Below are positions 1-64,000 of a DNA stretch of 64,000 bases, in pieces; within the stretch, counting starts at the first letter, position 1, and the number at the start of each line of letters is the position of its first letter. The stretch comes from Bacteroidales bacterium (GTDB taxonomy: Bacteria > Bacteroidota > Bacteroidia > Bacteroidales > UBA932), in assembly GCA_017395045.1 (NCBI GenBank), contig JAFPWG010000015.1:18146-82145 (forward strand), written 5' to 3'. A model generated the notes under the pieces. That model did no database searches and was not told the DNA's origin. It saw only the letters and a list, made by a program, of their open reading frames with translations. The translations under genes were made by a program, and so were the position numbers.

Positions 1-495
1 AAGGGCACCTATGCCTCCGACCACTTCAAGCGCATTTTCATCCTCCTGTACGTGGATCCCTACAAGGATAAGAAGGCTTCGACCAACCGCGTGTTCTGCT
101 CGTCCGAAACCTACGGGGTAACCACTTGGGCGATGTCCAAGAACAAGTTCCTGGAGTACCTGGACGGCGGAAACTTCGACAAGTGCGGTACCTCTGACAA
201 GGGCATGAACGACGTGTTCGACGAAATGACCGGCATGACCGTGAAGCAGAGCATCCGGGCGAATGCCACGGCGGTCACGACCAGCCAGTACTTCCATCTT
301 CCGGAGGGCCTGGCGGTCCAGATCCGCACCAGCGGCTTCGCGAAGTTCGCCGACACGGAGATCGACCCGGCCATCATCGGAGACCCGTCTGCCCAGGACG
401 GCGCCCTGTGCACCGCGACCGGCATCATTACCGTATACAATGGAGCGGTCCAGCTCGCCCTCGTGAACGAGGACAGCGTCAAGACCCAGCAGTAA
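1..495 (+). CDS. 3' end of a probable surface lipoprotein (DUF5689/OB-fold-like)
   Basis: The reading frame is open from the first base, so the start and any signal peptide lie outside the window; 164 codons are visible. The C-terminus alternates short hydrophobic strands with polar turns and ends in a GIITVYNGAVQLAL-type strand. That ending is typical of the OB-fold-like C-terminal domain (DUF5689) of Bacteroidota surface lipoproteins, which often accompany nuclease/phosphatase or SusCD clusters. No catalytic motif is visible. The stop is 7 bases before the M3 peptidase start, so the two are probably cotranscribed. The family assignment is by resemblance only. Confidence 0.5.
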   Translation, partial: KGTYASDHFKRIFILLYVDPYKDKKASTNRVFCSSETYGVTTWAMSKNKFLEYLDGGNFDKCGTSDKGMNDVFDEMTGMTVKQSIRANATAVTTSQYFHLPEGLAVQIRTSGFAKFADTEIDPAIIGDPSAQDGALCTATGIITVYNGAVQLALVNEDSVKTQQ

Positions 496-502
496 ACCGA
501 CT

Positions 503-2500
503 ATGAGACAGCATATTTTCCTATTTGCAGCCATGGCTCTGACAATGACAGCCTGCGGCCCCAAGGCCGGAAAGATTTTCAACGAAGAGTGGAACACGCC
601 TTACGGAACGGCTCCGTTCAGCCAGATCACCGAGGCGGACTTTGTGCCCGCCATCAAGGCCGGCATCGAGGCCCAGAAGGCCGAGGTCCGGGCGATCGTG
701 AACAATCCGGACGCTCCCACGTTCGAGAACACGATCGCGGCCTATGAACTCTCCGGCGAGCTTCTCGCAAGGGCTTCCGGCGTGTTCTTCAATCTGTCCG
801 AGTCCGATTCCACCCCCGAAATGCAGAAGATCGAAGAGGAGATCACCCCGCTGGTAACCGCGGCCTCCGACGAGATCTTCATGGACGACGCCTTCTTCGC
901 CCGTGTGAAAGCCGTGTATGACAATATGGACGGCCTGGACCGTGAGCAGCAGATGGTCGTGAAGAAGCTTTATGACCGCTTCGTCCGCAACGGTGTGGCC
1001 CTGGACGAGGCCGGAAAGGCCCGTTTCGCGGAGATCAACAGCCGCCTGGCAACCCTCAGCCAGAAGTTCGGCCAGAACCTCCTGGCGGAGAACAATGCCT
1101 TCAAGGAGGCCATCGGCGTGACCGTGTCCGCATATCCCGACTTCATGACCACCTGCGAGGACCGCTCTCTCCGCGAGAAGGCTTTCAAGGCCTACTCCAG
1201 CCGTTGCAACAACGGGGGAGAGCACGACAACAACGCCATCGTCCTGGAGATCATGAAACTCCGGACGGAGAAGGCCAACCTGCTGGGTTACAAGACTTCC
1301 GCCGAGTATCTCCTTGCCGACAAGATGGCCGGCGACCCGGCCACGGTGGATGCCTTCCTGCAGCCCATCATGGACGCGTCCATGCGCAAGGCCAAGGAAG
1401 AGATCGCCGACATGGAGGCCGTCGCAGGTCACAAGATCGAGCCTTGGGACTGGTTCTACTATGCCGAGAAGGTCCGTGCTTTGAAGTACGACCTGGACGA
1501 GTCCCTCACCAAGCCGTATTTTACGGCTGACAGCGTATCCAAGGGCGTATTCTACGCGGCTGAGAAGGTATATGGCATCCATGTCGAGCCTGCGCCCGAG
1601 GTGGAGGTGTACAACCCGGTGGCCAAGGCCTACAAACTCACCGATGCCGACGGCTCCCTCCTGGGCATCTTCTACCAGGACTGGTTCACCCGCGATACCA
1701 AGCGCGGAGGGGCCTGGATGAACAACTTCCGCGACCAGTACGTGAAGGACGGCGTAGACATCCGTCCGGTCATCGTGAACGTGTGCAACTTCCCTCCGGC
1801 CACGGAGGAGGCTCCGTCCATGCTGTCCATCGACAATGTGCAAACGGCCTTCCACGAGTTCGGCCACGCCCTGCACGGCTTCCTGACGAAGTGCCGCTAC
1901 GCCGAAGTGAGCGGAACCGGGGTCACCCGCGATTTCGTGGAGATGTTCTCCCAGTTCAACGAGAACTTCGCCTTCGAGCCGGAGATCCTGGCCGTCTATG
2001 CCAAGGATTACCGTACCGGTGAAACCATCCCGGCGGAACTGGTGGAGAAAATCGGCAAGTCCCTGAAATTCAACCAGGGATTCACCACGGGAGAGCTTTG
2101 CGCCGCCTCCATCCTGGACATGAAGTGGCACGAGCTTACGGCCGAGGATCTGGAGAAATTCACGGACGCCCAGTCCATCCGCGATTTCGAGACGAAGGTC
2201 TGCGGGGAGATGGGTCTCATCGACGAGATCATCCCTCGTTACCGCACGACCTATTTCAACCACATCTTCAACAGCGGCTACAGCGCCGGTTATTACAGCT
2301 ACCTGTGGTCCGAGGTGCTGGATGTGGATGCGTGGGAGAAATTCAAGGCTGACGGCGTATTCAATCCCGCCACGGCCAAGGCGTTCCGGGAAACCTTCCT
2401 GGAGCGGGGCGGCAGTGAAGAACCCATGACGCTCTTCCGTTCCTTCCGCGGTGCCGATCCCGATCCGGCGGCCCTCCTCCGCGCCCGCGGACTGGAGTAA
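503..2500 (+). CDS. dcp: M3 family peptidyl-dipeptidase (Dcp-like lipoprotein)
   Basis: A 665-residue zinc metallopeptidase of family M3, which releases C-terminal dipeptides from short peptides. The zinc-binding HEFGH motif is at residues 451-455 (FHEFGHALHG), and the third ligand probably lies in the downstream DFVEMFSQFNENF segment. The length matches Dcp/OpdA enzymes (about 680). The N-terminus MRQHIFLFAAMALTMTAC is a lipoprotein signal with the lipid-modified Cys at residue 18, so the enzyme probably sits on the periplasmic face of an envelope membrane. It follows the upstream partial gene by 7 bases and ends 8 bases from the convergent oxidoreductase gene; no terminator is visible between them. 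Confidence 0.93.
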   Translation: MRQHIFLFAAMALTMTACGPKAGKIFNEEWNTPYGTAPFSQITEADFVPAIKAGIEAQKAEVRAIVNNPDAPTFENTIAAYELSGELLARASGVFFNLSESDSTPEMQKIEEEITPLVTAASDEIFMDDAFFARVKAVYDNMDGLDREQQMVVKKLYDRFVRNGVALDEAGKARFAEINSRLATLSQKFGQNLLAENNAFKEAIGVTVSAYPDFMTTCEDRSLREKAFKAYSSRCNNGGEHDNNAIVLEIMKLRTEKANLLGYKTSAEYLLADKMAGDPATVDAFLQPIMDASMRKAKEEIADMEAVAGHKIEPWDWFYYAEKVRALKYDLDESLTKPYFTADSVSKGVFYAAEKVYGIHVEPAPEVEVYNPVAKAYKLTDADGSLLGIFYQDWFTRDTKRGGAWMNNFRDQYVKDGVDIRPVIVNVCNFPPATEEAPSMLSIDNVQTAFHEFGHALHGFLTKCRYAEVSGTGVTRDFVEMFSQFNENFAFEPEILAVYAKDYRTGETIPAELVEKIGKSLKFNQGFTTGELCAASILDMKWHELTAEDLEKFTDAQSIRDFETKVCGEMGLIDEIIPRYRTTYFNHIFNSGYSAGYYSYLWSEVLDVDAWEKFKADGVFNPATAKAFRETFLERGGSEEPMTLFRSFRGADPDPAALLRARGLE

Positions 2501-2508
2501 AACGCCGG

Positions 2509-3660
2509 CTACCGGGCCAGGAAACAGATCCGGTGGGCCTCCCGGGTGACGGAAAGCGGCACGGCCGTGGGATGTCCGGTGCGGAGGGAGTCGATGAAAT
2601 CCTCTATGAGGAAGCGGTCGGCCCCTGCGTGAAGCGGAAGGTCCAGCAAGGAGGAATAATCCTCCACCCTGCCATTGACTTCGAGCGTTGTCCCCAGCGC
2701 TCGAAGTTTTCCTTTTGACCCCTGGATGATGGTCCGGCGTCCCTCGTCCAGGGATACGCCGTCCAGCCGCATCGTCAGGCGGATTCCATTGTCCAGGAGG
2801 ACCCGGACTTCCTGGATGTCGTTCACGTCGTTGTCGCAGTGGTAGACACAACGGCCGTATCGGCCTGCTACCAGTTCTTCTTCAATGACGTCGTCCAGCG
2901 TTTTTCCTTCCGGGACATCGAAACCGGCCACCCAGGCATGCTGGTCGCGGTACAGTCTGACGGCGGAATAGGGACAGTCCACGGAACAGTCCAGGCATCG
3001 TCTGGCCGCCTGCGGGGGAGCACAGTCCGGGCGGAATCTGGTCAATCCGCCTTCCGACGTCACTTCCAGGGCCTTCCCCCCTGTCAGCCAGAGCAGGAAA
3101 TCGGTGTCGTGGCTGCATTTGGACAGGAAGATGGGACCGGAGAGGTCCTTCCGGGACCATAGGCCGCGGACGAATGTATGTCCCATCCGGTCCGGGCCGA
3201 TGGCTTCCGTATGGTCGATGGACAGGACCTGCCCGATCTCCCCGCTGTCCACGATTTCCTTGATCCTTCGGAAATACGGGTGATACCGCATGACCAGGCA
3301 CACGGATACCGGGATGCCCGTCTGCTTCGAAGCCTCCAGCATGCTGTCCAGTTCCTCCTGCGTCGATGCGGCCGGCTTTTCAACCAGCACGGGATATCCC
3401 GCCCGGATGGCGGACAAGGTCTCGGAGAAGTGCAGCTGGTCCGGGGTCGCGATGATGATGCCGTCCACGGCCCTCTTCTCAGAGAAGAAGGACGCCGTAT
3501 CGGAGAAGCAGGCGCTCTGCGGAACCCGGTACCGTTCTGCGGCCTGGGTGAGCCGGATCGGGTCCGAATCGACCAGGAAGGCGACCCTGGCATCCTGCGG
3601 CAGGCAGGACAGGTACTTCCCGGCCCGGTTTCCAATCCCTATGACGGCGATGTTGACCAT
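2509..3660 (-). CDS. Gfo/Idh/MocA family oxidoreductase with a cysteine-rich insert
   Basis: A 383-residue NAD(P)-dependent sugar oxidoreductase. The N-terminal Rossmann fold begins IAVIGIGNRAGKYL, and the family EKP motif is present as VLVEKPAAS near residue 95. The C-terminal half has an unusual run of cysteines (RCLDCSVDCPYSA, then GRCVYHCD) that could bind metal; ordinary Gfo/Idh enzymes lack this. It is the last gene of the GH130-GH92-ROK-ManA series, 17 bases after manA, so the substrate is probably a sugar released by the locus, but the reaction cannot be read from the sequence. Some Gfo/Idh relatives are NAD-dependent glycosidases (for example GH109), which is an alternative role. Confidence 0.85.
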   Translation of the reverse strand: MVNIAVIGIGNRAGKYLSCLPQDARVAFLVDSDPIRLTQAAERYRVPQSACFSDTASFFSEKRAVDGIIIATPDQLHFSETLSAIRAGYPVLVEKPAASTQEELDSMLEASKQTGIPVSVCLVMRYHPYFRRIKEIVDSGEIGQVLSIDHTEAIGPDRMGHTFVRGLWSRKDLSGPIFLSKCSHDTDFLLWLTGGKALEVTSEGGLTRFRPDCAPPQAARRCLDCSVDCPYSAVRLYRDQHAWVAGFDVPEGKTLDDVIEEELVAGRYGRCVYHCDNDVNDIQEVRVLLDNGIRLTMRLDGVSLDEGRRTIIQGSKGKLRALGTTLEVNGRVEDYSSLLDLPLHAGADRFLIEDFIDSLRTGHPTAVPLSVTREAHRICFLAR

Positions 3661-3677
3661 GGAGACTTCGGTCTGCG

Positions 3678-4694
3678 TTAGCGGATATAGCTTGTGAGGA
3701 CTTTCATTCCTCCTTCGGCCGGCGAAAGGGCGATGCCGACGGAAGAGGCGGGGATCAGGACAGTTTCGCCCTGTCTGAGGGTCGTGCGGTGGCCCTTGGT
3801 GGGCCCGCGTCGGCCTTCTTCGTCAAAGACGGGTTCGGAATCCGTCAGCGTTCCGGAGCCGGAGATGCACATCACGATGAGGAACGAGTCGATGCACGAA
3901 AGGTCCTTCGTGACCTTTTTGTCCAGGTCGTAGAGGCTGGTAGTGAAGTACTTGCAGGAGACAAGCACATTCTCTTCGTCCTTGACGGGTGAATACTGCG
4001 TCCGATAGTCCGGGTAAACCTTATAGTCGATGGCCTCTTTGGCGAGCTCCGTGTGAAGCTCGCGCGGCTTGCCGTCCAGCCCCACACGGCCGTAGTCGTA
4101 GATGCGGTAGGTGAGGTCGGAGGTTTGCTGGATTTCGGAGATGAAGCAGCCGCTGCAGATGGCGTGGATGCGCCCGGCAGGCAGGAAGAACACGTCGCCG
4201 GGATGCACTTCGTGGCGGGCCAGCACGTCGATGATGGTATCGTCGGCGATGCGCCTTTCATACTCTTCCGGCGTGATTTCCCGGGACAGGCCCGAATACA
4301 GGCAGGCACCCGGTTCCGCATCCACCACGTACCACATCTCTGTCTTGCCGTTGGGCTCCCCGTGCCTGCGCCGGGCCATGGCGTCGTCGGGATGGACCTG
4401 GATGGACAGGTCGTCCCGGGCGTCGATGAACTTGACGAGGAGGGGGAACTCGTCTCCCATGCGGGCATACACGTGCTCTCCCACGAGCCGGCCCTTATAC
4501 TGCCGGACAAGGTCCGTGAGGTTCCGGCCCCTCAGGGCGCCGTTCGTGACTACGGATTCGTGTCCGGGGACGTCGGACACTTCCCAGCTTTCGCCGATCA
4601 GGTCATGTTCGCCGGCCAGGCCCTTGTACCGGCCGATCTTGTTTCCGCCCCAGACCATCGTCCGGAGGAAAGGCTTGAATTTCAGCGGATACAT
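3678..4694 (-). CDS. manA: Mannose-6-phosphate isomerase, class I
   Basis: A 338-residue cupin-type isomerase that interconverts mannose-6-phosphate and fructose-6-phosphate in the cytoplasm. Diagnostic segments are LSIQVHPDD (zinc ligand His), GKTEMWYVVD (zinc ligand Glu), PAGRIHAICSG and QTSDLTYRIYDYGR. The protein is short, like other Bacteroidota ManA enzymes. It starts 3 bases after the ROK kinase stop. In this operon it is the entry step to glycolysis for mannose freed by the GH92, GH125 and GH130 enzymes. Confidence 0.95.
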   Translation of the reverse strand: MYPLKFKPFLRTMVWGGNKIGRYKGLAGEHDLIGESWEVSDVPGHESVVTNGALRGRNLTDLVRQYKGRLVGEHVYARMGDEFPLLVKFIDARDDLSIQVHPDDAMARRRHGEPNGKTEMWYVVDAEPGACLYSGLSREITPEEYERRIADDTIIDVLARHEVHPGDVFFLPAGRIHAICSGCFISEIQQTSDLTYRIYDYGRVGLDGKPRELHTELAKEAIDYKVYPDYRTQYSPVKDEENVLVSCKYFTTSLYDLDKKVTKDLSCIDSFLIVMCISGSGTLTDSEPVFDEEGRRGPTKGHRTTLRQGETVLIPASSVGIALSPAEGGMKVLTSYIR

Positions 4695-4697
4695 GGG

Positions 4698-5804
4698 CTA
4701 TGCGTCCAATTGCGCCAGGGCGAAGTCGTAGGCGCCCACGGAGATGGCCTTGGAGGCGCCGATCTTGGAAATCATCACGCCGATGCGTTTCTGCGGGTCA
4801 TAGGTGACGGTCCTGTCGGAGCCGTACACCTGCAGCTCGCGGGCGCTGCCTTTGGCGAAGGCGGCGAATTCGGCCTCGTCGTCCAGGTTGTACACCTTCA
4901 TCTGCACCTTGGCGAGCGTATCGCCGGACAGGGTGCGCACCGTACCGCGGAGAGCGTCCAACAGGCTGGGCATGAAGTACTTCTTGGAGGCGGTAATGCC
5001 GCCGCCGATGACGATGAGTCCGTCCATCAGCTGTGCGGCGACGGCCATTGCGTCGCCCGCGACGGTGCCCATCTCCGCGAAGGCGGCCCGGGCGGCGTCC
5101 GGATTGCCCGGCCGCGTCCCTTCCGCGATGTCGAAGATGTCCTTCGGAGTCAGCAGCGGATCGTTGTCTCCCGACCGCTCGCCATAGACGCGCTTGACGG
5201 CCCGGATGGCCACACCGTCCTCCACGATGACGTCGCGGATGCGGCTGTGCGGCAGGCAGTAGGTCTCCACGCAGGAGTTGTCGCCCCGGTTCAGCCGGCC
5301 GTTTATGACGCAGCCGATACCGAAGCCCGTCCCGAACGTATATCCGATGAGGTTCCGGTACCGCTTGGCGCTGCCGAGGGCCTTCAGCCGCTCGTTGATT
5401 TCCGGCAGGGCTCCGCCGAGGGCTTCGCCGAAGGCGTACAGGTCGCCGTCGTTGTTGATGAACACGGGAATGCCGAACTTTTCCTGGAGGAACGGACCCA
5501 GCGCCACGCCGTCGCGGAAGGACGGGAAGTTCGGGAGGTATCCGCCGATGATGCCGTTCGGATAGTCGGCCGGCCCCGGGAAGGCGAAGCTGATGGCGAC
5601 CGGTTTTTCTCCGCCGAGGGTGTTCATGACGGACTCGAACCCGAGGACCATGGTCTTCAGGCACAGGTCCAGGTCGTTGGCGTTGGACGGGAGCGTGATC
5701 GGCTCTCCGACATATTGCTCCCCGCGCATCGCGCCGAACACCATGTTGGTACCGCCGGCGTCCAGGGTGAGGACGATTCTGGAATCGTTGGAATAATTGC
5801 CCAT
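4698..5804 (-). CDS. ROK family sugar kinase
   Basis: A 368-residue ROK (repressor, ORF, kinase) protein without the DNA-binding N-terminus, so it should be a kinase. The phosphate-binding segment LTLDAGGTNMVFGA is near residues 12-25, the sugar-binding region contains INNDGDLYAFGEA, and GYTFGTGFGIG is present. The canonical zinc motif (CxCGxxGCxE) is missing; the region reads GDNSCVETYCLPHSRI. It sits between GH92 (8-base gap) and manA (3-base gap), so mannose or N-acetylglucosamine released from the glycan is the likely substrate; this is inferred from context. Confidence 0.88.
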   Translation of the reverse strand: MGNYSNDSRIVLTLDAGGTNMVFGAMRGEQYVGEPITLPSNANDLDLCLKTMVLGFESVMNTLGGEKPVAISFAFPGPADYPNGIIGGYLPNFPSFRDGVALGPFLQEKFGIPVFINNDGDLYAFGEALGGALPEINERLKALGSAKRYRNLIGYTFGTGFGIGCVINGRLNRGDNSCVETYCLPHSRIRDVIVEDGVAIRAVKRVYGERSGDNDPLLTPKDIFDIAEGTRPGNPDAARAAFAEMGTVAGDAMAVAAQLMDGLIVIGGGITASKKYFMPSLLDALRGTVRTLSGDTLAKVQMKVYNLDDEAEFAAFAKGSARELQVYGSDRTVTYDPQKRIGVMISKIGASKAISVGAYDFALAQLDA

Positions 5805-5812
5805 AAATTGTA

Positions 5813-8044
5813 TTATTTGCCCATCGTGAACTCCAGCTTGCCGCCGGCGACGATGTCTTTGTATTCGATATAGGGAAGGTCATATGGCTTGCCGTTCAGT
5901 TTTACGCCGCGGATGTAGGGTTTCTCTTCGGAAAGGCCCCTGGCCGTAACGGTGAACGTGCCGCCGGCGACCTTCACGACCGCTTTCGGGAGGTTCGGGG
6001 CGCCGAACCAGAAGCGGGGGCAGGCAGGCTCCACCTGATAGAACCCGAGGGAGGAGAGCACGTACCAGGCACTCATCTGGCCTACGTCCTCATTGCCCGC
6101 AAGGCCTTCTACGTCGTTGAAATACATCTCCTTGTACACCTGGCGCAGGCGGTCAGCCGCCTTTTCGGGCTCTCCGAGCATGGAGTACAGGTAGATGGTA
6201 TGGTGCCCCGGCTCGTTCCCGTGGGCATACTGGCCGATGAGGCCGGAGATGTCGGGGGACGCATTCTCGCCCTCCACGTGGTCCGGAGCTTCGAACAGGC
6301 CGTCAAGCTTGGCGAGGGTAGCTTCACGCGATCCGAACAGCTCCACCAGTCCATCCACGTCGTGAGGGACCAGCCAGATGTACTGCCAGCCGGTTCCCTC
6401 GGTGTAGTCGGACGTCTCGTGGCGGGAATAGATCGGGTCGAAGGGCTCGGTGAAGGAACCATCGACCTTGCGGCCGCGCATGAACTGCAGCTCCGGGTCC
6501 CAGAAATGGCGGTAGGAGCGGCTCCGGTCGCGATAGACGGCCGCCACGGCGTCGTTGCCCAGGAATGCGGCGGCATTGGACAGGGCCCCGTCGGCGATGG
6601 CGTATTCCATGTCGTTGGCGACGGATTCCCGGTACAGGTCGGCCGGGATGAAACCGTATTCCATCCGGAGGTCCTGGCCGCGGTCGGGCCGGGTGGCGGT
6701 CATCGTCATCGCATTGATTATCTGTTCCTTCGTGAGCCCGGCATCGAAGCCCTTGACGATGTTGTCGGCAAAGGCGATGAGGCCCGGATTGCCTACCATG
6801 CAGTCGGTCTCGTTGCCCATCAGGTGCCAGACCGGCAGGTCGCCCTGCTGCTCGTAGATGTGGTAGAACGTGGCCGTGACGTCGTTGCAGCGCTCCGGAT
6901 GGATCACCGTCATCAGCGGCATCGCGGCACGGTAGGTGTCCCACAGGGAGAAGGTCGTATAGTTCTGGAAGTCGCCCGGACGGACGACATCGTCGGCTCC
7001 GCGGTACTGTCCGTCCACGTCATTGAAAACGGAGGGAGCTATCATCGTGTGGTACAGGGCGGTGTAGAAAACGGTTCTGGCGTCGGCGTCGAGGCCGGAG
7101 ACGGCCACCTTGCCCAGTTCCTTGTTCCAGGCTGCGCGGGCATCGGCCTTCACGGCTTCGAAGTCCCAGCCGGGGAGTTCCGCGGCCATGTTGGCCCTGG
7201 CCCCCTCGATGGAGACGGGGGAGAGGGCGACCTTTACGAGAACCTGCTCGTTCTCAACGGTTTCGCCCAGGGTGTAATAACCATAAACGGGCTTGCGGAC
7301 TCGTCCGCGTTCGCTGTCGTTGTTCGGATTCTCCGCGACGGAGAACTGGGTGGAAGGCCGGGAGAATTCGGCCCAGAAGAACACTTTCTGGTTCCGGGCC
7401 CATCCCGTCGAGAAGCGATAGCCGCCGATGGCCTTCACGTGTCCGTCCGCGTTCTTTACGACCTCGAATCCGGCGTCGGTCACATCGTCCCAGCATCCGC
7501 CGTTCTCCAGGTCGAAGACGAGGTTCGCGTTGTCCGAAGCCGGGAACGTATATCGATGGAAGCCCACGCGGGCGGTGGCGGTCATTTCCGCCGTGATGCC
7601 GTATCGTTCCAGGGGAACGCTGTAGTAACCGGGTTCGCAGACCTCTTTCGTGCGGTCCGCATAGGACCAGGCACCGGAACCGGGGCGGTCTTCGGAACCG
7701 CGTTCCGGCGTCGTGGGGCCGGTCGTGGGCATCACCGTCACATCGAACAGGTCGCCGATGCCGGTTCCGCTCAGGTGCGTGTGGCTGAAGCCGATGACGG
7801 TGCGGTCGCTGTCATGGTAGCCGGAGCACCAGTCCCAGCTTTGCGGGATGCTGGTCGGGCCCAGCTGGACGAAGCCGAAAGGCACGTTCGCGCCCACGAA
7901 AACGTGGCCGTGGCCACCGGCCCCGATCTTCGGGTTCACGAATGCGGCGTAGTCTTCGACCGGGGTGGTTGAATGGCATGCTGCCAGGATGGCTGACGCT
8001 AGGGCGAGAATGAGAGGGCGGGGTTTCATACGGTTTCGGTTCAT
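5813..8044 (-). CDS. GH92 alpha-mannosidase (lipoprotein), copy A
   Basis: A GH92 exo-alpha-mannosidase of about 743 residues, a calcium-dependent inverting enzyme that removes alpha-linked mannose from N-glycans. Family signatures appear in order: HGHVFVGANVPFGFVQLGP, WCSGYHDSD, GFSHTHLSGTGIGD, FSLWDTYRA, EGTGWQYIWLVPHDVDG, GNEPGHHTIYLY and GNEDVGQMSAWYV. The GNEPxHH and EGTGWQY segments resemble those of characterised alpha-1,2-type members. The signal peptide has lipobox LAAC. The start at 8044 (MNRNRMKPRP) is A-rich upstream; an in-frame ATG at 8029 (MKPRP) is equally possible. It follows GH130 by 46 bases and precedes the ROK gene by 8. Confidence 0.96.
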   Translation of the reverse strand: MNRNRMKPRPLILALASAILAACHSTTPVEDYAAFVNPKIGAGGHGHVFVGANVPFGFVQLGPTSIPQSWDWCSGYHDSDRTVIGFSHTHLSGTGIGDLFDVTVMPTTGPTTPERGSEDRPGSGAWSYADRTKEVCEPGYYSVPLERYGITAEMTATARVGFHRYTFPASDNANLVFDLENGGCWDDVTDAGFEVVKNADGHVKAIGGYRFSTGWARNQKVFFWAEFSRPSTQFSVAENPNNDSERGRVRKPVYGYYTLGETVENEQVLVKVALSPVSIEGARANMAAELPGWDFEAVKADARAAWNKELGKVAVSGLDADARTVFYTALYHTMIAPSVFNDVDGQYRGADDVVRPGDFQNYTTFSLWDTYRAAMPLMTVIHPERCNDVTATFYHIYEQQGDLPVWHLMGNETDCMVGNPGLIAFADNIVKGFDAGLTKEQIINAMTMTATRPDRGQDLRMEYGFIPADLYRESVANDMEYAIADGALSNAAAFLGNDAVAAVYRDRSRSYRHFWDPELQFMRGRKVDGSFTEPFDPIYSRHETSDYTEGTGWQYIWLVPHDVDGLVELFGSREATLAKLDGLFEAPDHVEGENASPDISGLIGQYAHGNEPGHHTIYLYSMLGEPEKAADRLRQVYKEMYFNDVEGLAGNEDVGQMSAWYVLSSLGFYQVEPACPRFWFGAPNLPKAVVKVAGGTFTVTARGLSEEKPYIRGVKLNGKPYDLPYIEYKDIVAGGKLEFTMGK

Positions 8045-8048
8045 CTTG

Positions 8049-8080
8049 TAAAAATACAAAGAATCCTGTTCTTTTACAAA
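8049..8080 (-). promoter_or_regulatory. Possible promoter for GH92 copy A
   Basis: On the minus strand TTTG (8077-8080) is followed after 20 bases by TATTTTTA (8049-8056), a near match to the Bacteroidetes -33/-7 pattern. It lies in the short gap after GH130. If used, transcription would begin next to 8044 and favour translation from the ATG at 8029. Confidence 0.3.
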
Positions 8081-8090
8081 AGCAAATCTG

Positions 8091-9092
8091 CTACAGGATG
8101 TTCGTCCGTTTCGTGAACTCCACAATTTCAGGAATATAGCCGAAGGCAAGGCCGGTAACGGTGTCGGCGCAGCCATAGTAGACGGCGATGCGGCCGGTCT
8201 TCGGATCGTGGAGGGCGGCGCAAGGGAAGGTAACGCTGGGTACGTCACCCACGAGCTCGTAGTACTCGCGCGGGCTGATGAGGTACTGGCCGCTGCGGGC
8301 GAGGACCTTCCAGGGCTTTTCGAGATCCAGCAGGGCGCTGCCGAACGCATAGACATAGCCGTTGCAGGAGCGAAGGACGCCATGATAGAGGAGGAGCCAG
8401 CCTTCGGAGGTCTCGATGGGCACGGGACCCGCGCCGATCTTCATGCACTGCCAGGCGCTCACCTCGAAGGGTGCCGGAGCCATTACGTGCCGATGGTGTC
8501 CCCAGAACTCCAGGTCCGGGGATTCGCTGTAAAAGATGTCGCCGAAGGCCGTATGGCCCGTGTCGGAAGGTCGCGAGAGCATCGCAAACCGGCCGTCGAT
8601 CTTCTTCGGAAACAGCACACCGTTGCGGTTGTACGGCAGGAAGGCATTCTCCACCTGGTGGAAGGTCTCGAAATCGTCGGTCCAGGCCACGCCGATGGTG
8701 GGCCCGTGATATCCGTTGCACCAGGTTACATAGTAGCGGCCGTCGATCTCCACGACGCGCGGGTCATACCCATAGACCCACTCCGCGACCTCGGGGATGT
8801 CGCAGGAGAACTTGATTGTCTCCGGCTTGATGTCCCACCGGATGCCGTCCTTGGAGAAACCCACGTGCAGGGTCATCCTGCGGTTCTTGTCATCGCAGCG
8901 GAACACCCCGGCAAACCCGCCCTTGAACGGGACCACCGCACTGTTGAAAATACTGTTGCTGTCCGGGAGCAAGTCTCTCGGAATCACGGGGTTCTTGCTA
9001 TAACGCCACAGGACGTCCATGCATCCTGCCGGCCTTTCTTCCCAGGGCATGCCCGGGAGGGGATTTCCGTAAATATCCATAGTGGACTCCAT
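8091..9092 (-). CDS. GH130 mannoside phosphorylase (Man-beta-1,4-GlcNAc type)
   Basis: A GH130 enzyme of about 333 residues. Members phosphorolyse beta-mannosides to mannose-1-phosphate. No signal peptide is visible, consistent with a cytoplasmic phosphorylase. Family features include [12 protein letters not shown] near the N-terminus, [19 protein letters not shown], the [21 protein letters not shown] core that carries the conserved Asp, [19 protein letters not shown], and a C-terminal [16 protein letters not shown] strand. In an N-glycan locus the expected substrate is the Man-beta-1,4-GlcNAc core. The start at 9092 ([10 protein letters not shown]) has an A-rich upstream; 9080 (MDIYGN) is an alternative. 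It is the first gene of the GH130-GH92-ROK-manA-Gfo series. Confidence 0.93.
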
Positions 9093-9119
9093 TTTTGTTG
9101 ATGGTATCAGATTATTATG

Positions 9120-9149
9120 TAAAGATAACGAAATCCTTCGATTATTAAA
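9120..9149 (-). promoter_or_regulatory. Possible promoter for the GH130 operon
   Basis: On the minus strand TTTA (9146-9149) is separated by 18 bases from TATCTTTA (9120-9127), an imperfect Bacteroidetes promoter. It sits about 28 bases ahead of the GH130 start at 9092. It overlaps the start of the degraded leucine-rich-repeat reading frame on the other strand. Confidence 0.3.
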
Positions 9150-9431
9150 CCGAACAAGCAAGAATCCACGTTCCCAGTGTGTAGCAACTTGCGTGAAATC
9201 AATTGGCCTGAAGGCGTGACAAGCATTGAGAGGTCGACATTCCTTTATTGTAAGAATCTGACGTCGTTTGATTTTCCGGATGGCCTGGAAAACATTGGGG
9301 CGGAGGCCTTCGAAGGCACTCCGGACCGTTTCAGGGTTTATATCCCGGCAGATTTGGTCGATTCTTACAAGGAAAACTGGGCGTGGGAAACCTATGCCGA
9401 CCGGATCGAAGCCATCCCTGCCGAACCGTAG
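9129..9431 (+). pseudogene. Remnant of a BspA-like leucine-rich-repeat surface protein
   Basis: An open frame of about 100 codons. It encodes [40 protein letters not shown] and [13 protein letters not shown], which are LRR_5/BspA-type repeats with the usual C-terminal IPA...Y.....W segment. There is no ATG ahead of the repeats, no signal peptide, and only about one and a half repeats remain, so this looks like the 3' stub of a much larger gene. It lies on the plus strand between two minus-strand operons and ends 1 base from the convergent GH92 stop. It may mark an old deletion or rearrangement at this boundary. Confidence 0.6.
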
Positions 9432-9432
9432 T

Positions 9433-11712
9433 TCATTCCTGACTGAACGAATAGGGCTTGTCTTCAGGAGCGGAACCTTGCTGCAGGGCAGGTTCCGCTC
9501 CCATGTTGAAGCGCAGCCGGGCGCCTTGGACCAGGTCGTCGTGCTCCAGATAATGATGCGTCCAGTTCCTGCCGTTGAGCTTCATGGACCGCACGTAGAA
9601 GGCCTCGGCACTGTTTTCAGGGGCCTCGACGGTGAACTTCGTCCCGTCCGGCCGGGTCACGACCGCCTTCTTGAACAGCGGTGTTCCCAGGGCGTATTGG
9701 GTGCTGGCGGGGCAGACGGGATAGAAGCCCAGGGCGGAGAAGACGTACCAGGCCGATGTCTGCCCGTTGTCCTCGTCGCCGCAGTAGCCGTCGGGCGTGG
9801 CGCGATACAGGCGGTCCATCGTCTCGCGGATGCGCCGCTGGCCCTTCCAGGGCTGGGAAGTCCAGTCGTACAGGTACAGCATGTGCTGGGCGGGCTGGTT
9901 GCCGTGGGCGTAATTGCCCATGTCGGCCACCTGCATCTCGGTGATTTCGTGGATGCGGAAGCCGTAGTAGCTGTCGTCATAAACGGGCGGGACCACGAAT
10001 ACGGAGTCCAGCATTTCCACGAAGGCTTCTTCGCAGCCCATCATGTCCTGGAGGCCTTCGATGTCGTGGAAAACGGACCACGTGTAGTGCCAGGCATTCC
10101 CCTCCGTGAAGGAACCGCCCCACTGGTAGGGACTGAAGGGTTCCTGGAAGGATCCGTCGGCTTTCCGGCCGCGCATGAGGAAGGATTCGTCGTCAAAGAC
10201 GTTCCGCCAGTTGCCGGCCCGGGCGGTCCATTTGTCGATTTCCTCCTGCGGGCGGCCCAACGCCTTGGCGATTTGGAGGATGCACCAGTCGTCGTAGGCA
10301 TACTCCAGCGTACGCGCAACGCTCTCATGGATGCCCACGTCACAAGGAATATAGCCTAGCGTGTTGTAGTACTCGTGACCCAACCGGCCGGAGGAACTGA
10401 CGGTCGGATGGACGCTTTCCGTGCCCAGGACGATGCTGTCGTAGAGGAGTTTCAGGTCCTTGTCGTTCACGCCTTTGACGATGGCGTCGGCCACGACGGA
10501 GGCGGAGTTGTTCCCCACCATGCAGTTCCGGTGACCCGGAGACGCCCACTCGGGCAGGAGTCCGCTTTCGCGGGCGATGTTCGCCAGTCCGGCCTGGATC
10601 TCCGCATTGACATCGGGATACACGAGGTTCAACAGGGGGAACAGGGCGCGGAAGGTATCCCAGAAGCCGGTGTCGGTGTACAGGAATCCTTTCTCGACCT
10701 TTCCGTTGTACGGGCTGTAATGGATGGGGTTCCCGTCGGCGTCGATTTCATATAACTTCCTGGGAAACAGCACGCTGCGGTACAGACAGGAATAGAAGGT
10801 CCGGTACTGGTCCACGGTGCCGCCCCCGATGGCGATCCGCCCCAGGACCTCGTTCCAGCGGGTCTTCGCCTGGGCGCAGACCTCCTCGAAGGTGGCACCT
10901 TCCACCTCGAGGAGGTTGCGGTTGGCCTGCTCCAGGGAGATGAAGGAAGAAGCCACGCGGGCGTTGACCTGCTCGCCGCGCCGGGTCGCGAACTTCACGA
11001 CGGCCATCGAGTGCTCACGGGGTCGGTCCTCGGGATACTCACAGGCATCCCCGTTGTAAATGTCGAAGGACTCGATATCCTTGTCGAAGACCACGGTAAA
11101 CCAGTTCTTGAAGTCACCTTCGACGCCTCCGTGGTTGTTGGTGCAGTAGCCGATGACCGTCCGTCGGTCATTCATGACCTTCACGTAGGAACCGCCGTCA
11201 TACGCGTCGATGACCACACCGGAAGTCTCGCTGTCCGGGAAGGTGAAGCGCAGGATGGCCGCCCGTTCGGTGGGGGTGATTTCGGCGAGGATGTCGTGAT
11301 CGGCCAGGTAAACGCAGTAGTAATGGGGCTTCGCGGTCTCGCTCTGATGCGAAAAGACGCTGGCGCGCTCTTCTTCGCCGGGTTTGGAAATGTCCCGGAC
11401 CGGCATCAGCGAGAAGGCACCGTAGTCGTTGATCCAGGGTGAAGGCTGGTGTGTCTGCTTGAACCCCCGGATCGTGTGGGCGCCGTAGGTATAGGCCCAT
11501 CCGTCCCCGTTCCTGCCCGTCTGCGGCGTCCAGAAGTTCATGCCCCAGGGAAGGGCGGTCGCCGGATAGGTATTGCCCGTGGACAGGGTGAAATCGGACT
11601 GGGTGCCCACCAGGGTGGAGACATAGTCGACAGGGTCGGTGATGAGTCCCTCGTGGCCTTGATTTGTGCATGCGGCTACCAGGAAGACAGTGATTATCAG
11701 TAACTTTTTCAT
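9433..11712 (-). CDS. GH92 alpha-mannosidase (lipoprotein), copy B
   Basis: A 759-residue GH92 with signal [15 protein letters not shown], so a periplasmic or surface lipoprotein. Family landmarks are [76 protein letters not shown] and [26 protein letters not shown]. Where copy A has GNEPGHH this copy has GNQPAQH, and GDEDNGQTS replaces GNEDVGQMS, so it belongs to another GH92 branch and probably prefers another mannosidic linkage. Its ATG overlaps the GH125 stop by 4 bases (ATGA), indicating translational coupling. The C-terminus carries about 25 extra polar residues after the usual final strand. Confidence 0.96.
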
Positions 11713-13136
11713 TCGGGCAGGCTGTTGAGGAGTTCGAGTTTCCCGTCGTTCACGAGTTTGACGATCAGTTCGCCGAAGAGGGTGTTCGCCCAGGCGAACC
11801 AGGGGCGGGTGAAGTTATTGGCATCGTCCTTATGGAAGGACTCATGCATGAAGCCGGTGCCGCCGTCGGTGTTGATCAGTTGGTAGATGCATCCGAGGAT
11901 TTCTCCGTCGCTCTCCGCCGTGAAGGCTTTCATCATGATGGACATGGGCCAGACGTAATCCGTGCCTATGTGCGGTCCGCCGATCCCCTGTCCGGCCTTT
12001 CCGTCCCAGAAATAAGGGTTACTTTTACTCCAGACCATCCGGCGGGTGTTCCGGTAGATGGGGTCGTCGAGCATCGCCGGGTCCAGATAGCCCAGAGAAA
12101 GGAGGGAGGGGACATTGGCATCGTCCATGACTTGATAGGAGCCGAAGCCGTCCACTTCATACGCGTAGAACGGGCCGGAGCACTGGACCTGGGTGATGGC
12201 ATACTGATGCAGGGCCTGGTCCACTTCCTCGGCGAGGCGGGTGCATTCTTCGGCGAGTTCCGTTTCGTCATTGACAGTCGCCAGAATCTCTGCCATCTTC
12301 CGTAACGTCATGACGGCCATGAAGTTGGAGGGGATGAGGAACTCGAAGGTGGTGGCATCGTCGGACGGGCGGAACGCCGATGCGATGAGGCCGACGGGAT
12401 TCACCGGATTGCCACGGCCGTTCACGCACTTGGTGTCCAATTGACGGTCGGTCACGCGCAAGAACGTGTAACTGCCGTGACCTTCCTTCCGCTGCTGTTC
12501 TTTGAATGTGGCAAGGATGGTTTTCGCCACCTGCAGCCAGCGTTCGCCGAAGACGGAGGTATCACCGGTTTTCTTCCAGTAAGCATATGCGAGCCGCACG
12601 GGGTAGCAGTGCGAGTCAATCTCCCATTTACGCTCCCATACATACGGGCCGGGCTGGGGACGGTCGCTCTTGTTGGCCGGGCCGATGGGTTCCACGTTGA
12701 AAGCATTGGCGTACGGGTCGATGAGGATGCATTTGAACTGGCGGTTGATGACGCCTGCAATCATCTTGCGGAGGCTTTCGTCCTTATCGGCATAATCCAC
12801 GTAGGGCCAGACCTGGGCGCCGGAATCGCGCAGCCACATCGCCGGGATGTCGCCGGTATAGACATAGGTGTCGGGCTGGCCGTCTTCGTCCTCAGAGTAA
12901 TGGACGGTGGTGTCCAGGGTATTCGGGAAGCATTTCCGGAACATCTCCGCGAGCTTGGGATGGGTGATCTTCGCCGCGATGGCCTCCGTCACGGAGTCGA
13001 TGGCCGGGGAGACGAAAGTGCGTTCCTCCACGGGAGGACGGTCGGTGTACAGTTCCAGGGCTTTTTCCTGCTGCGGCTTGGGCGCGCAGGCGGCCAGCGC
13101 GAGGAAGGACAGGATCAGTGCTTTCGGTGGTCTCAT
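11709..13136 (-). CDS. GH125 exo-alpha-1,6-mannosidase (lipoprotein)
   Basis: A 475-residue GH125 enzyme, an inverting exo-alpha-1,6-mannosidase acting on N-glycan mannose. The signal is MRPPKALILSFLALAAC (lipoprotein). Family motifs include TGDIPAMWLRDSGAQVWPY, YVWERKWEIDSHCYP, VMDDANVPSLLSLGYL, GIGGPHIGTDYVWPMSIMM and GGTGFMHESFHKDD, with the conserved Glu of HESF at residue 432, and FTRPWFAWANTLFGELI at the C-terminus. It starts 13 bases after the upstream hypothetical gene and overlaps GH92 copy B, so the three probably form one transcript. Confidence 0.96.
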   Translation of the reverse strand: MRPPKALILSFLALAACAPKPQQEKALELYTDRPPVEERTFVSPAIDSVTEAIAAKITHPKLAEMFRKCFPNTLDTTVHYSEDEDGQPDTYVYTGDIPAMWLRDSGAQVWPYVDYADKDESLRKMIAGVINRQFKCILIDPYANAFNVEPIGPANKSDRPQPGPYVWERKWEIDSHCYPVRLAYAYWKKTGDTSVFGERWLQVAKTILATFKEQQRKEGHGSYTFLRVTDRQLDTKCVNGRGNPVNPVGLIASAFRPSDDATTFEFLIPSNFMAVMTLRKMAEILATVNDETELAEECTRLAEEVDQALHQYAITQVQCSGPFYAYEVDGFGSYQVMDDANVPSLLSLGYLDPAMLDDPIYRNTRRMVWSKSNPYFWDGKAGQGIGGPHIGTDYVWPMSIMMKAFTAESDGEILGCIYQLINTDGGTGFMHESFHKDDANNFTRPWFAWANTLFGELIVKLVNDGKLELLNSLPE

Positions 13137-13149
13137 ATCGTTTGTCGTA

Positions 13150-13728
13150 TCATTCCCATTCGACCCGGGTCCGGTCCAGTCGGATGCGTTTCGGCATCCC
13201 GGCCTTCCCGGTGAGGGTGTAGGCGTGCAGTTTTTCCGGCGGAAAGTACTTCGAGAGGGCCGCCGCCAGGTTCGCGGCCTTCTCGTGGATGGAATTGTCG
13301 CGCGGAGCGACGAGGCGGTCGATGCTCGCTTCGATGTCCGGTCCGCTGGGCCGCCGGGTAATGCCCCGGTACAGGTCCAGGAGCTCGTTCCGATAGTCCT
13401 TGAGGTCTCCGAACCGGATGCCCTCCGGATGGCGGAGGAAGAGCAGGAACACCGTCTTCACGAGTGGCCGGAGGCGGATTTCCGTGTCGAAGCGGTCCGG
13501 AAGGAGGATTCGGTAGTCCTTCGTGACGCGGATCCTTTCCCCGTCGTCCATCCCTTCGAGTACGTCGATTTCGGCAAGCCGTTTCCGGATCAGCCCCAGG
13601 GCTTCCAGCAGGGCGGCCGCGTCCATCTCGTCCACCTTTTCCGCCAGATAATCCACGGCCGGGTCCTCAAGGACCCCGCCTTCCAGGCAATGCCGGAGCC
13701 AGAGATGTGCCTCCATGCCAATCATCAT
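13150..13728 (-). CDS. Conserved hypothetical protein, first gene of the GH125-GH92 operon
   Basis: A soluble protein of about 192 residues that I do not recognise by function. No signal peptide or membrane segment is visible. The N-terminal half is helical and acidic; the centre reads VFLLFLRHPEGIRFGDLKDYR and the C-terminus IHEKAANLAAALSKYFPPEKLHAY followed by basic residues and ending in VEWE. This pattern recalls a conserved hypothetical family common in Bacteroidales. The ATG at 13728 (MMIGMEAH) is preferred over a GTG at 13752. It precedes GH125 by 13 bases and is divergent from the RNA ligase across a region with two dyads, so a regulatory role is possible but unproven. Confidence 0.7.
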   Translation of the reverse strand: MMIGMEAHLWLRHCLEGGVLEDPAVDYLAEKVDEMDAAALLEALGLIRKRLAEIDVLEGMDDGERIRVTKDYRILLPDRFDTEIRLRPLVKTVFLLFLRHPEGIRFGDLKDYRNELLDLYRGITRRPSGPDIEASIDRLVAPRDNSIHEKAANLAAALSKYFPPEKLHAYTLTGKAGMPKRIRLDRTRVEWE

Positions 13729-13767
13729 ACGAATATACGCATTTTTCGCCACCCAGCCTTAAATAGT

Positions 13768-13808
13768 CTGCAAGCCTTGCGAGAAATCCGACATTGCAAG
13801 CCTTGCAA
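13768..13808. promoter_or_regulatory. Two tandem interrupted palindromes (possible operators)
   Basis: The 135-base divergent intergenic region holds two copies of GCAAGCCTTGC, at 13770-13780 and 13796-13806. Each is an inverted repeat around a single central C. The second copy extends to a perfect 7+1+7 dyad, TTGCAAGCCTTGCAA (13794-13808). The centres are 26 bases apart, about two and a half helical turns. This arrangement is typical of a dimeric repressor or activator bound at two sites between divergent genes. Confidence 0.5.
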
Positions 13809-13863
13809 TCATACCGTCCTTTCCTCTTGCGTTCCCGAACTTTGCGGAAACGAAAAAACGACC

Positions 13864-14592
13864 ATGTTACAATTCAAACCTTATCCTTCCATCGGGAGCC
13901 ATACGGACACGGGATGGATGGCTCTTGTCCGGGCGGCCGAGCCGGCCGAAACGCTTTTCGCCGTGCAGGAGAAAGTGGACGGGGCGAACGTCTCCTTCCT
14001 CTGTGACGATCTGGAGGTCCGGATGGCCCGGCGGACGGCCATCCTGGATCCGCTGGAACCTTTCTTCGGCTTTCAGCAGGTCCTCGAGCGTTACTCGGGG
14101 CACGTCTATCATATCTACAACCGGCTGCGGCTGTCTTATCCGGAAATGACCTCCATCGCGGTCTATGGGGAACTGTTCGGAGGGCATTACCCGCATCCGG
14201 GCGTCGCGCCGGAACCGCAGGACTGGCCCGTGCAAAAGGGCATCTGGTATATCCCCGGGCACGATTTCTATGCCTTCGATATCTATGTCTTCACGAAGGA
14301 CGGTGGCTTTTTTCTGCCTGTTCGGGAGGCGATCGACCTGTTTGCAGCCGCCGGATTCCATTATGCGCACAACCTCTTTACCGGCACGTTGGATGAATGT
14401 CTGGCTTACCCTTGCGATTTCCCGACCACGATCCCTCCGGAATATGGTCTTCCTTCCCTGGAGAACAACCTGTGCGAGGGCATCGTTATCAAGCCGTTGC
14501 GCCCCCTCGTCCTCCCGGATGGCTCCCGCATTGCGGTGAAGGTCAAAAACCCTGCATTTTTATCAGGGAACAATAAAAGTTGCAATATCTGA
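13864..14592 (+). CDS. Rnl2-like RNA ligase, lacking the C-terminal domain
   Basis: A 242-residue ATP-dependent RNA ligase/nucleotidyltransferase of the T4 Rnl2 type. All nucleotidyltransferase motifs are present at T4-like positions: motif I EKVDGAN with Lys37 as the adenylated residue, motif III YGELFGG (101-107), motif IIIa FYAFD (135-139), motif IV EGIVIKP (from Glu205) and motif V VKVKNP (Lys226, Lys228). T4 Rnl2 is 334 residues; the roughly 85-residue C-terminal domain needed for RNA end sealing is absent and the frame stops 14 residues after motif V. A toxin gene starts 20 bases later. The protein may still self-adenylate. Spliced junction residues LSGNNKSCNI look foreign to the family. 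Confidence 0.82.
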   Translation: MLQFKPYPSIGSHTDTGWMALVRAAEPAETLFAVQEKVDGANVSFLCDDLEVRMARRTAILDPLEPFFGFQQVLERYSGHVYHIYNRLRLSYPEMTSIAVYGELFGGHYPHPGVAPEPQDWPVQKGIWYIPGHDFYAFDIYVFTKDGGFFLPVREAIDLFAAAGFHYAHNLFTGTLDECLAYPCDFPTTIPPEYGLPSLENNLCEGIVIKPLRPLVLPDGSRIAVKVKNPAFLSGNNKSCNI

Positions 14593-14610
14593 TAACTTTT
14601 GTTACATTTG
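14580..14610 (+). promoter_or_regulatory. Promoter-like element before the toxin gene
   Basis: TTG (14580-14582), 20 bases, then TACATTTG (14603-14610), a perfect Bacteroidetes -7 box. The -7 box ends only 2 bases before the toxin ATG, so the transcript would be leaderless or nearly so. It overlaps the last codons of the truncated RNA ligase. Confidence 0.4.
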
Positions 14611-14612
14611 CC

Positions 14613-14948
14613 ATGGCAGACAGAAGGATTGTGACATTCGGCGGCTATTTCGAAGCGTTCATTGCTACATTGCCGGAGCGGGTAATTCAAAAGATTGATT
14701 ATGGATTGGTCCTGCTGAAAACCATGGATCGTTTACCCGCCAAACATATGAAGTATATTGAAGACGGGATCTTCGAGTTGAGGACGGAGTTTGAAGGGAA
14801 TATTTACCGGACCTTCTTCATCTTTGAAGGAAATCAAATTGTCGTACTATTCAATGGATTCCAGAAGAAGGGGCAGCGGACACCGAAAAAAGAGATAGAA
14901 AAGGCTAAACGGATCAAGAGGGAATATGATGGAAGAACACGTCAATAA
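14613..14948 (+). CDS. RelE/HigB-like toxin of a type II toxin-antitoxin system
   Basis: A 111-residue basic protein of the RelE/ParE superfamily, phage Gp49/HigB-like branch. Characteristic parts are IVTFGGYFEAFIATL at the N-terminus, YGLVLLKTMDRLP, the core FELRTEFEGNIYRTFFIFEG, and the C-terminal FNGFQKKGQRTPKKEIEKA followed by lysines. Members cleave mRNA on the ribosome. Its 3' end overlaps the antitoxin gene by 23 bases; toxin-first order is the HigBA arrangement. The GC content is visibly lower than in the surrounding glycosidase genes, consistent with acquisition by transfer. Confidence 0.88.
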   Translation: MADRRIVTFGGYFEAFIATLPERVIQKIDYGLVLLKTMDRLPAKHMKYIEDGIFELRTEFEGNIYRTFFIFEGNQIVVLFNGFQKKGQRTPKKEIEKAKRIKREYDGRTRQ

Positions 14949-15243
14949 CGATAAGCTGCGCAGTTATGATGCTGTGCTGGATGCGAAATATGGCCATCCG
15001 GGTTCGCCGGAACGGATCCGGTTTGAAGAAGAAGCCTATTCATTCTATTTCGGACAGGCACTCAGGGATACCCGGAAAGAGGCCAAGGTTACGCAACTGG
15101 AATTGGCCCGTAGAGTAGGGACCTCCAAAAGCTACATTTCCAAGGTGGAACACGGTAACATACTCCCGAGCATCGGGGCCTACTGCAGGCTGCTGAATGC
15201 ACTCGGAAGAGATATCGAGATTGTCAAATTCTCCAGAACTTGA
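14926..15243 (+). CDS. XRE/HTH antitoxin (HigA-like)
   Basis: A 105-residue helix-turn-helix protein. Its HTH_3 domain spans about residues 45-100, with the recognition region TQLELARRVGTSKSYISKVEHG, followed by LPSIGAYCRLLNALG. The N-terminus (ERIRFEEEAYSFYFGQALRDTRKEA) is the form usual for HigA partners of Gp49-type toxins. It would neutralise the toxin and repress the shared promoter. The stop TGA (15241-15243) abuts the stop codon of the convergent GH92 gene with no spacer, so the module fits very tightly into the locus. Confidence 0.88.
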   Translation: MMEEHVNNDKLRSYDAVLDAKYGHPGSPERIRFEEEAYSFYFGQALRDTRKEAKVTQLELARRVGTSKSYISKVEHGNILPSIGAYCRLLNALGRDIEIVKFSRT

Positions 15244-17544
15244 TTACTGCCACTTGATGATTCCGGCGTTCATGAGGGCATCGTGGGAGATCCGGTAGCT
15301 GGAGACCTTGCGGTTGCCGAGGCGGGCTGTGGTACCCTTTGCCGGCCTGGACTTGGCCGCTTTCGTCACCGTCAGGGCCTTTCCGCCGGGCAGGTCGATG
15401 TCCACGCGGTCGAAGACCGGCAGCGTGAGCGTGTAGGACGGATCGCCCGGGCAGTCGGGGTAGAAGCCCATCATCGAGAACACGGCCCAAGCCGACATCG
15501 TACCGGTGTCGTCGTTGCCGGGGATGCCGTTCGGGGCGTTGTGGTAGTGCTTGGCCAGAAGGTCGTGCACCGTGCTCCAGGTACGCCACTGCTCGCCTTT
15601 CACGCGGCTGTACAGGTACGGATAAGCGATGTCCGGCTCGTTGGCGGGGTCGTACAGGCCTTCGTTGAATACCTTGTTCAGAGCCTTCACAAAGGCTTTG
15701 GAGCCGCCCGTGAGCTGGATAAGGCCGTCCACGTCGTGAGGTACATAGAACGTGTAGTTCCAGGCGCTTCCTTCGTGGAAGCCCGGCACGGGCTCGAAGT
15801 TCTCGCCCTGGCGCGGGTTGAAAGGCGTGAGGAAGGTACCATCCTTCTGACGGGGTCGCAGGCAGCCAAATTCGGGGGACCAATATTGCTTGTAGCCCAG
15901 AGAACGCTGGCGGTACTTGTCGGCATCGTCGGGATGACCAAGGACTGTCGCCAGGCGGGCGAGGGCGGCATCGGCCATATAGTATTCCAGAGCGTGGGAC
16001 ACGGAATTGTCCCCCGAAAAGTCCTGGGCGAACCAGCCCAGCGGGATATACCCCCGCTGGATGTACGGATCGATGTCCGGCCGCATCCGGTTCTGCCCGC
16101 CCGGAGTGTCTGCGCTCTTGAGAAAGGCCTCGTAAGCGGTCCGTATGTCAAAGTCAGTCAGCCCTTTCAGGTACGTGTCCGCGATTACCGGGATGGCCGG
16201 GTCGCCTTCCATCGTAAAGGTCTCTCGCCCGTACAGTTCCCATTTGGGCATCCAGCCCCACTCCCGGTACATGGACACCATGGACCGCACCATGTCGATC
16301 TGCTTTTCGGGATAGACGAGAGTCAGGAGCTGGTGCAGGTTCCGGCAGGTGTCCCAGAGGGAGAAGACCGTATAGCGGTGCTGGCCTTCGGGGACGCGGC
16401 CTACTCCGCGTGCGCGCATCTTCAGCTGCGCCTGCCCGTTGCGGCCGGTCGCAATCCTGTTACTGTTCACGGCGGCCGGATTTCCGAACTCCATCAGGGG
16501 ATACTCCCCGTTCACGTCGTCCAGGATATTGGGATGGATGAGGGTATGGTACAGGGCCGTGTAGAAGACGGTTTTCTGCTCCTCGGTGCCGCCGGTCACC
16601 CGGATACGGCCCAGCTGCTCCTGCCAGGAACGCTGTGCCGCAGCGGCGACCTTGTCAAATTCGAACCCTGCCTGCTCCGCCTCCAGGTTCATCCGGGCAT
16701 TGTCGATGCTCACGAAAGATACGCCCACCTGTACGAGGACCTGTTCGCCTTCGGCCAGGTTCTCGAAGCGGAACCAATAGCCGATGTCGTCGCCGGACAG
16801 ATCCCGGGAATAAGCCTCGTACAGCTTGTATCGGCCTGCATCGGCGTCCCAGGCGGCCTCGGCCGACATAGGACGCTGCTTCTTCCAGTAGCCGCTGCGG
16901 TCGGGAGCCTTGCTGACGCGCAGGACGAAGTACATCGGGAACACGGCGTTCCGGTTGTAGCAGAACGTGCCCATCAGTTTGGATCCCTCGATTTCCGTGT
17001 AGGAAACGCGGCGTACGGTGGCCCCGGACTCGTTGGTCAGGCCCTCTCCCAGATTCACGAGGATATTTCCCGCACCGCCCGGGAAGGTGTAGCGCTCCAG
17101 CGAGGTCCGGGTGGTGGCGGTAGCCTCCGTCAGGATGCCGCTTGCCAGCCGGTTGGAATAGTAGCCGGGATGTGCCTGTTCCTCCTCATACTCAACACCA
17201 TACGCATGATAATCGACCTCCAGCGGGCCCGCCGTGGGCATCGTCAGGACAGATCCCAGTTCCGGGCAGCCCACCCCGGACAGGTTCACGTGGGCGTAGC
17301 CGGTGAAATAGCTGTTCTCTTCCACGTACGGCGTGGACCACCAGCGGCTGTCCTTGTCCCACGTGTTCAGGCTGGAGCCCATCACGTTGAAGGGACTGAC
17401 GCTCATCAGCCCGTTCGGCGTCACGGCGCCCGGGTTGCAGGCCCCGAAGTTCGTCGTGCCGATGAACGGGTTCACGTATTCGGTCTGGGCGGAAAGGGAT
17501 AGAGCCAGGAGCGCCGCGCTCACGAAGGTCAGGAGTCTACGCAT
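15244..17544 (-). CDS. GH92 alpha-mannosidase (secreted), copy C
   Basis: A 766-residue GH92 from a third branch of the family. Landmarks are YVNPFIGTTNFGACNPGAV, GYAHVNLSGVGCPELG, FSLWDTCRNLHQLLTLVYPE, EGSAWNYTFYVPHDVDGL and GIPGNDDTGTMSAWAVFSMMGFYPDCPG. The usual GNEPxHH segment is replaced by ANEPDIAYPYLYS, a known variation in a GH92 subgroup. The signal peptide MRRLLTFVSAALLALSLSAQ looks like type I, not a lipoprotein. The start at 17544 is chosen because an upstream in-frame ATG at 17565 lies before the transcription start predicted from the promoter at 17567-17597. It is separated from the SusCD operon by a terminator. Confidence 0.95.
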   Translation of the reverse strand: MRRLLTFVSAALLALSLSAQTEYVNPFIGTTNFGACNPGAVTPNGLMSVSPFNVMGSSLNTWDKDSRWWSTPYVEENSYFTGYAHVNLSGVGCPELGSVLTMPTAGPLEVDYHAYGVEYEEEQAHPGYYSNRLASGILTEATATTRTSLERYTFPGGAGNILVNLGEGLTNESGATVRRVSYTEIEGSKLMGTFCYNRNAVFPMYFVLRVSKAPDRSGYWKKQRPMSAEAAWDADAGRYKLYEAYSRDLSGDDIGYWFRFENLAEGEQVLVQVGVSFVSIDNARMNLEAEQAGFEFDKVAAAAQRSWQEQLGRIRVTGGTEEQKTVFYTALYHTLIHPNILDDVNGEYPLMEFGNPAAVNSNRIATGRNGQAQLKMRARGVGRVPEGQHRYTVFSLWDTCRNLHQLLTLVYPEKQIDMVRSMVSMYREWGWMPKWELYGRETFTMEGDPAIPVIADTYLKGLTDFDIRTAYEAFLKSADTPGGQNRMRPDIDPYIQRGYIPLGWFAQDFSGDNSVSHALEYYMADAALARLATVLGHPDDADKYRQRSLGYKQYWSPEFGCLRPRQKDGTFLTPFNPRQGENFEPVPGFHEGSAWNYTFYVPHDVDGLIQLTGGSKAFVKALNKVFNEGLYDPANEPDIAYPYLYSRVKGEQWRTWSTVHDLLAKHYHNAPNGIPGNDDTGTMSAWAVFSMMGFYPDCPGDPSYTLTLPVFDRVDIDLPGGKALTVTKAAKSRPAKGTTARLGNRKVSSYRISHDALMNAGIIKWQ

Positions 17545-17566
17545 GGAGTCTAGTGTTATCATCATT

Positions 17567-17597
17567 CAAAAATACGAAAAACCCGGATAATAACAAA
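17567..17597 (-). promoter_or_regulatory. Bacteroidetes-type promoter for GH92 copy C
   Basis: On the minus strand TTTG (17594-17597), exactly 19 bases, then TATTTTTG (17567-17574): a full match to the Bacteroidetes sigma-ABfr -33/-7 consensus. The predicted transcript start near 17563 leaves a leader of about 19 bases before the ATG at 17544. Confidence 0.65.
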
Positions 17598-17623
17598 GCA
17601 GGAAGCCCCGGAGGGCCTCCTGC
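17587..17623 (-). terminator. Intrinsic terminator at the end of the SusCD operon
   Basis: On the minus strand a hairpin with arms GCAGGAGG/CTTCCTGC (17598-17623, one mismatch, GC-rich loop) is followed by the T-rich run TTTGTTATTAT (17587-17597). It lies 23 bases after the stop of the last surface lipoprotein gene. The T-rich tail doubles as the -33 region of the next promoter. Confidence 0.55.
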
Positions 17624-17646
17624 CTTGAAAGAATGGTCTTTAGAAG

Positions 17647-20403
17647 CTATTCGCCAGCCGGAAGCTCGCAAATATTACCGTCAAAGTCCACGCGGGCAGC
17701 CTTGAAGGCGTCGCCCAGGGCACGGACCTGGCGGACGGAGGAACCGTCCATCTGGCTCATGGAATCCCAGTCGATGTCGTTGTTGCCGGCGCGGTCGATC
17801 ATGTAGCTGTTGTCCGGCTCATCGGTGAAGCGCCAGTAGCTGAACAGGCCTTCGGAGTCGCTCGGAACGTCGCACAGACCGGCCACGATCTCGGACTGGC
17901 TGCGGGCCACGGTCCACACGCGGACGTAATCGATGAAGCCGTCGAAGAGCTGGCTGGTGCAATAGCCCGTGTCATCCCAGCGCTCGTCCCAGGACATACC
18001 CCACTCGAGACGCTCGAAGTTGAAGGACTGATGGGAATTCATCGCATAGGAGTTGATGAATTCACCGTTGTCGTAGATGCTGATGTTGGTACCGTCCATC
18101 ACGGCGGAGAGGGTGTGCCACATGCCGGCCTCGAAGATGTACGGCGTGCTCTCGCCCTGCTTGGTGACCTGCGGCTCGCTGCCGATCAGGTAGGAAGCGG
18201 AGAGGTGGAGCTGACCCTTGCCGGCGTTGCTGCCGTTGGAGAAACGGAGCATCACGCCGTGCTCGCTGCGGTCCTCGACCGCACCGAGGCGGTTGGGCAT
18301 ACCGGGCTCGTGCCAGCTGTTGGCGTAGAAGTGCCATTCGATGGTGGCGTTGGTCAGCTCGGTCGGGTTTTCGAGCAGCCAGTTCTCGGAGAGTTCCGGG
18401 GTAATCTTGAACACCTTGCCGGTGAGTGTCTCACCGCCGGGCTGAGGACCGGGACCGGGCTGGTCGCCGCTACCCTTCTCGCGGTAGCAGATGCCTTCCA
18501 TACCGGCGTCAGCCAGGGTCTTCCAGGCAGCCGCAGCGGCATCGCCGTTGTCCTTGCGGTTGCCATTGCCGTCCCAGCAGTCGGTGAAATCAAGGCTCTG
18601 GGCCTCGTTCACCGTATTGGCGACATACTTGTCCTCGGCACCGTTGAAGACCCAGTTGGCAGCGAGACCTTCGGCCTTGCCGGCGGGCACTTCGCACAGG
18701 GTGGCGGTGATGTCCTCCACGCTCAGGGCACGGTTCCAGACACGGGCGAAGCCGATGTAGCCGTTGAACGCCTGGGCGAGCGGCCAGTTGCTGCCGTCAT
18801 CCCAAGTCATGGAGATGTCGAAGCGGTTCAGATCCCAGCTGTCAGCCGGGCGGGCATTGTAGGAGGCGATGAGTTCATCGTCGTCATAGACGTGGACCTG
18901 GGTTCCGTCGCTGACGATAGTCATGACAACCCACTCGTTGAGGGGCCATACGTACGGGGCGTCGCCCTTGCGGACCTGCTCCTGGTTCACACCGAAGACA
19001 CCGGCGTTGAGGCACAGCTGACCGTCGGCGTCACCATCGTTGGAGAAGCGGAACAGGACGGACTTGCTTTCGTCGGCATTGGCGAACTCGCCGAGACGGT
19101 TGCTGTACAGGGTACGGCCCTGGGCATCCTTCTCGTTGAACTTGTGGTCGTTCCAGTGCTTGGAGAAGAACTTCACCTGCAGCGTGACATTGCCGGGATT
19201 CACGGAAATCGGGGTGTCCCAGATGAAGGTGGAATTCACCTTATAGTCGGAGATGTCGAACACCTTGTCCCAGCCGGCCGGGGTGTAGGGCTCCATCTCG
19301 GGCTTGGGCTCGGCCTCACCGGCCTTCTGGGCGATGGTGATGGTCTGGAGGACCTCCTCGGTGCCGGCGCGGACGATCTTCACTTCACCGGTACGGATTT
19401 CCTCGGTGGGGTTGTCGTCGACCTTGAGGACGATGGTGTAGTTCTGGGCGCGGGTCTCCACGAAGTGGATCCAGTCCACCTGCGGCTTCACCTCGAAAGC
19501 GAGGTTGGAGACGGCATGGGCTTCCACGACGGCGTCCTTCGCCTCGGCGATGTACTCGATGCTCTCGTCCGTGATCTCGAAGGTGTCGGGCTCGGCTTCA
19601 CCGCCGAAGGTGAGCTTGACGATGGAGGTCAGGCCGACCTGGGAGTCGGCATAGGCCAGGGCGGAACCCTTGACGACGGCGAGCGGGGTGACGGTGATCT
19701 TTTCGGCGTCGACCGTAGCGTCATAGTTGGCGTCGGTGAACACGTCCACGACGGTATTCGCGGTCTTGTTCTCCACGGTGTAGGGAATCTCGAACGGATT
19801 GGTGCTGGTCACGGCATACTGGGTCTTCGCGATGACGAGCTTGAAGGCCTTCGCGAAGGGAATCTCGATGGTACTGTTGTCGTCCAGGGTGAGGACCACA
19901 GCCTTGTCGGTGACCTTGATATCCTTGAAGATGGCATCGCCGAGGCCGCCGCCCATGGCGCCGACATCGGTCTTCTTGCCATCCACGGTGACGAACAGGT
20001 GACCGTTCTCCACGGAGAAGGACGGGGTCTGGCCCACAGGGAGATCCTTGCCGTCGACCTGGATGATCTGGCCGTTCAGCGCCCAGCAGAGAACGCCGGC
20101 GGAGTTGCGGACGACGGAGAGGTTGGTCTCGGCGCCGGCACCGGCGATTTCGAAGGTCACGACCTGGCCGGTCGTGTAGGTGACGGTCACACCGACGACC
20201 TTTCCGTCCTTGGTGAGTTCCTCGACCTTCTGGACGAACATGCCGTCGTTGGTCGCGCTCTGGATGGCCTTCATGTTGGCCTCCAGGTTGCCCACCTTGG
20301 TCTCGAGCGTGGTGACCCGGTTGCGCAGCTCGGAGTCGTCATACTCCCGGGCGCACCCCACGAGGAGGAGCCCCAGTGCGAAAGCAGTAAATAACTTTTT
20401 CAT
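17647..20403 (-). CDS. Surface glycan-binding lipoprotein (DUF4988, BACON-like and two LamG-like domains)
   Basis: A lipoprotein of about 918 residues with signal MKKLFTAFALGLLLVGC. After Cys17 comes a heptad-rich stretch (DDSELRNRVTTLETKVGNLEANMKAIQ) like the start of DUF4988 proteins, then beta-rich repeats, then a BACON/Ig-like segment (about 290-365, WIHFVETRAQNYTIVLKVDDN). Two concanavalin/LamG-type domains follow (about 375-590 and 630-850), separated by a Gly/Pro linker (GSGDQPGPGPQPGGE). No catalytic residues are evident. It is the last gene of the SusCD operon and probably binds the N-glycan or glycoprotein at the cell surface. The first ATG (20424) is possible but the MKK start at 20403 fits the signal better. 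Confidence 0.85.
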   Translation of the reverse strand: MKKLFTAFALGLLLVGCAREYDDSELRNRVTTLETKVGNLEANMKAIQSATNDGMFVQKVEELTKDGKVVGVTVTYTTGQVVTFEIAGAGAETNLSVVRNSAGVLCWALNGQIIQVDGKDLPVGQTPSFSVENGHLFVTVDGKKTDVGAMGGGLGDAIFKDIKVTDKAVVLTLDDNSTIEIPFAKAFKLVIAKTQYAVTSTNPFEIPYTVENKTANTVVDVFTDANYDATVDAEKITVTPLAVVKGSALAYADSQVGLTSIVKLTFGGEAEPDTFEITDESIEYIAEAKDAVVEAHAVSNLAFEVKPQVDWIHFVETRAQNYTIVLKVDDNPTEEIRTGEVKIVRAGTEEVLQTITIAQKAGEAEPKPEMEPYTPAGWDKVFDISDYKVNSTFIWDTPISVNPGNVTLQVKFFSKHWNDHKFNEKDAQGRTLYSNRLGEFANADESKSVLFRFSNDGDADGQLCLNAGVFGVNQEQVRKGDAPYVWPLNEWVVMTIVSDGTQVHVYDDDELIASYNARPADSWDLNRFDISMTWDDGSNWPLAQAFNGYIGFARVWNRALSVEDITATLCEVPAGKAEGLAANWVFNGAEDKYVANTVNEAQSLDFTDCWDGNGNRKDNGDAAAAAWKTLADAGMEGICYREKGSGDQPGPGPQPGGETLTGKVFKITPELSENWLLENPTELTNATIEWHFYANSWHEPGMPNRLGAVEDRSEHGVMLRFSNGSNAGKGQLHLSASYLIGSEPQVTKQGESTPYIFEAGMWHTLSAVMDGTNISIYDNGEFINSYAMNSHQSFNFERLEWGMSWDERWDDTGYCTSQLFDGFIDYVRVWTVARSQSEIVAGLCDVPSDSEGLFSYWRFTDEPDNSYMIDRAGNNDIDWDSMSQMDGSSVRQVRALGDAFKAARVDFDGNICELPAGE

Positions 20404-20424
20404 GGAATTATCAGTTTTGTTCAT

Positions 20425-21666
20425 TTATTGTGCACACTTGTTCTTTTCGTCCTTGACCCAGACGATGGAGGCCCCGGCTTCGGGGGTGGTTACGTAGTCG
20501 GATTCGTTCTTCTGGCGCTCGGACTTGTCCCAGTCCATGTCGTTGCCGGCGACGGAATCGTGGAAGATGTGGCCTTCGCCTTCGTTCATCTTCCAGTAGC
20601 CGACGAGGCCCTCGGACTTGGGATCCACCGAACACTGCGTGGAGGCGATGTCGCTGGCGCTGCGGGCAATGTTCCAGATGCGCATCTCGGCCATGCGGCC
20701 GGTGTAGCTCTGGGAAGAACCGTAGCCACCCCAGGACATGCCGATCTCGAAGCGGTTCAGGTTGAAAGCCTGGTTGCCGGAGACGGAATTCTCGGTGGGG
20801 GTGTCCTTCTCGCCGTTGATGTAGACGCTCATGTTGGAGCCGTCCCAGACGATGGAGATCATGTACCACTGGTTCTGCTCGAAGGAGCCGGTGGCCGGGT
20901 CGCCGGTGGAACCGGTGACGTAACGGCCGGAGGGCGCCACGATGTCCAGGGTCTTCCAAGGCTTGCCGTTCTCGTTGAAGCGGAGCAGCACCTGGCCGCC
21001 GCCGTCTTCGTTCCAGCAGCAGAACCGGCACAGCTGGTCGTTGCCGCGGGACTTCATGTTGTACGGATGGGCCTTGATCTCGAGGGTCCAGGTGTTCAGG
21101 CTGTAACCGGCGCCGAGGCTGTGCGTGGAGTATACGCCGATGCCCGGGATGTCCAGGGAGAAGGTCTCCATGGTCTTTCCGATCTTGATGAACAGGTTCT
21201 TGGAGGCGTCCAGGATATCGGCCTTGCCACCGTCCATATAGGCGACGGCGAGCGGAATCACGTAGTTGACGCCTTCCTGGATGAACGAGTTGTCACGCAG
21301 GGTGACGGAGGTCATCGGGGAGGTCGCGGTTCCCTTCTTGATGGTGACGAATTCGTCGTTGATCACGAAGGTGTTGCGCGGGACGGCGGCGTAGTTCGTC
21401 TTGTTCACGGCGTTGTAACGGACGACGGCCAGGCTGTCATAGGCGATATGGACCTGGACGTCCTCTTGGGCGACGCCCGTCAGGGAGACGGAGAAGTTGT
21501 AGGAGATCGGAATCTCGTCCGCCAGGATCTGGTCCTTGGAAATCGGCGAGGCGTCGGTTCCGGTGATGATGGCGATCTCCTGGCCATAGTCGAAATGGTC
21601 GGCCTTCTGGGTGCACGCGGCGAGGCAAAGGGCCGCGGCGGAAAGGAGTAAAATATACTTTTTCAT
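20425..21666 (-). CDS. DUF1735 + LamG-like surface lipoprotein
   Basis: A 413-residue lipoprotein with signal MKKYILLLSAAALCLAAC. The N-terminal half (about 25-165) has the DUF1735 pattern: YNFSVSLTG, a strand with VRYNAVNKTNYAAVP, and FIQEGVNYVIPLAV. The C-terminal half (about 170-395) is a LamG/concanavalin-like lectin fold: WYMISIVWDGSNMSVYINGE, then MAEMRIWNIARSASDI and GLVGYWKMNEGEGHIF. It lies 21 bases upstream of the second glycan-binding gene and 10 bases after GH18. DUF1735 proteins commonly accompany GH18-containing SusCD loci for host glycoprotein use, so glycan binding is the likely role. Confidence 0.88.
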   Translation of the reverse strand: MKKYILLLSAAALCLAACTQKADHFDYGQEIAIITGTDASPISKDQILADEIPISYNFSVSLTGVAQEDVQVHIAYDSLAVVRYNAVNKTNYAAVPRNTFVINDEFVTIKKGTATSPMTSVTLRDNSFIQEGVNYVIPLAVAYMDGGKADILDASKNLFIKIGKTMETFSLDIPGIGVYSTHSLGAGYSLNTWTLEIKAHPYNMKSRGNDQLCRFCCWNEDGGGQVLLRFNENGKPWKTLDIVAPSGRYVTGSTGDPATGSFEQNQWYMISIVWDGSNMSVYINGEKDTPTENSVSGNQAFNLNRFEIGMSWGGYGSSQSYTGRMAEMRIWNIARSASDIASTQCSVDPKSEGLVGYWKMNEGEGHIFHDSVAGNDMDWDKSERQKNESDYVTTPEAGASIVWVKDEKNKCAQ

Positions 21667-21676
21667 AAGGCGCGTC

Positions 21677-22813
21677 TTACTTGGCAGGGTTCACGATCTG
21701 GATGGCGCGGCGAAGGAAGGCGTAATTCTGGTAGTTGCCGGAATAGCCCTTCTTCTGGAGCGCGTCCACGCCGTTGTCATAGTCGTTGTCGATGTAGTAG
21801 GCACCAAAGCCGCCTTCACCGTTGCTGGCTTCGTTGGCATAGCGGGCATAGTGCTCCAGGGTGTACATCTTCGCGCCGCCCTCGGTGGTCATCGAGGTAG
21901 GGTAGCCGCCGTTGAGGTAGTTCGGGCCGTCCCCGGAGGACTGCTCGTACTGCTCGCAGTAGACCATCTTGGATTCGGGGCACCAGCCGGGGCCGCCGAC
22001 ACCGGAACCCTGCATGGAGTAGGCCTGTTTCACGAGATAGTCGATGTAGGGCTCGACATTGGCGTCGGGATAGCCGCCGAAGTAGTCGATGATCAGGAGC
22101 TTGGAAGGGTCGGAACCCTTCGGGCCGAAATACTTGCCCACTTCGTCGATGACCCAGAAAATCTGCTGGGAACCCCAGCCTTCATAGTCGAAGTCCACGC
22201 CGTCCAGGCCATGGGTGTTCACGATGTCCACCACGAGACGGCCGTAAGCGCGGATGCTTTCCTCGTTGCCGCCCTCCACCTTCCAGTACTTGCCGTCCAG
22301 TTCGAACTCCTGGCCATAGTGGGAGGCGTCGGCGTGCATCACGAAACGGGTACCCTTCACTTTCTGGCAGTACTCAAGGTCCGCATAGGCGTTCGGGGAA
22401 TAATCATAGGTGTGCATCGGGGCGCGCTCGATCTCGCCGGTTTCGGGGTTCTTCACGTTGCCGTAGAAGCAGGCGTCGGTGTACTCCTCCTTCATGGGCG
22501 TGCCCATCCAGAGGTTCACGATGTCCAGCGAATCCGGCAGGGCCATCAGGCGCGGGCGCATCGTCTTGTATTCGATGAAGAGGCTGGTCGCGCCTTCCGG
22601 CGGGGCCCAGCGGGCAAAGTACACGTAGGAGATGGTGTGCTTGGACTCCTTCCACGCGCGGAGATCCTGGTAGTAGGGATCCTGCGCGTCCTTTTCGAGG
22701 TCGTACGTGTTGAAATGCTGGATTTCAAGCTTCTCCACCTTGGTGTCGCAGCTCTGGACCGCAAGAAGGGCCAGGGCGACAGGGATTATGCTCAGTATCT
22801 TTTTCATTTTCAC
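21677..22813 (-). CDS. GH18 endo-beta-N-acetylglucosaminidase (lipoprotein)
   Basis: A 378-residue GH18 protein. The catalytic DxxDxDxE signature is intact as LDGVDFDYEG, with Asp204, Asp207, Asp209 and the acid Glu211. Endo-beta-N-acetylglucosaminidases of this type (EndoF/EndoH-like, BT3987-like) cut the chitobiose core and release N-glycans from glycoproteins. The signal MKMKKILSIIPVALALLAVQSC gives a lipoprotein, presumably surface exposed. It lies between SusD (6-base gap) and the DUF1735 lipoprotein. Many GH18-like proteins in such operons are catalytically dead binders; this one is not, by motif. Confidence 0.92.
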   Translation of the reverse strand: MKMKKILSIIPVALALLAVQSCDTKVEKLEIQHFNTYDLEKDAQDPYYQDLRAWKESKHTISYVYFARWAPPEGATSLFIEYKTMRPRLMALPDSLDIVNLWMGTPMKEEYTDACFYGNVKNPETGEIERAPMHTYDYSPNAYADLEYCQKVKGTRFVMHADASHYGQEFELDGKYWKVEGGNEESIRAYGRLVVDIVNTHGLDGVDFDYEGWGSQQIFWVIDEVGKYFGPKGSDPSKLLIIDYFGGYPDANVEPYIDYLVKQAYSMQGSGVGGPGWCPESKMVYCEQYEQSSGDGPNYLNGGYPTSMTTEGGAKMYTLEHYARYANEASNGEGGFGAYYIDNDYDNGVDALQKKGYSGNYQNYAFLRRAIQIVNPAK

Positions 22814-22819
22814 GCGTCA

Positions 22820-24403
22820 TTAATTGTTGAACGGCTTGGCATCCCACCACAGGCGCACGCCTGCGTTGTCCACACCACCGAGGGCCTCGACGCCGGAGGC
22901 ATAGCCTTCGGGGTTGTCGGTCTGCTCGGAGACGGGGTAGGGGACGCGGCGGATGCCCTGGTCGGTATTCACGATTCCGTTGGAGAAGTTGTTCGCCGGG
23001 GCGATCAGGACCGGGTAATGGAGGCGGCGGTATTCCGCCCAGGCCTCGGCGCTGTTCGGGAACAGGGCGATCCATTTCTGGGTGGCGATCTTCTCAAGCT
23101 TCTGCTCGTCGGAATCACCGTTGTTCCAGGCGATCGTGACGGTGGAAGGAGCGTTGGCATGGGCACGGGCAACGTTGTCGCGGAAAGCGGCCGGCTGGGC
23201 CGTCTTGTTCGCGATGTAGTTGGCGGCGCCGTCGGCGCCCCACTCTTCGAAGGAGAGCTTGATGCCCTGCTCATAGAACTCCTGGGCAGTACCGCCCATG
23301 TTCCAGCCCTTCAGGGCGCCCTCGGCGCGGAGGAAGGCCACTTCGGCGGCGTTCAGCCAGCAGATCTTGTAGTTCCCGGCGTTCGGGGCGGAGACCTTCG
23401 CGGCGGTGTTCTTGTAGTTGGTCCAACTGGACGGGGAGATGCCCGGACGCACGCCGTGGAGCTTGCCGTCACCGGCGGGTTTGGCAATCAGGAACATGCG
23501 GGGATCGTTGAAGCCGTTCAGGTAGGCGTCCATGGAAGCGCCCATCTGGGTGTCGGCATCGTTGAAATCCACGTTGATGGCATAGATCGGATGGCGGACG
23601 CCGCTCTCGGAGATGACGGCGTTGCCGCTGTTGCTCTCGATGACGCCGAAGGGGCTGGCGAGGGATTTCTCGGCCTCCTCACGGGCGAGGGAAGGGTCGG
23701 CGTAACTCACGCGGAGGGCGAGGCGAAGACGCAGCGAATTGGCGAACTGGACCCATTTGACGGCGTCGCCGCCATAGACGAGGTCGTAGTCCTCGAGGAG
23801 CTTGGCTCCGGAGGCCGCCACTTTCTCAAGGATGTCGATGGACTCGTCGAGTTCGTCGAAGAACTGGAGGTAGACCTGGTCGAGCGGATCGTAGAGGTTG
23901 GAGAGGTCGCCTGTGTGGGAGTAGGCGATAGGGCCGTAATAGTCGGCCACCTGGTGCATCGAGGCCACTTTCAGGACCTTGGCGAGCGCCAGTTCATTCT
24001 CCATCCCGTATTCAAGGGCGGACTTCTCGAAGTTGGTGTAACCGCCCATAGCGTACTGGTACTTGACGGTGAACATGCGGCGATGCCAGCCGTCGTTCAC
24101 GTCCCAGCCGGCGTTGTGGCCGTCCCAGCCGGTAGGGGCCAGGTAGCCGCACCAGGTCTCGGCGCACAGGTTGTACATGATCTGGTAGTCGGAGTCCAGG
24201 TAAGTACCGTGCCGGTAGATGATGACGGAACGTTCGAGCTGCTGGAGCATGCCGCCGAGGGCGAGACCGTCCTGGGCCATCTGCTCGTCGCTGACGCCGA
24301 ACTGATTCTTGCTGATTTCCTCGAAATGCTTGGTGCAGCCTGCCAGGACGGCAATCGTCGCGGCCGCTGCAGTAAAGAGCTTAAAGATATTCTTCATTTT
24401 CAT
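22820..24403 (-). CDS. SusD/RagB family outer-membrane lipoprotein
   Basis: A 527-residue SusD homologue (SusD-like_2 type), the lid of the outer-membrane glycan transporter. The lipobox is LAGC with Cys23. SusD features include NQFGVSDEQMAQDGLALGGML near the N-terminus, tetratricopeptide-like helices (ALAKVLKVASMHQVADYYGPI, VKWVQFANSLRLRLALRVSY), the AEVAFLRAEGALKGW segment, and the C-terminal WIALFPNSAEAWAEYRRLHYP. It lies 11 bases downstream of the SusC-OmpA gene, the normal SusC-SusD order. Confidence 0.95.
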   Translation of the reverse strand: MKMKNIFKLFTAAAATIAVLAGCTKHFEEISKNQFGVSDEQMAQDGLALGGMLQQLERSVIIYRHGTYLDSDYQIMYNLCAETWCGYLAPTGWDGHNAGWDVNDGWHRRMFTVKYQYAMGGYTNFEKSALEYGMENELALAKVLKVASMHQVADYYGPIAYSHTGDLSNLYDPLDQVYLQFFDELDESIDILEKVAASGAKLLEDYDLVYGGDAVKWVQFANSLRLRLALRVSYADPSLAREEAEKSLASPFGVIESNSGNAVISESGVRHPIYAINVDFNDADTQMGASMDAYLNGFNDPRMFLIAKPAGDGKLHGVRPGISPSSWTNYKNTAAKVSAPNAGNYKICWLNAAEVAFLRAEGALKGWNMGGTAQEFYEQGIKLSFEEWGADGAANYIANKTAQPAAFRDNVARAHANAPSTVTIAWNNGDSDEQKLEKIATQKWIALFPNSAEAWAEYRRLHYPVLIAPANNFSNGIVNTDQGIRRVPYPVSEQTDNPEGYASGVEALGGVDNAGVRLWWDAKPFNN

Positions 24404-24414
24404 ACGGCTTTGAC

Positions 24415-27400
24415 TTATTTGACGATACAGACTGCGACACGGTTGGATTCAGGGCTCTGGGAAGCATCGCGGTCTCCGGCGACGGAGGCACGGGAGATGC
24501 GGTCCCGAGAGATGCCGGCATTCACGAGCATTTCCACGACCTTGAGGGCGCGCTGCTCGGAGAGTTCACGGTTGATCTCGTCGGTGCCGGTGCCGCTGTC
24601 GGCATAACCGGTGACGGTGATCTTCGCATCCGGGTTCTCGACGAGGACCTGGCAGATGCGGCCCAGCTTGAAGGCCTCTTCCGGACGGATTTCAGCCTTG
24701 CCGATCAGGAAGAAGAGATCGTCCTCGTAGGAATCGACCGGCGATCCCGTGGGGACTTTGACTTCCTTCACGACTTCCTTGACCACTTCCTTCTCCACGA
24801 CTTTCTCCACGACCTTCTCGACCACCTTGGGTTCGGAAGGAATGTAGACGGGAGCGCTTGCGGTCGGAGCGGCCTTGGAGGCGGTGCTGCCTCCGAAGTG
24901 GAGCTTCACGGCAAAGCCGAGGCTCCGGGTGGAAGGCTGCATGAAGTAGTCGACACCCTGGTTATAGGTGCCCACGTTGGAAGTCATCTCAGGATCGAAC
25001 GGAGCCTTGAGGTACAGCATGGCGAGGTTGTTGCCCACCACGGAGAGGGTGATTCCCTTGACCCAGGAACCGAGTTTCTTGACCGGGAGGTCATAGTTGA
25101 GGGAGAGTTCGGCGAGACGGGCGTTCGTGGCGGAATAGACATACTGGCTCATGATGCCGTGGCGGATGCCGAGGGTCTGGTAGTACCCCTGGACGTCGGA
25201 AGTCTTCATTCCGTTGAATTCGAAATACCCCTTCTCGCGGGCGTCGGCGGTATCCTGGGACACACCGTAGTAGTCGAGGATAGCCTGCGTCTTGGAGATG
25301 GCGATACCGCCCAGTCGGGCCGTGAACAACCAGTTCAGGGTGAGGCCGTTCCAGCCGAGGTGACCGCCCCAGGAGAGACGGTGCTTGGCATCGGTGGTGC
25401 CGGCGTAGATCATGTCTTTCTCGTCATAGTCGGCGATGATCATGCCGTCGGCGTTGAGGCGGTAGAAGCCGTGTTCGTCGGTGGCGATGGTGGTCACATA
25501 GACATCACCCAGGGTGCCGCCTTCGTACAGGAAGTTGTTCAGGCCGCCGAACCCGCCCATGGGCATTCCGTTGGCGCTGCTGGTCGTTCCTTTCTCCGGA
25601 TCCGTGAACTTGAGGTCCACGATCCTGTTCTTGTTCCAGGTCCAGGTAAGGTAGGTGCCGTAGTTCCACTTGCCGCGGTTGTCGTCGAAGCGGAGGGACA
25701 TCTCGATACCGGTGTTGTCCACGCGGCCGCCGTTCAGGTACATGTCCGTGTTGAGGGAAGTGGTGGTAATACGGGGATCGAAGAACTGGTTGAAGGTCTT
25801 CGCGTAGTAGTAAGTCGCATCGATCTGCAGCTTGCTGTCGAAGAAATGGATGTTCGTACCCAGTTCCCAGGACTTCGTGCGTTCGGGGACGAGCTTAGTA
25901 TTGCGGCGGCGGGCGCTGGTCGCAACGTTGCCGCTCACCTGCTCGTGGCGGGGATCCAGCAGGAACAGGGCCGGATCCGGGGCGTTACCCACCTCGGAGT
26001 AGGAGCCGCGGATCTTCCAGTAGGGGAAGAAGGAGCTCTTAAGACCCGGGAGGAGTTCGGTGACGATGCCGGAAAGGCCGATGGTCGGATAGGTGATGCC
26101 GCCGGCCGTCCAAAGGGCGGAATTCCAGTCCACCCGGTAGGTCATGTCCAGATAGACCTTGCTGCGATAGCCCAACTGGGCGTTCGCGAACACGGACTGG
26201 TTCTGGTAGCGGTAACCTGCCGAGGAAAGCAGCGTAGGGGAACTGTTCTGGTCGATGTTGGTGTAGTCGAACTTGTTGTTGACGCTCTTCAGCGGACCGG
26301 AGACGTTGTCGGTCCGGAAGGTGATGTCGTCGATGTTGGCACCCATCACGCCGGTGAGGTTGAACACGTTGTCGCCGAAGTACTTGTTGAAGGTGGCGAG
26401 GACTTCGCCGAACTTCTGCTCGGTGTACTGGTTCACACGGCCGTAGAAGCCGTGCTTGGAACCTTCGGTGAAGAGGGTGTTGGTGGAAGCGTCGAACTTG
26501 CGCTCCTGGACTTCATCCGTGCGGTCGTACTTGGCGCGGGCGCTCAGGGTCAGCCACTTGACAGGCTTGTAGGAGAGCTGTCCGGAACCCATCAGGCGGT
26601 TCTTCTGGTTCTGCCACTTCTGGTGCTCGGTGATCCAGTAGGGATTCTGCATCGAGTGCTCGAAGTCGTAGGGCCAGTACTGGGTCTTGATGTTGCGGCC
26701 GGCGTCATAACGCTCGTACACGCCCACCTTGGAGAAGTCGTCTCCCGCCGGGAACAGATACACCGGGACGATCGGGTTGCCGTATTCGCCCTGGGCGATC
26801 ATGTTCTGCTCGTTCACGCGGCCGTAGGTCATGTTCACATCCATCGTGAGGACGTCCTTCACCAGGTCGGTGGTGTTGCGGAAGGAGAGGTTGTAGCGGC
26901 CCACGTTGTTGTTGTGGACGATACCGCGGGCATTCGCGACGGCGGCGGAGACATAGGTCTGGCTGCGTTCCGTACCCGTGGACAGGGAGAGGGAGTTCAC
27001 CTCGTTCACACCCGTCTGGAAGAAATCGCGCGGGTTGTAGGTGGACGGGGTGTCCAGCTTCGCGCCCCAGCTGTAGTAGGAACCGGGGGAGGAAGGACCG
27101 TAGGTGTTCTGGAACTGCGGCATCACGTACGCACGGGAGAAGGTGGTGGAGTTCGAGTAGTCGATGTCCAGCCGGTCCTTGCCGCCCTTCTTGGTGGTGA
27201 TGATGATGACACCGTTCGCTGCATTGGCGCCGTACAGGGCCGCCGCGGACGGACCGGAGAGGACGGAGATCGACTCGATGTCGTCCTGGTTCAGGGAACC
27301 GAGCACGTCACCGGTCTGGCCGGCGCCGGCATAGACGCCCTCGGGCTGGGCGCCGCGCAGGGACTGCATCGGGATACCGTCGATCACATACAACGCATTG

Positions 27401-27948
27401 TTGTTGTTGGAGATGGACTTGGAACCGCGCATCACGATACGGGATGCGCCGCCCGCGCCCGTGGAGGATTGGCTGATGGAGACACCCGCCACCTTGCCGT
27501 TCAGGCCGTTGACGAAGGAACCCACCGGGCTGACCGTCTCCACTTTGGCCTGCTGGACATTGTAGGAGAGGGATTTTTCCTCCTTGCGGATACCCATGGC
27601 CGTGACGACGGTCGCGTTGAGCGCGATGTTGTCCGACGCCAGGGTGACATCGATGACCGAACGGCCTCCGATCTGTTCAACGGCGTCTTTCTGGCCGATG
27701 TAGGAGAAGCGCAGGGCCTGTGCCGATGCCGGGACGGTAATGCTGTAGCGACCGTCCAGGTCGGTGATGGCACCTGTCGAGCTGTCCCCCTCCACGACGA
27801 CGCTGGCGCCGATGAGCGGTTCACCGTAGTCATCCGTGACGGTACCCGTGATGGTCCGGTTCTGGGCCAGGGCGGGGCCGCCTGCGATGAACAGTCCCAG
27901 TAAGGCCATGACGGCCCATTCCAGGACTTTCTTAAGTTGAAAACTCAT
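24415..27948 (-). CDS. SusC/RagA TonB-dependent transporter fused to a C-terminal OmpA domain
   Basis: A 1177-residue outer-membrane transporter. Residues about 1-29 are a signal peptide, 31-115 a carboxypeptidase-regulatory-like domain (TITGTVTDDYGEPLIGASVVV), and about 120-235 the plug (ALYVIDGIPM, SISVLSGPSAAALYGANAANGVIIITTK); the barrel ends at about residue 1018 with RSLGFAVKLHF. Instead of stopping there, the protein continues for 159 residues: a Pro/Ala linker, a Lys/Val/Glu repeat (about 1039-1065) and an OmpA/peptidoglycan-binding domain (about 1074-1177). That domain includes ITVTGYADSGTG with Asp1117 and LSEQRALKVV with Arg1133, the residues that bind diaminopimelate in OmpA. The fusion would tether the transporter to peptidoglycan. 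No frameshift is visible at the junction. Confidence 0.95.
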   Translation of the reverse strand: MSFQLKKVLEWAVMALLGLFIAGGPALAQNRTITGTVTDDYGEPLIGASVVVEGDSSTGAITDLDGRYSITVPASAQALRFSYIGQKDAVEQIGGRSVIDVTLASDNIALNATVVTAMGIRKEEKSLSYNVQQAKVETVSPVGSFVNGLNGKVAGVSISQSSTGAGGASRIVMRGSKSISNNNNALYVIDGIPMQSLRGAQPEGVYAGAGQTGDVLGSLNQDDIESISVLSGPSAAALYGANAANGVIIITTKKGGKDRLDIDYSNSTTFSRAYVMPQFQNTYGPSSPGSYYSWGAKLDTPSTYNPRDFFQTGVNEVNSLSLSTGTERSQTYVSAAVANARGIVHNNNVGRYNLSFRNTTDLVKDVLTMDVNMTYGRVNEQNMIAQGEYGNPIVPVYLFPAGDDFSKVGVYERYDAGRNIKTQYWPYDFEHSMQNPYWITEHQKWQNQKNRLMGSGQLSYKPVKWLTLSARAKYDRTDEVQERKFDASTNTLFTEGSKHGFYGRVNQYTEQKFGEVLATFNKYFGDNVFNLTGVMGANIDDITFRTDNVSGPLKSVNNKFDYTNIDQNSSPTLLSSAGYRYQNQSVFANAQLGYRSKVYLDMTYRVDWNSALWTAGGITYPTIGLSGIVTELLPGLKSSFFPYWKIRGSYSEVGNAPDPALFLLDPRHEQVSGNVATSARRRNTKLVPERTKSWELGTNIHFFDSKLQIDATYYYAKTFNQFFDPRITTTSLNTDMYLNGGRVDNTGIEMSLRFDDNRGKWNYGTYLTWTWNKNRIVDLKFTDPEKGTTSSANGMPMGGFGGLNNFLYEGGTLGDVYVTTIATDEHGFYRLNADGMIIADYDEKDMIYAGTTDAKHRLSWGGHLGWNGLTLNWLFTARLGGIAISKTQAILDYYGVSQDTADAREKGYFEFNGMKTSDVQGYYQTLGIRHGIMSQYVYSATNARLAELSLNYDLPVKKLGSWVKGITLSVVGNNLAMLYLKAPFDPEMTSNVGTYNQGVDYFMQPSTRSLGFAVKLHFGGSTASKAAPTASAPVYIPSEPKVVEKVVEKVVEKEVVKEVVKEVKVPTGSPVDSYEDDLFFLIGKAEIRPEEAFKLGRICQVLVENPDAKITVTGYADSGTGTDEINRELSEQRALKVVEMLVNAGISRDRISRASVAGDRDASQSPESNRVAVCIVK
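24756..24834 (-). repeat. Low-complexity Lys/Val/Glu linker repeat inside the SusC-OmpA gene
   Basis: About 26 codons encode alternating KVVEKVVEK and EVVKEVVKEV units, giving a short DNA repeat. Similar charged linkers join the barrel and peptidoglycan-binding domains in Bacteroidota OmpA proteins, where they span the periplasm. Confidence 0.75.
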
Positions 27949-28017
27949 AGGGTTTTGTTAGTTGGTTGATTATGTGTTGGTTAAGAGTTTTCGTAGTCTC
28001 TGTTTCAAAAAAGTTGT

Positions 28018-28025
28018 CAAAAATA
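28018..28025 (-). promoter_or_regulatory. -7 box of the probable SusCD operon promoter
   Basis: TATTTTTG on the minus strand matches TAnnTTTG and lies about 70 bases ahead of the SusC start. The upstream -33 region is A/T-rich but has no clear TTTG at 19-21 bases. The leader between is long enough for regulation. Confidence 0.35.
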
Positions 28026-28036
28026 CACTTTTTTTG

Positions 28037-28786
28037 TCAAATACCGAAGGAAACGGCCTTCTTTTTTTGGGCCCTGATCCGGAGGACTTCCTCTGTCGGC
28101 TTTCCGTTCACGCGGGGTTGCAGGACGAATTCCACCGAATCCAGGCCCTCCGGCATCGTGAATTTCACGTGGAGGGTATCCCGCTCGTCCGCTTTCATCT
28201 TTCCGGGCTGCCGCATCCGGACGTACGGCTTCCAGTCGTCGGGGATGTCGAAGGTGACGACGGCCTTCCGGCCGTTACCGTTGCCGTGCCGGAAGAAGAA
28301 ATCGCCGGTCTCTCCAGGACGTAATGCTCCGTAACTCAGGACCTTGTGGCTCAGGTACAGACCTTCCCCGAAAGCGTAGGGGCGGTCTTCCTCGATGGGG
28401 TGGTTGAAGCCGATGACCTGTCCCTTGATGGCGAAGGTACGTACCTTCACCGGGGAATCCTGATACCGGACCTGGATCTCTTCCCGCATCGGACCGGGCC
28501 GGTAGGCGGGATTGTAGGTGACTTCCAGGACCTCGTCTTCACCCGGGGCCACCGGTTTCCGGTCGAAACGGGCCTGCGTGCATCCGCAGGGCGTATAAAG
28601 CTGGACGGGATATAGCGTGTCGGCGTATTCGTTCCGGACCACGAGCCGGATGGTCACCGGTCCTTCGATCTCTTTGATCTTGCCGAGGTCTGCCTCCTGT
28701 CCTTCCGCGGTCCGGATGGCCCGCATTCCGTCTTTCGGGGTACATGCTGCTGTCAGGAGCAGCATCAGAAGCAATGCTTTTTTCAT
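28037..28786 (-). CDS. DUF1573 lipoprotein
   Basis: A lipoprotein of about 249 residues with signal MKKALLLMLLLTAAC. Its DUF1573 domain (about 25-120) has the family CGCT motif in LYTPCGCTQARFDRKPVAPGE and the strand LEVTYNPAYRPGPMREEI, an immunoglobulin/MSP-like fold. A second beta-rich region follows. The function of DUF1573 proteins is unknown. The ATG shares one base with the stop of the GH29 gene (TGATG), so translation is coupled. It is the last gene of the GH3-GH2-GH29 operon. Confidence 0.88.
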   Translation of the reverse strand: MKKALLLMLLLTAACTPKDGMRAIRTAEGQEADLGKIKEIEGPVTIRLVVRNEYADTLYPVQLYTPCGCTQARFDRKPVAPGEDEVLEVTYNPAYRPGPMREEIQVRYQDSPVKVRTFAIKGQVIGFNHPIEEDRPYAFGEGLYLSHKVLSYGALRPGETGDFFFRHGNGNGRKAVVTFDIPDDWKPYVRMRQPGKMKADERDTLHVKFTMPEGLDSVEFVLQPRVNGKPTEEVLRIRAQKKKAVSFGI

Positions 28787-30591
28787 CACAATCCGCTTAC
28801 CGTATCATTATATAGTCCGAATCCGTTCAGGACGGGGCAGGCGAGGGACGATTTGACAGAAATCCGTACTGCATCGGCCGTTACGCGGTTCCCGAGGACG
28901 ATGCGCTTGTGACCGATCGTGGATTTGGTGCCGTCTCCCCAGGATTTCCAGGTCCCGTTCACGCGTACCAGGATATCGAAGCTCTCCACGCGCTGGCCCA
29001 GGGGAATGTACTCCTGAAGCATCACGCGGTTGAAGGTCTTTCCGCCGGCGAGTTCGAATTCGATGTCCACGGCCTTGACCGCATCGTCCGTGGCGAAATA
29101 GGTGTCGTAGTTCCCGTCCAGCATCCTGGCGGGGCCGTATTTGTCCGGGTTGTCGCCGCGGACGGAGGTGGCCGTGGCGGTGGCGCCGTCGGCAAGGTTG
29201 GCAGCGAACACCGCTTCCCGCATCTTCGTGAACTCCTGGATGACCTTCACCTCCCTGGCATCGATGACGCCTTTGTCGGACGGGGGTACGTTCATCAGGA
29301 ACACGGAGTTCCGGCCGACGCTCTTATAATAGAGGTCCATCAATTCCCTGGCTGTTTTCCGGCTGTCGTTGGCGCCGTAGAACCATCCGTTGTGGTCGCC
29401 GATCTGCTGGATGGAGAAATCGCTTTCGGCAGGGCACCAGGAAGCGGCGCCCTTGTCACCCGAACCCAGATAGGCTTCATAGTTTCCGGACAGGTTGCTC
29501 GGGGAGAGCCCCCGGCCCTGGATGTCCAGGGTCGCCCAGTCGGTCTCTCCGGCGACCCCGGCCTCGTTGCCCACCCAGCGGCAGCCGGGTCCGCCGTTGG
29601 AGAAGATGACGCATTCGGGATTGACGTCGAAAACGACCTGGTTGACCGCCGGCCAGTCGAAGTTCCCGGCGTGGTTGCCGTCGAACCACATCTCCACGAC
29701 GGGCGCGTACCGGGTCATGAGGTCCTTGAGGGCGCTCTTGTACATTCTCTCGTATTCGGCCGTGCTCTTTTCGGAGACTTCGATCATGCGGTCCCAGGGA
29801 GAGAGGTAGATGCCCAGGTTCACACCGTATTTGTCGCAGGCGTCGCGGAGGGCCTTCACTACGTCCGTGTGGTTTGAACAGCCCGCATTGGCCACGTCCG
29901 TCGTACTTTCCGGATTGTCCCAGAGGCAGAACCCGTCATGGTGTTTGGCGGTGATGATGACTTCGCCGAAGCCGTTGTCCCGGGCGGTCTTCACCCACTG
30001 GTCCGCGTCGATGGTACCGGGCTTGTAGTTCTGGAGCAGGAGGTTTTCGGACCAGGTTTTTCCGTTGCAGGTGGGGTTTTCACCGTCCCAGCCGGAGAAG
30101 GTGGCCTGACCATAGTGGTAGAACATGAGCAGCTCCTGGCGCTGCCAGGCCAGCTGGCCGGAGGTGGGCACGGCGCCGAAAGCCGCAGGCGTGCCGGGAT
30201 CCGTGGGATCCGGCGGCGGGGGCGTATCTCCGCCCTTCACGGTGACGGGACAGGTATCGGTGAAGCCGCCGTCCACCGTCGTGACGGTGATGACGGCTTT
30301 GCCTTCCGCGATCGCCTTCACCTGGCCGTCGTCCCGGCCGACGGTAGCGACCGCTTCGTTGTCGGATGACCAGGTAACCTGCGGATTGGTGGCGTTTTTC
30401 GGGCTGATACGGGCACCCAGGCGGAAACCTTCTCCCGCCTTCAACTCCAGGCCCGTCCTCGTGACGTTCACTGCGGTGACGGGAACGGTATCGTCCTCCG
30501 GTCCGGAAGGTCCCGGATCCGGTTTCGAAGTACAGGTACAGGCCGTGGCAAAGGTGACGGCTGCCAAAAGGAATTGACGGAATTTAATCAT
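28786..30591 (-). CDS. GH29 alpha-L-fucosidase with N-terminal Ig-like and C-terminal F5/8-type domains
   Basis: A 601-residue lipoprotein (signal ending in TFATAC). Residues about 38-118 form a bacterial Ig-like (BIG2) domain (VTWSSDNEAVATVG, GKAVITVTT), then a Pro-rich linker. The GH29 catalytic domain spans about 140-465: FYHYGQATFSGW, IITAKHHDGFCLWDNP, YLSPWDRM, and the nucleophile Asp304 in EMWFDGNHAG. Residues about 470-601 resemble an F5/8 type C (CBM32-like) domain. GH29 enzymes remove alpha-L-fucose from glycans, fitting complex or core-fucosylated N-glycans. It overlaps the GH2 stop by 8 bases. Confidence 0.9.
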   Translation of the reverse strand: MIKFRQFLLAAVTFATACTCTSKPDPGPSGPEDDTVPVTAVNVTRTGLELKAGEGFRLGARISPKNATNPQVTWSSDNEAVATVGRDDGQVKAIAEGKAVITVTTVDGGFTDTCPVTVKGGDTPPPPDPTDPGTPAAFGAVPTSGQLAWQRQELLMFYHYGQATFSGWDGENPTCNGKTWSENLLLQNYKPGTIDADQWVKTARDNGFGEVIITAKHHDGFCLWDNPESTTDVANAGCSNHTDVVKALRDACDKYGVNLGIYLSPWDRMIEVSEKSTAEYERMYKSALKDLMTRYAPVVEMWFDGNHAGNFDWPAVNQVVFDVNPECVIFSNGGPGCRWVGNEAGVAGETDWATLDIQGRGLSPSNLSGNYEAYLGSGDKGAASWCPAESDFSIQQIGDHNGWFYGANDSRKTARELMDLYYKSVGRNSVFLMNVPPSDKGVIDAREVKVIQEFTKMREAVFAANLADGATATATSVRGDNPDKYGPARMLDGNYDTYFATDDAVKAVDIEFELAGGKTFNRVMLQEYIPLGQRVESFDILVRVNGTWKSWGDGTKSTIGHKRIVLGNRVTADAVRISVKSSLACPVLNGFGLYNDTVSGL

Positions 30592-33500
30592 CGTATGGAG
30601 TTTGGTAAGTATATCTGGCGGCCTTGCTTACCTTCATGGCCTTGGCGGGCACGAGGGTGAAGCCGAAGTCCAGGTTATCGGTGGACCAGACGGTCCGGAC
30701 AGGTTCGGGACGGGCGCCCCAACTGTCATAACCGCCCACGCCGGAAGCGGCACCGTCGATGCAGATCTCCGTGAAATCCCGCTCAGGGACATCGCACAGG
30801 TGAGTCTGGCGGCGTCTGTGGTACTTCTGTGCCTCCTCCTCGTCATGGACGGGCGGCGTGTCGAAGTTGTTCCACTGGAAAGGCTGTCCGGATTCCTCGC
30901 TGTCCAGGTCCTCCACGCTGTGCCGGAGGGCGTTGAATTCAAAGAGGCTGTCGGCGACTACGGCCAGGGCTTTCGTGGCGAGCCATTCGGTCTCCGTATG
31001 GTGACCGGTCTCCTGCGGACGTACATACGGATAGAATTCGCGGGAGGCGGTCGTCGTGAAGAGGGACTTGAAGGTTCCGCTGTTGCGGTCGCAGTAGTTC
31101 TCCACCGGGCCGCGTCCGAAATACTGGAAGTCGTTGTCCTTCACCCGGAAACGGAAGCCGATGCGCGGGATGTCCACGGGTTTGTTCCCTGCACCCTGGA
31201 AGGAGGCCGTTACCTTGAGAAGGCCGCCGGAGAGGAGGGCGTAGTCCACCGTCATCGAGCATCCGCCCGGAAGGGCGTAGATGGCCCGGACGGCTCCGTT
31301 TTCCACCGAAACATTTGCCTGGAAGGCCTGAGAGGCCTCTTTCCAGGAGTAGGCCCGGTAGGGCTGGTTGTTGCCGTAGTCATTGTCGGTCGGGCCGCGC
31401 CAGAAGTTCGGACGCAGGCCGAACTCCGGGTCGAACAGGTCGTGCCCCTTGTACGTATAGCTCCGGACGATGCCGCGGGCCTTGTCGAAGACCAGTTCGC
31501 CCTTGCCGGACTCGAGGCGGATCTCCGTTTCGCTTTCCGACACCTCCGCCATCCTGCGGGACTTGTAGGATTTCCGGATGCCGGTGTCTTTCAGAAGGAT
31601 CTCATCTTCTGCGACGATGGTGCCCTTGGTGAGAAGGGGTAGTGCGCGGGCGGTCTCGGTCTCAAAGATGATCCGGTACTCCCCGCGGGGACGGAGCTTC
31701 CGTTTCGGAATCTTCAGGGTGAACTCCTCAGAGCCCTGGGCCGGGGTGGAGAATGACAGTTTCCCCTTCTTCACGGGTTTTCCGTCCCGTTCTACCCTCC
31801 ATCGGACCACATAGTCGCTCAAGTCCTTGAAGTAGAATCGATTCTGGATGCTGAACCGGCCTTCCTCCGGGGCTATTCCGGTGATGGCGATATCCTGATA
31901 GACATGTTTTACTTCATAGAATCCGGGATGCGGGTCGCGGTCGGGATTGACGAGACCGTTGCACAGGAAGTTCGCATCGGACGGGGTATCCACCCCATAG
32001 TCGCCGCCGTAGGTCCATCCCTTCTCCGGATCGTACAGCCCCTGGTCCACCCAGTCCCAGATGAAACCGCCCTGCAGGTGCGTGTGGGCGTAGATCTGGT
32101 CCCACTGGAGGTCCAGCGAGCCGGTGGAATTGCCCATCGCGTGGGCGTACTCCGAAGGGACGACCGGCCTGCCGCTTTCCTTTTCTCCCATCCGCTGGAA
32201 CCAGTCGGCATCGGGATACTGCGGGACAAGCATGTCGGTATTCCATTCCCGTTCGGCCCTCTCATAACAGACAGGACGGTTCTGGCCGTCCTTTTCCAGG
32301 GCCTTGAGGACCCGGTAGCCCTCGTAGAAATTCACGCCGTTGCCGGCCTCGTTGCCCAGGGAGAGGATGGTCACGCACGGATAGTTGGCCGTCCGGTGGT
32401 ACATGTTCAGGATCCGGTCGATGTGCGCCGGCTGCCAGTCGGCATTGTTTCCCAGGGTCCGGTCCAGTTTGTAGCCCATGCCGTGGGATTCGATATTGGC
32501 CTCGTCGTAGACATAGAACCCCAGGCTGTCGCAAAGTTCGTAGAACTCGCGCGGCTGGGGGTAGTGGCAGGTACGGATGGCGTTGATGTTCGCCATCTTC
32601 ATGAGTTTGAGGTCCTCCAGGATGTTTTCCCGGGTGAGATAATGACCGGTGTAGGGGTTGTGTTCGTGCAGGTTTACGCCCTTGAACTTGACGGGCTGCC
32701 CGTTCACGAGCAGGGCCTTCACGTCGCGTTCCCCGTCCTTGACGGTCTCGATCCCGATGCGGCGGAAGCCTACGTGGAAGCGGGTGAATTCTCCGTTTAC
32801 CCGGAGCAGGAGCGTATAGAGCTCCGGCGTTTCGGCGCTCCATTTCCGAACGTCCGGGATGGTGTCGGCCACCGTCTCCTGTTCGCCGGTGAACTCATAG
32901 ATGGCATCGGCCACAGCCTCTCCGTTGCGGTCCAGCAGCTCATAAAACACCTCGACGGGTTCCTCCGAGCGCATCTTCAGCCAAAAAACGCCCTTGGTGA
33001 GTCCGGGGTCCAGGGTGGACACCACGCTGAAGTCGAACCGGGCCGGCGTTTTCTCGCTGGATAGGTACACGTCGCGTTCGATGCCGCTGATGCGCCAGAA
33101 ATCCTGGCATTCCAGATAGGAACCCGTAGAATAGCGGTATACTTTGAGGGTCAGGTCGTTATCGCCACTTTTCAAGGCTTTCGTAATGTCGAACCGGGCA
33201 AGGCTCTTGGAGTCTTCGGAATAGCCGATCTCCCGTCCGTTCACCCAGACGTACGTGCCGGATTTGATGCCCGCCAGGTTCAGGAAAACCGTCCTGCCCG
33301 CCCAGCCTTCCGGAACGGTGAACGTCCGGTGGTAAATGGCTGCGGGAAACGCCTCGGGCAGGGTAGGAGGCTGCGGATCCCTTGGACAGAAGTCGTACGG
33401 ATGGTTCACATAGATGGGTATACCGTGCCCCTGGACCTCCCAGTTCCCCGGCACCCGGATCCGGTCCCACTCCTGGCCTCCGTAGCGCTCCATGTCATGC

Positions 33501-33727
33501 CAGTCGTCAAAGTACTTGAAATCCCAGATTCCGTTCAGGTCCACGTAGTTCTCGCTTTCGCGGAATCCTTTGCGAAGCGCATCGGCGCGGTCGGCGAACC
33601 AGACGGATTCCGTCCGCTGCGTCTCGGCATTCACGGACAAAACGTTCATGTCCTGCCAGTACGGCAGGCTCTGGGCCGCGGCAGCGGCCGGGAGGACGAG
33701 CGCAAGAAGGATCGGTAAATTTTTCAT
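30584..33727 (-). CDS. GH2 beta-galactosidase (LacZ-like, secreted)
   Basis: A 1047-residue GH2 of full LacZ length, with a type I-like signal (MKNLPILLALVLPAAAAAQ). It has the sugar-binding jelly roll (VPGNWEVQGHGIPIYVNHPY), Ig-like domains, the TIM barrel with the acid/base Glu460 in SLGNEAGN and the nucleophile Glu526 in VPSEYAHAMGNS, and the C-terminal Bgal_small_N domain (NFWRGPTDNDYGNN; FQYFGRGPVENYCDR). It removes terminal beta-galactose. In the operon it lies 2 bases after GH3 and overlaps GH29 by 8 bases. Confidence 0.95.
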   Translation of the reverse strand: MKNLPILLALVLPAAAAAQSLPYWQDMNVLSVNAETQRTESVWFADRADALRKGFRESENYVDLNGIWDFKYFDDWHDMERYGGQEWDRIRVPGNWEVQGHGIPIYVNHPYDFCPRDPQPPTLPEAFPAAIYHRTFTVPEGWAGRTVFLNLAGIKSGTYVWVNGREIGYSEDSKSLARFDITKALKSGDNDLTLKVYRYSTGSYLECQDFWRISGIERDVYLSSEKTPARFDFSVVSTLDPGLTKGVFWLKMRSEEPVEVFYELLDRNGEAVADAIYEFTGEQETVADTIPDVRKWSAETPELYTLLLRVNGEFTRFHVGFRRIGIETVKDGERDVKALLVNGQPVKFKGVNLHEHNPYTGHYLTRENILEDLKLMKMANINAIRTCHYPQPREFYELCDSLGFYVYDEANIESHGMGYKLDRTLGNNADWQPAHIDRILNMYHRTANYPCVTILSLGNEAGNGVNFYEGYRVLKALEKDGQNRPVCYERAEREWNTDMLVPQYPDADWFQRMGEKESGRPVVPSEYAHAMGNSTGSLDLQWDQIYAHTHLQGGFIWDWVDQGLYDPEKGWTYGGDYGVDTPSDANFLCNGLVNPDRDPHPGFYEVKHVYQDIAITGIAPEEGRFSIQNRFYFKDLSDYVVRWRVERDGKPVKKGKLSFSTPAQGSEEFTLKIPKRKLRPRGEYRIIFETETARALPLLTKGTIVAEDEILLKDTGIRKSYKSRRMAEVSESETEIRLESGKGELVFDKARGIVRSYTYKGHDLFDPEFGLRPNFWRGPTDNDYGNNQPYRAYSWKEASQAFQANVSVENGAVRAIYALPGGCSMTVDYALLSGGLLKVTASFQGAGNKPVDIPRIGFRFRVKDNDFQYFGRGPVENYCDRNSGTFKSLFTTTASREFYPYVRPQETGHHTETEWLATKALAVVADSLFEFNALRHSVEDLDSEESGQPFQWNNFDTPPVHDEEEAQKYHRRRQTHLCDVPERDFTEICIDGAASGVGGYDSWGARPEPVRTVWSTDNLDFGFTLVPAKAMKVSKAARYTYQTPYDD

Positions 33728-33729
33728 GA

Positions 33730-36030
33730 TTAATAGGTTATCGTTTCGGTTAAACGGATGTCTTCGGAGGATGCACCCACTTGGAGGATGAAGTCGCCCC
33801 GTTCGGTGACGGTGGCGCCCGCCGCGTCGACGAGGGAGAAGGCGTCGGGCCCAAGGTGCAGGGTGACCGGCTGCGTCTCTCCGGCTTTCACGAAAATGCG
33901 GGCGAAGGCCCGCAGTTGCTTGCGCGGACGGACGGTGGAGGCGAGGGGGTCGATGACATACAGCTGGACCACCTCGTCGCCGTCCCGGCTGCCCGTATTC
34001 TTGACCTGGACCGTGACGTCCACTTCCGGAACGCGGCCCGAAACGGTCAGGTCGGAATATTCGAAAGTCGTGTAACTGAGGCCGAAGCCGAAGGGATAGA
34101 GGGGAGCGGCGGGCATTTCCACGTAGTCATGGCCGACCGGATTCTTCTTGTTGTAATAGACCGGGAGCTGGCCCGCGTCGCGGGGAACGCTGACGGGCAG
34201 GCGGCCGGCGGGGTTGTAATCACCGAAGAGGACGTCGGCCAGCGCCGTGCCGCCCTCGCTGCCGGGGTACCACATCGTCAGGAGGGCGTCGGCCTTCTCC
34301 GAGGCCCACTTCTTGTCCAGCGGGCGGCCTTCGACATAGACCACCACCACTGGTCTGCCGACGGACCTGACGGCCTTCAGCAGGTCGTTCTGCAGTCCGA
34401 GGAGGTCCAGCGACGCGCGGTCGAAGCCTTCGCCGGCTTCCATGTCGGAGACGGACTCCCCGTCCACGACGGCGGCCCCGGTGTCGATGTATCTGGTCCG
34501 GAAATCCCGGGCGGAGGATCCGCCGACCACGACCACGGCGACATCGGACAGCATCGTAGCGATCAGCGCCTGGGCGATGGAGGAGTGTTCCTCGTCGCGG
34601 ATGGCGCAGCCTTTGACATAATGGACGTTGATGCCCTTAGCTTCAAGCCCTTCCCGCATCGTGACCACATGGTCTTCCGCCTGCGGGGCGGTGTAGTCGC
34701 CGAGCTGGTTGTACTGGTTGTCAGCGTTCGGGCCGATAAGGGCGACGGTCATCCCCTTCGTGAGGGGCAGGACACCGTCATTCTTCAGGAGGACCACGCT
34801 TTCCCGGGCGGCCTGCGCCGCCGCTTCCACGTGTTCCGGCGTGCGGACGAGGCCGGCGGCGGCCGATTCATCCACATAGGGGTTGTCGAACAGGCCCGCT
34901 TCGAACTTGCGGACGAGGACGCGCTTCACGGCCCGGTCCAGGACGGATTTGCTCACCCGTCCCTTTTCCACGGATTCCTTCAGGAGCGCGAAGCAGTTCG
35001 CCCCCAGGTCCACATCCACGCCGGCATTCAGCGACAGCTCGCCGGCTTCCTGGTTGGACGCGGCGACCTTGTGGTCCCTGGCGAGGCCGTCGATGCTCTC
35101 CAAATCGCTGACTACAAAACCATTGAAGCCCCATTCGTTTCGCAGGACGCCGGTCAGCAGGTCCTTGTTGCAGGTGGTCGGAATACCGTCCAGGGAATTG
35201 TAGGAGGTCATGACGGAGAGGGCGCCTGCGTCGATGGCGGACTTGAAGGTGGGCAGGACGTTCTCCTGGAGGTCGCGCATCCCGATGATGGACGGATTGC
35301 CGTTGTGGCCGCCTTCCGGGACGCCGTACGCCACGAAATGCTTCAAGGTGGAGATCACCCCCTTGGATGAGGTGCCCCGCACCATCGCGGAGGCCATCTG
35401 CGAGGTCAGGTAAACGTCTTCACCGTAGGTTTCCTCCACGCGGGACCAGCGCGGCTCGCGGGCCAGGTCGATGACCGGGCCGTAGCCGATGGTCGCTCCC
35501 TGCGCCTGCAGTTCCGTACCGATGATCCTGCCGACTTCCTCGACGAGTCCGGGGTCCCAGGTGGATGCCAGGCCGATGCTGGTGGGGAACACCGTCGTAC
35601 CGATGGCCATGTGCCCGTGCGGAGCCTCCTCGGCCAGGATGATGGGGATCCCCAGCCGGGTGCTGTCCATCGCATAGCGCTGCAGGGCGTTGTACGCTTT
35701 CGCCGCCAGGGTGGGATCCAGACCGGTCTCCAGCGTTTTCCTGGTCCACGGATCGGCGCGGAAAACGGCCCACAGCATGCCTCCGTGCGCGTTTTGGATA
35801 AAATCCCGGTAGGCATCGGAAATGGTCACGCTGTCGGCCGACACCTTGTCGTACATCGGCCATCCCAGCGGACACAGGAGCTGCCCCAGCTTTTCGTCGA
35901 CGGTCATCCGTTTCAGCAGGTCGTCGGCACGTTCTTCCGCCGGCCGGTCCGCCTCTTTATACAAGGGAGTTCCACCATGGCATCCGGCCAGGATCAGGGC
36001 GAGCGCAAAGGAATACAGGAACCGCTTCAT
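33730..36030 (-). CDS. GH3 beta-glycosidase (lipoprotein)
   Basis: A GH3 exo-beta-glycosidase of about 766 residues with signal MKRFLYSFALALILAGC. Its domains are an N-terminal TIM barrel with RVEETYGEDVYLTSQMASAMVRG, KHFVAYG and the nucleophile Asp309 in FVVSDLESIDG; the alpha/beta sandwich (ESVVLLKNDGVLPL, LIGPNADNQYNQLGDY); and a C-terminal fibronectin-like domain (VTVQVKNTGSRDGDEVVQLYV). The sequence resembles beta-glucosidase/beta-xylosidase types more than NagZ; the exact substrate cannot be read. First gene of the GH3-GH2-GH29-DUF1573 operon. The start at 36030 is chosen for the signal peptide; an upstream ATG is at 36048. Confidence 0.93.
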   Translation of the reverse strand: MKRFLYSFALALILAGCHGGTPLYKEADRPAEERADDLLKRMTVDEKLGQLLCPLGWPMYDKVSADSVTISDAYRDFIQNAHGGMLWAVFRADPWTRKTLETGLDPTLAAKAYNALQRYAMDSTRLGIPIILAEEAPHGHMAIGTTVFPTSIGLASTWDPGLVEEVGRIIGTELQAQGATIGYGPVIDLAREPRWSRVEETYGEDVYLTSQMASAMVRGTSSKGVISTLKHFVAYGVPEGGHNGNPSIIGMRDLQENVLPTFKSAIDAGALSVMTSYNSLDGIPTTCNKDLLTGVLRNEWGFNGFVVSDLESIDGLARDHKVAASNQEAGELSLNAGVDVDLGANCFALLKESVEKGRVSKSVLDRAVKRVLVRKFEAGLFDNPYVDESAAAGLVRTPEHVEAAAQAARESVVLLKNDGVLPLTKGMTVALIGPNADNQYNQLGDYTAPQAEDHVVTMREGLEAKGINVHYVKGCAIRDEEHSSIAQALIATMLSDVAVVVVGGSSARDFRTRYIDTGAAVVDGESVSDMEAGEGFDRASLDLLGLQNDLLKAVRSVGRPVVVVYVEGRPLDKKWASEKADALLTMWYPGSEGGTALADVLFGDYNPAGRLPVSVPRDAGQLPVYYNKKNPVGHDYVEMPAAPLYPFGFGLSYTTFEYSDLTVSGRVPEVDVTVQVKNTGSRDGDEVVQLYVIDPLASTVRPRKQLRAFARIFVKAGETQPVTLHLGPDAFSLVDAAGATVTERGDFILQVGASSEDIRLTETITY

Positions 36031-36049
36031 CGTGTCATTCTTAAACATA

Positions 36050-36057
36050 CAAAGATA
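36050..36057 (-). promoter_or_regulatory. -7 box for the GH3 operon
   Basis: The minus strand reads TATCTTTG, a perfect Bacteroidetes -7 element, 20 bases ahead of the GH3 start at 36030. The -33 position is not conserved. It also lies downstream of the alternative ATG (36048) or overlaps its leader, supporting the shorter protein. Confidence 0.4.
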
Positions 36058-36137
36058 ATGAAAAATACCGGCATTCCCGGCCTTCCTCCCGGGTTTTTGC
36101 CGTCGAATGGAAGGGTGTGCATTCCAATAGTTTTTCG

Positions 36138-36145
36138 TATCTTTG
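36138..36145 (+). promoter_or_regulatory. -7 box for the RNase R gene
   Basis: TATCTTTG, a perfect Bacteroidetes -7 box, ends 20 bases before the RNase R ATG. The -33 region is poor. It is divergent from the GH3 -7 box about 80 bases away. Confidence 0.45.
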
Positions 36146-36165
36146 TACAGTTAATCCATTGAATC

Positions 36166-38367
36166 ATGCCGAAAAGAAGAAAGGACCATGGTGGAAGGGC
36201 TGCCATGGGGAGGTCGAGAAAGCAGAAGAAAACCAGAATCATTCCCGAATACGAAGGGACGGCCATGATGTCCCGGGAAGGATTCGTGTTCGTCCGTATC
36301 GAAGGACAGGATGAAGACGTTTATGTGAAGGCTTCGAAGACCCGGGGTGCACTGCACGGGGACACCGTCCGCGTAGCGGTGACCCAGGAGAAGGAGGGGC
36401 CGGCGAAGCGTCGCAGCGGCGAGATCATCGCCATCGTCGAACGTTCGAAGAAACCCTTCGTGGGCATCCTCCACATCGTCGGGAAGCAGGCCTGGGTGCT
36501 GATGTCTTCCAAGACGATGCCCTATGACATTTCCGTTCCCATCCCGGAAGGCGGCAAGCGCGGCATGAAGGTCGCGGCTGTCGTGGACGAATGGCCGCGG
36601 GGCGAGACCGGGCCCGTCGGTCATGTCGTGGACATCCTGGGCATGCCCGGCGAGAACGACACCGAGATGCATGCCATCCTGGCGGAGTTCGGCCTTCCTT
36701 ACCGGTTCGAAAAGGCGGTGGAGAACGCTGCCGACGAGATATCCGACGTCATTACGGACAAGGACCGCGCTGGCCGTAAGGACTTCCGCAAGGTCCTTAC
36801 TTTCACCATCGACCCGGCCGATGCCAAGGACTACGACGACGCCCTGTCGTTCCGGAAGCTGGACAACGGCAACTACGAGGTGGGCATCCACATCGCCGAC
36901 GTATCCTATTACGTGAAACCCGGGACTCCGGTGGATGCCGAGGCGCAGGCCCGCGGCACCTCCGTGTACCTCGTGGACCGTACCGTGCCCATGCTGCCGG
37001 AGAAACTCTCCAACAAGCTCTGTTCCCTTCGTCCGAATGAAGAGAAACTTACCTTCTCCGCCGTGTTCGAGGTCACTCCGCTGGCCAAGGTCATCCATCC
37101 CTGGTTCGGCCGGACGGAAATCATCTCCGACTACCGGTTCTCCTATGAACTGGCCCAGGAAATCATCGACGCCGGGGACGAGGCGATGGCCGGGCAGTTC
37201 GGGGAAGGGTCCGAATGCGGCATCGTTCCGGACGAGGTGAAGGAAGCCGTCCTCACGCTGAACAAACTGGCCCTGAAGCTGCGCAAGAAGCGTTTCGCCG
37301 CCGGTGCGGTGAGCTTCGACCGGCCCGAGATGAAGGTGGATATCGACGAAAACGGCAAGCCGGTCGGCGTGCACCAGAAGTTCTCCAAGGAAGCCAACTG
37401 GCTCATCGAGGAGTTCATGCTCCTGGCGAACAAGTCCGTGGCGGAATTCGTCGCCTCGGACGGAAAGATGGGCGGGAAGGCGGTCAAGAACCCGAAGACG
37501 TTCGTCTATCGTGTCCACGACGAACCCAACCTGGAGAAAGTTACGGGCCTCCGCGAATTCGCCGGCAACCTGGGTTACAAGATGGGGCCGATCGGAAGCG
37601 GAAAGGACATCGCCCTGTCGCTGAACAACCTCCTGGCGGACGTCAAGGAAAAACCCGAGCTCGGCGCCATCCAGATCCTCGCCCTGAGGTCCATGGCCAA
37701 GGCCTGCTACAGCACCGACAATATCGGCCATTACGGCCTGGCTTTCAGGTTCTATACGCACTTTACGTCCCCGATCCGGCGCTACCCGGACCTGATGGTC
37801 CACCGCCTCCTCGCCCTGTATCTGAAGGGTGCCGAATCCCAGTCCCTGGATTACTACACCGCCCAGTGCAAGCATGCCTCCGAGAGGGAGGTCATCGCGG
37901 CCGAAGCCGAGCGTGAAAGCATCAAATACAAGCTGGTTGAATTCATGGAAGACAAGGTGGGCCAGGAATTCGACGGCCACGTGTCCGGCGTCACCCAGTG
38001 GGGTATCTACGTGGAGATCGAGCCCACCAAGATCGAGGGCATGATTCCGTACCGGACCATCAAGTCCGAATTCTACGACTTCGACGAAGACCACTACCGC
38101 GCCGTTGGCCGCCGTCACCATTCCTTCATCAAGCTCGGCGATCCGCTCCGCATCCGCGTAAAGGGCACGAACCTGGAGCAGAAACTCCTGGACTATGAAC
38201 TGGTGGAGCCGGAAATGGAGAATGCGCCGGAACTGTCTGAAAGCGACTATCTCGAATCCCTCACCGACGCTCCGGTGCCCAACCGTCCCCGCAAACCCGC
38301 CAGGGCACCCCGGAAGGGAGCCCTGAAGGCCGAACGGGAACGGATGAAAAAAGGCCGTCGTTCCTAA
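36166..38367 (+). CDS. rnr: Ribonuclease R
   Basis: A 733-residue 3'-to-5' exoribonuclease of the RNB family. It has a short basic N-terminus and cold-shock-like domains (about 35-170). The catalytic RNB domain begins around residue 205 with TIDPADAKDYDDALS; the metal-binding aspartates are Asp216, Asp222, Asp224 and Asp225. Further RNB motifs are HIADVSYYV, SVYLVDRTVPMLPEKLSN and YTHFTSPIRRYPDLMVHR. An S1 domain lies at about 600-685 (DGHVSGVTQWGIYVEI), followed by a basic Pro/Arg/Lys-rich tail. RNase R degrades structured RNA. It stands alone, divergent from the GH3 operon. Confidence 0.97.
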   Translation: MPKRRKDHGGRAAMGRSRKQKKTRIIPEYEGTAMMSREGFVFVRIEGQDEDVYVKASKTRGALHGDTVRVAVTQEKEGPAKRRSGEIIAIVERSKKPFVGILHIVGKQAWVLMSSKTMPYDISVPIPEGGKRGMKVAAVVDEWPRGETGPVGHVVDILGMPGENDTEMHAILAEFGLPYRFEKAVENAADEISDVITDKDRAGRKDFRKVLTFTIDPADAKDYDDALSFRKLDNGNYEVGIHIADVSYYVKPGTPVDAEAQARGTSVYLVDRTVPMLPEKLSNKLCSLRPNEEKLTFSAVFEVTPLAKVIHPWFGRTEIISDYRFSYELAQEIIDAGDEAMAGQFGEGSECGIVPDEVKEAVLTLNKLALKLRKKRFAAGAVSFDRPEMKVDIDENGKPVGVHQKFSKEANWLIEEFMLLANKSVAEFVASDGKMGGKAVKNPKTFVYRVHDEPNLEKVTGLREFAGNLGYKMGPIGSGKDIALSLNNLLADVKEKPELGAIQILALRSMAKACYSTDNIGHYGLAFRFYTHFTSPIRRYPDLMVHRLLALYLKGAESQSLDYYTAQCKHASEREVIAAEAERESIKYKLVEFMEDKVGQEFDGHVSGVTQWGIYVEIEPTKIEGMIPYRTIKSEFYDFDEDHYRAVGRRHHSFIKLGDPLRIRVKGTNLEQKLLDYELVEPEMENAPELSESDYLESLTDAPVPNRPRKPARAPRKGALKAERERMKKGRRS

Positions 38368-38416
38368 GCGGATCGGAACCGTCGAACGGAAATGATTGAA
38401 TCTTAATACTTTATTG

Positions 38417-38450
38417 ATTATTGCCTAGTCTAAAACGACTAGGCAATAAT
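38417..38450. repeat. REP-like hairpin, left copy of element 1
   Basis: A perfect inverted repeat: 14-base arms ATTATTGCCTAGTC and GACTAGGCAATAAT around a 6-base loop. It lies 50 bases after the RNase R stop and could terminate that transcript. Confidence 0.8.
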
Positions 38451-38502
38451 GTTTAATCTGCTGATTTAAAGGCGTTTCCATTTTGCGCTCAAAACGGATG
38501 CC

Positions 38503-39426
38503 CTAGCGGCTTTTCAAGGTCATGTGCAGAAATTTGGCTATTTGTTCCGGCGGGGCATCGATCGAGTGCTGAAGGAAGAGGAACAGTTCGACTTCCTCAT
38601 CGATGGAGAGGGTGAGAAGGTCATGGATGTCCTTCAGCTTTCCTTCCCGAAGCAGAAGGGTTGTCATCTGGTTATAGCACGCGTCAGACTTGCCGACAAA
38701 GTTTTCTTTCAAGTCGTACTCGCTACCGGTAGTCGAATGCATCGCCGTCAGGAGTTTCTCATAGCTTCCGAAACAATTGATGGTGGCCTGATAATCAATC
38801 ACATTGTAGGTCGTGATGATGAAATCGGTCAGTTGGAGCCTTTCTTTGCGGTCCAGGGGCTGGAACAACCGTTCCAATTGAGGATACCCCATCGGCTTTC
38901 CCGCCTTGAATTGAGCCTTTACTTCCTTGATTGCCTTCTGAAGCGGCCAGCGGGCATTCCGGATGACCAGTTTCTCGGAGAAGGGATGATTGGATTCAGC
39001 ATAAGCCAGGTAGTTCCAGCGGTATTCCTCCGCTACTTTGGCCAGTTTGCGCTCGACAGGATTATTCCCCACGTAGATGATATTGGAACGCGCCTTCTTC
39101 TCCTCGAACTTGGGCGCCCGTCCATAGGGACCTTCGAAAACGGCTCCCTTCCGATGGAAACGCTCGTTATACTTTCGAGAAAAGGAAGCGTTGGTTTCGC
39201 ACTTGAACCGTTCCAGGCTTTCCTTTCGGTCGGCCATGATGGCATCATGGACATGGTCAGGCATCTGGCACATCGCAAGCACCTTGATATGGTGTTTCCG
39301 TGCCATTGTACAATAATGCGTAAAATAGACGAGGTGGTCGCTGTAGGTATAGAACAGGACACCGTTGTCATCGGTCCTCTGGTAACAATGGGTCAATGTA
39401 TTCTTGTAAAACTTCCGACGCTTCAT
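38503..39426 (-). CDS. REP-associated tyrosine transposase (RAYT), IS200-like Y1 family, type 1
   Basis: A 307-residue single-strand transposase. The HUH motif is MPDHVH with His58 and His60; the catalytic Tyr is probably Tyr118 in IIYVGNNPVERK, the YxxNPV segment usual in RAYTs. FSRKYNERFHRKGAVFEGPYG is the typical central segment. The C-terminal half, about 150 residues, is helical and ends in an HTH-like region (PPEQIAKFLHM). RAYTs cut and mobilise REP hairpins; matching hairpins flank this gene on both sides. There are no accessory genes. A stable hairpin (39526-39560) lies in its upstream region. Confidence 0.85.
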   Translation of the reverse strand: MKRRKFYKNTLTHCYQRTDDNGVLFYTYSDHLVYFTHYCTMARKHHIKVLAMCQMPDHVHDAIMADRKESLERFKCETNASFSRKYNERFHRKGAVFEGPYGRAPKFEEKKARSNIIYVGNNPVERKLAKVAEEYRWNYLAYAESNHPFSEKLVIRNARWPLQKAIKEVKAQFKAGKPMGYPQLERLFQPLDRKERLQLTDFIITTYNVIDYQATINCFGSYEKLLTAMHSTTGSEYDLKENFVGKSDACYNQMTTLLLREGKLKDIHDLLTLSIDEEVELFLFLQHSIDAPPEQIAKFLHMTLKSR

Positions 39427-39525
39427 GCCTCTCGACTGCTTTTTGGATCAGAAGGGATCCTTGTCGCGAATATCGGCATGTTTGAAGGAAAATGCAAGGG
39501 AAGAAGGAATGAAATCGAACTTTTT

Positions 39526-39560
39526 TGCAGGTCAATTGAGGGATGGTTGATTGACCTGCA
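39526..39560. repeat. Perfect hairpin upstream of RAYT 1
   Basis: An inverted repeat with 11-base arms TGCAGGTCAAT and ATTGACCTGCA separated by 13 bases, about 100 bases upstream of the transposase start. It is unrelated in sequence to the flanking REP hairpins. It could be a transposase binding site, an operator or a leader structure. Confidence 0.6.
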
Positions 39561-39605
39561 GAGAATGCTCGTAAAATGGAAGTGCTTGATTATCTGCTAT
39601 TTATG

Positions 39606-39640
39606 CAATATTGCCTAGTCAAAAAAGACCAGGCAATAAT
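39606..39640. repeat. REP-like hairpin, right copy of element 1
   Basis: Arms TTGCCTAGTC and GACCAGGCAA (one mismatch) around six A residues, followed by TAATCTTTAATC as in the left copy. It has the same orientation as the left copy and lies 68 bases beyond the stop of the oxidoreductase gene. Confidence 0.75.
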
Positions 39641-39707
39641 CTTTAATCATTTGATTTTCAATCAGTTCCGTTCGACGGAGGCGGGGCGAACGGGGCGAGT
39701 TCCGGGC

Positions 39708-42700
39708 TTACTTGAACGCGTTCTCGCTGAGACCGGAGCCGGCGAGGCCTAGGTCGGCGAAGAAGGCGGGGACGGGACGTCCGAGGAGGGTGTCCACGTA
39801 CAGCTTGGCGATATACTGCGACAGCATGAAACCGTGGCCGCGCATGCCGACGAACAGGCCGGCGGCCGGGTCGATGATGTAGCGCGGTTCCGTGTAGTAG
39901 CCGCACCAGGTGGCCTGGAGGCTCATCCCCTTCAGCTGCGGAATCCATTCCGTGAATACTTCGGTGGCGATTTCCAGGAAGGCCTGCGTATTGACCTTCA
40001 GGTTCTTGCCGGCCTCGGCCGCATCGGTGGCGGGGGAGGCGCAGCCGATGATCTGGCCGGTCGCGGCGAGCTGCTGGCCGTACACGGCGGAGAAGCCCTT
40101 GTAGTGGCGCCGGTCGATGAGCATGTCCAGCGAATCGCCATCCTTGCCGATGAGCGGAAGGCGCTTGGTGATAAAGGCCTGGTGGCGGACCGGGAAGAGT
40201 CCGCTGTCGATGCCCAGCATCCGGGCGAACTTCTCGGCGCCGGCGCCGAGGGCGTTCACGAAGACGGCCGTCTTGAACTTGCGGTACCGGCCGTCCGCGG
40301 TCTTGACTGTTATTAGATAGGTCTTGCCTGTCTTGGCCACATCCACCAGTTCCGTGTCTTCCATCACCTGTCCGCCCAGGCCGATACCGATCTGGCGCAC
40401 CGTGTCGATGGTCTTGCCGGGGCTGGCCTGCCAGCAGTCGTTGGAGATGAGGGCGTGGGAGTAGATATCCAGGTCGGGGTTGATGTACGGGGAGATCTCG
40501 CGGGCGAAATCCTTCTTCTCGATCATGTAGGCGTCGGACCAGGCGCGGGAGGCGTCCAGGCTCTTGTAGGTAGCTTCGTCGTGGACGAAGTTCACGTACC
40601 GCGTCATCTTGAAGTCAATGTCGTGCTGCTTCTGCAGTTCCCTGAATATCTGCAGGTTCCCGTTCGCGATTTCCGCGAGGGCGGGGACGGAGAAAGCCGG
40701 GCGGCCTCCGGCGATGCAGCGCCAGGAACTTCCGTGCTCCTTGTTCACGAGGACCGGCTTCAGGCCGGCTTCGGCGAGGTAGCGGAACAGGGCGGTGCCG
40801 GCCATGCCGCCGCCGGCGACGAAGGCGCCCACTTCCACGGCCTGCCCATCGGAGAACTGCGGGGAGGTGACGAGGGTATGGGCCCCGGTGAGGTTGCAGA
40901 CATTGCCGATCTCCACGAGGTTCGCCATCGGTCCGCGGGGCGTGAATTCTCCCGTGACCTCGATGCCGTGCGCCCGCAGGACCTGCTTGGCGCGCGGGAG
41001 GCAACGGGAGCCGCGGCACGGGCCCATGCCCAGACGGGTGACGTGCTTGAGCTCCTGGGCCGTGATGCTCTTGCGGCCTTTCAGCGTTTCGAGCAGCTCC
41101 TTGAGACTTACGTCCTCACAGTGGCAGACGTAGGTTTCAGAACCGTCGGCGTCGCAAGGGACCATCCGCAGCGGTTCGGGGTAGTTCTCCTTGAGGATGA
41201 ACCCGCGTGCATCGGTGATGTCTCCGTCCAGGCGGGTCGCTTTCACGGCGGCGATGTTCGTCTTGTTGGGCTTCCGCATCACGCGCTCGATCTCGCCTTC
41301 GCCCACCTTGGCGCCGTTGTCGTCCACGAGGAAGACCTCCTTGGCGCCCTCGGGCAGGTTGAATTCCAAAGGCAGGAACAATTGGTTCCGGTCCTGGCGG
41401 TAGCCGAAAATGGCAAGACCGGGGCACTGCGCCACGCACTCCATGCAGCCGATGCACTTGTCATAGTCGATGACCGGCGTAACGGAAGTGGAGCTCTTGG
41501 TGATGGCGCCCTGCTTGCAGGAGAACGAGCACGGATTGCAGGCGAAGCCATACAGGCAGTCGGCGATGACGAAGCCCTTGGCCGCCCTCCGCTCGGCGGA
41601 GGGTTTCCGGGGCTCGTCCAGCAGGCGTACCGGCCGCTGCTGGGAGTCGATATAGTCCTTGGAGACGGTCAGGTAGGCGTTGTAGTCGATACGCTTTCCC
41701 AGGTCCATCATCACTTCGTAGGCGCACTGACGGCCGCGGAGAACGGCGGAGGTTCCTTCGCCGATCCGCACCGCGTCCCCCACGCCGTGGCAGGAGCGGC
41801 CGAACACTTCGGCGCCTTTCCTCAACAGCTGGTTGTCGGGCAGCAGGCCCGTGCAGATGTTGATGCAGTCGATCCCGTCGATACGGACTTCGGTCCCGGG
41901 GATGGGCTTGAAATTCTCGCACTTGGCGATGACGGCGCCCACGATGCCGGTGCGGTCCGCGTTGGGGATGGCCTCCACGAGGGTATAGGAGGTCAGGATG
42001 GGGATGCCGAGCCGGCGGACGCGGTTCGCCTGGACGGGGAAGCCACCCTCATGGGGCATCGCCTCGATGATGGCCTTGACCCTGGCCCCGGCCTGCATCG
42101 CCTGGTAGGAGGTGAGATAGCCGATGTTGCCGGCGCCCACGGTGAGGATGTTCCTGCCGAGGAGGGTGAACTCCGTATTCATCATCCGCTGCACGACGGC
42201 GGCGGTGTACACCCCGGGCAGGTCGTCGTTCTTGAAAGCCGGCATGAACGGAAGCGCACCGGCCGCCACGACAAGCTGGTCGGCATCGACATAGAAGATT
42301 TCCTGAGTGGCTACATTCTTGACTGCCAGGCGTTTCCCTTCCAGGATATCCCAGACCACGCTGTCCAGCAGGATCCCTTCGCGGGAATCTCCCGCGAGGG
42401 TTTCGGCGATGTCGAAACCGCGCATGCCGCCGAACTTCTTCTCCTTTTCGAAGAAGAAGAACTGGTGCGTCTGCATCCGGAACTGGCCGCCGATGGCGTG
42501 GTTGTTGTCGATCACGAGGTTGTCCACCCCGGCCTTCCGGAGTTCCTCGCGGACGGCGAGGCCGGCGGGACCCGCACCGATGATGGCGACGGTGGTCTTG
42601 TATACCTTCTTGGGAGCGTCGTCCGTTGCAGTCCGGACCTCGGAGAAGCTCTCGGTCCCGGCGCGGTGGACTTCCTTCACGCCGTCCACCTTGGTGATGC

Positions 42701-42938
42701 AGATCCGGCGGATGTGCCCGTCCACGACCATCTCGCAGGCACCGCATTTGCCGATGCCGCATTCCATCGTACGGTTGCGGTCTTTCAGGCTGTGGTGATG
42801 GACCGGGAATCCGGCCTGGTGCAGGGCCGCGGCGATGGTCTGACCTTTCTGTCCCGTGACGGGTTGCCCTTCAAAAAGAAAAGGATGCAGGTCTTCCTGC
42901 GGGATGTCCAGAATGGGGTGCTCTGAAATCTTGTACAT
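39708..42938 (-). CDS. Fused HcnABC/sarcosine oxidase-like flavo-iron-sulfur amine dehydrogenase
   Basis: A 1076-residue protein that joins modules usually made by separate genes. In order: a plant-type [2Fe-2S] domain (about 20-95; Cys60, Cys65, Cys68, Cys80); an FAD/NAD(P) oxidoreductase (about 115-440; VAIIGAGPAGLAVREEL and LTVGAGNIGYL); two [4Fe-4S] sites (CLYGFACNPCSFSC and CIGCMECVAQC); a BFD-like [2Fe-2S] segment (VCHCEDVSL, then GMGPCRGSRC); and a C-terminal FAD-dependent DAO domain (about 720-1050; AFVAGGGMAGTALFRYLAEAG). The layout resembles hydrogen cyanide synthase HcnABC, opine oxidase and heterotetrameric sarcosine oxidase, which oxidise glycine, opines or secondary amines. Substrate unknown; proline or hydroxyproline derivatives are alternatives. 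Soluble, single-gene transcript. Confidence 0.88.
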   Translation of the reverse strand: MYKISEHPILDIPQEDLHPFLFEGQPVTGQKGQTIAAALHQAGFPVHHHSLKDRNRTMECGIGKCGACEMVVDGHIRRICITKVDGVKEVHRAGTESFSEVRTATDDAPKKVYKTTVAIIGAGPAGLAVREELRKAGVDNLVIDNNHAIGGQFRMQTHQFFFFEKEKKFGGMRGFDIAETLAGDSREGILLDSVVWDILEGKRLAVKNVATQEIFYVDADQLVVAAGALPFMPAFKNDDLPGVYTAAVVQRMMNTEFTLLGRNILTVGAGNIGYLTSYQAMQAGARVKAIIEAMPHEGGFPVQANRVRRLGIPILTSYTLVEAIPNADRTGIVGAVIAKCENFKPIPGTEVRIDGIDCINICTGLLPDNQLLRKGAEVFGRSCHGVGDAVRIGEGTSAVLRGRQCAYEVMMDLGKRIDYNAYLTVSKDYIDSQQRPVRLLDEPRKPSAERRAAKGFVIADCLYGFACNPCSFSCKQGAITKSSTSVTPVIDYDKCIGCMECVAQCPGLAIFGYRQDRNQLFLPLEFNLPEGAKEVFLVDDNGAKVGEGEIERVMRKPNKTNIAAVKATRLDGDITDARGFILKENYPEPLRMVPCDADGSETYVCHCEDVSLKELLETLKGRKSITAQELKHVTRLGMGPCRGSRCLPRAKQVLRAHGIEVTGEFTPRGPMANLVEIGNVCNLTGAHTLVTSPQFSDGQAVEVGAFVAGGGMAGTALFRYLAEAGLKPVLVNKEHGSSWRCIAGGRPAFSVPALAEIANGNLQIFRELQKQHDIDFKMTRYVNFVHDEATYKSLDASRAWSDAYMIEKKDFAREISPYINPDLDIYSHALISNDCWQASPGKTIDTVRQIGIGLGGQVMEDTELVDVAKTGKTYLITVKTADGRYRKFKTAVFVNALGAGAEKFARMLGIDSGLFPVRHQAFITKRLPLIGKDGDSLDMLIDRRHYKGFSAVYGQQLAATGQIIGCASPATDAAEAGKNLKVNTQAFLEIATEVFTEWIPQLKGMSLQATWCGYYTEPRYIIDPAAGLFVGMRGHGFMLSQYIAKLYVDTLLGRPVPAFFADLGLAGSGLSENAFK

Positions 42939-42974
42939 CTCAGTGTGCTTATGCGGTTAGTCGTTTTCGGGGTA

Positions 42975-43007
42975 TAAAGATAACAAATCCCAATGAAAAA
43001 CCGCAAA
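42975..43007 (-). promoter_or_regulatory. Probable promoter of the fused oxidoreductase
   Basis: The minus strand has TTTG (43004-43007), 21 bases, then TATCTTTA (42975-42982). It would give a leader of about 30 bases before the ATG at 42938. Confidence 0.4.
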
Positions 43008-43029
43008 AAGTTTCCGATTTTTAACGAAA

Positions 43030-43680
43030 CTAGCCGAAGACCTCCCGCAGCACGGCGAGCGACCGGACCTGGATGGAGGACTCGGTGTGATATTCGAGAT
43101 AGCGGAGCAGGTCTTCGCACAGGGCGTTCCGGTCCTCGCCTTTCAGGGGGATGAGCATCGACTCGGAGAAGGACGATGTCAGGAAGGGCCGGAGATGGTG
43201 GAGATGCTTTTCGGCGAAAGGGGCGATGTCGTCGAAGGAAGGGCTGAAGCCCAGCGCTCCGGCGAGTTCCAGCAGGAACCGGACGTGGAAATTGGCGAAA
43301 TCGGTATCCAGGCCGTCCAGGGTGAGGACGCTGCGCACGCACCAGGGGAAGAGGCCGTCTTCCGTCTGCCCGTCCTTCACCGTCCGGAGGAGCACCTCCG
43401 ACAGGAACAGGCTCATCGTGTTCTTGTACAGGTTCCCCCGGATGCCGTTCAGGGGATCTTTCGCCACAAGGTTCCGGGCCGACCACAGGGCGGATTTCGG
43501 GTTCGGGACGACATCCATCTCCAGGATGTTCATGGGCAGCAGCAGCGTCATGCCGGCCTTTTTGCCCACATGGACGAGGAAACCCCGCCGCCCGTACGCT
43601 TCCGACAGCGTATGCACCACGACCGAGTTCTCCCCGAACTTCGTATGTCCCAGCACGATGGCCTCGATGTTCTCCGTCAT
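43030..43680 (-). CDS. recO: DNA repair protein RecO
   Basis: A 216-residue RecO, the recombination mediator that works with RecR/RecF to load RecA. The N-terminal OB-fold begins IEAIVLGHTKFGENSVVVHTLSEAYGRRGFLVHVG. The helical C-terminal domain contains LYKNTMSLFLSEVLLRTVKDG and FLLELAGALGFSPSF. It is slightly shorter than E. coli RecO (242), as in other Bacteroidota. No zinc-finger cysteines are seen. The start overlaps the rdgB stop by 4 bases (ATGA). Confidence 0.92.
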   Translation of the reverse strand: MTENIEAIVLGHTKFGENSVVVHTLSEAYGRRGFLVHVGKKAGMTLLLPMNILEMDVVPNPKSALWSARNLVAKDPLNGIRGNLYKNTMSLFLSEVLLRTVKDGQTEDGLFPWCVRSVLTLDGLDTDFANFHVRFLLELAGALGFSPSFDDIAPFAEKHLHHLRPFLTSSFSESMLIPLKGEDRNALCEDLLRYLEYHTESSIQVRSLAVLREVFG

Positions 43681-44303
43681 CCCAGGTTCTTCAGGTAGTC
43701 CGCCATGGCGCGGAGAGCCTTGCCGCGGTGGGAGATGGCGTTTTTCTGCTCCTCCGTGATCTCGGCCGCGGTCACGTCGTAACCGTCGGGAATGAAGACG
43801 GGGTCGTAGCCGAAACCGCCCTTCCCGGCCTTCTCCCGGGCGATGCGGCCTTCCATGATGCCGTCGAAAAAGTGCTTCTCCCCGTTCAGGATGAGGGTGA
43901 CGGACGTACGGAAGCGGGCCTTGCGGGTGGCGTGGGGCGTATTGAGGCCCAGTCCGCGGGCGCAGGACGCCTCCTCCTCCCGCCGGGCCATCTCGGAAAG
44001 GAGCTTGGCGATGTTGGCGGCCGGGTCCTTCTGCGGTCCGCCGTAGCGGGCGGTGTGGACGCCGGGGGCGCCGCCCAGGATCTCCACCTCCAGGCCCGTG
44101 TCGTCGGCAAAGCAGTCCAGGCCGGTCTTTTCATAGATATACTGCGCCTTCTCCAGGGAATTGGCCCGGAGGGTGTCGCCGGTTTCGGGAATGTCTTCGG
44201 GGATGCCGGCTTCGGCGGGGGTGACCAGTTCGAAACCTTCGCCCAGGATCTCCTGCGCCTCGCGCAGTTTTCCGGGATTGCCCGTAGCAAAAACGATCTT
44301 CAT
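43677..44303 (-). CDS. rdgB: Non-canonical purine NTP pyrophosphatase (RdgB/HAM1)
   Basis: A 208-residue Ham1-family enzyme that hydrolyses dITP, XTP and similar nucleotides to the monophosphates. It has the N-terminal motif IVFATGNPGKLREA, FADDTGLEVEILGGAPGVHTARYGG in the centre, and GGFGYDPVFIPDGY and AISHRGKALRAM at the C-terminus. About 15 extra residues (ASCARGLGLNTPHATRK) lie before the usual RTSVTLIL strand. The ATG at 44303 (MKIVFATGN) is the family start. It is coupled to recO by an ATGA overlap. Confidence 0.95.
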   Translation of the reverse strand: MKIVFATGNPGKLREAQEILGEGFELVTPAEAGIPEDIPETGDTLRANSLEKAQYIYEKTGLDCFADDTGLEVEILGGAPGVHTARYGGPQKDPAANIAKLLSEMARREEEASCARGLGLNTPHATRKARFRTSVTLILNGEKHFFDGIMEGRIAREKAGKGGFGYDPVFIPDGYDVTAAEITEEQKNAISHRGKALRAMADYLKNLG

Positions 44304-44323
44304 CTCGTGCACGCTAATCTTCA

Positions 44324-44331
44324 CAAAGATA
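44324..44331 (-). promoter_or_regulatory. -7 box for rdgB-recO
   Basis: The minus strand reads TATCTTTG, a perfect Bacteroidetes -7 box, about 20 bases ahead of the rdgB start. It is back to back with the -7 box of the S41 protease gene. Confidence 0.4.
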
Positions 44332-44344
44332 GGCAAACTTTTCG

Positions 44345-44352
44345 TAACTTTG
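44345..44352 (+). promoter_or_regulatory. -7 box for the S41 protease gene
   Basis: TAACTTTG matches TAnnTTTG; the predicted start near 44356 leaves a leader of about 35 bases before the ATG at 44392. No clear -33 element is seen. Confidence 0.4.
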
Positions 44353-44391
44353 TCCCATGGCACGCCCTTTGTGCGTACCCGTCTCCGGAAT

Positions 44392-46026
44392 ATGAAAAGA
44401 AAAAGATACATCCTTGCGGCGCTGGCCGCGCTCATCGTCGCCACGTCCGCATCCGCCCAGTCCAAGAGTTTCTCCCTGGGCAAATGGGTCGAACTCCATA
44501 ACGCCATCCTGAAGGAACTGAACCGCTCCTATGTGGACTCCCTGGAAGTGGGCCGCATCGAGCGGGAGGGGGTGGACGCCATGCTGGAAGCCCTGGACCC
44601 GTACACCGTGTATGTCCCTGAGGAAGAGCAGGAAGACTTCCGGATGATGCTTTCCAACACCTATGGAGGCATCGGCGCCGTCATCTACAAGTCCGATGTG
44701 AACGGCAACGTCCTCATCAACGAGCCCTACGCCGGTTCGCCCGCCGCCAAGGCAGGCCTGGTGTGCGGCGACGAGATCGAGGCCATCGACGGAGAAACCA
44801 CCCATGGACTCACCAGCAGCGAGTGCTCCGACAAGATGCGCGGCAAGCCCGGCACGCAGGTGCATTTCCGGGTGAAGAAACTTCGCGACGGCTCCGCGTG
44901 GAAGGCCGGCGAAACCATCGACGTGACCGTTACCCGGGAGCGCATCGCCCTTCCTTCCATCGAGTATGTAGGCATGCTCAACGAAAGTGACGGCTATATC
45001 CTCATGTCCAAGTTCACCGACGGGGTGGGTCAGGGCATCCGCGACGGATATCATACGCTGAAGAAGCAGGGGATGAAACGGCTGGTGCTGGATCTTCGCA
45101 GCAACGGCGGCGGCCTGATGAACGAGGCTGTGAATATTGTCTCACTTTTCGTCCCGAAGGGTTCCGTGGTCGTGACGTCCAAGGGCCGCGCAGCCGGTTC
45201 CGAACAGGTGTACAAGACCATGACGGACCCTGTAGACCTGGAGATTCCGATCGTGGTGCTGGTGGATTCCGGATCGGCATCGGCCTCCGAAATCGTTTCC
45301 GGCGCCCTGCAGGACCTGGACCGCGCGACCATCATCGGCACCCGCACCTACGGGAAAGGCCTGGTGCAGAGCATCCGTCCGCTGCCCTATGACGGCCAGC
45401 TGAAAGTGACCACGGCGAAGTATTACACGCCTTCCGGCCGCTGCGTACAGGCCATCGACTACAGCCATCGCAACGAAGACGGCAGCGTGGGCCACATTCC
45501 CGACTCCCTGACGCACGAATTCAAGACCGCCCACGGACGCACGGTCCGGGACGGTGGCGGCATCACCCCGGACCACGTAGTCAAGGGTCACAAGTATTCC
45601 CGTCTGACCTACTCCCTGGTCCTGAACGGGATCGTGGACCAGTATGCGATGAAGTATGTCTGTGAGCATGAGCCGCTTCCGAGGGTGGAGGACTTCCATT
45701 TCGCGGAGTATGACGACTTTGTCGCCTTTGCGAAGGACAAGGAGTTCGACTACCGTTCCTCCGCCCGCGCGCTTTTCGATGAAATGAAAAAGACCCTCGC
45801 GGAAGACGGACTTGCCGAAGCGATGGCCCCGGAAATCGCCGCCCTGGAGAAGTCCCTGGACATGGACAAGGAAACCTTCCTGCGCCTGCAGAAGGACGAG
45901 ATCGTTCCGTTTATCGAAGAAGAGATTGCGGTGCGTTACTGGTTCCAGCAGGCCGGAATCAAAGTCCGGATCCGCTATGACGAGCAGTTGAAGGAAGCCC
46001 TGACGAAGCCGGCGATCAGCTGGTAG
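44392..46026 (+). CDS. S41 C-terminal processing protease (CtpA-like)
   Basis: A 544-residue periplasmic serine protease with signal MKRKRYILAALAALIVATSASAQ. A PDZ domain occupies about 95-180 (YGGIGAVIYKSDVNGNVLI; AGSPAAKAGLVCGDEIEAIDG). The catalytic core has LVLDLRSNGGG, the nucleophile Ser297 in GSASASEIVSG and the general-base Lys322 in RTYGKGLVQ; their 25-residue spacing is the family norm. A C-terminal helical extension of about 150 residues is typical of Bacteroidota members. It probably trims C-termini of envelope proteins. Its 3' end overlaps the convergent U32 gene by 11 bases. Confidence 0.95.
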   Translation: MKRKRYILAALAALIVATSASAQSKSFSLGKWVELHNAILKELNRSYVDSLEVGRIEREGVDAMLEALDPYTVYVPEEEQEDFRMMLSNTYGGIGAVIYKSDVNGNVLINEPYAGSPAAKAGLVCGDEIEAIDGETTHGLTSSECSDKMRGKPGTQVHFRVKKLRDGSAWKAGETIDVTVTRERIALPSIEYVGMLNESDGYILMSKFTDGVGQGIRDGYHTLKKQGMKRLVLDLRSNGGGLMNEAVNIVSLFVPKGSVVVTSKGRAAGSEQVYKTMTDPVDLEIPIVVLVDSGSASASEIVSGALQDLDRATIIGTRTYGKGLVQSIRPLPYDGQLKVTTAKYYTPSGRCVQAIDYSHRNEDGSVGHIPDSLTHEFKTAHGRTVRDGGGITPDHVVKGHKYSRLTYSLVLNGIVDQYAMKYVCEHEPLPRVEDFHFAEYDDFVAFAKDKEFDYRSSARALFDEMKKTLAEDGLAEAMAPEIAALEKSLDMDKETFLRLQKDEIVPFIEEEIAVRYWFQQAGIKVRIRYDEQLKEALTKPAISW

Positions 46027-47323
46027 GGTTGTCCACCCACTTGAACACTTTGTCCCCGCGACGGGGGTGGATACGTTCGTCCGCCTCTTTCGCGGGGCTC
46101 TCGTTGATGTGGTCCACGGGCTGGTCCGCCACCGGGACGGCGACGGAGCAGAAAACGCCCTTGGGGGCCTCGGAAACGGGCTGGAGGTCCACGCGCATGT
46201 CATCGACAATCATCTCCACGCAGCCGGTGGTCCTGCCGATGAAGGCGATTTCGTCGCCGACGCGGATGGAGCCGGTCTCCACGCGGATTTCGGCGACGCC
46301 GATGCGGTTGAACCAGTTGGTGACCTTGCCCACGTATTCCCGGCGCCGGGTGGCCTGGCTGCCGTAAACGGCACTCCATTCACCCAGGCGGGCGCCCTGG
46401 TAGTAGCCGTCCCAGAAACCGCGGTTGAAGACTCCGGACAGCTCGTCCTTCAGGGACTTTGCCAGCTCCGGCGTGTAGGTACCGGCGCAGACGGCGTCCG
46501 CGGCGCGGCGGTAGCAGGAGGAAACGCGTTTCACGTAGTCTGCGGCCCGGGCCCGGCCTTCGATCTTGAACACCTTCACGCCCGCGTCGATGATCTTGTC
46601 CATGAACTCGATGGTACACAGGTCCTTGGGGGACATGATGTATTTGTTGTCCACCACCAGGTCGAACCCCGTTTCCTCGTCGGTGACGTGGTAGCCCCGG
46701 CGGCACACCTGCATGCAGGCGCCGCGGTTGGCGCTTTCCCCATACGCCGCGAGGGACAGGTAGCATTTGCCGGAAACGGCCATGCAGAAGGCTCCGTGGG
46801 CAAACATCTCGATGCGGACAGGCTTGCCGGAAGGACCGGTGATGTTCTCTTTCAGGATGGTTTCGTGGATGGCCTTCACCTGGCCCAGGTTGAGTTCCCG
46901 GGCGAGGACGACGACGTCGGCATACTGCGCGTAGAAACGGAGCGCCTCCACGTTGGAAATGCTCAGCTGGGTGGAGATATGGACTTCCAGGCCGATGCTG
47001 CGGGCATACAGGATGCAGGCCATGTCGGAGGCGATGACGGCGTCCACGCCGTTCTCTTTCGCGAGGTCCAGGACCCGGCGCGCTTCGTCCAGTTCCTCCC
47101 CGTACAGGGTGATGTTCAGGGTAAGATAGGCCTTGAGCCCGTAAGCGCGGCAGATGCGCATCACCTCCGGAAGGTCCTCCGCCTTGAAATTGTTGGCGGA
47201 GTGGGAGCGCATGTTCAGGTGGCCGATGCCGAAATAAACCGAATCGGCTCCTCCTTCGACGGCGGCGGCGAGACTTTCGAAACTGCCCGCCGGGGCCATG
47301 ATTTCCAGTTCCTCCGGCCTCAT
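46016..47323 (-). CDS. U32 family peptidase-like protein (RlhA/TrhP-type)
   Basis: A 435-residue U32 protein. Motifs are ELEIMAPAGSFESLAAAVEGGADSVYFG at the N-terminus, STQLSISNVEALRFYA, and the cysteine cluster EMFAHGAFCMAVSGKCYLS with SANRGACMQVCRR, followed by IMSPKDLCTIEFMDKIIDAGVKVFKIEGRAR. The conserved cysteines suggest the iron-sulfur-type RNA hydroxylation enzymes (RlhA, TrhP), which share this fold; collagenase activity is the older annotation. A C-terminal beta-barrel (about 330-410) follows. The start overlaps the polyprenyl synthase stop by 4 bases. Confidence 0.92.
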   Translation of the reverse strand: MRPEELEIMAPAGSFESLAAAVEGGADSVYFGIGHLNMRSHSANNFKAEDLPEVMRICRAYGLKAYLTLNITLYGEELDEARRVLDLAKENGVDAVIASDMACILYARSIGLEVHISTQLSISNVEALRFYAQYADVVVLARELNLGQVKAIHETILKENITGPSGKPVRIEMFAHGAFCMAVSGKCYLSLAAYGESANRGACMQVCRRGYHVTDEETGFDLVVDNKYIMSPKDLCTIEFMDKIIDAGVKVFKIEGRARAADYVKRVSSCYRRAADAVCAGTYTPELAKSLKDELSGVFNRGFWDGYYQGARLGEWSAVYGSQATRRREYVGKVTNWFNRIGVAEIRVETGSIRVGDEIAFIGRTTGCVEMIVDDMRVDLQPVSEAPKGVFCSVAVPVADQPVDHINESPAKEADERIHPRRGDKVFKWVDNPTS

Positions 47324-48279
47324 TTCACGCGGTCCACGAGGTCGTCGGCGAACTGTCTGAGCACCGCATAACCGCCGATGCCGGTGACCTTGGAAGCGGC
47401 GCGGAGGGCCTTTTCGTGGAAGGCGGCGACCGTCTCGCGGGCATCCTCGGCCACGTGGACCGAATCGTAGAGGTCCATCACGGTGGCAATCTTCTCCGCC
47501 GGGGACAGGTCGGCCTCGAGGGCCTCGGCGAGCCCCTTGGCGCCCTTTTCCATCGCGCGGACGGTGAGCCAGGACTTCTTCCCGTTCACGATGTCCCCGC
47601 CGATGGGCTTGCCGAACACCTTTTCGTCACCGTAGGCGTCCAGGTAGTCGTCGGCCACCTGGAAGGCGAGCCCCAGGTTGTAGCCGTATTCGTACAGTCC
47701 GTCGCAGATTTCTGCCGGGGCGTGGGCGATGAGTGCGCCCATCTTTGCCGAGCAGGCGATGAGGACGGCGGTCTTGAGGCCGATCATCTTCAGGTATTCG
47801 CGCATCGTCACGGCCTTCACGTGTTCGAAGTCCATGTCGTACTGCTGCCCGTCGCAAACCTGCGCCGCGGTGGTGGAAAACAGGTCCAGGACCGCGCTCA
47901 GGGTGTTCTCCGGCGCCTGCGCAATCCGTTTGTACGCATCGATGCACATCACGTCGCCGGAGAGGATCGCCGTGTCGGACGACCATTTTTTCCACACGGT
48001 CTCCTTTCCGCGCCGCAGCGGGGAACGGTCCATGATGTCGTCATGGATGAGGGTGAAAGTATGGAAAACCTCCAATCCTGCGGCCGGCCCCAGGATCTCC
48101 GGGCCGAACGAATCGTTGAACAGGCTGTAAACCGTCAGGCACAGCTTTGGCCGGAGCCGCTTGCCGCCGATGGCGACCATATACCGGAGCGGGTCGTACA
48201 GTCCCTCCGGCTCCCGGGTGAATTCAATCGTGGAGAACAGCCGCCGGACGGCTTCGTCGATGGTTTCTTGCGCAATCAT
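47320..48279 (-). CDS. Polyprenyl (isoprenyl) diphosphate synthase
   Basis: A 319-residue trans-isoprenyl diphosphate synthase. The substrate-binding residues are in VAIGGKRLRPKL; the first Asp-rich motif is LIHDDIMDRSPLRRG and the second FQVADDYLDAYGD, with GKPIGGDIVNGKKSWL after it. It condenses isopentenyl diphosphate with allylic primers to make geranyl/farnesyl or longer chains for quinones and carrier lipids. The first motif is DDIMD, as in bacterial short-chain enzymes, so farnesyl/geranylgeranyl is more likely than octaprenyl, but chain length is not certain. It lies 21 bases after the TolC-like gene on the same strand. Confidence 0.93.
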   Translation of the reverse strand: MIAQETIDEAVRRLFSTIEFTREPEGLYDPLRYMVAIGGKRLRPKLCLTVYSLFNDSFGPEILGPAAGLEVFHTFTLIHDDIMDRSPLRRGKETVWKKWSSDTAILSGDVMCIDAYKRIAQAPENTLSAVLDLFSTTAAQVCDGQQYDMDFEHVKAVTMREYLKMIGLKTAVLIACSAKMGALIAHAPAEICDGLYEYGYNLGLAFQVADDYLDAYGDEKVFGKPIGGDIVNGKKSWLTVRAMEKGAKGLAEALEADLSPAEKIATVMDLYDSVHVAEDARETVAAFHEKALRAASKVTGIGGYAVLRQFADDLVDRVK

Positions 48280-48300
48280 GCTGCAAAATTAGGAAAAATC

Positions 48301-49626
48301 CTAAAACTGCAGTGCGCTGCCGCGGTAAAAGTCCAGCAGTTTCGACTGGAAGAGGTATTCGTAGGTGGCCTGGACGCGGTCGGACTGCGTCTTGAGCAGC
48401 TGGTTGCGGGATTCGTTGAATTCCGTGATGGTCGCTTTCCCGTTCTCGTATTTCGCCTGGGTGAGGCGGAAGGCGTCCTCGGCGGCCGTCGAGGCTTCCG
48501 CGGAGGAACGGTACTTTGCTTCCGCCGCCACGGCATTGCTCCAGGCCTGCTGGATTTCCTTGTACAGGTTCTGCTTGGCCTTGTCCAGTTGGATCTGCTG
48601 GAGTTCCTGGTTGAGCCGGGCGCTGCGGATGTTGTTCCGCGTCTGGAATTTCGTGAAGATCGGGACGCTCATAGAGACGCCGATGTACGGGCTGAAGTTG
48701 TGGGACAGCTGGTCGAAGAACTTGTCCTGCGGATAGGCGGCGTTGCTGGTGGTGTAGTAGTTGGAGCCCACGCCGCCGCTCAGGTTCAGATTCGGATATT
48801 GGGCCGCCTGGGCGATTTTCAGGGACCTTTCCGTCCCCTTCAGGCGGATTTCCTCGGCGAGGATGGCCGGCCGGACGTCCACCGCATCGGCATAGATGCG
48901 CTCAGGCATGTCCAGGAGGATTCCTTCGACATTCACCTCAGGACGTTCGACGGAAAAGCCTTCGCTGGAGGTGAATTCCAGCAGCTGCCCGAGGTCCAGC
49001 AGGGCGAGCCGGAGGTTGTTTTCGGCCTGGACCAGCGTGACGCCGCTCTGGGCGCGGGAGGCCTTCTGTTGCGACACTTCGGCCTGTGCGGCCTTGCCGG
49101 TCGCCGCCAGGGCCTCCAGGCGGGCGACCTGGGCGTCGTCCAGCTCGATCTGCTTGCGGGCGACGTCCACGATCTCGTAATCGTAAAGCACTTGTACATA
49201 GGCCCTTGCAACGGCGACGCGGATGTCGTCCCGGGCCCGTTCCAGGTCGGCGGTGGCGGCCTCCAGGTTCAGGCGTGCGAGGGCGATGTTGTTCGGGGTG
49301 GCGAGCCCGTCGAAAAGGTTCATGCCCGCACCGATGGAGAAACCCGTGGAGGTGGTGTTTGCGGAGGTGTAGGTGTTGTCCGCCGTGAGGCCGCGGCCGA
49401 AGCTGAGGCTTTCGTTCACCGAACCGCTGACATTGGGCAGCCAGCTGTTCTCGGCGGTGTTCGCCTGGATTTCACGCTGGGCGACGTTGAGTTCGCTCTG
49501 CTTGACGGTCAGGTTGTGCTCCAGGGCCCAGTCCAGGCATTCCTGCAGGGTCCAGGGATGGCGCAGGTCCTGGCCGGGGGAGAGCACGGGCGCGAGGAGC
49601 GCCAGGAGGAGGAGGGTTTTCTTCAT
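48301..49626 (-). CDS. TolC family outer-membrane efflux protein
   Basis: A 441-residue TolC-like protein with signal MKKTLLLLALLAPVLSPGQ. It has the duplicated efflux-protein organisation: LTVKQSELNVAQREIQ and LNLEAATADLERARDDIRVAVARAYVQVLYDYE in the first half, RSLKIAQAAQYPNLNLSGGVG and the long helix LNQELQQIQLDKAKQNLYKEIQQAW in the second. It forms the trimeric outer-membrane channel for the adaptor and ABC transporter encoded immediately upstream (6-base gap to the adaptor). Confidence 0.94.
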   Translation of the reverse strand: MKKTLLLLALLAPVLSPGQDLRHPWTLQECLDWALEHNLTVKQSELNVAQREIQANTAENSWLPNVSGSVNESLSFGRGLTADNTYTSANTTSTGFSIGAGMNLFDGLATPNNIALARLNLEAATADLERARDDIRVAVARAYVQVLYDYEIVDVARKQIELDDAQVARLEALAATGKAAQAEVSQQKASRAQSGVTLVQAENNLRLALLDLGQLLEFTSSEGFSVERPEVNVEGILLDMPERIYADAVDVRPAILAEEIRLKGTERSLKIAQAAQYPNLNLSGGVGSNYYTTSNAAYPQDKFFDQLSHNFSPYIGVSMSVPIFTKFQTRNNIRSARLNQELQQIQLDKAKQNLYKEIQQAWSNAVAAEAKYRSSAEASTAAEDAFRLTQAKYENGKATITEFNESRNQLLKTQSDRVQATYEYLFQSKLLDFYRGSALQF

Positions 49627-49632
49627 GGCGCG

Positions 49633-50733
49633 TTATTTCTTGTCGTTGCCCAGGATCTGGTTTCCGCGGACCTTCTCTCCGGGAGAGAGGCCTTCCTTGA
49701 TTTCGATCTTCACGCCGTCGGAGATGCCGGTCACTACGTCGCGGCGCTCATAGTTGCCGTCTCCCTGGATCACATAGACGAAGGTCTTCTCGCCCTCGAA
49801 CTGGATGGCGCTCTCCGGAAGGGTGAGCACGTTCTCCACCCGCTGGAGTTCGATTTCGGCGTTGGCACTGTAACCGGAGCGGATGGTGACGTCTTCCGGG
49901 ACCTTGACGGTCGCCTTGATCTCGAAGAGGTTGGTTCCGTTCGATTCGGTCGCCTTGGGGGAGATGTACTCCAGCGCCGCGTCGAAGCTGACGTCCTGGA
50001 GGGCACCCACGGTGATGAGGACCGGCAGGCCGAGATGCAGTCGTCCTACCTCCGTCTCGTCGATGTTGCCGTCGAAGATGAGGTCGTCCATGTCGGCCAC
50101 CGTGGCGATGGTGGTACCGTCGTTGAAGGTATTGGAGTTGATGACGGTGTTGCCCACCTTGACCGGGATGTCCAGGATCAGGCCGGATACCGATGAACGG
50201 ACCAGCGTGGAGCTGCCCGACTTGTTGGTGGACGAGACGCCGTCCCGGATGATTTCCAGGGATTCCTTGGACGCGGCGTACTCTTCCTGGGCCTGTTTGA
50301 GGGCCTGGGCCACCTGCTCGAAGGCCTCGGCGCTCACGAGCTGCTGGTCGAAAAGCTTCTTTTCGCGGTCGTAGTTGGTCTGGGCCTGCTTCAGGTTCAC
50401 CTCGGACAAGCGGACCCGGCTCTGGGCGGAGCTGAGCTGGCTCATCTCGGGGATGACCTTGAGCTTGGCGATGACTTCGTTCTGCTGGACCATCTGGCCG
50501 GCCTCCTTGTACAGTTCGGCCACGATGCCGCTGATCTGGGCCTTTACGTTCACCTCGTCCCGGGGCTGGATCTTGCCCGTGACGACGGTCGACTTGGAGA
50601 TGGTGCCCATCTCGGGCGTCAGCTCTTCGTACTGGATCTCCTTCGGGCGCGAACGCTGGAACAGGTACGCGAAGGTGCCGATGAATACGGCAGCCACGAG
50701 GAGGATGGTCAGGATTCTACCGAATTTTTTCAT
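49633..50733 (-). CDS. HlyD/MacA-type periplasmic adaptor
   Basis: A 366-residue membrane-fusion protein. An N-terminal transmembrane anchor (ILTILLVAAVFIGTFAYLF) is followed by the first lipoyl half (VVTGKIQPRDEVNVKAQISGIV), a coiled-coil hairpin (about 95-165, AQSRVRLSEVNLKQAQTNYDREKKLF), the second lipoyl half (SSVSGLILDIPVKVGNTV), and beta-barrel/membrane-proximal domains. It bridges the ABC permeases and the TolC-like channel of the same operon; gaps are 15 bases from the permease and 6 bases to TolC. Confidence 0.94.
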   Translation of the reverse strand: MKKFGRILTILLVAAVFIGTFAYLFQRSRPKEIQYEELTPEMGTISKSTVVTGKIQPRDEVNVKAQISGIVAELYKEAGQMVQQNEVIAKLKVIPEMSQLSSAQSRVRLSEVNLKQAQTNYDREKKLFDQQLVSAEAFEQVAQALKQAQEEYAASKESLEIIRDGVSSTNKSGSSTLVRSSVSGLILDIPVKVGNTVINSNTFNDGTTIATVADMDDLIFDGNIDETEVGRLHLGLPVLITVGALQDVSFDAALEYISPKATESNGTNLFEIKATVKVPEDVTIRSGYSANAEIELQRVENVLTLPESAIQFEGEKTFVYVIQGDGNYERRDVVTGISDGVKIEIKEGLSPGEKVRGNQILGNDKK

Positions 50734-50748
50734 ATGATGTTTGTTTTA

Positions 50749-52005
50749 TTATTCGTCACGCATGGCGTCCACGGGTTTGATCTGCATGGCGCGGAGGGCG
50801 GGCATCAAGCCCGCGAGCACGCCGAGGACGGTGAGGAGGAGGGCGGCGAGTACGGCCGTTCCGAAGGGCACCTGGAAGGCTGCCTTCAGGACACCGTCCG
50901 TAGTCATGGCCAGTTCCACGCCGGCCAGGATGACCACGCTGAACACGATTCCGGCCATGCCGGCGACCAGGGTCAGGACGATGCTCTCGGAGATGATCTG
51001 TCCCAGGACCTGGCGCGGAGTGGCGCCGATGGCCCGGCGGATGCCGATCTCCGTAGTGCGCTCCTTCACGCTCACCATCATGATGTTGGACACGCCGATC
51101 ACGCCGGCCAGGAGGGTCCCCAGGCCGATGAGCCAGATCAGGAAGTTGATGCCCTTGAACAGGTTGTCCACGATGCCGAAGATGAGCTGCGTGTTCAGCA
51201 GGAACATCGCCTGCTCGTCGTCGGGGGCGATGAAGTGCTTCCGGGCGATGATCTCCCGTACGCGCGGGGTGATGTCGCTCATCGTGATACCTTCCTTCGC
51301 CGTGAAGCAGAGGAGGTGGACGGTATTTCCGAGGTTGTATGCCCGGCGGGCCTGGTTGATGGGGATGGTAACCGCATCGGAGGCGCGGCCGTTGATGCTG
51401 ATGCCGCCGCTGTCCTTCCAGTCTACGCCGATGACGGTGTAATAGCTTCCGTCGATGCTGATCCGCTGGCCGAGCGGACTGCCGCCTTCGGGGAACAGTT
51501 CCTCATAGACCCGCTTCCCGATGACGCAGACTTTCCGCTCCTGCAGGTTATCGGCGTCGTTGATCCAGCGGCCGTACTTGATCTCGGGGGTCTCGATGTT
51601 GGCGTAGTCGGCCCGGGCGCCTTTCACCACGGCGCGGGAGGAGGTGTTCTCGTCCCGGGTGACGGACTTGCCCCACAGGCTCACGGACGGGGAGACCGTT
51701 TCCAGTTCGGGCACCATCGCCTTGAGCCGGTCCACGTCGGAATACTCGAGATTCCAGGTGCGGCCCTTCTTGAAGCCTTTGTAGGGCTTGGTGGTGGTGC
51801 TGGTGGCGACGATGCAGGTATTCTGGGCGAAGCCTTCGAAATTCTGCACCAGCAGGTCCTTCAGACCCTGGCCGCCGCCGGTGAGAAGCATCAGCATGAA
51901 CACGCCCCAGAACACACCGAAACCGGTGAGCAGGCTCCGGCTGCGGTTGCGGAGGATGCTGTCCAGGATTTCCCGGAAGGTATCGGTATCGAACAGGGGC
52001 TTCAT
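50749..52005 (-). CDS. MacB/FtsX-type ABC transporter permease 2
   Basis: A 418-residue permease of the MacB mechanotransmission type. One N-terminal transmembrane helix (LLTGFGVFWGVFMLMLL) precedes a large periplasmic domain (about 45-275) and a C-terminal FtsX region with three helices: LIWLIGLGTLLAGVIGVSNIM, then TEIGIRRAIGATPRQVLGQII, a helix around SIVLTLVAGMAGIVF, and LLLTVLGVLAGLMPAL. It has no ATPase domain; the nucleotide-binding subunit is two genes upstream. Its ATG overlaps the stop of permease 1 by 4 bases. Confidence 0.94.
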   Translation of the reverse strand: MKPLFDTDTFREILDSILRNRSRSLLTGFGVFWGVFMLMLLTGGGQGLKDLLVQNFEGFAQNTCIVATSTTTKPYKGFKKGRTWNLEYSDVDRLKAMVPELETVSPSVSLWGKSVTRDENTSSRAVVKGARADYANIETPEIKYGRWINDADNLQERKVCVIGKRVYEELFPEGGSPLGQRISIDGSYYTVIGVDWKDSGGISINGRASDAVTIPINQARRAYNLGNTVHLLCFTAKEGITMSDITPRVREIIARKHFIAPDDEQAMFLLNTQLIFGIVDNLFKGINFLIWLIGLGTLLAGVIGVSNIMMVSVKERTTEIGIRRAIGATPRQVLGQIISESIVLTLVAGMAGIVFSVVILAGVELAMTTDGVLKAAFQVPFGTAVLAALLLTVLGVLAGLMPALRAMQIKPVDAMRDE

Positions 52006-53264
52006 TCCGCACGCAGGGCTTCAATGGGTTTCACACGAGCAGCCTTCCAGGCAGGGACGGCCCCCGCGATGGTTCCGGCCACGATCAGCAGGATGGTGGC
52101 CTCCAGGGCCACATCCAGGCCCACGGTCGGGTTCACGAGCATCCGGATCTCTTCCATGCCGATGTTCACGGACCGCTGTCCCACGGTCTTGTCCATGATC
52201 TGGCAGGCGATCATTCCGAGGAACATGCCGATGTAGCCGAAGATGGCCGTGATCGTGACGCTTTCGGCGATGATGAGTTTCAGGATCTCGGCGGGAGTGG
52301 CCCCGATGGCCTTCCGGATGCCGAACTCGTGGGTGCGCTCCTTCACGGCGATGAGCATGATGTTCGACACGCCCACGATGCCGCTCACGAGGGTGAGCAG
52401 ACCCAGGATCCAGAGGGCGGTGCGGATGATCCGCTGCGCCTCGTTCATCTCCATGTTGTCCGTGTAGCCGTTCCGGATCCAAATGCCCCGGCGGTCGTCG
52501 GGCGCTACCTCGTGCCGGAGCCGGAGGGCTCCGCCGTAATCCTTCTCGAAGGCCTCGTAGTCCTCCTTGGTCTTCGGACCGTCGACGGTGAAGGTGATGC
52601 TTTCGATCTTGTCGCTTCTGTCGTAGATGACCTTGTAGGTAGGATAGGGGATGGGACAGATGCGGTACATGTTCGATTCGTCGGTATGGTAGATGCCCAC
52701 GACGCGGAAGGAGACGGTCCCGGTATTGACCCATCGGCCTACGAGGGCGTCCGGGTTCCGGGGAGAAAGCTCCTTGGCCTGGGCCAGGCTCAGGACGATG
52801 ACCTTCCGGCGTTCCTTCAGGTCGTCCGGGTTCAGGAAGCGTCCGGCGTACATCTTGAGTTTGTTCTGCTCCAGATAATCCGCCATCACGCCGGAAACCT
52901 GACCTGCGACGGTGTTGCCGTCCAGGCTGAAGGTGACGCCGGTGCTGCCGGTCTGGCGGGTCACATTCCCCACTGCCGGGGACCAGCGGGGCCCTTCGGT
53001 GAAGGTGACGTCCGCTTCATCCAGCTGGATATAGCGTCCTTCCTGGTATCCGGCATAGGGCTTGGAAGTCCGCCAGCCCTCGACGGTGATGGTCTGGGAG
53101 ATGAAGTCCTCCATGTTACCCAGGAACGAGTTCATCAGGCCGTTTCCCGCGCCCAGGAGGCAGATCAACAGGAAGATACCCCAACTCACCGCAAAGCCCG
53201 TGAGGGCCGTGCGGAGCTTGTTGTTCCGGAGGTTGCTGGTTATTTCGTGGAAGAGTTCCCGCAT
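52002..53264 (-). CDS. MacB/FtsX-type ABC transporter permease 1
   Basis: A 420-residue MacB-type permease, paralogous to the next gene. The N-terminal helix is ALTGFAVSWGIFLLICLLGAG; the periplasmic domain follows; the C-terminal FtsX region has ILGLLTLVSGIVGVSNIMLI, FGIRKAIGATPAEILKLIIAE and ATILLIVAGTIAGAVPA. Paired permeases of this kind probably form a heterodimer with the shared ATPase. The gene shares one base with the ATPase stop (TAATG). Confidence 0.94.
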   Translation of the reverse strand: MRELFHEITSNLRNNKLRTALTGFAVSWGIFLLICLLGAGNGLMNSFLGNMEDFISQTITVEGWRTSKPYAGYQEGRYIQLDEADVTFTEGPRWSPAVGNVTRQTGSTGVTFSLDGNTVAGQVSGVMADYLEQNKLKMYAGRFLNPDDLKERRKVIVLSLAQAKELSPRNPDALVGRWVNTGTVSFRVVGIYHTDESNMYRICPIPYPTYKVIYDRSDKIESITFTVDGPKTKEDYEAFEKDYGGALRLRHEVAPDDRRGIWIRNGYTDNMEMNEAQRIIRTALWILGLLTLVSGIVGVSNIMLIAVKERTHEFGIRKAIGATPAEILKLIIAESVTITAIFGYIGMFLGMIACQIMDKTVGQRSVNIGMEEIRMLVNPTVGLDVALEATILLIVAGTIAGAVPAWKAARVKPIEALRAE

Positions 53265-53977
53265 TACTTGATGATGTTGGCATCCCAGGCCGTGTGGGCC
53301 TTGTTCTCTTCAATCTCTCCGATGATGCCGTCCTTGATGTGGATGATCTTGTCGGTCTCGTTGGCGACGCCGCTTTCGTGGGTGACCACGATGATAGTGA
53401 TGCCTTCCTCCTGGTTCAGGCGTTTGAGGAGCTGCATCACCTCCACGCTGGTCTTGGAGTCCAGCGCACCCGTGGGCTCATCGGCCAGGATGATCTGCGG
53501 GCGGGTGATCAGGGCGCGGGCGATGGCGACGCGCTGTTTCTGGCCGCCGGACATCTCGTTGGGGAAGTGGGACGCCCACGCGGTGAGCCCCAGCTTTTCC
53601 AGGTATTCCATGGCCATCTCATGCCGTTTCCTGCGGGGAACTCCCTGATAGTAAAGGGGAAGCTCCACGTTCTCCACCGCGGTTTTGAAACTGATGAGGT
53701 TGAAGCTCTGGAACACGAAGCCGATCATCCGGTTGCGGTAGTCCGCCGCCGTTTTCTCGCTCAGGTCCCTGATCAGTTTCCTATCCAGCCAGTACTCTCC
53801 CGTATCGTAGTTGTCCAGGATACCCAGGATGTTGAGCAGGGTGGACTTGCCGGAGCCGGACGCACCCATGATGGACACGAATTCCCCGCGCTCGATGGAG
53901 AGGTCGATGCCCTTGAGCACGTGCAGTGGCTGGCCGTTATTGTAAGTCTTGTTGACGTCTTTCAGTTCGATTAGCAT
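53264..53977 (-). CDS. ABC transporter ATPase (MacB/LolD type)
   Basis: A 237-residue nucleotide-binding subunit. Walker A is GASGSGKS (38-45), the signature motif SGGQKQR, and Walker B IILADEPTGALDS, with the conserved His in VVTHES. It is closest to the MacB/LolD group that powers mechanotransmission exporters. It is the first gene of a five-gene operon (ATPase, two permeases, adaptor, TolC), so the whole set should export a drug, peptide or lipid-linked molecule across both membranes; the substrate is unknown. Confidence 0.96.
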   Translation of the reverse strand: MLIELKDVNKTYNNGQPLHVLKGIDLSIERGEFVSIMGASGSGKSTLLNILGILDNYDTGEYWLDRKLIRDLSEKTAADYRNRMIGFVFQSFNLISFKTAVENVELPLYYQGVPRRKRHEMAMEYLEKLGLTAWASHFPNEMSGGQKQRVAIARALITRPQIILADEPTGALDSKTSVEVMQLLKRLNQEEGITIIVVTHESGVANETDKIIHIKDGIIGEIEENKAHTAWDANIIK

Positions 53978-54006
53978 TTCTTGTGTATTAGTATGCTATT
54001 ACACTG

Positions 54007-54038
54007 CAAAGATAAACGGAAAAAATGAACCGGCCAAA
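54007..54038 (-). promoter_or_regulatory. Bacteroidetes-type promoter of the ABC exporter operon
   Basis: The minus strand has TTTG (54035-54038), 20 bases, then TATCTTTG (54007-54014), a near-perfect -33/-7 pair. The predicted start near 54003 leaves a leader of about 25 bases before the ATPase ATG. Confidence 0.65.
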
Positions 54039-54093
54039 TCTTTTTGCAAAAATTTAGCCGAAAACTTGTAAGACGTACAAAAACAGGGGAGTT

Positions 54094-54210
54094 TTGAACA
54101 AGGTCTCCCTTTATGCCCTAGACCTTGATCAGAAGAAATCCCTCCTGATTACCTAGGAGACCGAGTGCGCGAACAAGGTCCCCTGCCTAAATGGAGACCT
54201 CGCTCAAAAA
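54094..54210. repeat. Composite three-hairpin repeat, left copy of element 2
   Basis: Hairpin 1 pairs GAACAAGGTCT (54096-54106) with AGACCTTGATC (54119-54129). A short middle stem is CTCCT/AGGAG (about 54142-54159). Hairpin 2 pairs GAACAAGGTC (54171-54180) with GACCTCGCTC (54196-54205) with two mismatches. The arms of hairpins 1 and 2 are related to each other, as in BIME-type paired REP units. Confidence 0.7.
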
Positions 54211-54227
54211 AGGCCAACGAAAGCCGA

Positions 54228-54452
54228 TTACGAATGGTCGATGGTGCCCAGAGAACCTTTCCGGACGATCAAATGATCGTTTTCAAATGGCGTCGACTCG
54301 CTCAGGCCTTTGGTGCGGAAGGTCTGGTATTTGATGCCCAGCAAGTTACGGATGGCAGGATCTTCGAACATCGCAGCCATGCTTCCGTAATACCGGTGTT
54401 CACGTGTTGCCTTAACCTCCACGTGAATGATGGTCCTTTTATATGTAAGCAT
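54228..54452 (-). CDS. Small conserved-looking hypothetical protein
   Basis: A 74-residue protein with a coherent basic sequence: MLTYKRTIIHVEVKATREHR at the N-terminus, then YYGSMAAMFEDPAIRNLLGI, and a C-terminal FENDHLIVRKGSLGTID. This pattern is familiar from small uncharacterised Bacteroidales proteins. No signal or membrane segment. It lies inside RAYT element 2, divergent from the next gene. A 99-codon frame on the opposite strand (54165-54464) has no protein-like features and runs into the repeat, so the minus-strand reading is preferred. Confidence 0.5.
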   Translation of the reverse strand: MLTYKRTIIHVEVKATREHRYYGSMAAMFEDPAIRNLLGIKYQTFRTKGLSESTPFENDHLIVRKGSLGTIDHS

Positions 54453-54511
54453 AGGGTTTCATGACAAATCTCGCATTTTTCAACGATTTTTCATAATTTG
54501 TTGTGTAATAC

Positions 54512-54542
54512 TTGGACGTAATCAACAAATAAAATATATTTG
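54512..54542 (+). promoter_or_regulatory. Promoter of the RAYT 2 operon
   Basis: TTG (54512-54514), 20 bases, then TATATTTG (54535-54542), a good Bacteroidetes promoter. The predicted start near 54546 gives a leader of about 20 bases before the ATG at 54567. Confidence 0.55.
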
Positions 54543-54566
54543 TATCCGAGTAGAAAGATATGTGCT

Positions 54567-54920
54567 ATGAAGAAAATTCTTGAAGTGGTCCGTTTCGGAG
54601 AAAACGATATCCGTTTCCGTACGGATATGGATCCGGCAAAAGATCCCGAAATCATCAACAAAACCATCACCGAACTGGCCATGGCTATGATGACCACCCT
54701 GTGGGGAGGAAACGAGCAGGCCGTTCTCGCCATGATTCGTGCTTTGGCCATCGAAGACCTTGGTGTCAGTGTGAACCGCAGGCAGATGGTCCATTTCTTG
54801 AGCGAGGCTTCCGCCATGCTGGAGGAATCGCTCCGGTCAGCTCGGAAAGCCTTCGAACAGGCCGGCGATAAAATGACTGTCTTCGGTCCCGGCATCTCTC
54901 CTGGCAAGGCCAAGAACTGA
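54567..54920 (+). CDS. Hypothetical protein upstream of RAYT 2
   Basis: A 117-residue protein I do not recognise. The N-terminus (KKILEVVRFGENDIRFRTDMD) is strand-like; the remainder is helical (DPEIINKTITELAMAMMTTLWGG, AVLAMIRALAIEDLG, SEASAMLEESLRSARKAFEQAG). No signal peptide. It ends 1 base before the transposase ATG and shares its promoter, so it may be an accessory or regulatory partner of the RAYT. Other RAYT loci often lack such a partner. Confidence 0.7.
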   Translation: MKKILEVVRFGENDIRFRTDMDPAKDPEIINKTITELAMAMMTTLWGGNEQAVLAMIRALAIEDLGVSVNRRQMVHFLSEASAMLEESLRSARKAFEQAGDKMTVFGPGISPGKAKN

Positions 54921-54921
54921 C

Positions 54922-55839
54922 ATGGAACGCATTGTCATGCGGGAGCTTCCGGATGGGAGCATCCGCTACGTCCAGCCCTTTCACATTACGTTGGAGGGGA
55001 TGGAAACGGCAGTTCTGTGCCGTGATAACGAGGATTATGACGCCTTTGTCAAGATTATCTGCGTGTGCGCAAGAAGGAAGAATGTCCTCGTAATCATTTA
55101 TGCCGTCGTGTCCAATCACTCCCATGTCGCCGTGCTGGCACTCCGCCAGAAGGATGCCGACGAATATGGAGAAGAAATCAAGCGAGTTGCTTCGATGTGG
55201 CTTTCACGCCGATACGGAGAACGTGGACTATTGAAAGGGATGGACGTAAAGGCCCTTACCTTGGACTCGGAATGGTATCTCAGAAATGCCCTGGCCTATA
55301 TTCCCCGGAACGCTTTGGACAATGGATGCAACGTCAATGACTACCAGTGGTCTGGATACCGGGCGATGTTCCGGAAGACATCCCTTCCGCCCGGTCCTTT
55401 GCGAAAGGTGTCCGAAATGACTCAGCGGGAGCGGCGAGCCGTGATGCATACGGGAGATTCGTTGGCCGGTGTCCCTTGGCTGGTCGATGCCTCCGGGATG
55501 CTAGTCCCTGAGAGCTTCTGCGATACTGCCTATCTGGAACAAGTATTCAATCATGACCAGGTCTATTTCATCAGGACGATCGGAAACCAAAACAGCGCGG
55601 AGATGAAACAAAAGCTGGTCGATGGTCCACGGACCATGATGAAGGATACCGATTTCTACAAGGAAGTCGATGCGACCGCCATGCGCTGGTTCAAGGTCGG
55701 TCTTTCTGCGCTAACCCTGGAGCAGAAAATCCGACTGATTCCCTATCTGAAACGGATCCGGAAAACGACCGTACCCCAGCTGGCCCGGATTTTCGGCCTG
55801 GAAAGAAGCAAAATCGAATCTATTCTGAAAGTGCGGTGA
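54922..55839 (+). CDS. REP-associated tyrosine transposase (RAYT), type 2
   Basis: A 305-residue Y1 transposase-like protein, clearly different from the one at 38503. The HUH motif is SNHSHV with His66 and His68, and the probable catalytic Tyr126 lies in LAYIPRNAL. The central region contains SMWLSRRYGERG. The C-terminus is an HTH-like segment (TVPQLARIFGLERSKIESIL). The stop codon adjoins the right three-hairpin repeat. The gene follows the 117-residue unknown protein by 1 base. Confidence 0.8.
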   Translation: MERIVMRELPDGSIRYVQPFHITLEGMETAVLCRDNEDYDAFVKIICVCARRKNVLVIIYAVVSNHSHVAVLALRQKDADEYGEEIKRVASMWLSRRYGERGLLKGMDVKALTLDSEWYLRNALAYIPRNALDNGCNVNDYQWSGYRAMFRKTSLPPGPLRKVSEMTQRERRAVMHTGDSLAGVPWLVDASGMLVPESFCDTAYLEQVFNHDQVYFIRTIGNQNSAEMKQKLVDGPRTMMKDTDFYKEVDATAMRWFKVGLSALTLEQKIRLIPYLKRIRKTTVPQLARIFGLERSKIESILKVR

Positions 55840-55952
55840 TCAAGGTCTCCTTTAATGCCCGGGACCTTGATCAGAGGAAATGCTTCCTGATTATCTAGGA
55901 GACCGAATACGTGAACAAGGCCCCCCATGGCAAAGGGAGACCTTGTTCAAAA
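55836..55952. repeat. Composite three-hairpin repeat, right copy of element 2
   Basis: Hairpin 1 has perfect 10-base arms GATCAAGGTC (55838-55847) and GACCTTGATC (55863-55872). The middle stem is TCCT/AGGA. Hairpin 2 pairs GAACAAGG (55913-55920) with CCTTGTTC (55941-55948). It begins at the stop codon of the transposase and ends 20 bases from the convergent acyl-CoA ligase stop, so it may terminate both. Confidence 0.75.
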
Positions 55953-55972
55953 GGGCATGGAAAAGAGTATCT

Positions 55973-57895
55973 CTATTTCAGCGCTTCGAGATTGCGCGGA
56001 TTCTTGATGTCCTTTCCTTCAGCTGTGTAGAGGTAGTCCAGCAGGTTGGCGTAATGCTCTTCCACCTTTCCGCGGACGATCTTCATCGTGGAGTTCATCA
56101 TCTTGTTGGCGATGGTGAATTCCTCGTCGCAGATGCCGATGGAGGTCGGAAGCCAGCGCTCGGGGAACATCCCTTCGTGCTTCCCGCCCTTCTTGTAGGA
56201 GTCCACCTCGGCCTGGATGAGGTCCAGCATCGCTTTGCGGCCCTCTTCGGAAGCGGCATCGAGTCCCTTCTTTTCCACGGCTTCCTTCAGCGCGGCCTTG
56301 TCGGGAACGACGAGGGCGACGCAGAAGGGTTTCTGGTTATTGTGGAGCACGCAGGCGTTCACGTACGGGGAGGCTTCGGTGAGGTTGTCCTCGAAACCTT
56401 CCGGGGAGTACTTTTCACCGTCGGAGGAAATGAGCAGGCTCTTGAAACGGCCTACGACATACAGGAATTCCGGATCCTCCGGGCAGATGTAGCCCATGTC
56501 GCCGGTATGGAGCCAGCCGTCGATGACGGTGTCGGCCGTGGCCTTGGCGTTCTTCCAGTAGCCGGCCATCACGTTCTCGCCGCGGATGACGATCTCGCCG
56601 CGGGTGCCGTGCGGGACTTCCTTCCCTTCGGCGTCCAGGATGACGCAGTCCATCGGTTTCACGAGCCGGCCGGACGAGCCGAAGCGGGCGTGGCCGGCGG
56701 CGTTGGCGCAGATGATCGGCGTGGCCTCGGTCAGGCCGTAGCCCTGGAACATGGGCATGCCCACGGCGCAGAAGAAGCGCTGGAGCTCGATGTCCAGCAG
56801 GGCACCGCCGCCTACGAAGAACTGCATCCGGCCGCCGAAGCTTTCGCGGACCTTCTTGAACAGGATCTTGTCGAACAGGGCCACGAGGGGCTTGCGCCAG
56901 AAGGTGCCGCCCGTTCCGCGGTTATAGTACTCCTTGTTGTACTTGATGGCGTTCTGCAGGGCGAAGTTGAAGAGTTTCTCCACCTTCGGTCCCTGTTTCT
57001 TGATGCCGGTCTCGATGTTCTTCTTGAAATTGCGGGCGAGGGCCGGGACGGAGAGCATTACATGGGGGCGCGTTTCTGCAATGGCCGTAGGGACGTTCCG
57101 CAGGGTGGCCAGGGCGTTCTTGCCGATGGGCACGAAGGCAATGGAGCCGCCGTAGTACATCATCGTGTACATGCCTGCCACGTGGGCGAAGCAATGGTCT
57201 AGCGGGAGGATGATGAGCATGGTCGCGTTCTCGCCGACGGAGATCACGGAGTTGCCCTGCTCGACGTTGGCCGTATAGTTGCGGTGTGTGAGGAGGATGC
57301 CCTTCGGGTCCGCGGTGGTGCCGGAGGTGTAGGAGATGTTGGCGTAGTCGTCCGGGCCGATACTCTTGTAGCGGGCCGTGAACTCGTCCATATGGGCCTT
57401 TAGGAATCCGTCGCCCATCTTCTGGATTTCGGACATCCGGATCTCCTTCTCGCCGAGTTTGTCGTAGTCGAAGGCGGTGTCGTCGAACACGATGACCTTC
57501 TCCACGTTCGGGCACTCCGGCAGGATGGCGCGGATCTTGGGCAGGTGGTTCCCGGAAACGAGGATCCACTTGGAGTCGGAGTGGTTGATGCGGAACACGA
57601 GGTCCTTCCCTTCGCCGAGGTTCACGGAAAGGGGGACGTCGGTGGCGCCGGCGTACATGGCGCCGAGTTCCGCCAGGATCCACATGGCGCGGCTTTCGGA
57701 AAGGAGGGCGATCTTGTCACCCTTCTGAAGGCCGAGGGAAATGAGTCCGGCGCCGATGCGGTAGGCTTCGTTGCGCGTCTGCTCCTGGGTAATCTCCAGC
57801 CACTGGCCGTTCACTTTCTCGCGGAGGTACACGTGGTCGGGATACTTACGGGTGTACTTCTCCACGAAGTCGATGATCGTAGGTCTTTCAGTCAT
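55973..57895 (-). CDS. Long-chain acyl-CoA synthetase (AMP-binding)
   Basis: A 640-residue adenylate-forming enzyme that activates fatty acids to acyl-CoA. Motifs are the P-loop YTSGTTADPKGILLTH, the A4/A5 region MFQGYGLTEATPII, GEIVIRGENVMAGYWKN, and the adenylate motif DGWLHTGDMGYI with VVGRFKSLLISSDGEKYSPE after it. The length and internal helical insert (about 280-340) match long-chain ligases. No signal peptide; probably cytoplasmic or membrane associated. It lies 30 bases downstream of the deoxynucleoside kinase gene on the same strand, with no obvious functional link. Confidence 0.95.
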   Translation of the reverse strand: MTERPTIIDFVEKYTRKYPDHVYLREKVNGQWLEITQEQTRNEAYRIGAGLISLGLQKGDKIALLSESRAMWILAELGAMYAGATDVPLSVNLGEGKDLVFRINHSDSKWILVSGNHLPKIRAILPECPNVEKVIVFDDTAFDYDKLGEKEIRMSEIQKMGDGFLKAHMDEFTARYKSIGPDDYANISYTSGTTADPKGILLTHRNYTANVEQGNSVISVGENATMLIILPLDHCFAHVAGMYTMMYYGGSIAFVPIGKNALATLRNVPTAIAETRPHVMLSVPALARNFKKNIETGIKKQGPKVEKLFNFALQNAIKYNKEYYNRGTGGTFWRKPLVALFDKILFKKVRESFGGRMQFFVGGGALLDIELQRFFCAVGMPMFQGYGLTEATPIICANAAGHARFGSSGRLVKPMDCVILDAEGKEVPHGTRGEIVIRGENVMAGYWKNAKATADTVIDGWLHTGDMGYICPEDPEFLYVVGRFKSLLISSDGEKYSPEGFEDNLTEASPYVNACVLHNNQKPFCVALVVPDKAALKEAVEKKGLDAASEEGRKAMLDLIQAEVDSYKKGGKHEGMFPERWLPTSIGICDEEFTIANKMMNSTMKIVRGKVEEHYANLLDYLYTAEGKDIKNPRNLEALK

Positions 57896-57925
57896 AAGTC
57901 TTTATTTAAATGAAATCCCCGCCGG

Positions 57926-58546
57926 CTACTCGGCAGGGAACAGGCCGAACAGTTCGGCGTCGATTTTGTCGGTGATGGTCTGGAAGTCCTCCGGACGGTT
58001 TTCGAACTTGATGGTGTCCACGTCGATGATCAGCAGACGGGACTTGTAGTCCTTGATCCAGTCCTCGTAGCGCTGGTTCAGGCCGGTGATGTAGTCGATG
58101 CGGATGGAACGCTCATACTCGCGGCCGCGCTTCTGGATCTGGGCGATGAGGTTCGGGATGGAACTGCGGAGGTAGATCAGGAGGTCCGGCGGGTTCACCA
58201 GGGACATCATCAGGTCGAAGAGGTCGGAGTAGTTCTCGAAGTCGCGGGTGGACATCAGGCCCATCGCGTGGAGGTTCGGCGCGAAGATGCGGGCGTCCTC
58301 GTAGATGGTCCGGTCCTGGATGATGATGTCCTTCTGCTTGGAGATCTCCACCACGTCCTGGAAACGCTTGTTCAGGAAGTAGATCTGGAGGTTGAAGGAC
58401 CACCGCTCCATGTCCTCGTAGAAGTCGGCGAGGTAGGGGTTGAAGTCGACGGACTCGAACTTGGGGGTCCACCCGTAGTGGGCGGCGAGCATCTTGGTCA
58501 GCGTGGTCTTTCCGCTGCCGATATTTCCGGCGATGGCGATATGCAT
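57926..58546 (-). CDS. Deoxynucleoside kinase, copy 1
   Basis: A 206-residue dNK-family kinase that phosphorylates deoxynucleosides for salvage. The P-loop is GNIGSGKTTLT (8-18), with the conserved IIQDRTIYEDARIF region and the arginine-rich lid (QKRGREYERSI). It resembles the bacterial deoxyadenosine/deoxyguanosine kinases. It is about 60% identical by eye to the next gene upstream, from which it is separated by 34 bases; the pair is a tandem duplication that probably divides substrates. Confidence 0.92.
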   Translation of the reverse strand: MHIAIAGNIGSGKTTLTKMLAAHYGWTPKFESVDFNPYLADFYEDMERWSFNLQIYFLNKRFQDVVEISKQKDIIIQDRTIYEDARIFAPNLHAMGLMSTRDFENYSDLFDLMMSLVNPPDLLIYLRSSIPNLIAQIQKRGREYERSIRIDYITGLNQRYEDWIKDYKSRLLIIDVDTIKFENRPEDFQTITDKIDAELFGLFPAE

Positions 58547-58580
58547 AACTCAGTATATTTTCACAAAATTAGCAATTATT

Positions 58581-59192
58581 TCAGAACAATCCATACAGTT
58601 CGGCGTCGATCCGGTCGGTGATGACGGCGAAGTCCTCCGGCCGGTTCAGGAAGTCCATGTCGTCCACGTCGATGGTGATGAGCCGGCCGGTGTAGCTGCC
58701 GATCCACTGCTCGTAACGCTCGTTCAGACCGGCGAGATACTCGATGGAGATGCTCTGTTCGTAGTCCCGGCCGCGCTTGTGGATCTGCGCTACGAGGTGC
58801 TCGATGGAACTCTTCAGGTAGATCAGGAGGTCCGGCTGCTTGACCACGGACATCATCACGTTGTAGGAGTCCATGAACGTGTTGTAGTCGCGCTCTGAGA
58901 GGTTCCCCTGCGCATAGTTGTTCGCCACGAAGATATGGACGCCTTCGAACAGGGTGCGGTCCTGGATGACCACCTCGTCGGACTTGCCGATTTCGATGAC
59001 GTCGCGGAGCCGCTTCGCCAGGAAGTACATCTCCAGGGCGAAGGACCAGCGCTTGATGTCGGCATAGTAGTCGGCCAGATAGGGATTGTAGGTCACCGAC
59101 TCGAATTTGGGCGTCCAGCCGTAGTGCCGGGCCAGAAGCGTCGTGAGGGTGGTCTTCCCACTGCCGATGTTGCCTGCGATTCCGATGTGCAT
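58581..59192 (-). CDS. Deoxynucleoside kinase, copy 2
   Basis: A 203-residue paralogue of copy 1. The P-loop is GNIGSGKTTLT; VVIQDRTLFEGVHIF replaces IIQDRTIYEDARIF; the lid is HKRGRDYEQSI. The substitutions after the QDRT motif (FEG versus YED) lie in the nucleoside pocket and suggest different base or sugar preference. It is the first gene of the dNK-dNK-acyl-CoA ligase series and is divergent from the MBL hydrolase across 70 bases. Confidence 0.92.
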   Translation of the reverse strand: MHIGIAGNIGSGKTTLTTLLARHYGWTPKFESVTYNPYLADYYADIKRWSFALEMYFLAKRLRDVIEIGKSDEVVIQDRTLFEGVHIFVANNYAQGNLSERDYNTFMDSYNVMMSVVKQPDLLIYLKSSIEHLVAQIHKRGRDYEQSISIEYLAGLNERYEQWIGSYTGRLITIDVDDMDFLNRPEDFAVITDRIDAELYGLF

Positions 59193-59213
59193 AGGGAGGG
59201 TGTGTTATCCTTA

Positions 59214-59244
59214 CAAAGTTGGGAATAATTCCGTAAATTTGCAA
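59214..59244 (-). promoter_or_regulatory. Possible promoter of the kinase pair
   Basis: The minus strand has TTGC (59241-59244), 19 bases, then CAACTTTG (59214-59221). The -7 box keeps the TTTG core but not the TA. It would give a leader of about 18 bases. Confidence 0.3.
59234..59241 (+). promoter_or_regulatory. -7 box for the MBL hydrolase gene
   Basis: TAAATTTG, a perfect TAnnTTTG match, ends 21 bases before the ATG at 59263. The -33 position reads TTAC. It overlaps the possible divergent kinase promoter. Confidence 0.35.
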
Positions 59245-59262
59245 TCTAATCGTCACATCCGA

Positions 59263-59964
59263 ATGCTGCAGATCAAGATTTTTCCGGTGAATCCCATTAC
59301 CACCAACTGCGTCCTCCTCCGGGAAGACACGGGGAAGGCCTGCGCCATCGTCGACCCCGGCCTGTTCGATGCCCGGGAAGAGTCTATGCTCCTTTCTTTC
59401 CTGAAAGAGAACGGTCTTACCCCGGACGCCATCCTCCTGACACACGGCCATTTCGACCATTGCTGGGGCGTCGCATCCCTGGTGCGCCGCTACGGCTGCC
59501 CGGTGTACATGGATCCTGCGGACGAGCCCATCCTGCATATGAAATCCACCCTTCTGGAGCGCTTGATGCCCGGAGCGGAGGTGGAACCGTTTGATTTCCT
59601 GCCGCTTTCGGACGGAATGACTCTCCAGGCCGGCGGGGCTTCGTGGCAAGTGATCTCCACCCCGGGCCACACGCCCGGCGGGGTTTGCTTTTACTGCCAG
59701 GATTCCAATGTCCTCCTTTCCGGCGACACCCTGTTCGCCGGCAGCATCGGCCGGACCGACCTGATGGGGGGTGACTATGACGCCCTCATCAAGTCCATCA
59801 TGGACAAGCTGATGGGCCTTCCCGGCGACACCGACGTGATCCCCGGGCACGGCCATCCCACCACGATCGCCCGCGAAGCGTCCACGAATCCCTTCCTCAT
59901 CCCCTTCAACGAACCCGAGACCGACTGGTGGAACCAGGACGGGATCGGACTGGAAGGAATCTGA
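59263..59964 (+). CDS. MBL-fold metallo-hydrolase (glyoxalase II-like)
   Basis: A 233-residue metallo-beta-lactamase-fold hydrolase. The metal motif is LLTHGHFDHCWG (HxHxDH), with further ligands in STPGHTPGG, LLSGDTLFAGSIGRTDL and VIPGHGHPT. The arrangement matches the glyoxalase II/YcbL group of cytosolic thioester hydrolases; the substrate is not determined. No signal peptide. The ATG at 59263 is chosen because an upstream extension would start inside the neighbouring gene and has no conserved sequence. Confidence 0.92.
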   Translation: MLQIKIFPVNPITTNCVLLREDTGKACAIVDPGLFDAREESMLLSFLKENGLTPDAILLTHGHFDHCWGVASLVRRYGCPVYMDPADEPILHMKSTLLERLMPGAEVEPFDFLPLSDGMTLQAGGASWQVISTPGHTPGGVCFYCQDSNVLLSGDTLFAGSIGRTDLMGGDYDALIKSIMDKLMGLPGDTDVIPGHGHPTTIAREASTNPFLIPFNEPETDWWNQDGIGLEGI

Positions 59965-59985
59965 GCCTTTTTTGCCCGAAATCTT

Positions 59986-60017
59986 TTTGTTTTTCCGCCT
60001 GAAAATTGCTAATTTTG
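59986..60017 (+). promoter_or_regulatory. Promoter of recJ, giving an almost leaderless transcript
   Basis: TTTG (59986-59989), 20 bases, then TAATTTTG (60010-60017): a full Bacteroidetes -33/-7 pair. The -7 box ends 7 bases before the recJ ATG, so the 5' leader would be only a few bases. Confidence 0.55.
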
Positions 60018-60024
60018 TACAACT

Positions 60025-61761
60025 ATGGGCATTTCGGAGCGGAAATGGACCGTCCGGGACTCCGGGGATCCGGAGAAAGTGGGACGGCTGGCGACGGAAC
60101 TCGGCGTGGACCGGGTTCTGGCGGAACTGCTTGTCCAGCGCGGGGTGGAAACGTTCGAAGAGGCGCGGAGTTTTTTCCGCCCCAGCCTTCAGGACCTGCA
60201 CGACCCCTTCCTGATGACGGACATGGACAAAGCCGTGGAACGGCTCCATGAGGCCATCGACAAGGGCCAGAAGGTCCTGGTCTATGGCGACTACGACGTG
60301 GACGGCACGACGGCCGTTGCCCTGGTCTACTCCTTCGTCAAGCGATTCACCAACCGGGTGGAATACTACATCCCCGACCGGTATGACGAAGGTTACGGTC
60401 TCTCCTTCAAGGGTTTGGACTGGGCATCCGACAATGGCGTGGACCTCGTGATCACCCTGGACTGCGGCATCAAGGCCATCGAGAAGGTGGAGTATGCGCG
60501 CAGCAAGGGCATCGACGTGATTATTTGCGACCACCACCTGCCGGAGAACGAGCTCCCGGGCGCGGTGGCGGTGCTGGACCCCAAGCGGGAGGACTGCCAT
60601 TATCCTTTCGACGACCTCTGCGGCTGCGGCGTGGGCTTCAAGTTCGTCCAGGGCTATTGCCTCAAATACAACATCGACCCGGAAATCCTCGAACCCCTCC
60701 TGGACCTGCAGGTCGTGTCCATCGCTTCCGACCTGGTGTCGATGGTGGGGGAGAACCGCGTCCTCGCGCATTTCGGCCTCAAGCGCCTGAACGAGAATCC
60801 CCGGAAGGGCCTCCTCGCGATGATCAACCTCGCCAAGCTGGAGCCCGGTCACGTGACCATCGACGACATCGTGTTCAAGATCGGGCCGCGCATCAACGCC
60901 GCGGGCCGGATGGAATCCGGCCGCCTGGCGGTGGAGCTCCTGACCGCCACGGACGACCGCACGGCCTTCCAGATCGGCGAGAAGATCAACGACAACAACA
61001 ACGAGCGCAAGAACATCGACCGGGAAATCACCCAGGAAGCCCTGGAGATGGTGGCGAACGGAACCGCCCTGGAGACGGAGAACGTGACCATCGTCTATAA
61101 CCCGACCTGGAACAAGGGCGTCGTGGGCATCGTCGCCTCCCGCCTGGTGGAGGCCTATTACAAGCCCACGGTCGTGCTCACCAAGTCCAACGGACTCGTG
61201 ACCGGTTCAGCCCGCAGCGTCGCGGGATTCGACCTGTACGCCTCCATCGAGAGCTGTGCGGACCTGCTGGAGAACTTCGGCGGCCACGTGTATGCGGCCG
61301 GCCTCACGATGAAGGAAGAGCATCTGGAGGAATTCTGCCGCCGGATGAACCGCTTCGTCTCGGGCAACATCACCAAGCAGGAGCTCACCCCGGTCATCGA
61401 GATCGACGCCCGGCTGGATTTTTCCCAGATCACCCCGAAATTCTTCCGCATCCTCAAGCAGTTCCAGCCCTTCGGCCCCGGCAACGCGAATCCGGTGTTC
61501 CTGACGGAAGACGTGTATGATGCGGGCAACGGCCGAAAGGTGGGCGCCGGCGGCATCCACCTCAAACTGGACCTCATGCAGGAATCCCAGCCGTACCGCC
61601 AGATCGCGGCCATCGGCTTCAACATGGCCGACTTCTACGACCACATCAAGGGCGGCAACCCCATCGACGTGTGCTACTCCATCGTCGAGAACTTCTACCG
61701 CGGCTCCTCCACCCTTCAGCTTCGCCTGAAGGACATGCGGGAGCGGGATGAACTCATCTAG
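60025..61761 (+). CDS. recJ: Single-stranded-DNA-specific exonuclease RecJ
   Basis: A 578-residue DHH-family 5'-to-3' single-strand exonuclease acting in recombination and repair. Motifs are VYGDYDVDGTTAV (motif I), ITLDCGIKA (II), VIICDHHLPEN (III, DHH), IGPRINAAGRM, and the DHHA1 segment FGGHVYAAGLT, followed by the C-terminal OB domain (ELTPVIEIDARLDF; FGPGNANPVF). The length fits RecJ (about 570). The GGHxxAAG motif is complete, so the protein should be active. It is transcribed alone and ends 3 bases from the convergent TonB-like gene. Confidence 0.97.
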   Translation: MGISERKWTVRDSGDPEKVGRLATELGVDRVLAELLVQRGVETFEEARSFFRPSLQDLHDPFLMTDMDKAVERLHEAIDKGQKVLVYGDYDVDGTTAVALVYSFVKRFTNRVEYYIPDRYDEGYGLSFKGLDWASDNGVDLVITLDCGIKAIEKVEYARSKGIDVIICDHHLPENELPGAVAVLDPKREDCHYPFDDLCGCGVGFKFVQGYCLKYNIDPEILEPLLDLQVVSIASDLVSMVGENRVLAHFGLKRLNENPRKGLLAMINLAKLEPGHVTIDDIVFKIGPRINAAGRMESGRLAVELLTATDDRTAFQIGEKINDNNNERKNIDREITQEALEMVANGTALETENVTIVYNPTWNKGVVGIVASRLVEAYYKPTVVLTKSNGLVTGSARSVAGFDLYASIESCADLLENFGGHVYAAGLTMKEEHLEEFCRRMNRFVSGNITKQELTPVIEIDARLDFSQITPKFFRILKQFQPFGPGNANPVFLTEDVYDAGNGRKVGAGGIHLKLDLMQESQPYRQIAAIGFNMADFYDHIKGGNPIDVCYSIVENFYRGSSTLQLRLKDMRERDELI

Positions 61762-61764
61762 AAA

Positions 61765-62475
61765 TTATTGCGCAATGAACGCGTACGTGATCGTTCCTAG
61801 CTGACGGGCGGGAGCGGTGGTGGAGGCGTTGAATTTACTCAGGCGGGCGGCGCGGGTAGCAAAGCTGCGGAGGCAGCCGTCCTTGGAGGAGGCGCCGTCG
61901 TCGATCTTGGCGTCCACGACCGTCCCCTGGTTGTTGACCGTGATGATGACGGTCACTTCGCCGGCGCCGATGCAGCGGTAGGCGGGGATGGGGAGATGGG
62001 TGGCCCTGCGGCCGTCCAGGGACCAGGAGAGGACGGAGGGACCGCTGTAGGCCTGTTTCTTGGGCTCCGGCTTGGAGGGTTTCTCGATCGGATCCTGGAC
62101 AAAGTCCTCGGGATCTTCGATGCGGCGGTTCTGGCCGTCCCGGAGGTCCTGGGCCAGCCGTTCCGCGTCGCGGTACAGCTGGTCGGCGTCGGTGTTGCGG
62201 TCGTCCTTGAGTTGGGAGCGGTTCACCGTGACATTGCGGACGGGTTGCGTCCGGGCGGCGGCGATGAGGTTTTCGAGCTGCTCCAGGGCACTGCGGTGTA
62301 GTTCTTCCTGGGCCTTTTCCTTTTCCTTTTCTTCCTGCTTGGTGAAGTCCAGCACGAAGGTGTTCTCCCGCTGGACGGAATAGCCGATCCCGAAAAGCAG
62401 CAAAACGACAATCACCGCGAGATGGACGATCGCGGTGATCAGGATGCCTGCTTTCTGGTCGGGAGTCAGTTTCAC
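61765..62475 (-). CDS. TonB family energy-transducer-like protein
   Basis: A 236-residue inner-membrane protein. One N-terminal transmembrane helix (ILITAIVHLAVIVVLLLFGIGY) precedes a charged coiled region rich in Lys/Glu/Gln (about 45-135), a Pro/Lys linker (PIEKPSKPEPKKQ) and a C-terminal TonB-like domain (about 150-236; GEVTVIITVNNQGTVVDAKI). It could energise SusC-type transporters or another outer-membrane system. It overlaps the uridine kinase stop by 4 bases. The final region (LGTITYAFIAQ) is typical of TonB_C. Confidence 0.85.
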   Translation of the reverse strand: MKLTPDQKAGILITAIVHLAVIVVLLLFGIGYSVQRENTFVLDFTKQEEKEKEKAQEELHRSALEQLENLIAAARTQPVRNVTVNRSQLKDDRNTDADQLYRDAERLAQDLRDGQNRRIEDPEDFVQDPIEKPSKPEPKKQAYSGPSVLSWSLDGRRATHLPIPAYRCIGAGEVTVIITVNNQGTVVDAKIDDGASSKDGCLRSFATRAARLSKFNASTTAPARQLGTITYAFIAQ

Positions 62476-63101
62476 TTGCGGCGACGGCTGCGTTTTTCAA
62501 GCGCCTCTTCCACCGTGGTGGTGAGTACGTCGATCGCCACCCTGTTGTGGCCGCCCTGGGGGACGATGATGTCGGCGTAGCGCTTGGAGGGTTCGATGAA
62601 CTGGAGATGCATCGGCTTCACCGTATTGCAGTAGTGCTCGATGGCGGTGTCGATGGTGCGGCCGCGCTCGGCGACGTCGCGGACGATGATGCGGAGCACG
62701 CGGTCATCGTCGTCGGCGTCCACGAAGATCTTGATGTTCAGCTGGTCGCGGAGCTCCTTGCAGGTGAAGATGAGGATGCCCTCCACGATGATAACCTCGG
62801 CCGGTTCCACGGTTACGGTTTCCGTCGTGGAGCGGGAGCAGGTGATGTAGGAGTACACCGGCTGCTGGATGGTATGGCCCTGCTTGAGTTCCCGGATCTG
62901 CTGGCACATGAGTTTCCAGTCGATGGCGTCGGGATGGTCGAAGTTGATGTTCTTCCGCTCCTCCACGGGAACGTGGCTGGAGTCTTTGTAATAAGAATCC
63001 TGCGGAATGACGACCACCCGGCCTTGCAACTGTTCCGTGATGGCCTTGACGACCGTTGTCTTGCCTGAGCCGGATCCTCCGGCGATACCGATGACGAGCA
63101 T
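62472..63101 (-). CDS. udk: Uridine/cytidine kinase
   Basis: A 209-residue pyrimidine-salvage kinase that phosphorylates uridine and cytidine. The P-loop is IGIAGGSGSGKTT (residues 4-16); further motifs are VIPQDSYYKD, NFDHPDAIDW, PVYSYITCSR, VIIVEGILIFTCKELRD and RIIVRDVAERGR. The length is normal. It lies between asnS (6-base gap) and the TonB-like gene (4-base ATGA overlap), so the three are probably cotranscribed. Confidence 0.95.
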   Translation of the reverse strand: MLVIGIAGGSGSGKTTVVKAITEQLQGRVVVIPQDSYYKDSSHVPVEERKNINFDHPDAIDWKLMCQQIRELKQGHTIQQPVYSYITCSRSTTETVTVEPAEVIIVEGILIFTCKELRDQLNIKIFVDADDDDRVLRIIVRDVAERGRTIDTAIEHYCNTVKPMHLQFIEPSKRYADIIVPQGGHNRVAIDVLTTTVEEALEKRSRRRK

Positions 63102-63107
63102 ATGTGT

Positions 63108-64000
63108 TTAAAATTCAGCGTTTTTCGGGGTGCGGGGGAACGGGATGACGTCGCGGATGTTCGCCATGCCGGTGACGAACAGGAGCAGACGCTCGAAGCC
63201 GAGGCCGAAGCCGCTGTGCGGCACGGTGCCGTAGCGGCGGGTGTCGATGTACCACTCGAGGTTCTTCCGGGACATGCCCAGTTCGTCGATGCGCCGCTCG
63301 AGTTTCTCCAGGGAGGCCTCACGCTCGGAGCCGCCGATGATCTCGCCGATCTTCGGGAAGAGGACGTCCATGCCGCGCACGGTCCGGCCGTCTTCGTTCT
63401 GCTTCATGTAGAAGGCCTTGATGTCCTTGGGGAAGTCGATGAGGATGACCGGCTTGCCGAAGTGCTGCTCCACGAGGTAGCGCTCGTGCTCGCTCTGGAA
63501 GTCGGTGCCCCAGTGGACGGGGTACTCGAACTGCTTGCCGTTCGCGACGGCCTTTTCGAGGATGTCCACCGCCTGCGTGTAGGTGACGCGCTCGAAGGCG
63601 ATGCCCAGCACGCTGCGCAGCCGCTCGATGAGCCCGTCGTCATATTTGTCGTTCAGGAACCGGAGGTCGTCCATGCAGTTGTCCAGGGCGTACTGCACGA
63701 GGTATTTCACGAACTCCTCGGCCAGTTCCATGTCGTCGTTGATGTCGTAGAAGGCCATTTCCGGCTCGATCATCCAGAACTCCGCGAGGTGGCGCGGGGT
63801 ATTGGAGTTCTCCGCCCGGAAGGTGGGGCCGAAGGTGTAGATTTCGCCCACGGCGGTGGCGCCGAGCTCGCCCTCGAGCTGGCCGCTCACGGTGAGACTG
63901 GTCTTCTTGCCGAAGAAGTCCTTGGAGAAGTCCACGTTGCCCTTCTTGTCCAGCGGGATGTTCTTGAGGTCCATCGTGGTCACCTGGAACATGTCGCCGG
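63108..64000 (-). CDS. asnS: Asparaginyl-tRNA synthetase, C-terminal part
   Basis: The frame runs off the right edge; 296 residues are visible, the catalytic domain of a class IIb synthetase. Motif 2 is [28 protein letters not shown] (only the core [16 protein letters not shown] is diagnostic of AsnRS/AspRS), and motif 3 is [15 protein letters not shown]. The Asn enzyme is favoured over Asp by [17 protein letters not shown] and by the length of the insert between motifs 2 and 3. The anticodon-binding domain lies outside the window. The protein charges tRNA-Asn. Confidence 0.94.

Follow-up and report, generated by a model that had tools for sequence, protein, structure and literature searches.

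The window, a 64,000-nt stretch of a Bacteroidales bacterium genome, carries a gene on its minus strand that joins a SusC/RagA-type importer to a C-terminal OmpA-like domain. It is followed by a SusD-type partner gene and genes for putative glycan-processing and glycan-binding proteins, with the following features:

24415..27948, minus strand: susC-ompA fusion gene, 1177 aa (single ORF; TIGR04056 and PF00691 matches)
24895..27858, minus strand: SusC/RagA part, residues 31-1018, with CarboxypepD-like extension, plug and barrel (TIGR04056 profile 1-981/981)
24724..24894, minus strand: linker, residues 1019-1075; Val/Glu/Lys repeats start at 1041
24418..24723, minus strand: OmpA-like domain, residues 1076-1177 (PF00691 at 1078-1160)
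24598-24600, minus strand: Asp1117 codon (invariant position in A3)
24550-24552, minus strand: Arg1133 codon (invariant position in A3)
24415..24825, minus strand: exchanged module, approximate extent, with part of the linker, the OmpA domain and the stop (DNA similarity to the L055 tail)
22820..24403, minus strand: SusD partner lipoprotein gene, 11 nt past the susC-ompA stop (PF12741, E 1.1e-161)
21677..22813, minus strand: GH18-type endo-beta-N-acetylglucosaminidase-like gene (PF23916, PF16141; DxxDxDxE motif in translation)
20425..21666, minus strand: surface glycan-binding protein-like gene (BT_3987-like N domain and laminin-G)
17647..20424, minus strand: lipoprotein-like gene (DUF4988, BACON, two laminin-G domains)

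Architecture of the SusC-OmpA fusion

The 24415-27948 frame is uninterrupted. Its product comprises CarbopepD_reg_2 (residues 32-114) and Plug (131-246) domains, matches the full NCBIfam TIGR04056 profile at 592 bits (cut-off 368), and contains the TIGR04057 signature (58.2 bits against 46.2) and a PF00691 domain (55.8 bits against 27.2). The sequence-only reading had described a complete barrel ending at about residue 1018, a Lys/Val/Glu linker and an OmpA domain with its Asp and Arg. Each element is borne out: the TIGR04056 match stops exactly at residue 1018, the linker motif KVVEKVVEK starts at residue 1041, and the domain contains Asp1117 within GYAD and Arg1133 within SEQR, which we take to be the residues that hold diaminopimelate.

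The last barrel strand closes with the Phe of SLGFAVKLHF (motif SLGFAVKLHFGG at residue 1009). The untailed SusCs compared stop at most about 12 residues from their terminal Phe, whereas the fusion protein extends 158 residues past the barrel end (1018-1019) and lacks the last-strand terminus that is usual, though not defining, for SusC. Of the 29 Plug proteins without a tail in this genome, 23 were listed; 21 of these have a terminal Phe, and two smaller ones have Ile or Leu. Both termini of a TonB-dependent transporter are periplasmic, placing the tail on the wall side of the membrane.

A sequence search against solved chains identified 9uu2_A ('Major outer membrane protein', E 1.4e-13) as the nearest match to the tail, followed by several OmpA and Pal domains, including 1oap, 2hqs and 2k1s; we infer an OmpA fold. 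The domain also matches MotB and PorE models, weakly. A type IX secretion C-terminal signal is unsupported, as the tail matches OmpA models and no such family occurs among the Pfam and NCBIfam matches.

Surrounding locus and likely substrate

The surroundings of the fusion gene include three GH92 genes, GH125, GH2 and GH3 genes, and a fucosidase-type gene. High-mannose N-glycan loci of similar make-up are outlined for Bacteroides thetaiotaomicron in the available text of PMC11180146, which makes N-glycan pieces the probable cargo of the importer. The locus of L055, another tailed gene of this genome, contains GH28-like and uronate genes when read by eye. Since enzyme content differs between tailed loci, the tail does not appear bound to one substrate.

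Recurrence in the genome and its relatives

Within the own genome, 5 of 34 Plug-domain proteins are tailed, in that an OmpA match lies in their reading frame. These are the window gene and L053-L056, and a SusD-type gene follows each of them. The search for OmpA domains on SusC proteins that the sequence-only reading had suggested found the fusion repeatedly, with 80 related loci kept from the 293 relatives found in a named-genome scan. Among 31 genomes of the genus, 6 have OmpA frames longer than 900 aa; among 200, the tail profile A2 matches 32 at 1e-30, 23 of these in a frame of 1000 aa or more, and the other 168 have no match at this threshold. Searches of the family, order and phylum, which would miss fusions bearing unlike tails, gave at least 21 matches with frames of at least 1000 aa in at least 10 of 299 family genomes; a fused A2-type tail in the own genome only among 393 genomes of the order, with four others stand-alone (371-390 aa); and, among the matches listed for a wider phylum sample of 27 genomes, a single additional OmpA frame longer than 1000 aa (2410 aa). 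Among the family matches listed, fused frames occur in two genera only, and one more frame is cut by a contig end.

The titles of 37 of the 80 kept loci give a ruminant host (29 stomach chamber, 4 cecum, 4 no organ); a further 26 loci belong to RUG isolates, which come from the rumen, and 17 give no host. Their tail ORFs exceed 850 aa in 74 of 81 cases. A lipoprotein-type gene lies at -16 to 30 nt after every tailed gene with sufficient downstream sequence (72/72), and 66 of these 72 have a BLAST link to SusD. In five tail-rich relatives, C-terminal tails account for 9/45, 6/40, 6/23, 5/38 and 4/22 of the Plug matches, counted on the Plug rows as listed and with the barrels of three tailed proteins seen in a separate comparison. 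TIGR04056 is above cut-off in all 17 tailed proteins scanned.

Apparent module exchange between unrelated barrels

The module measures ~410 nt and lies between the last barrel codon, for the terminal Phe, and the stop. Between the window gene and L055, whose barrels are unrelated, similarity of the tail DNA spans positions -410 to +4 relative to the stop. Eleven hand-chosen pairs of tailed genes were compared at the DNA level. In ten pairs with barrels less than 40% identical in protein, the tail DNA is 73-90% identical, with similarity starting at about -315 to -425 and ending between 10 nt before and 42 nt after the stop. L155/L164 is the clearest pair, with 90.1% identity over 414 nt and no similarity outside. 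The eleventh pair, with barrels 55% identical, has similarity reaching further upstream.

Clustering at 40% identity placed 79 tailed proteins (77 distinct) into 14 barrel groups. For barrels less than 35% identical, median tail identity is 68.2% within and 67.9% between genomes; it is 73.1% at barrel identities of 70-90% and 85.8% above 90% (19 pairs, different genomes), values partly inflated by the collection of tails through likeness to known tails. By these measures, tail and barrel are linked over short times and nearly unlinked beyond, and the alignments show the tail to be a separable module, carried in this lineage by SusCs from many barrel groups unrelated to one another.

Two related ideas were considered and set aside. 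Within-genome homogenisation of tails is unsupported by the near-equal medians within and between genomes, and the short frames that might represent orphan tail cassettes (G812:C69, G195:C53 and G181:C9) are uninformative, all lying at contig ends.

Selection on the tail and divergent tails

Among distinct tailed SusCs, the Asp is kept in 89/90 and the Arg in 90/90; the exception, in G020, replaces Asp with Asn within a different, coiled-coil tail. Across nine pairs, dN/dS is 0.21-0.47 in the tail, higher than the 0.08-0.27 of the barrel; judged by these ratios, the tail is under purifying selection.

Divergent tails also occur. L054, from the own genome, possesses an Ala/Lys/Glu helical linker and clusters with stand-alone porin-type OmpA proteins, and coiled-coil-like linkers are present in the tails of G012 (L093-L095) and of G020 and G027 (L096, L099). 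All of these proteins are SusC by TIGR04056. A separate arrangement is seen in G805, where a SusC ending at its terminal Phe carries an OmpA-like domain at its N-terminus, with the Arg kept and the Asp absent.

Gain, loss and age of the tail

Three barrels have both tailed and untailed orthologues. The L055 barrel has an orthologue in 85 of 200 genomes; among the matches listed, at least eight frames are tail-sized (1229-1290 aa) and most others span 1070-1100 aa. For L056, four orthologues are tail-sized (1081-1090 aa), most others span 900-940 aa, and one reaches 1467 aa. Orthologue trees, built from selected rows, require seven changes where 7 of 23 rows are tailed (at least five forced by well-supported branches), three where 4 of 12 are tailed (at least two forced) and two where 17 of 21 are tailed (at least two forced).

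Nine comparisons of tailed and untailed loci revealed barrel DNA that is alike up to the tail and susD DNA that is alike after it. Similarity returns at the stop in three of them (G020/G752, G794/G028 and G743/G741, the last with the L056 barrel) and 12-69 nt past the stop in the remainder, because the susD start differs. G028 is placed among tailed genes and retains FG...VK at its end, indicating loss of its tail, which is also probable for G752. Both gain and loss occur, as read from these trees and loci, and the losses imply that the tail is not essential. No convincing tail relic was found downstream of 28 untailed genes (best E 0.51).

Synonymous divergence was compared in 24 close pairs: tail dS is more than 1.5 times barrel dS in four of them, including window/L116 (0.103 against 0.458) and L135/L142 (0.056 against 0.568), and less than two thirds of it in three. 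In most close orthologue pairs the tail is as old as the barrel. Since tail dS mostly tracks barrel dS, swaps are occasional, set against ordinary inheritance. The domain tree needs three changes; no bootstrap tree needs one, and well-supported branches force only one, so that several tail origins are likely. Going beyond the sequence-only reading, which had considered the single fusion, these comparisons show the tail as a recurrent module, gained and lost, on unrelated importers.

Relation to known systems

The fusion shares the CarboxypepD-like extension, plug, barrel and adjacent susD with SusC/RagA (TIGR04056) and SusD systems. With OmpA/OprF-type porins it has in common the order of barrel, linker and periplasmic OmpA domain, and the genus also has porin-like proteins of ~370-470 aa whose domains are related and whose linkers are similar. 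The fusion barrel belongs to the 22-strand class of plugged TonB-dependent importers rather than to the small porins; the eight-strand N-terminal OmpA-porin barrel is absent from the fusion protein, the N-terminal part of which is SusC. Pal/YiaD-type OmpA lipoproteins share the wall-binding domain family with the tail, but are lipid-anchored and have no barrel.

OmpM stalked porins, as far as the available text of PMC10628300 describes them, likewise combine a nutrient pore with a wall anchor in a single chain, with a triple coiled coil as the stalk. On that account OmpM is a passive trimeric porin with an N-terminal SLH domain, whereas the fusion has a C-terminal OmpA domain on an energised SusCD importer; the SLH family is absent among the Pfam matches of the fusion protein. 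No description of a SusC-OmpA fusion was found in the fusion and tethering literature, of which few subscription papers were covered, and a prior mention is possible.

A wall-anchored importer and its alternatives

We consider it probable that the tail is a peptidoglycan anchor worn by some SusCD importers and not by others. The tail is predicted to bind peptidoglycan, with good support from PF00691 homology, the 9uu2_A match and the conservation of Asp and Arg. The barrel would assemble via its usual last strand despite the domain behind it; the E. coli OmpA barrel also assembles with a domain behind its last strand. The spacer would then span to the wall, where the domain would grip diaminopimelate through Asp1117 and Arg1133, and the tail would give the outer membrane one more connection to the wall. 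SusCs dimerise with two SusDs, so two legs per complex are expected. Anchored in this way, SusCD would be retained on the cell, less mobile and less prone to vesicle shedding. Such an anchor may also, as the sequence-only reading had suggested, fix SusCD in place, brace the TonB-pulled barrel or couple uptake sites to wall growth, and the comparisons do not favour any one of these three roles. The anchoring and retention steps draw on OmpM and on B. thetaiotaomicron, in which, according to the available text of PMC6222051, a porin with a peptidoglycan-binding domain is kept in the membrane and out of vesicles, and some SusC-like proteins occur in both.

The main rival is that the tail serves chiefly envelope strength, with abundant, inducible SusCs doubling as membrane-wall tethers while transport is unaffected. 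The presence of the tail on at least 14 barrel groups, in loci of varied enzyme content, does not look substrate-specific, and OmpM of diderm Firmicutes provides a precedent for uniting pore and wall anchor (PMC10628300, available text). Free-standing OmpA-family proteins already present in the own genome and in the tailed relatives examined could do this tethering, which counts against envelope strength and against the anchor reading alike; envelope strength must also accommodate the 168 of 200 genus genomes without a tail match at 1e-30, and we regard it as unlikely, if a serious contender. We give distinctly less credence to a domain that no longer binds the wall but serves to hold a partner in the periplasm (TonB/ExbD or a hydrolase) or the other SusC of the dimer. 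OmpA-like folds are known in motor and secretion proteins, the tail matches MotB and PorE models weakly, and helical spacers could pair within a SusC dimer, but the near-invariant Asp and Arg would be needless in a domain without wall binding.

Patchy gains and losses, together with module edges at the linker and stop, would also fit a freeloading module that recombination has spread and that does little on its new carriers. The dN/dS of the tail, its conserved Asp and Arg, the 74 of 81 tail ORFs that are open and exceed 850 aa, and a position always at the periplasmic end of SusC make this improbable. The genomes involved all appear to be metagenome assemblies, leaving an assembly or frameshift artefact, named as a possible objection by the sequence-only reading, with a vanishingly small probability: the identical junction recurs across many independent assemblies with conserved flanks, and these, with the four other SusC-OmpA genes in the genome, exclude chance or a chimeric contig.

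The preferred reading, a peptidoglycan anchor on certain importers, may be extended to a recombining address tag, with the lineage gaining and losing the tail importer by importer and so choosing between wall-locked and mobile or vesicle-bound SusCD; the N-terminal OmpA-like domain of G805 would then be a convergent second solution. We offer this extension tentatively, as a possibility that we would not yet favour.

Implications

The fusion bears on how SusCD importers are placed and held under TonB pull, and on why some enter vesicles and others are kept on the cell. Orthologous importers with and without the tail, paired with the same SusD, constitute natural matched pairs in which the effect of anchoring is directly testable. 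The internal end-of-barrel signal of the fusion offers a means of testing how barrels assemble in Bacteroidota, and a periplasmic module passed between unrelated importers would be an unusual mode of outer-membrane evolution.

Tailed and untailed SusC genes in the genome of the window and its relatives

The SusC at L239:1694-5398, on contig C5 of genome G805, carries an OmpA-like domain at its N-terminal side, joined through a Lys/Pro/Glu linker, and ends C-terminally at the terminal Phe. Ser occupies the position of the Asp expected to hold diaminopimelate. This gene is a mirror-image fusion of SusC and an OmpA-like domain.

The susC at L210 of genome G752 has apparently lost its tail. Its susC frame extends into the start of susD, with the susC stop overlapping the susD ATG region. 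Two identical window-type tailed SusC genes are present in a single assembly, G812 (L227 and L228, on contigs C49 and C62), reflecting either a recent duplication or an assembly duplicate. In the genome of the window, L056:2981-13019 spans two SusC/SusD pairs, a tailed one immediately adjoined upstream by an untailed one.

Other genes in the window

36151-38121, protein of 656 aa
38503-39426, protein of 307 aa
39708-42938, multidomain protein of 1076 aa with 2Fe-2S, pyridine nucleotide-disulphide, BFD, 4Fe-4S and FAD oxidoreductase domains
2509-17565, all on one strand, three GH92 genes, one GH125 gene, a mannose-6-phosphate isomerase-like gene and one ROK gene

A Pfam search at 1e-5 returned zero matches for the 656-aa and 307-aa proteins. 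The gene set at 2509-17565 resembles, in its predicted content, a high-mannose N-glycan locus.
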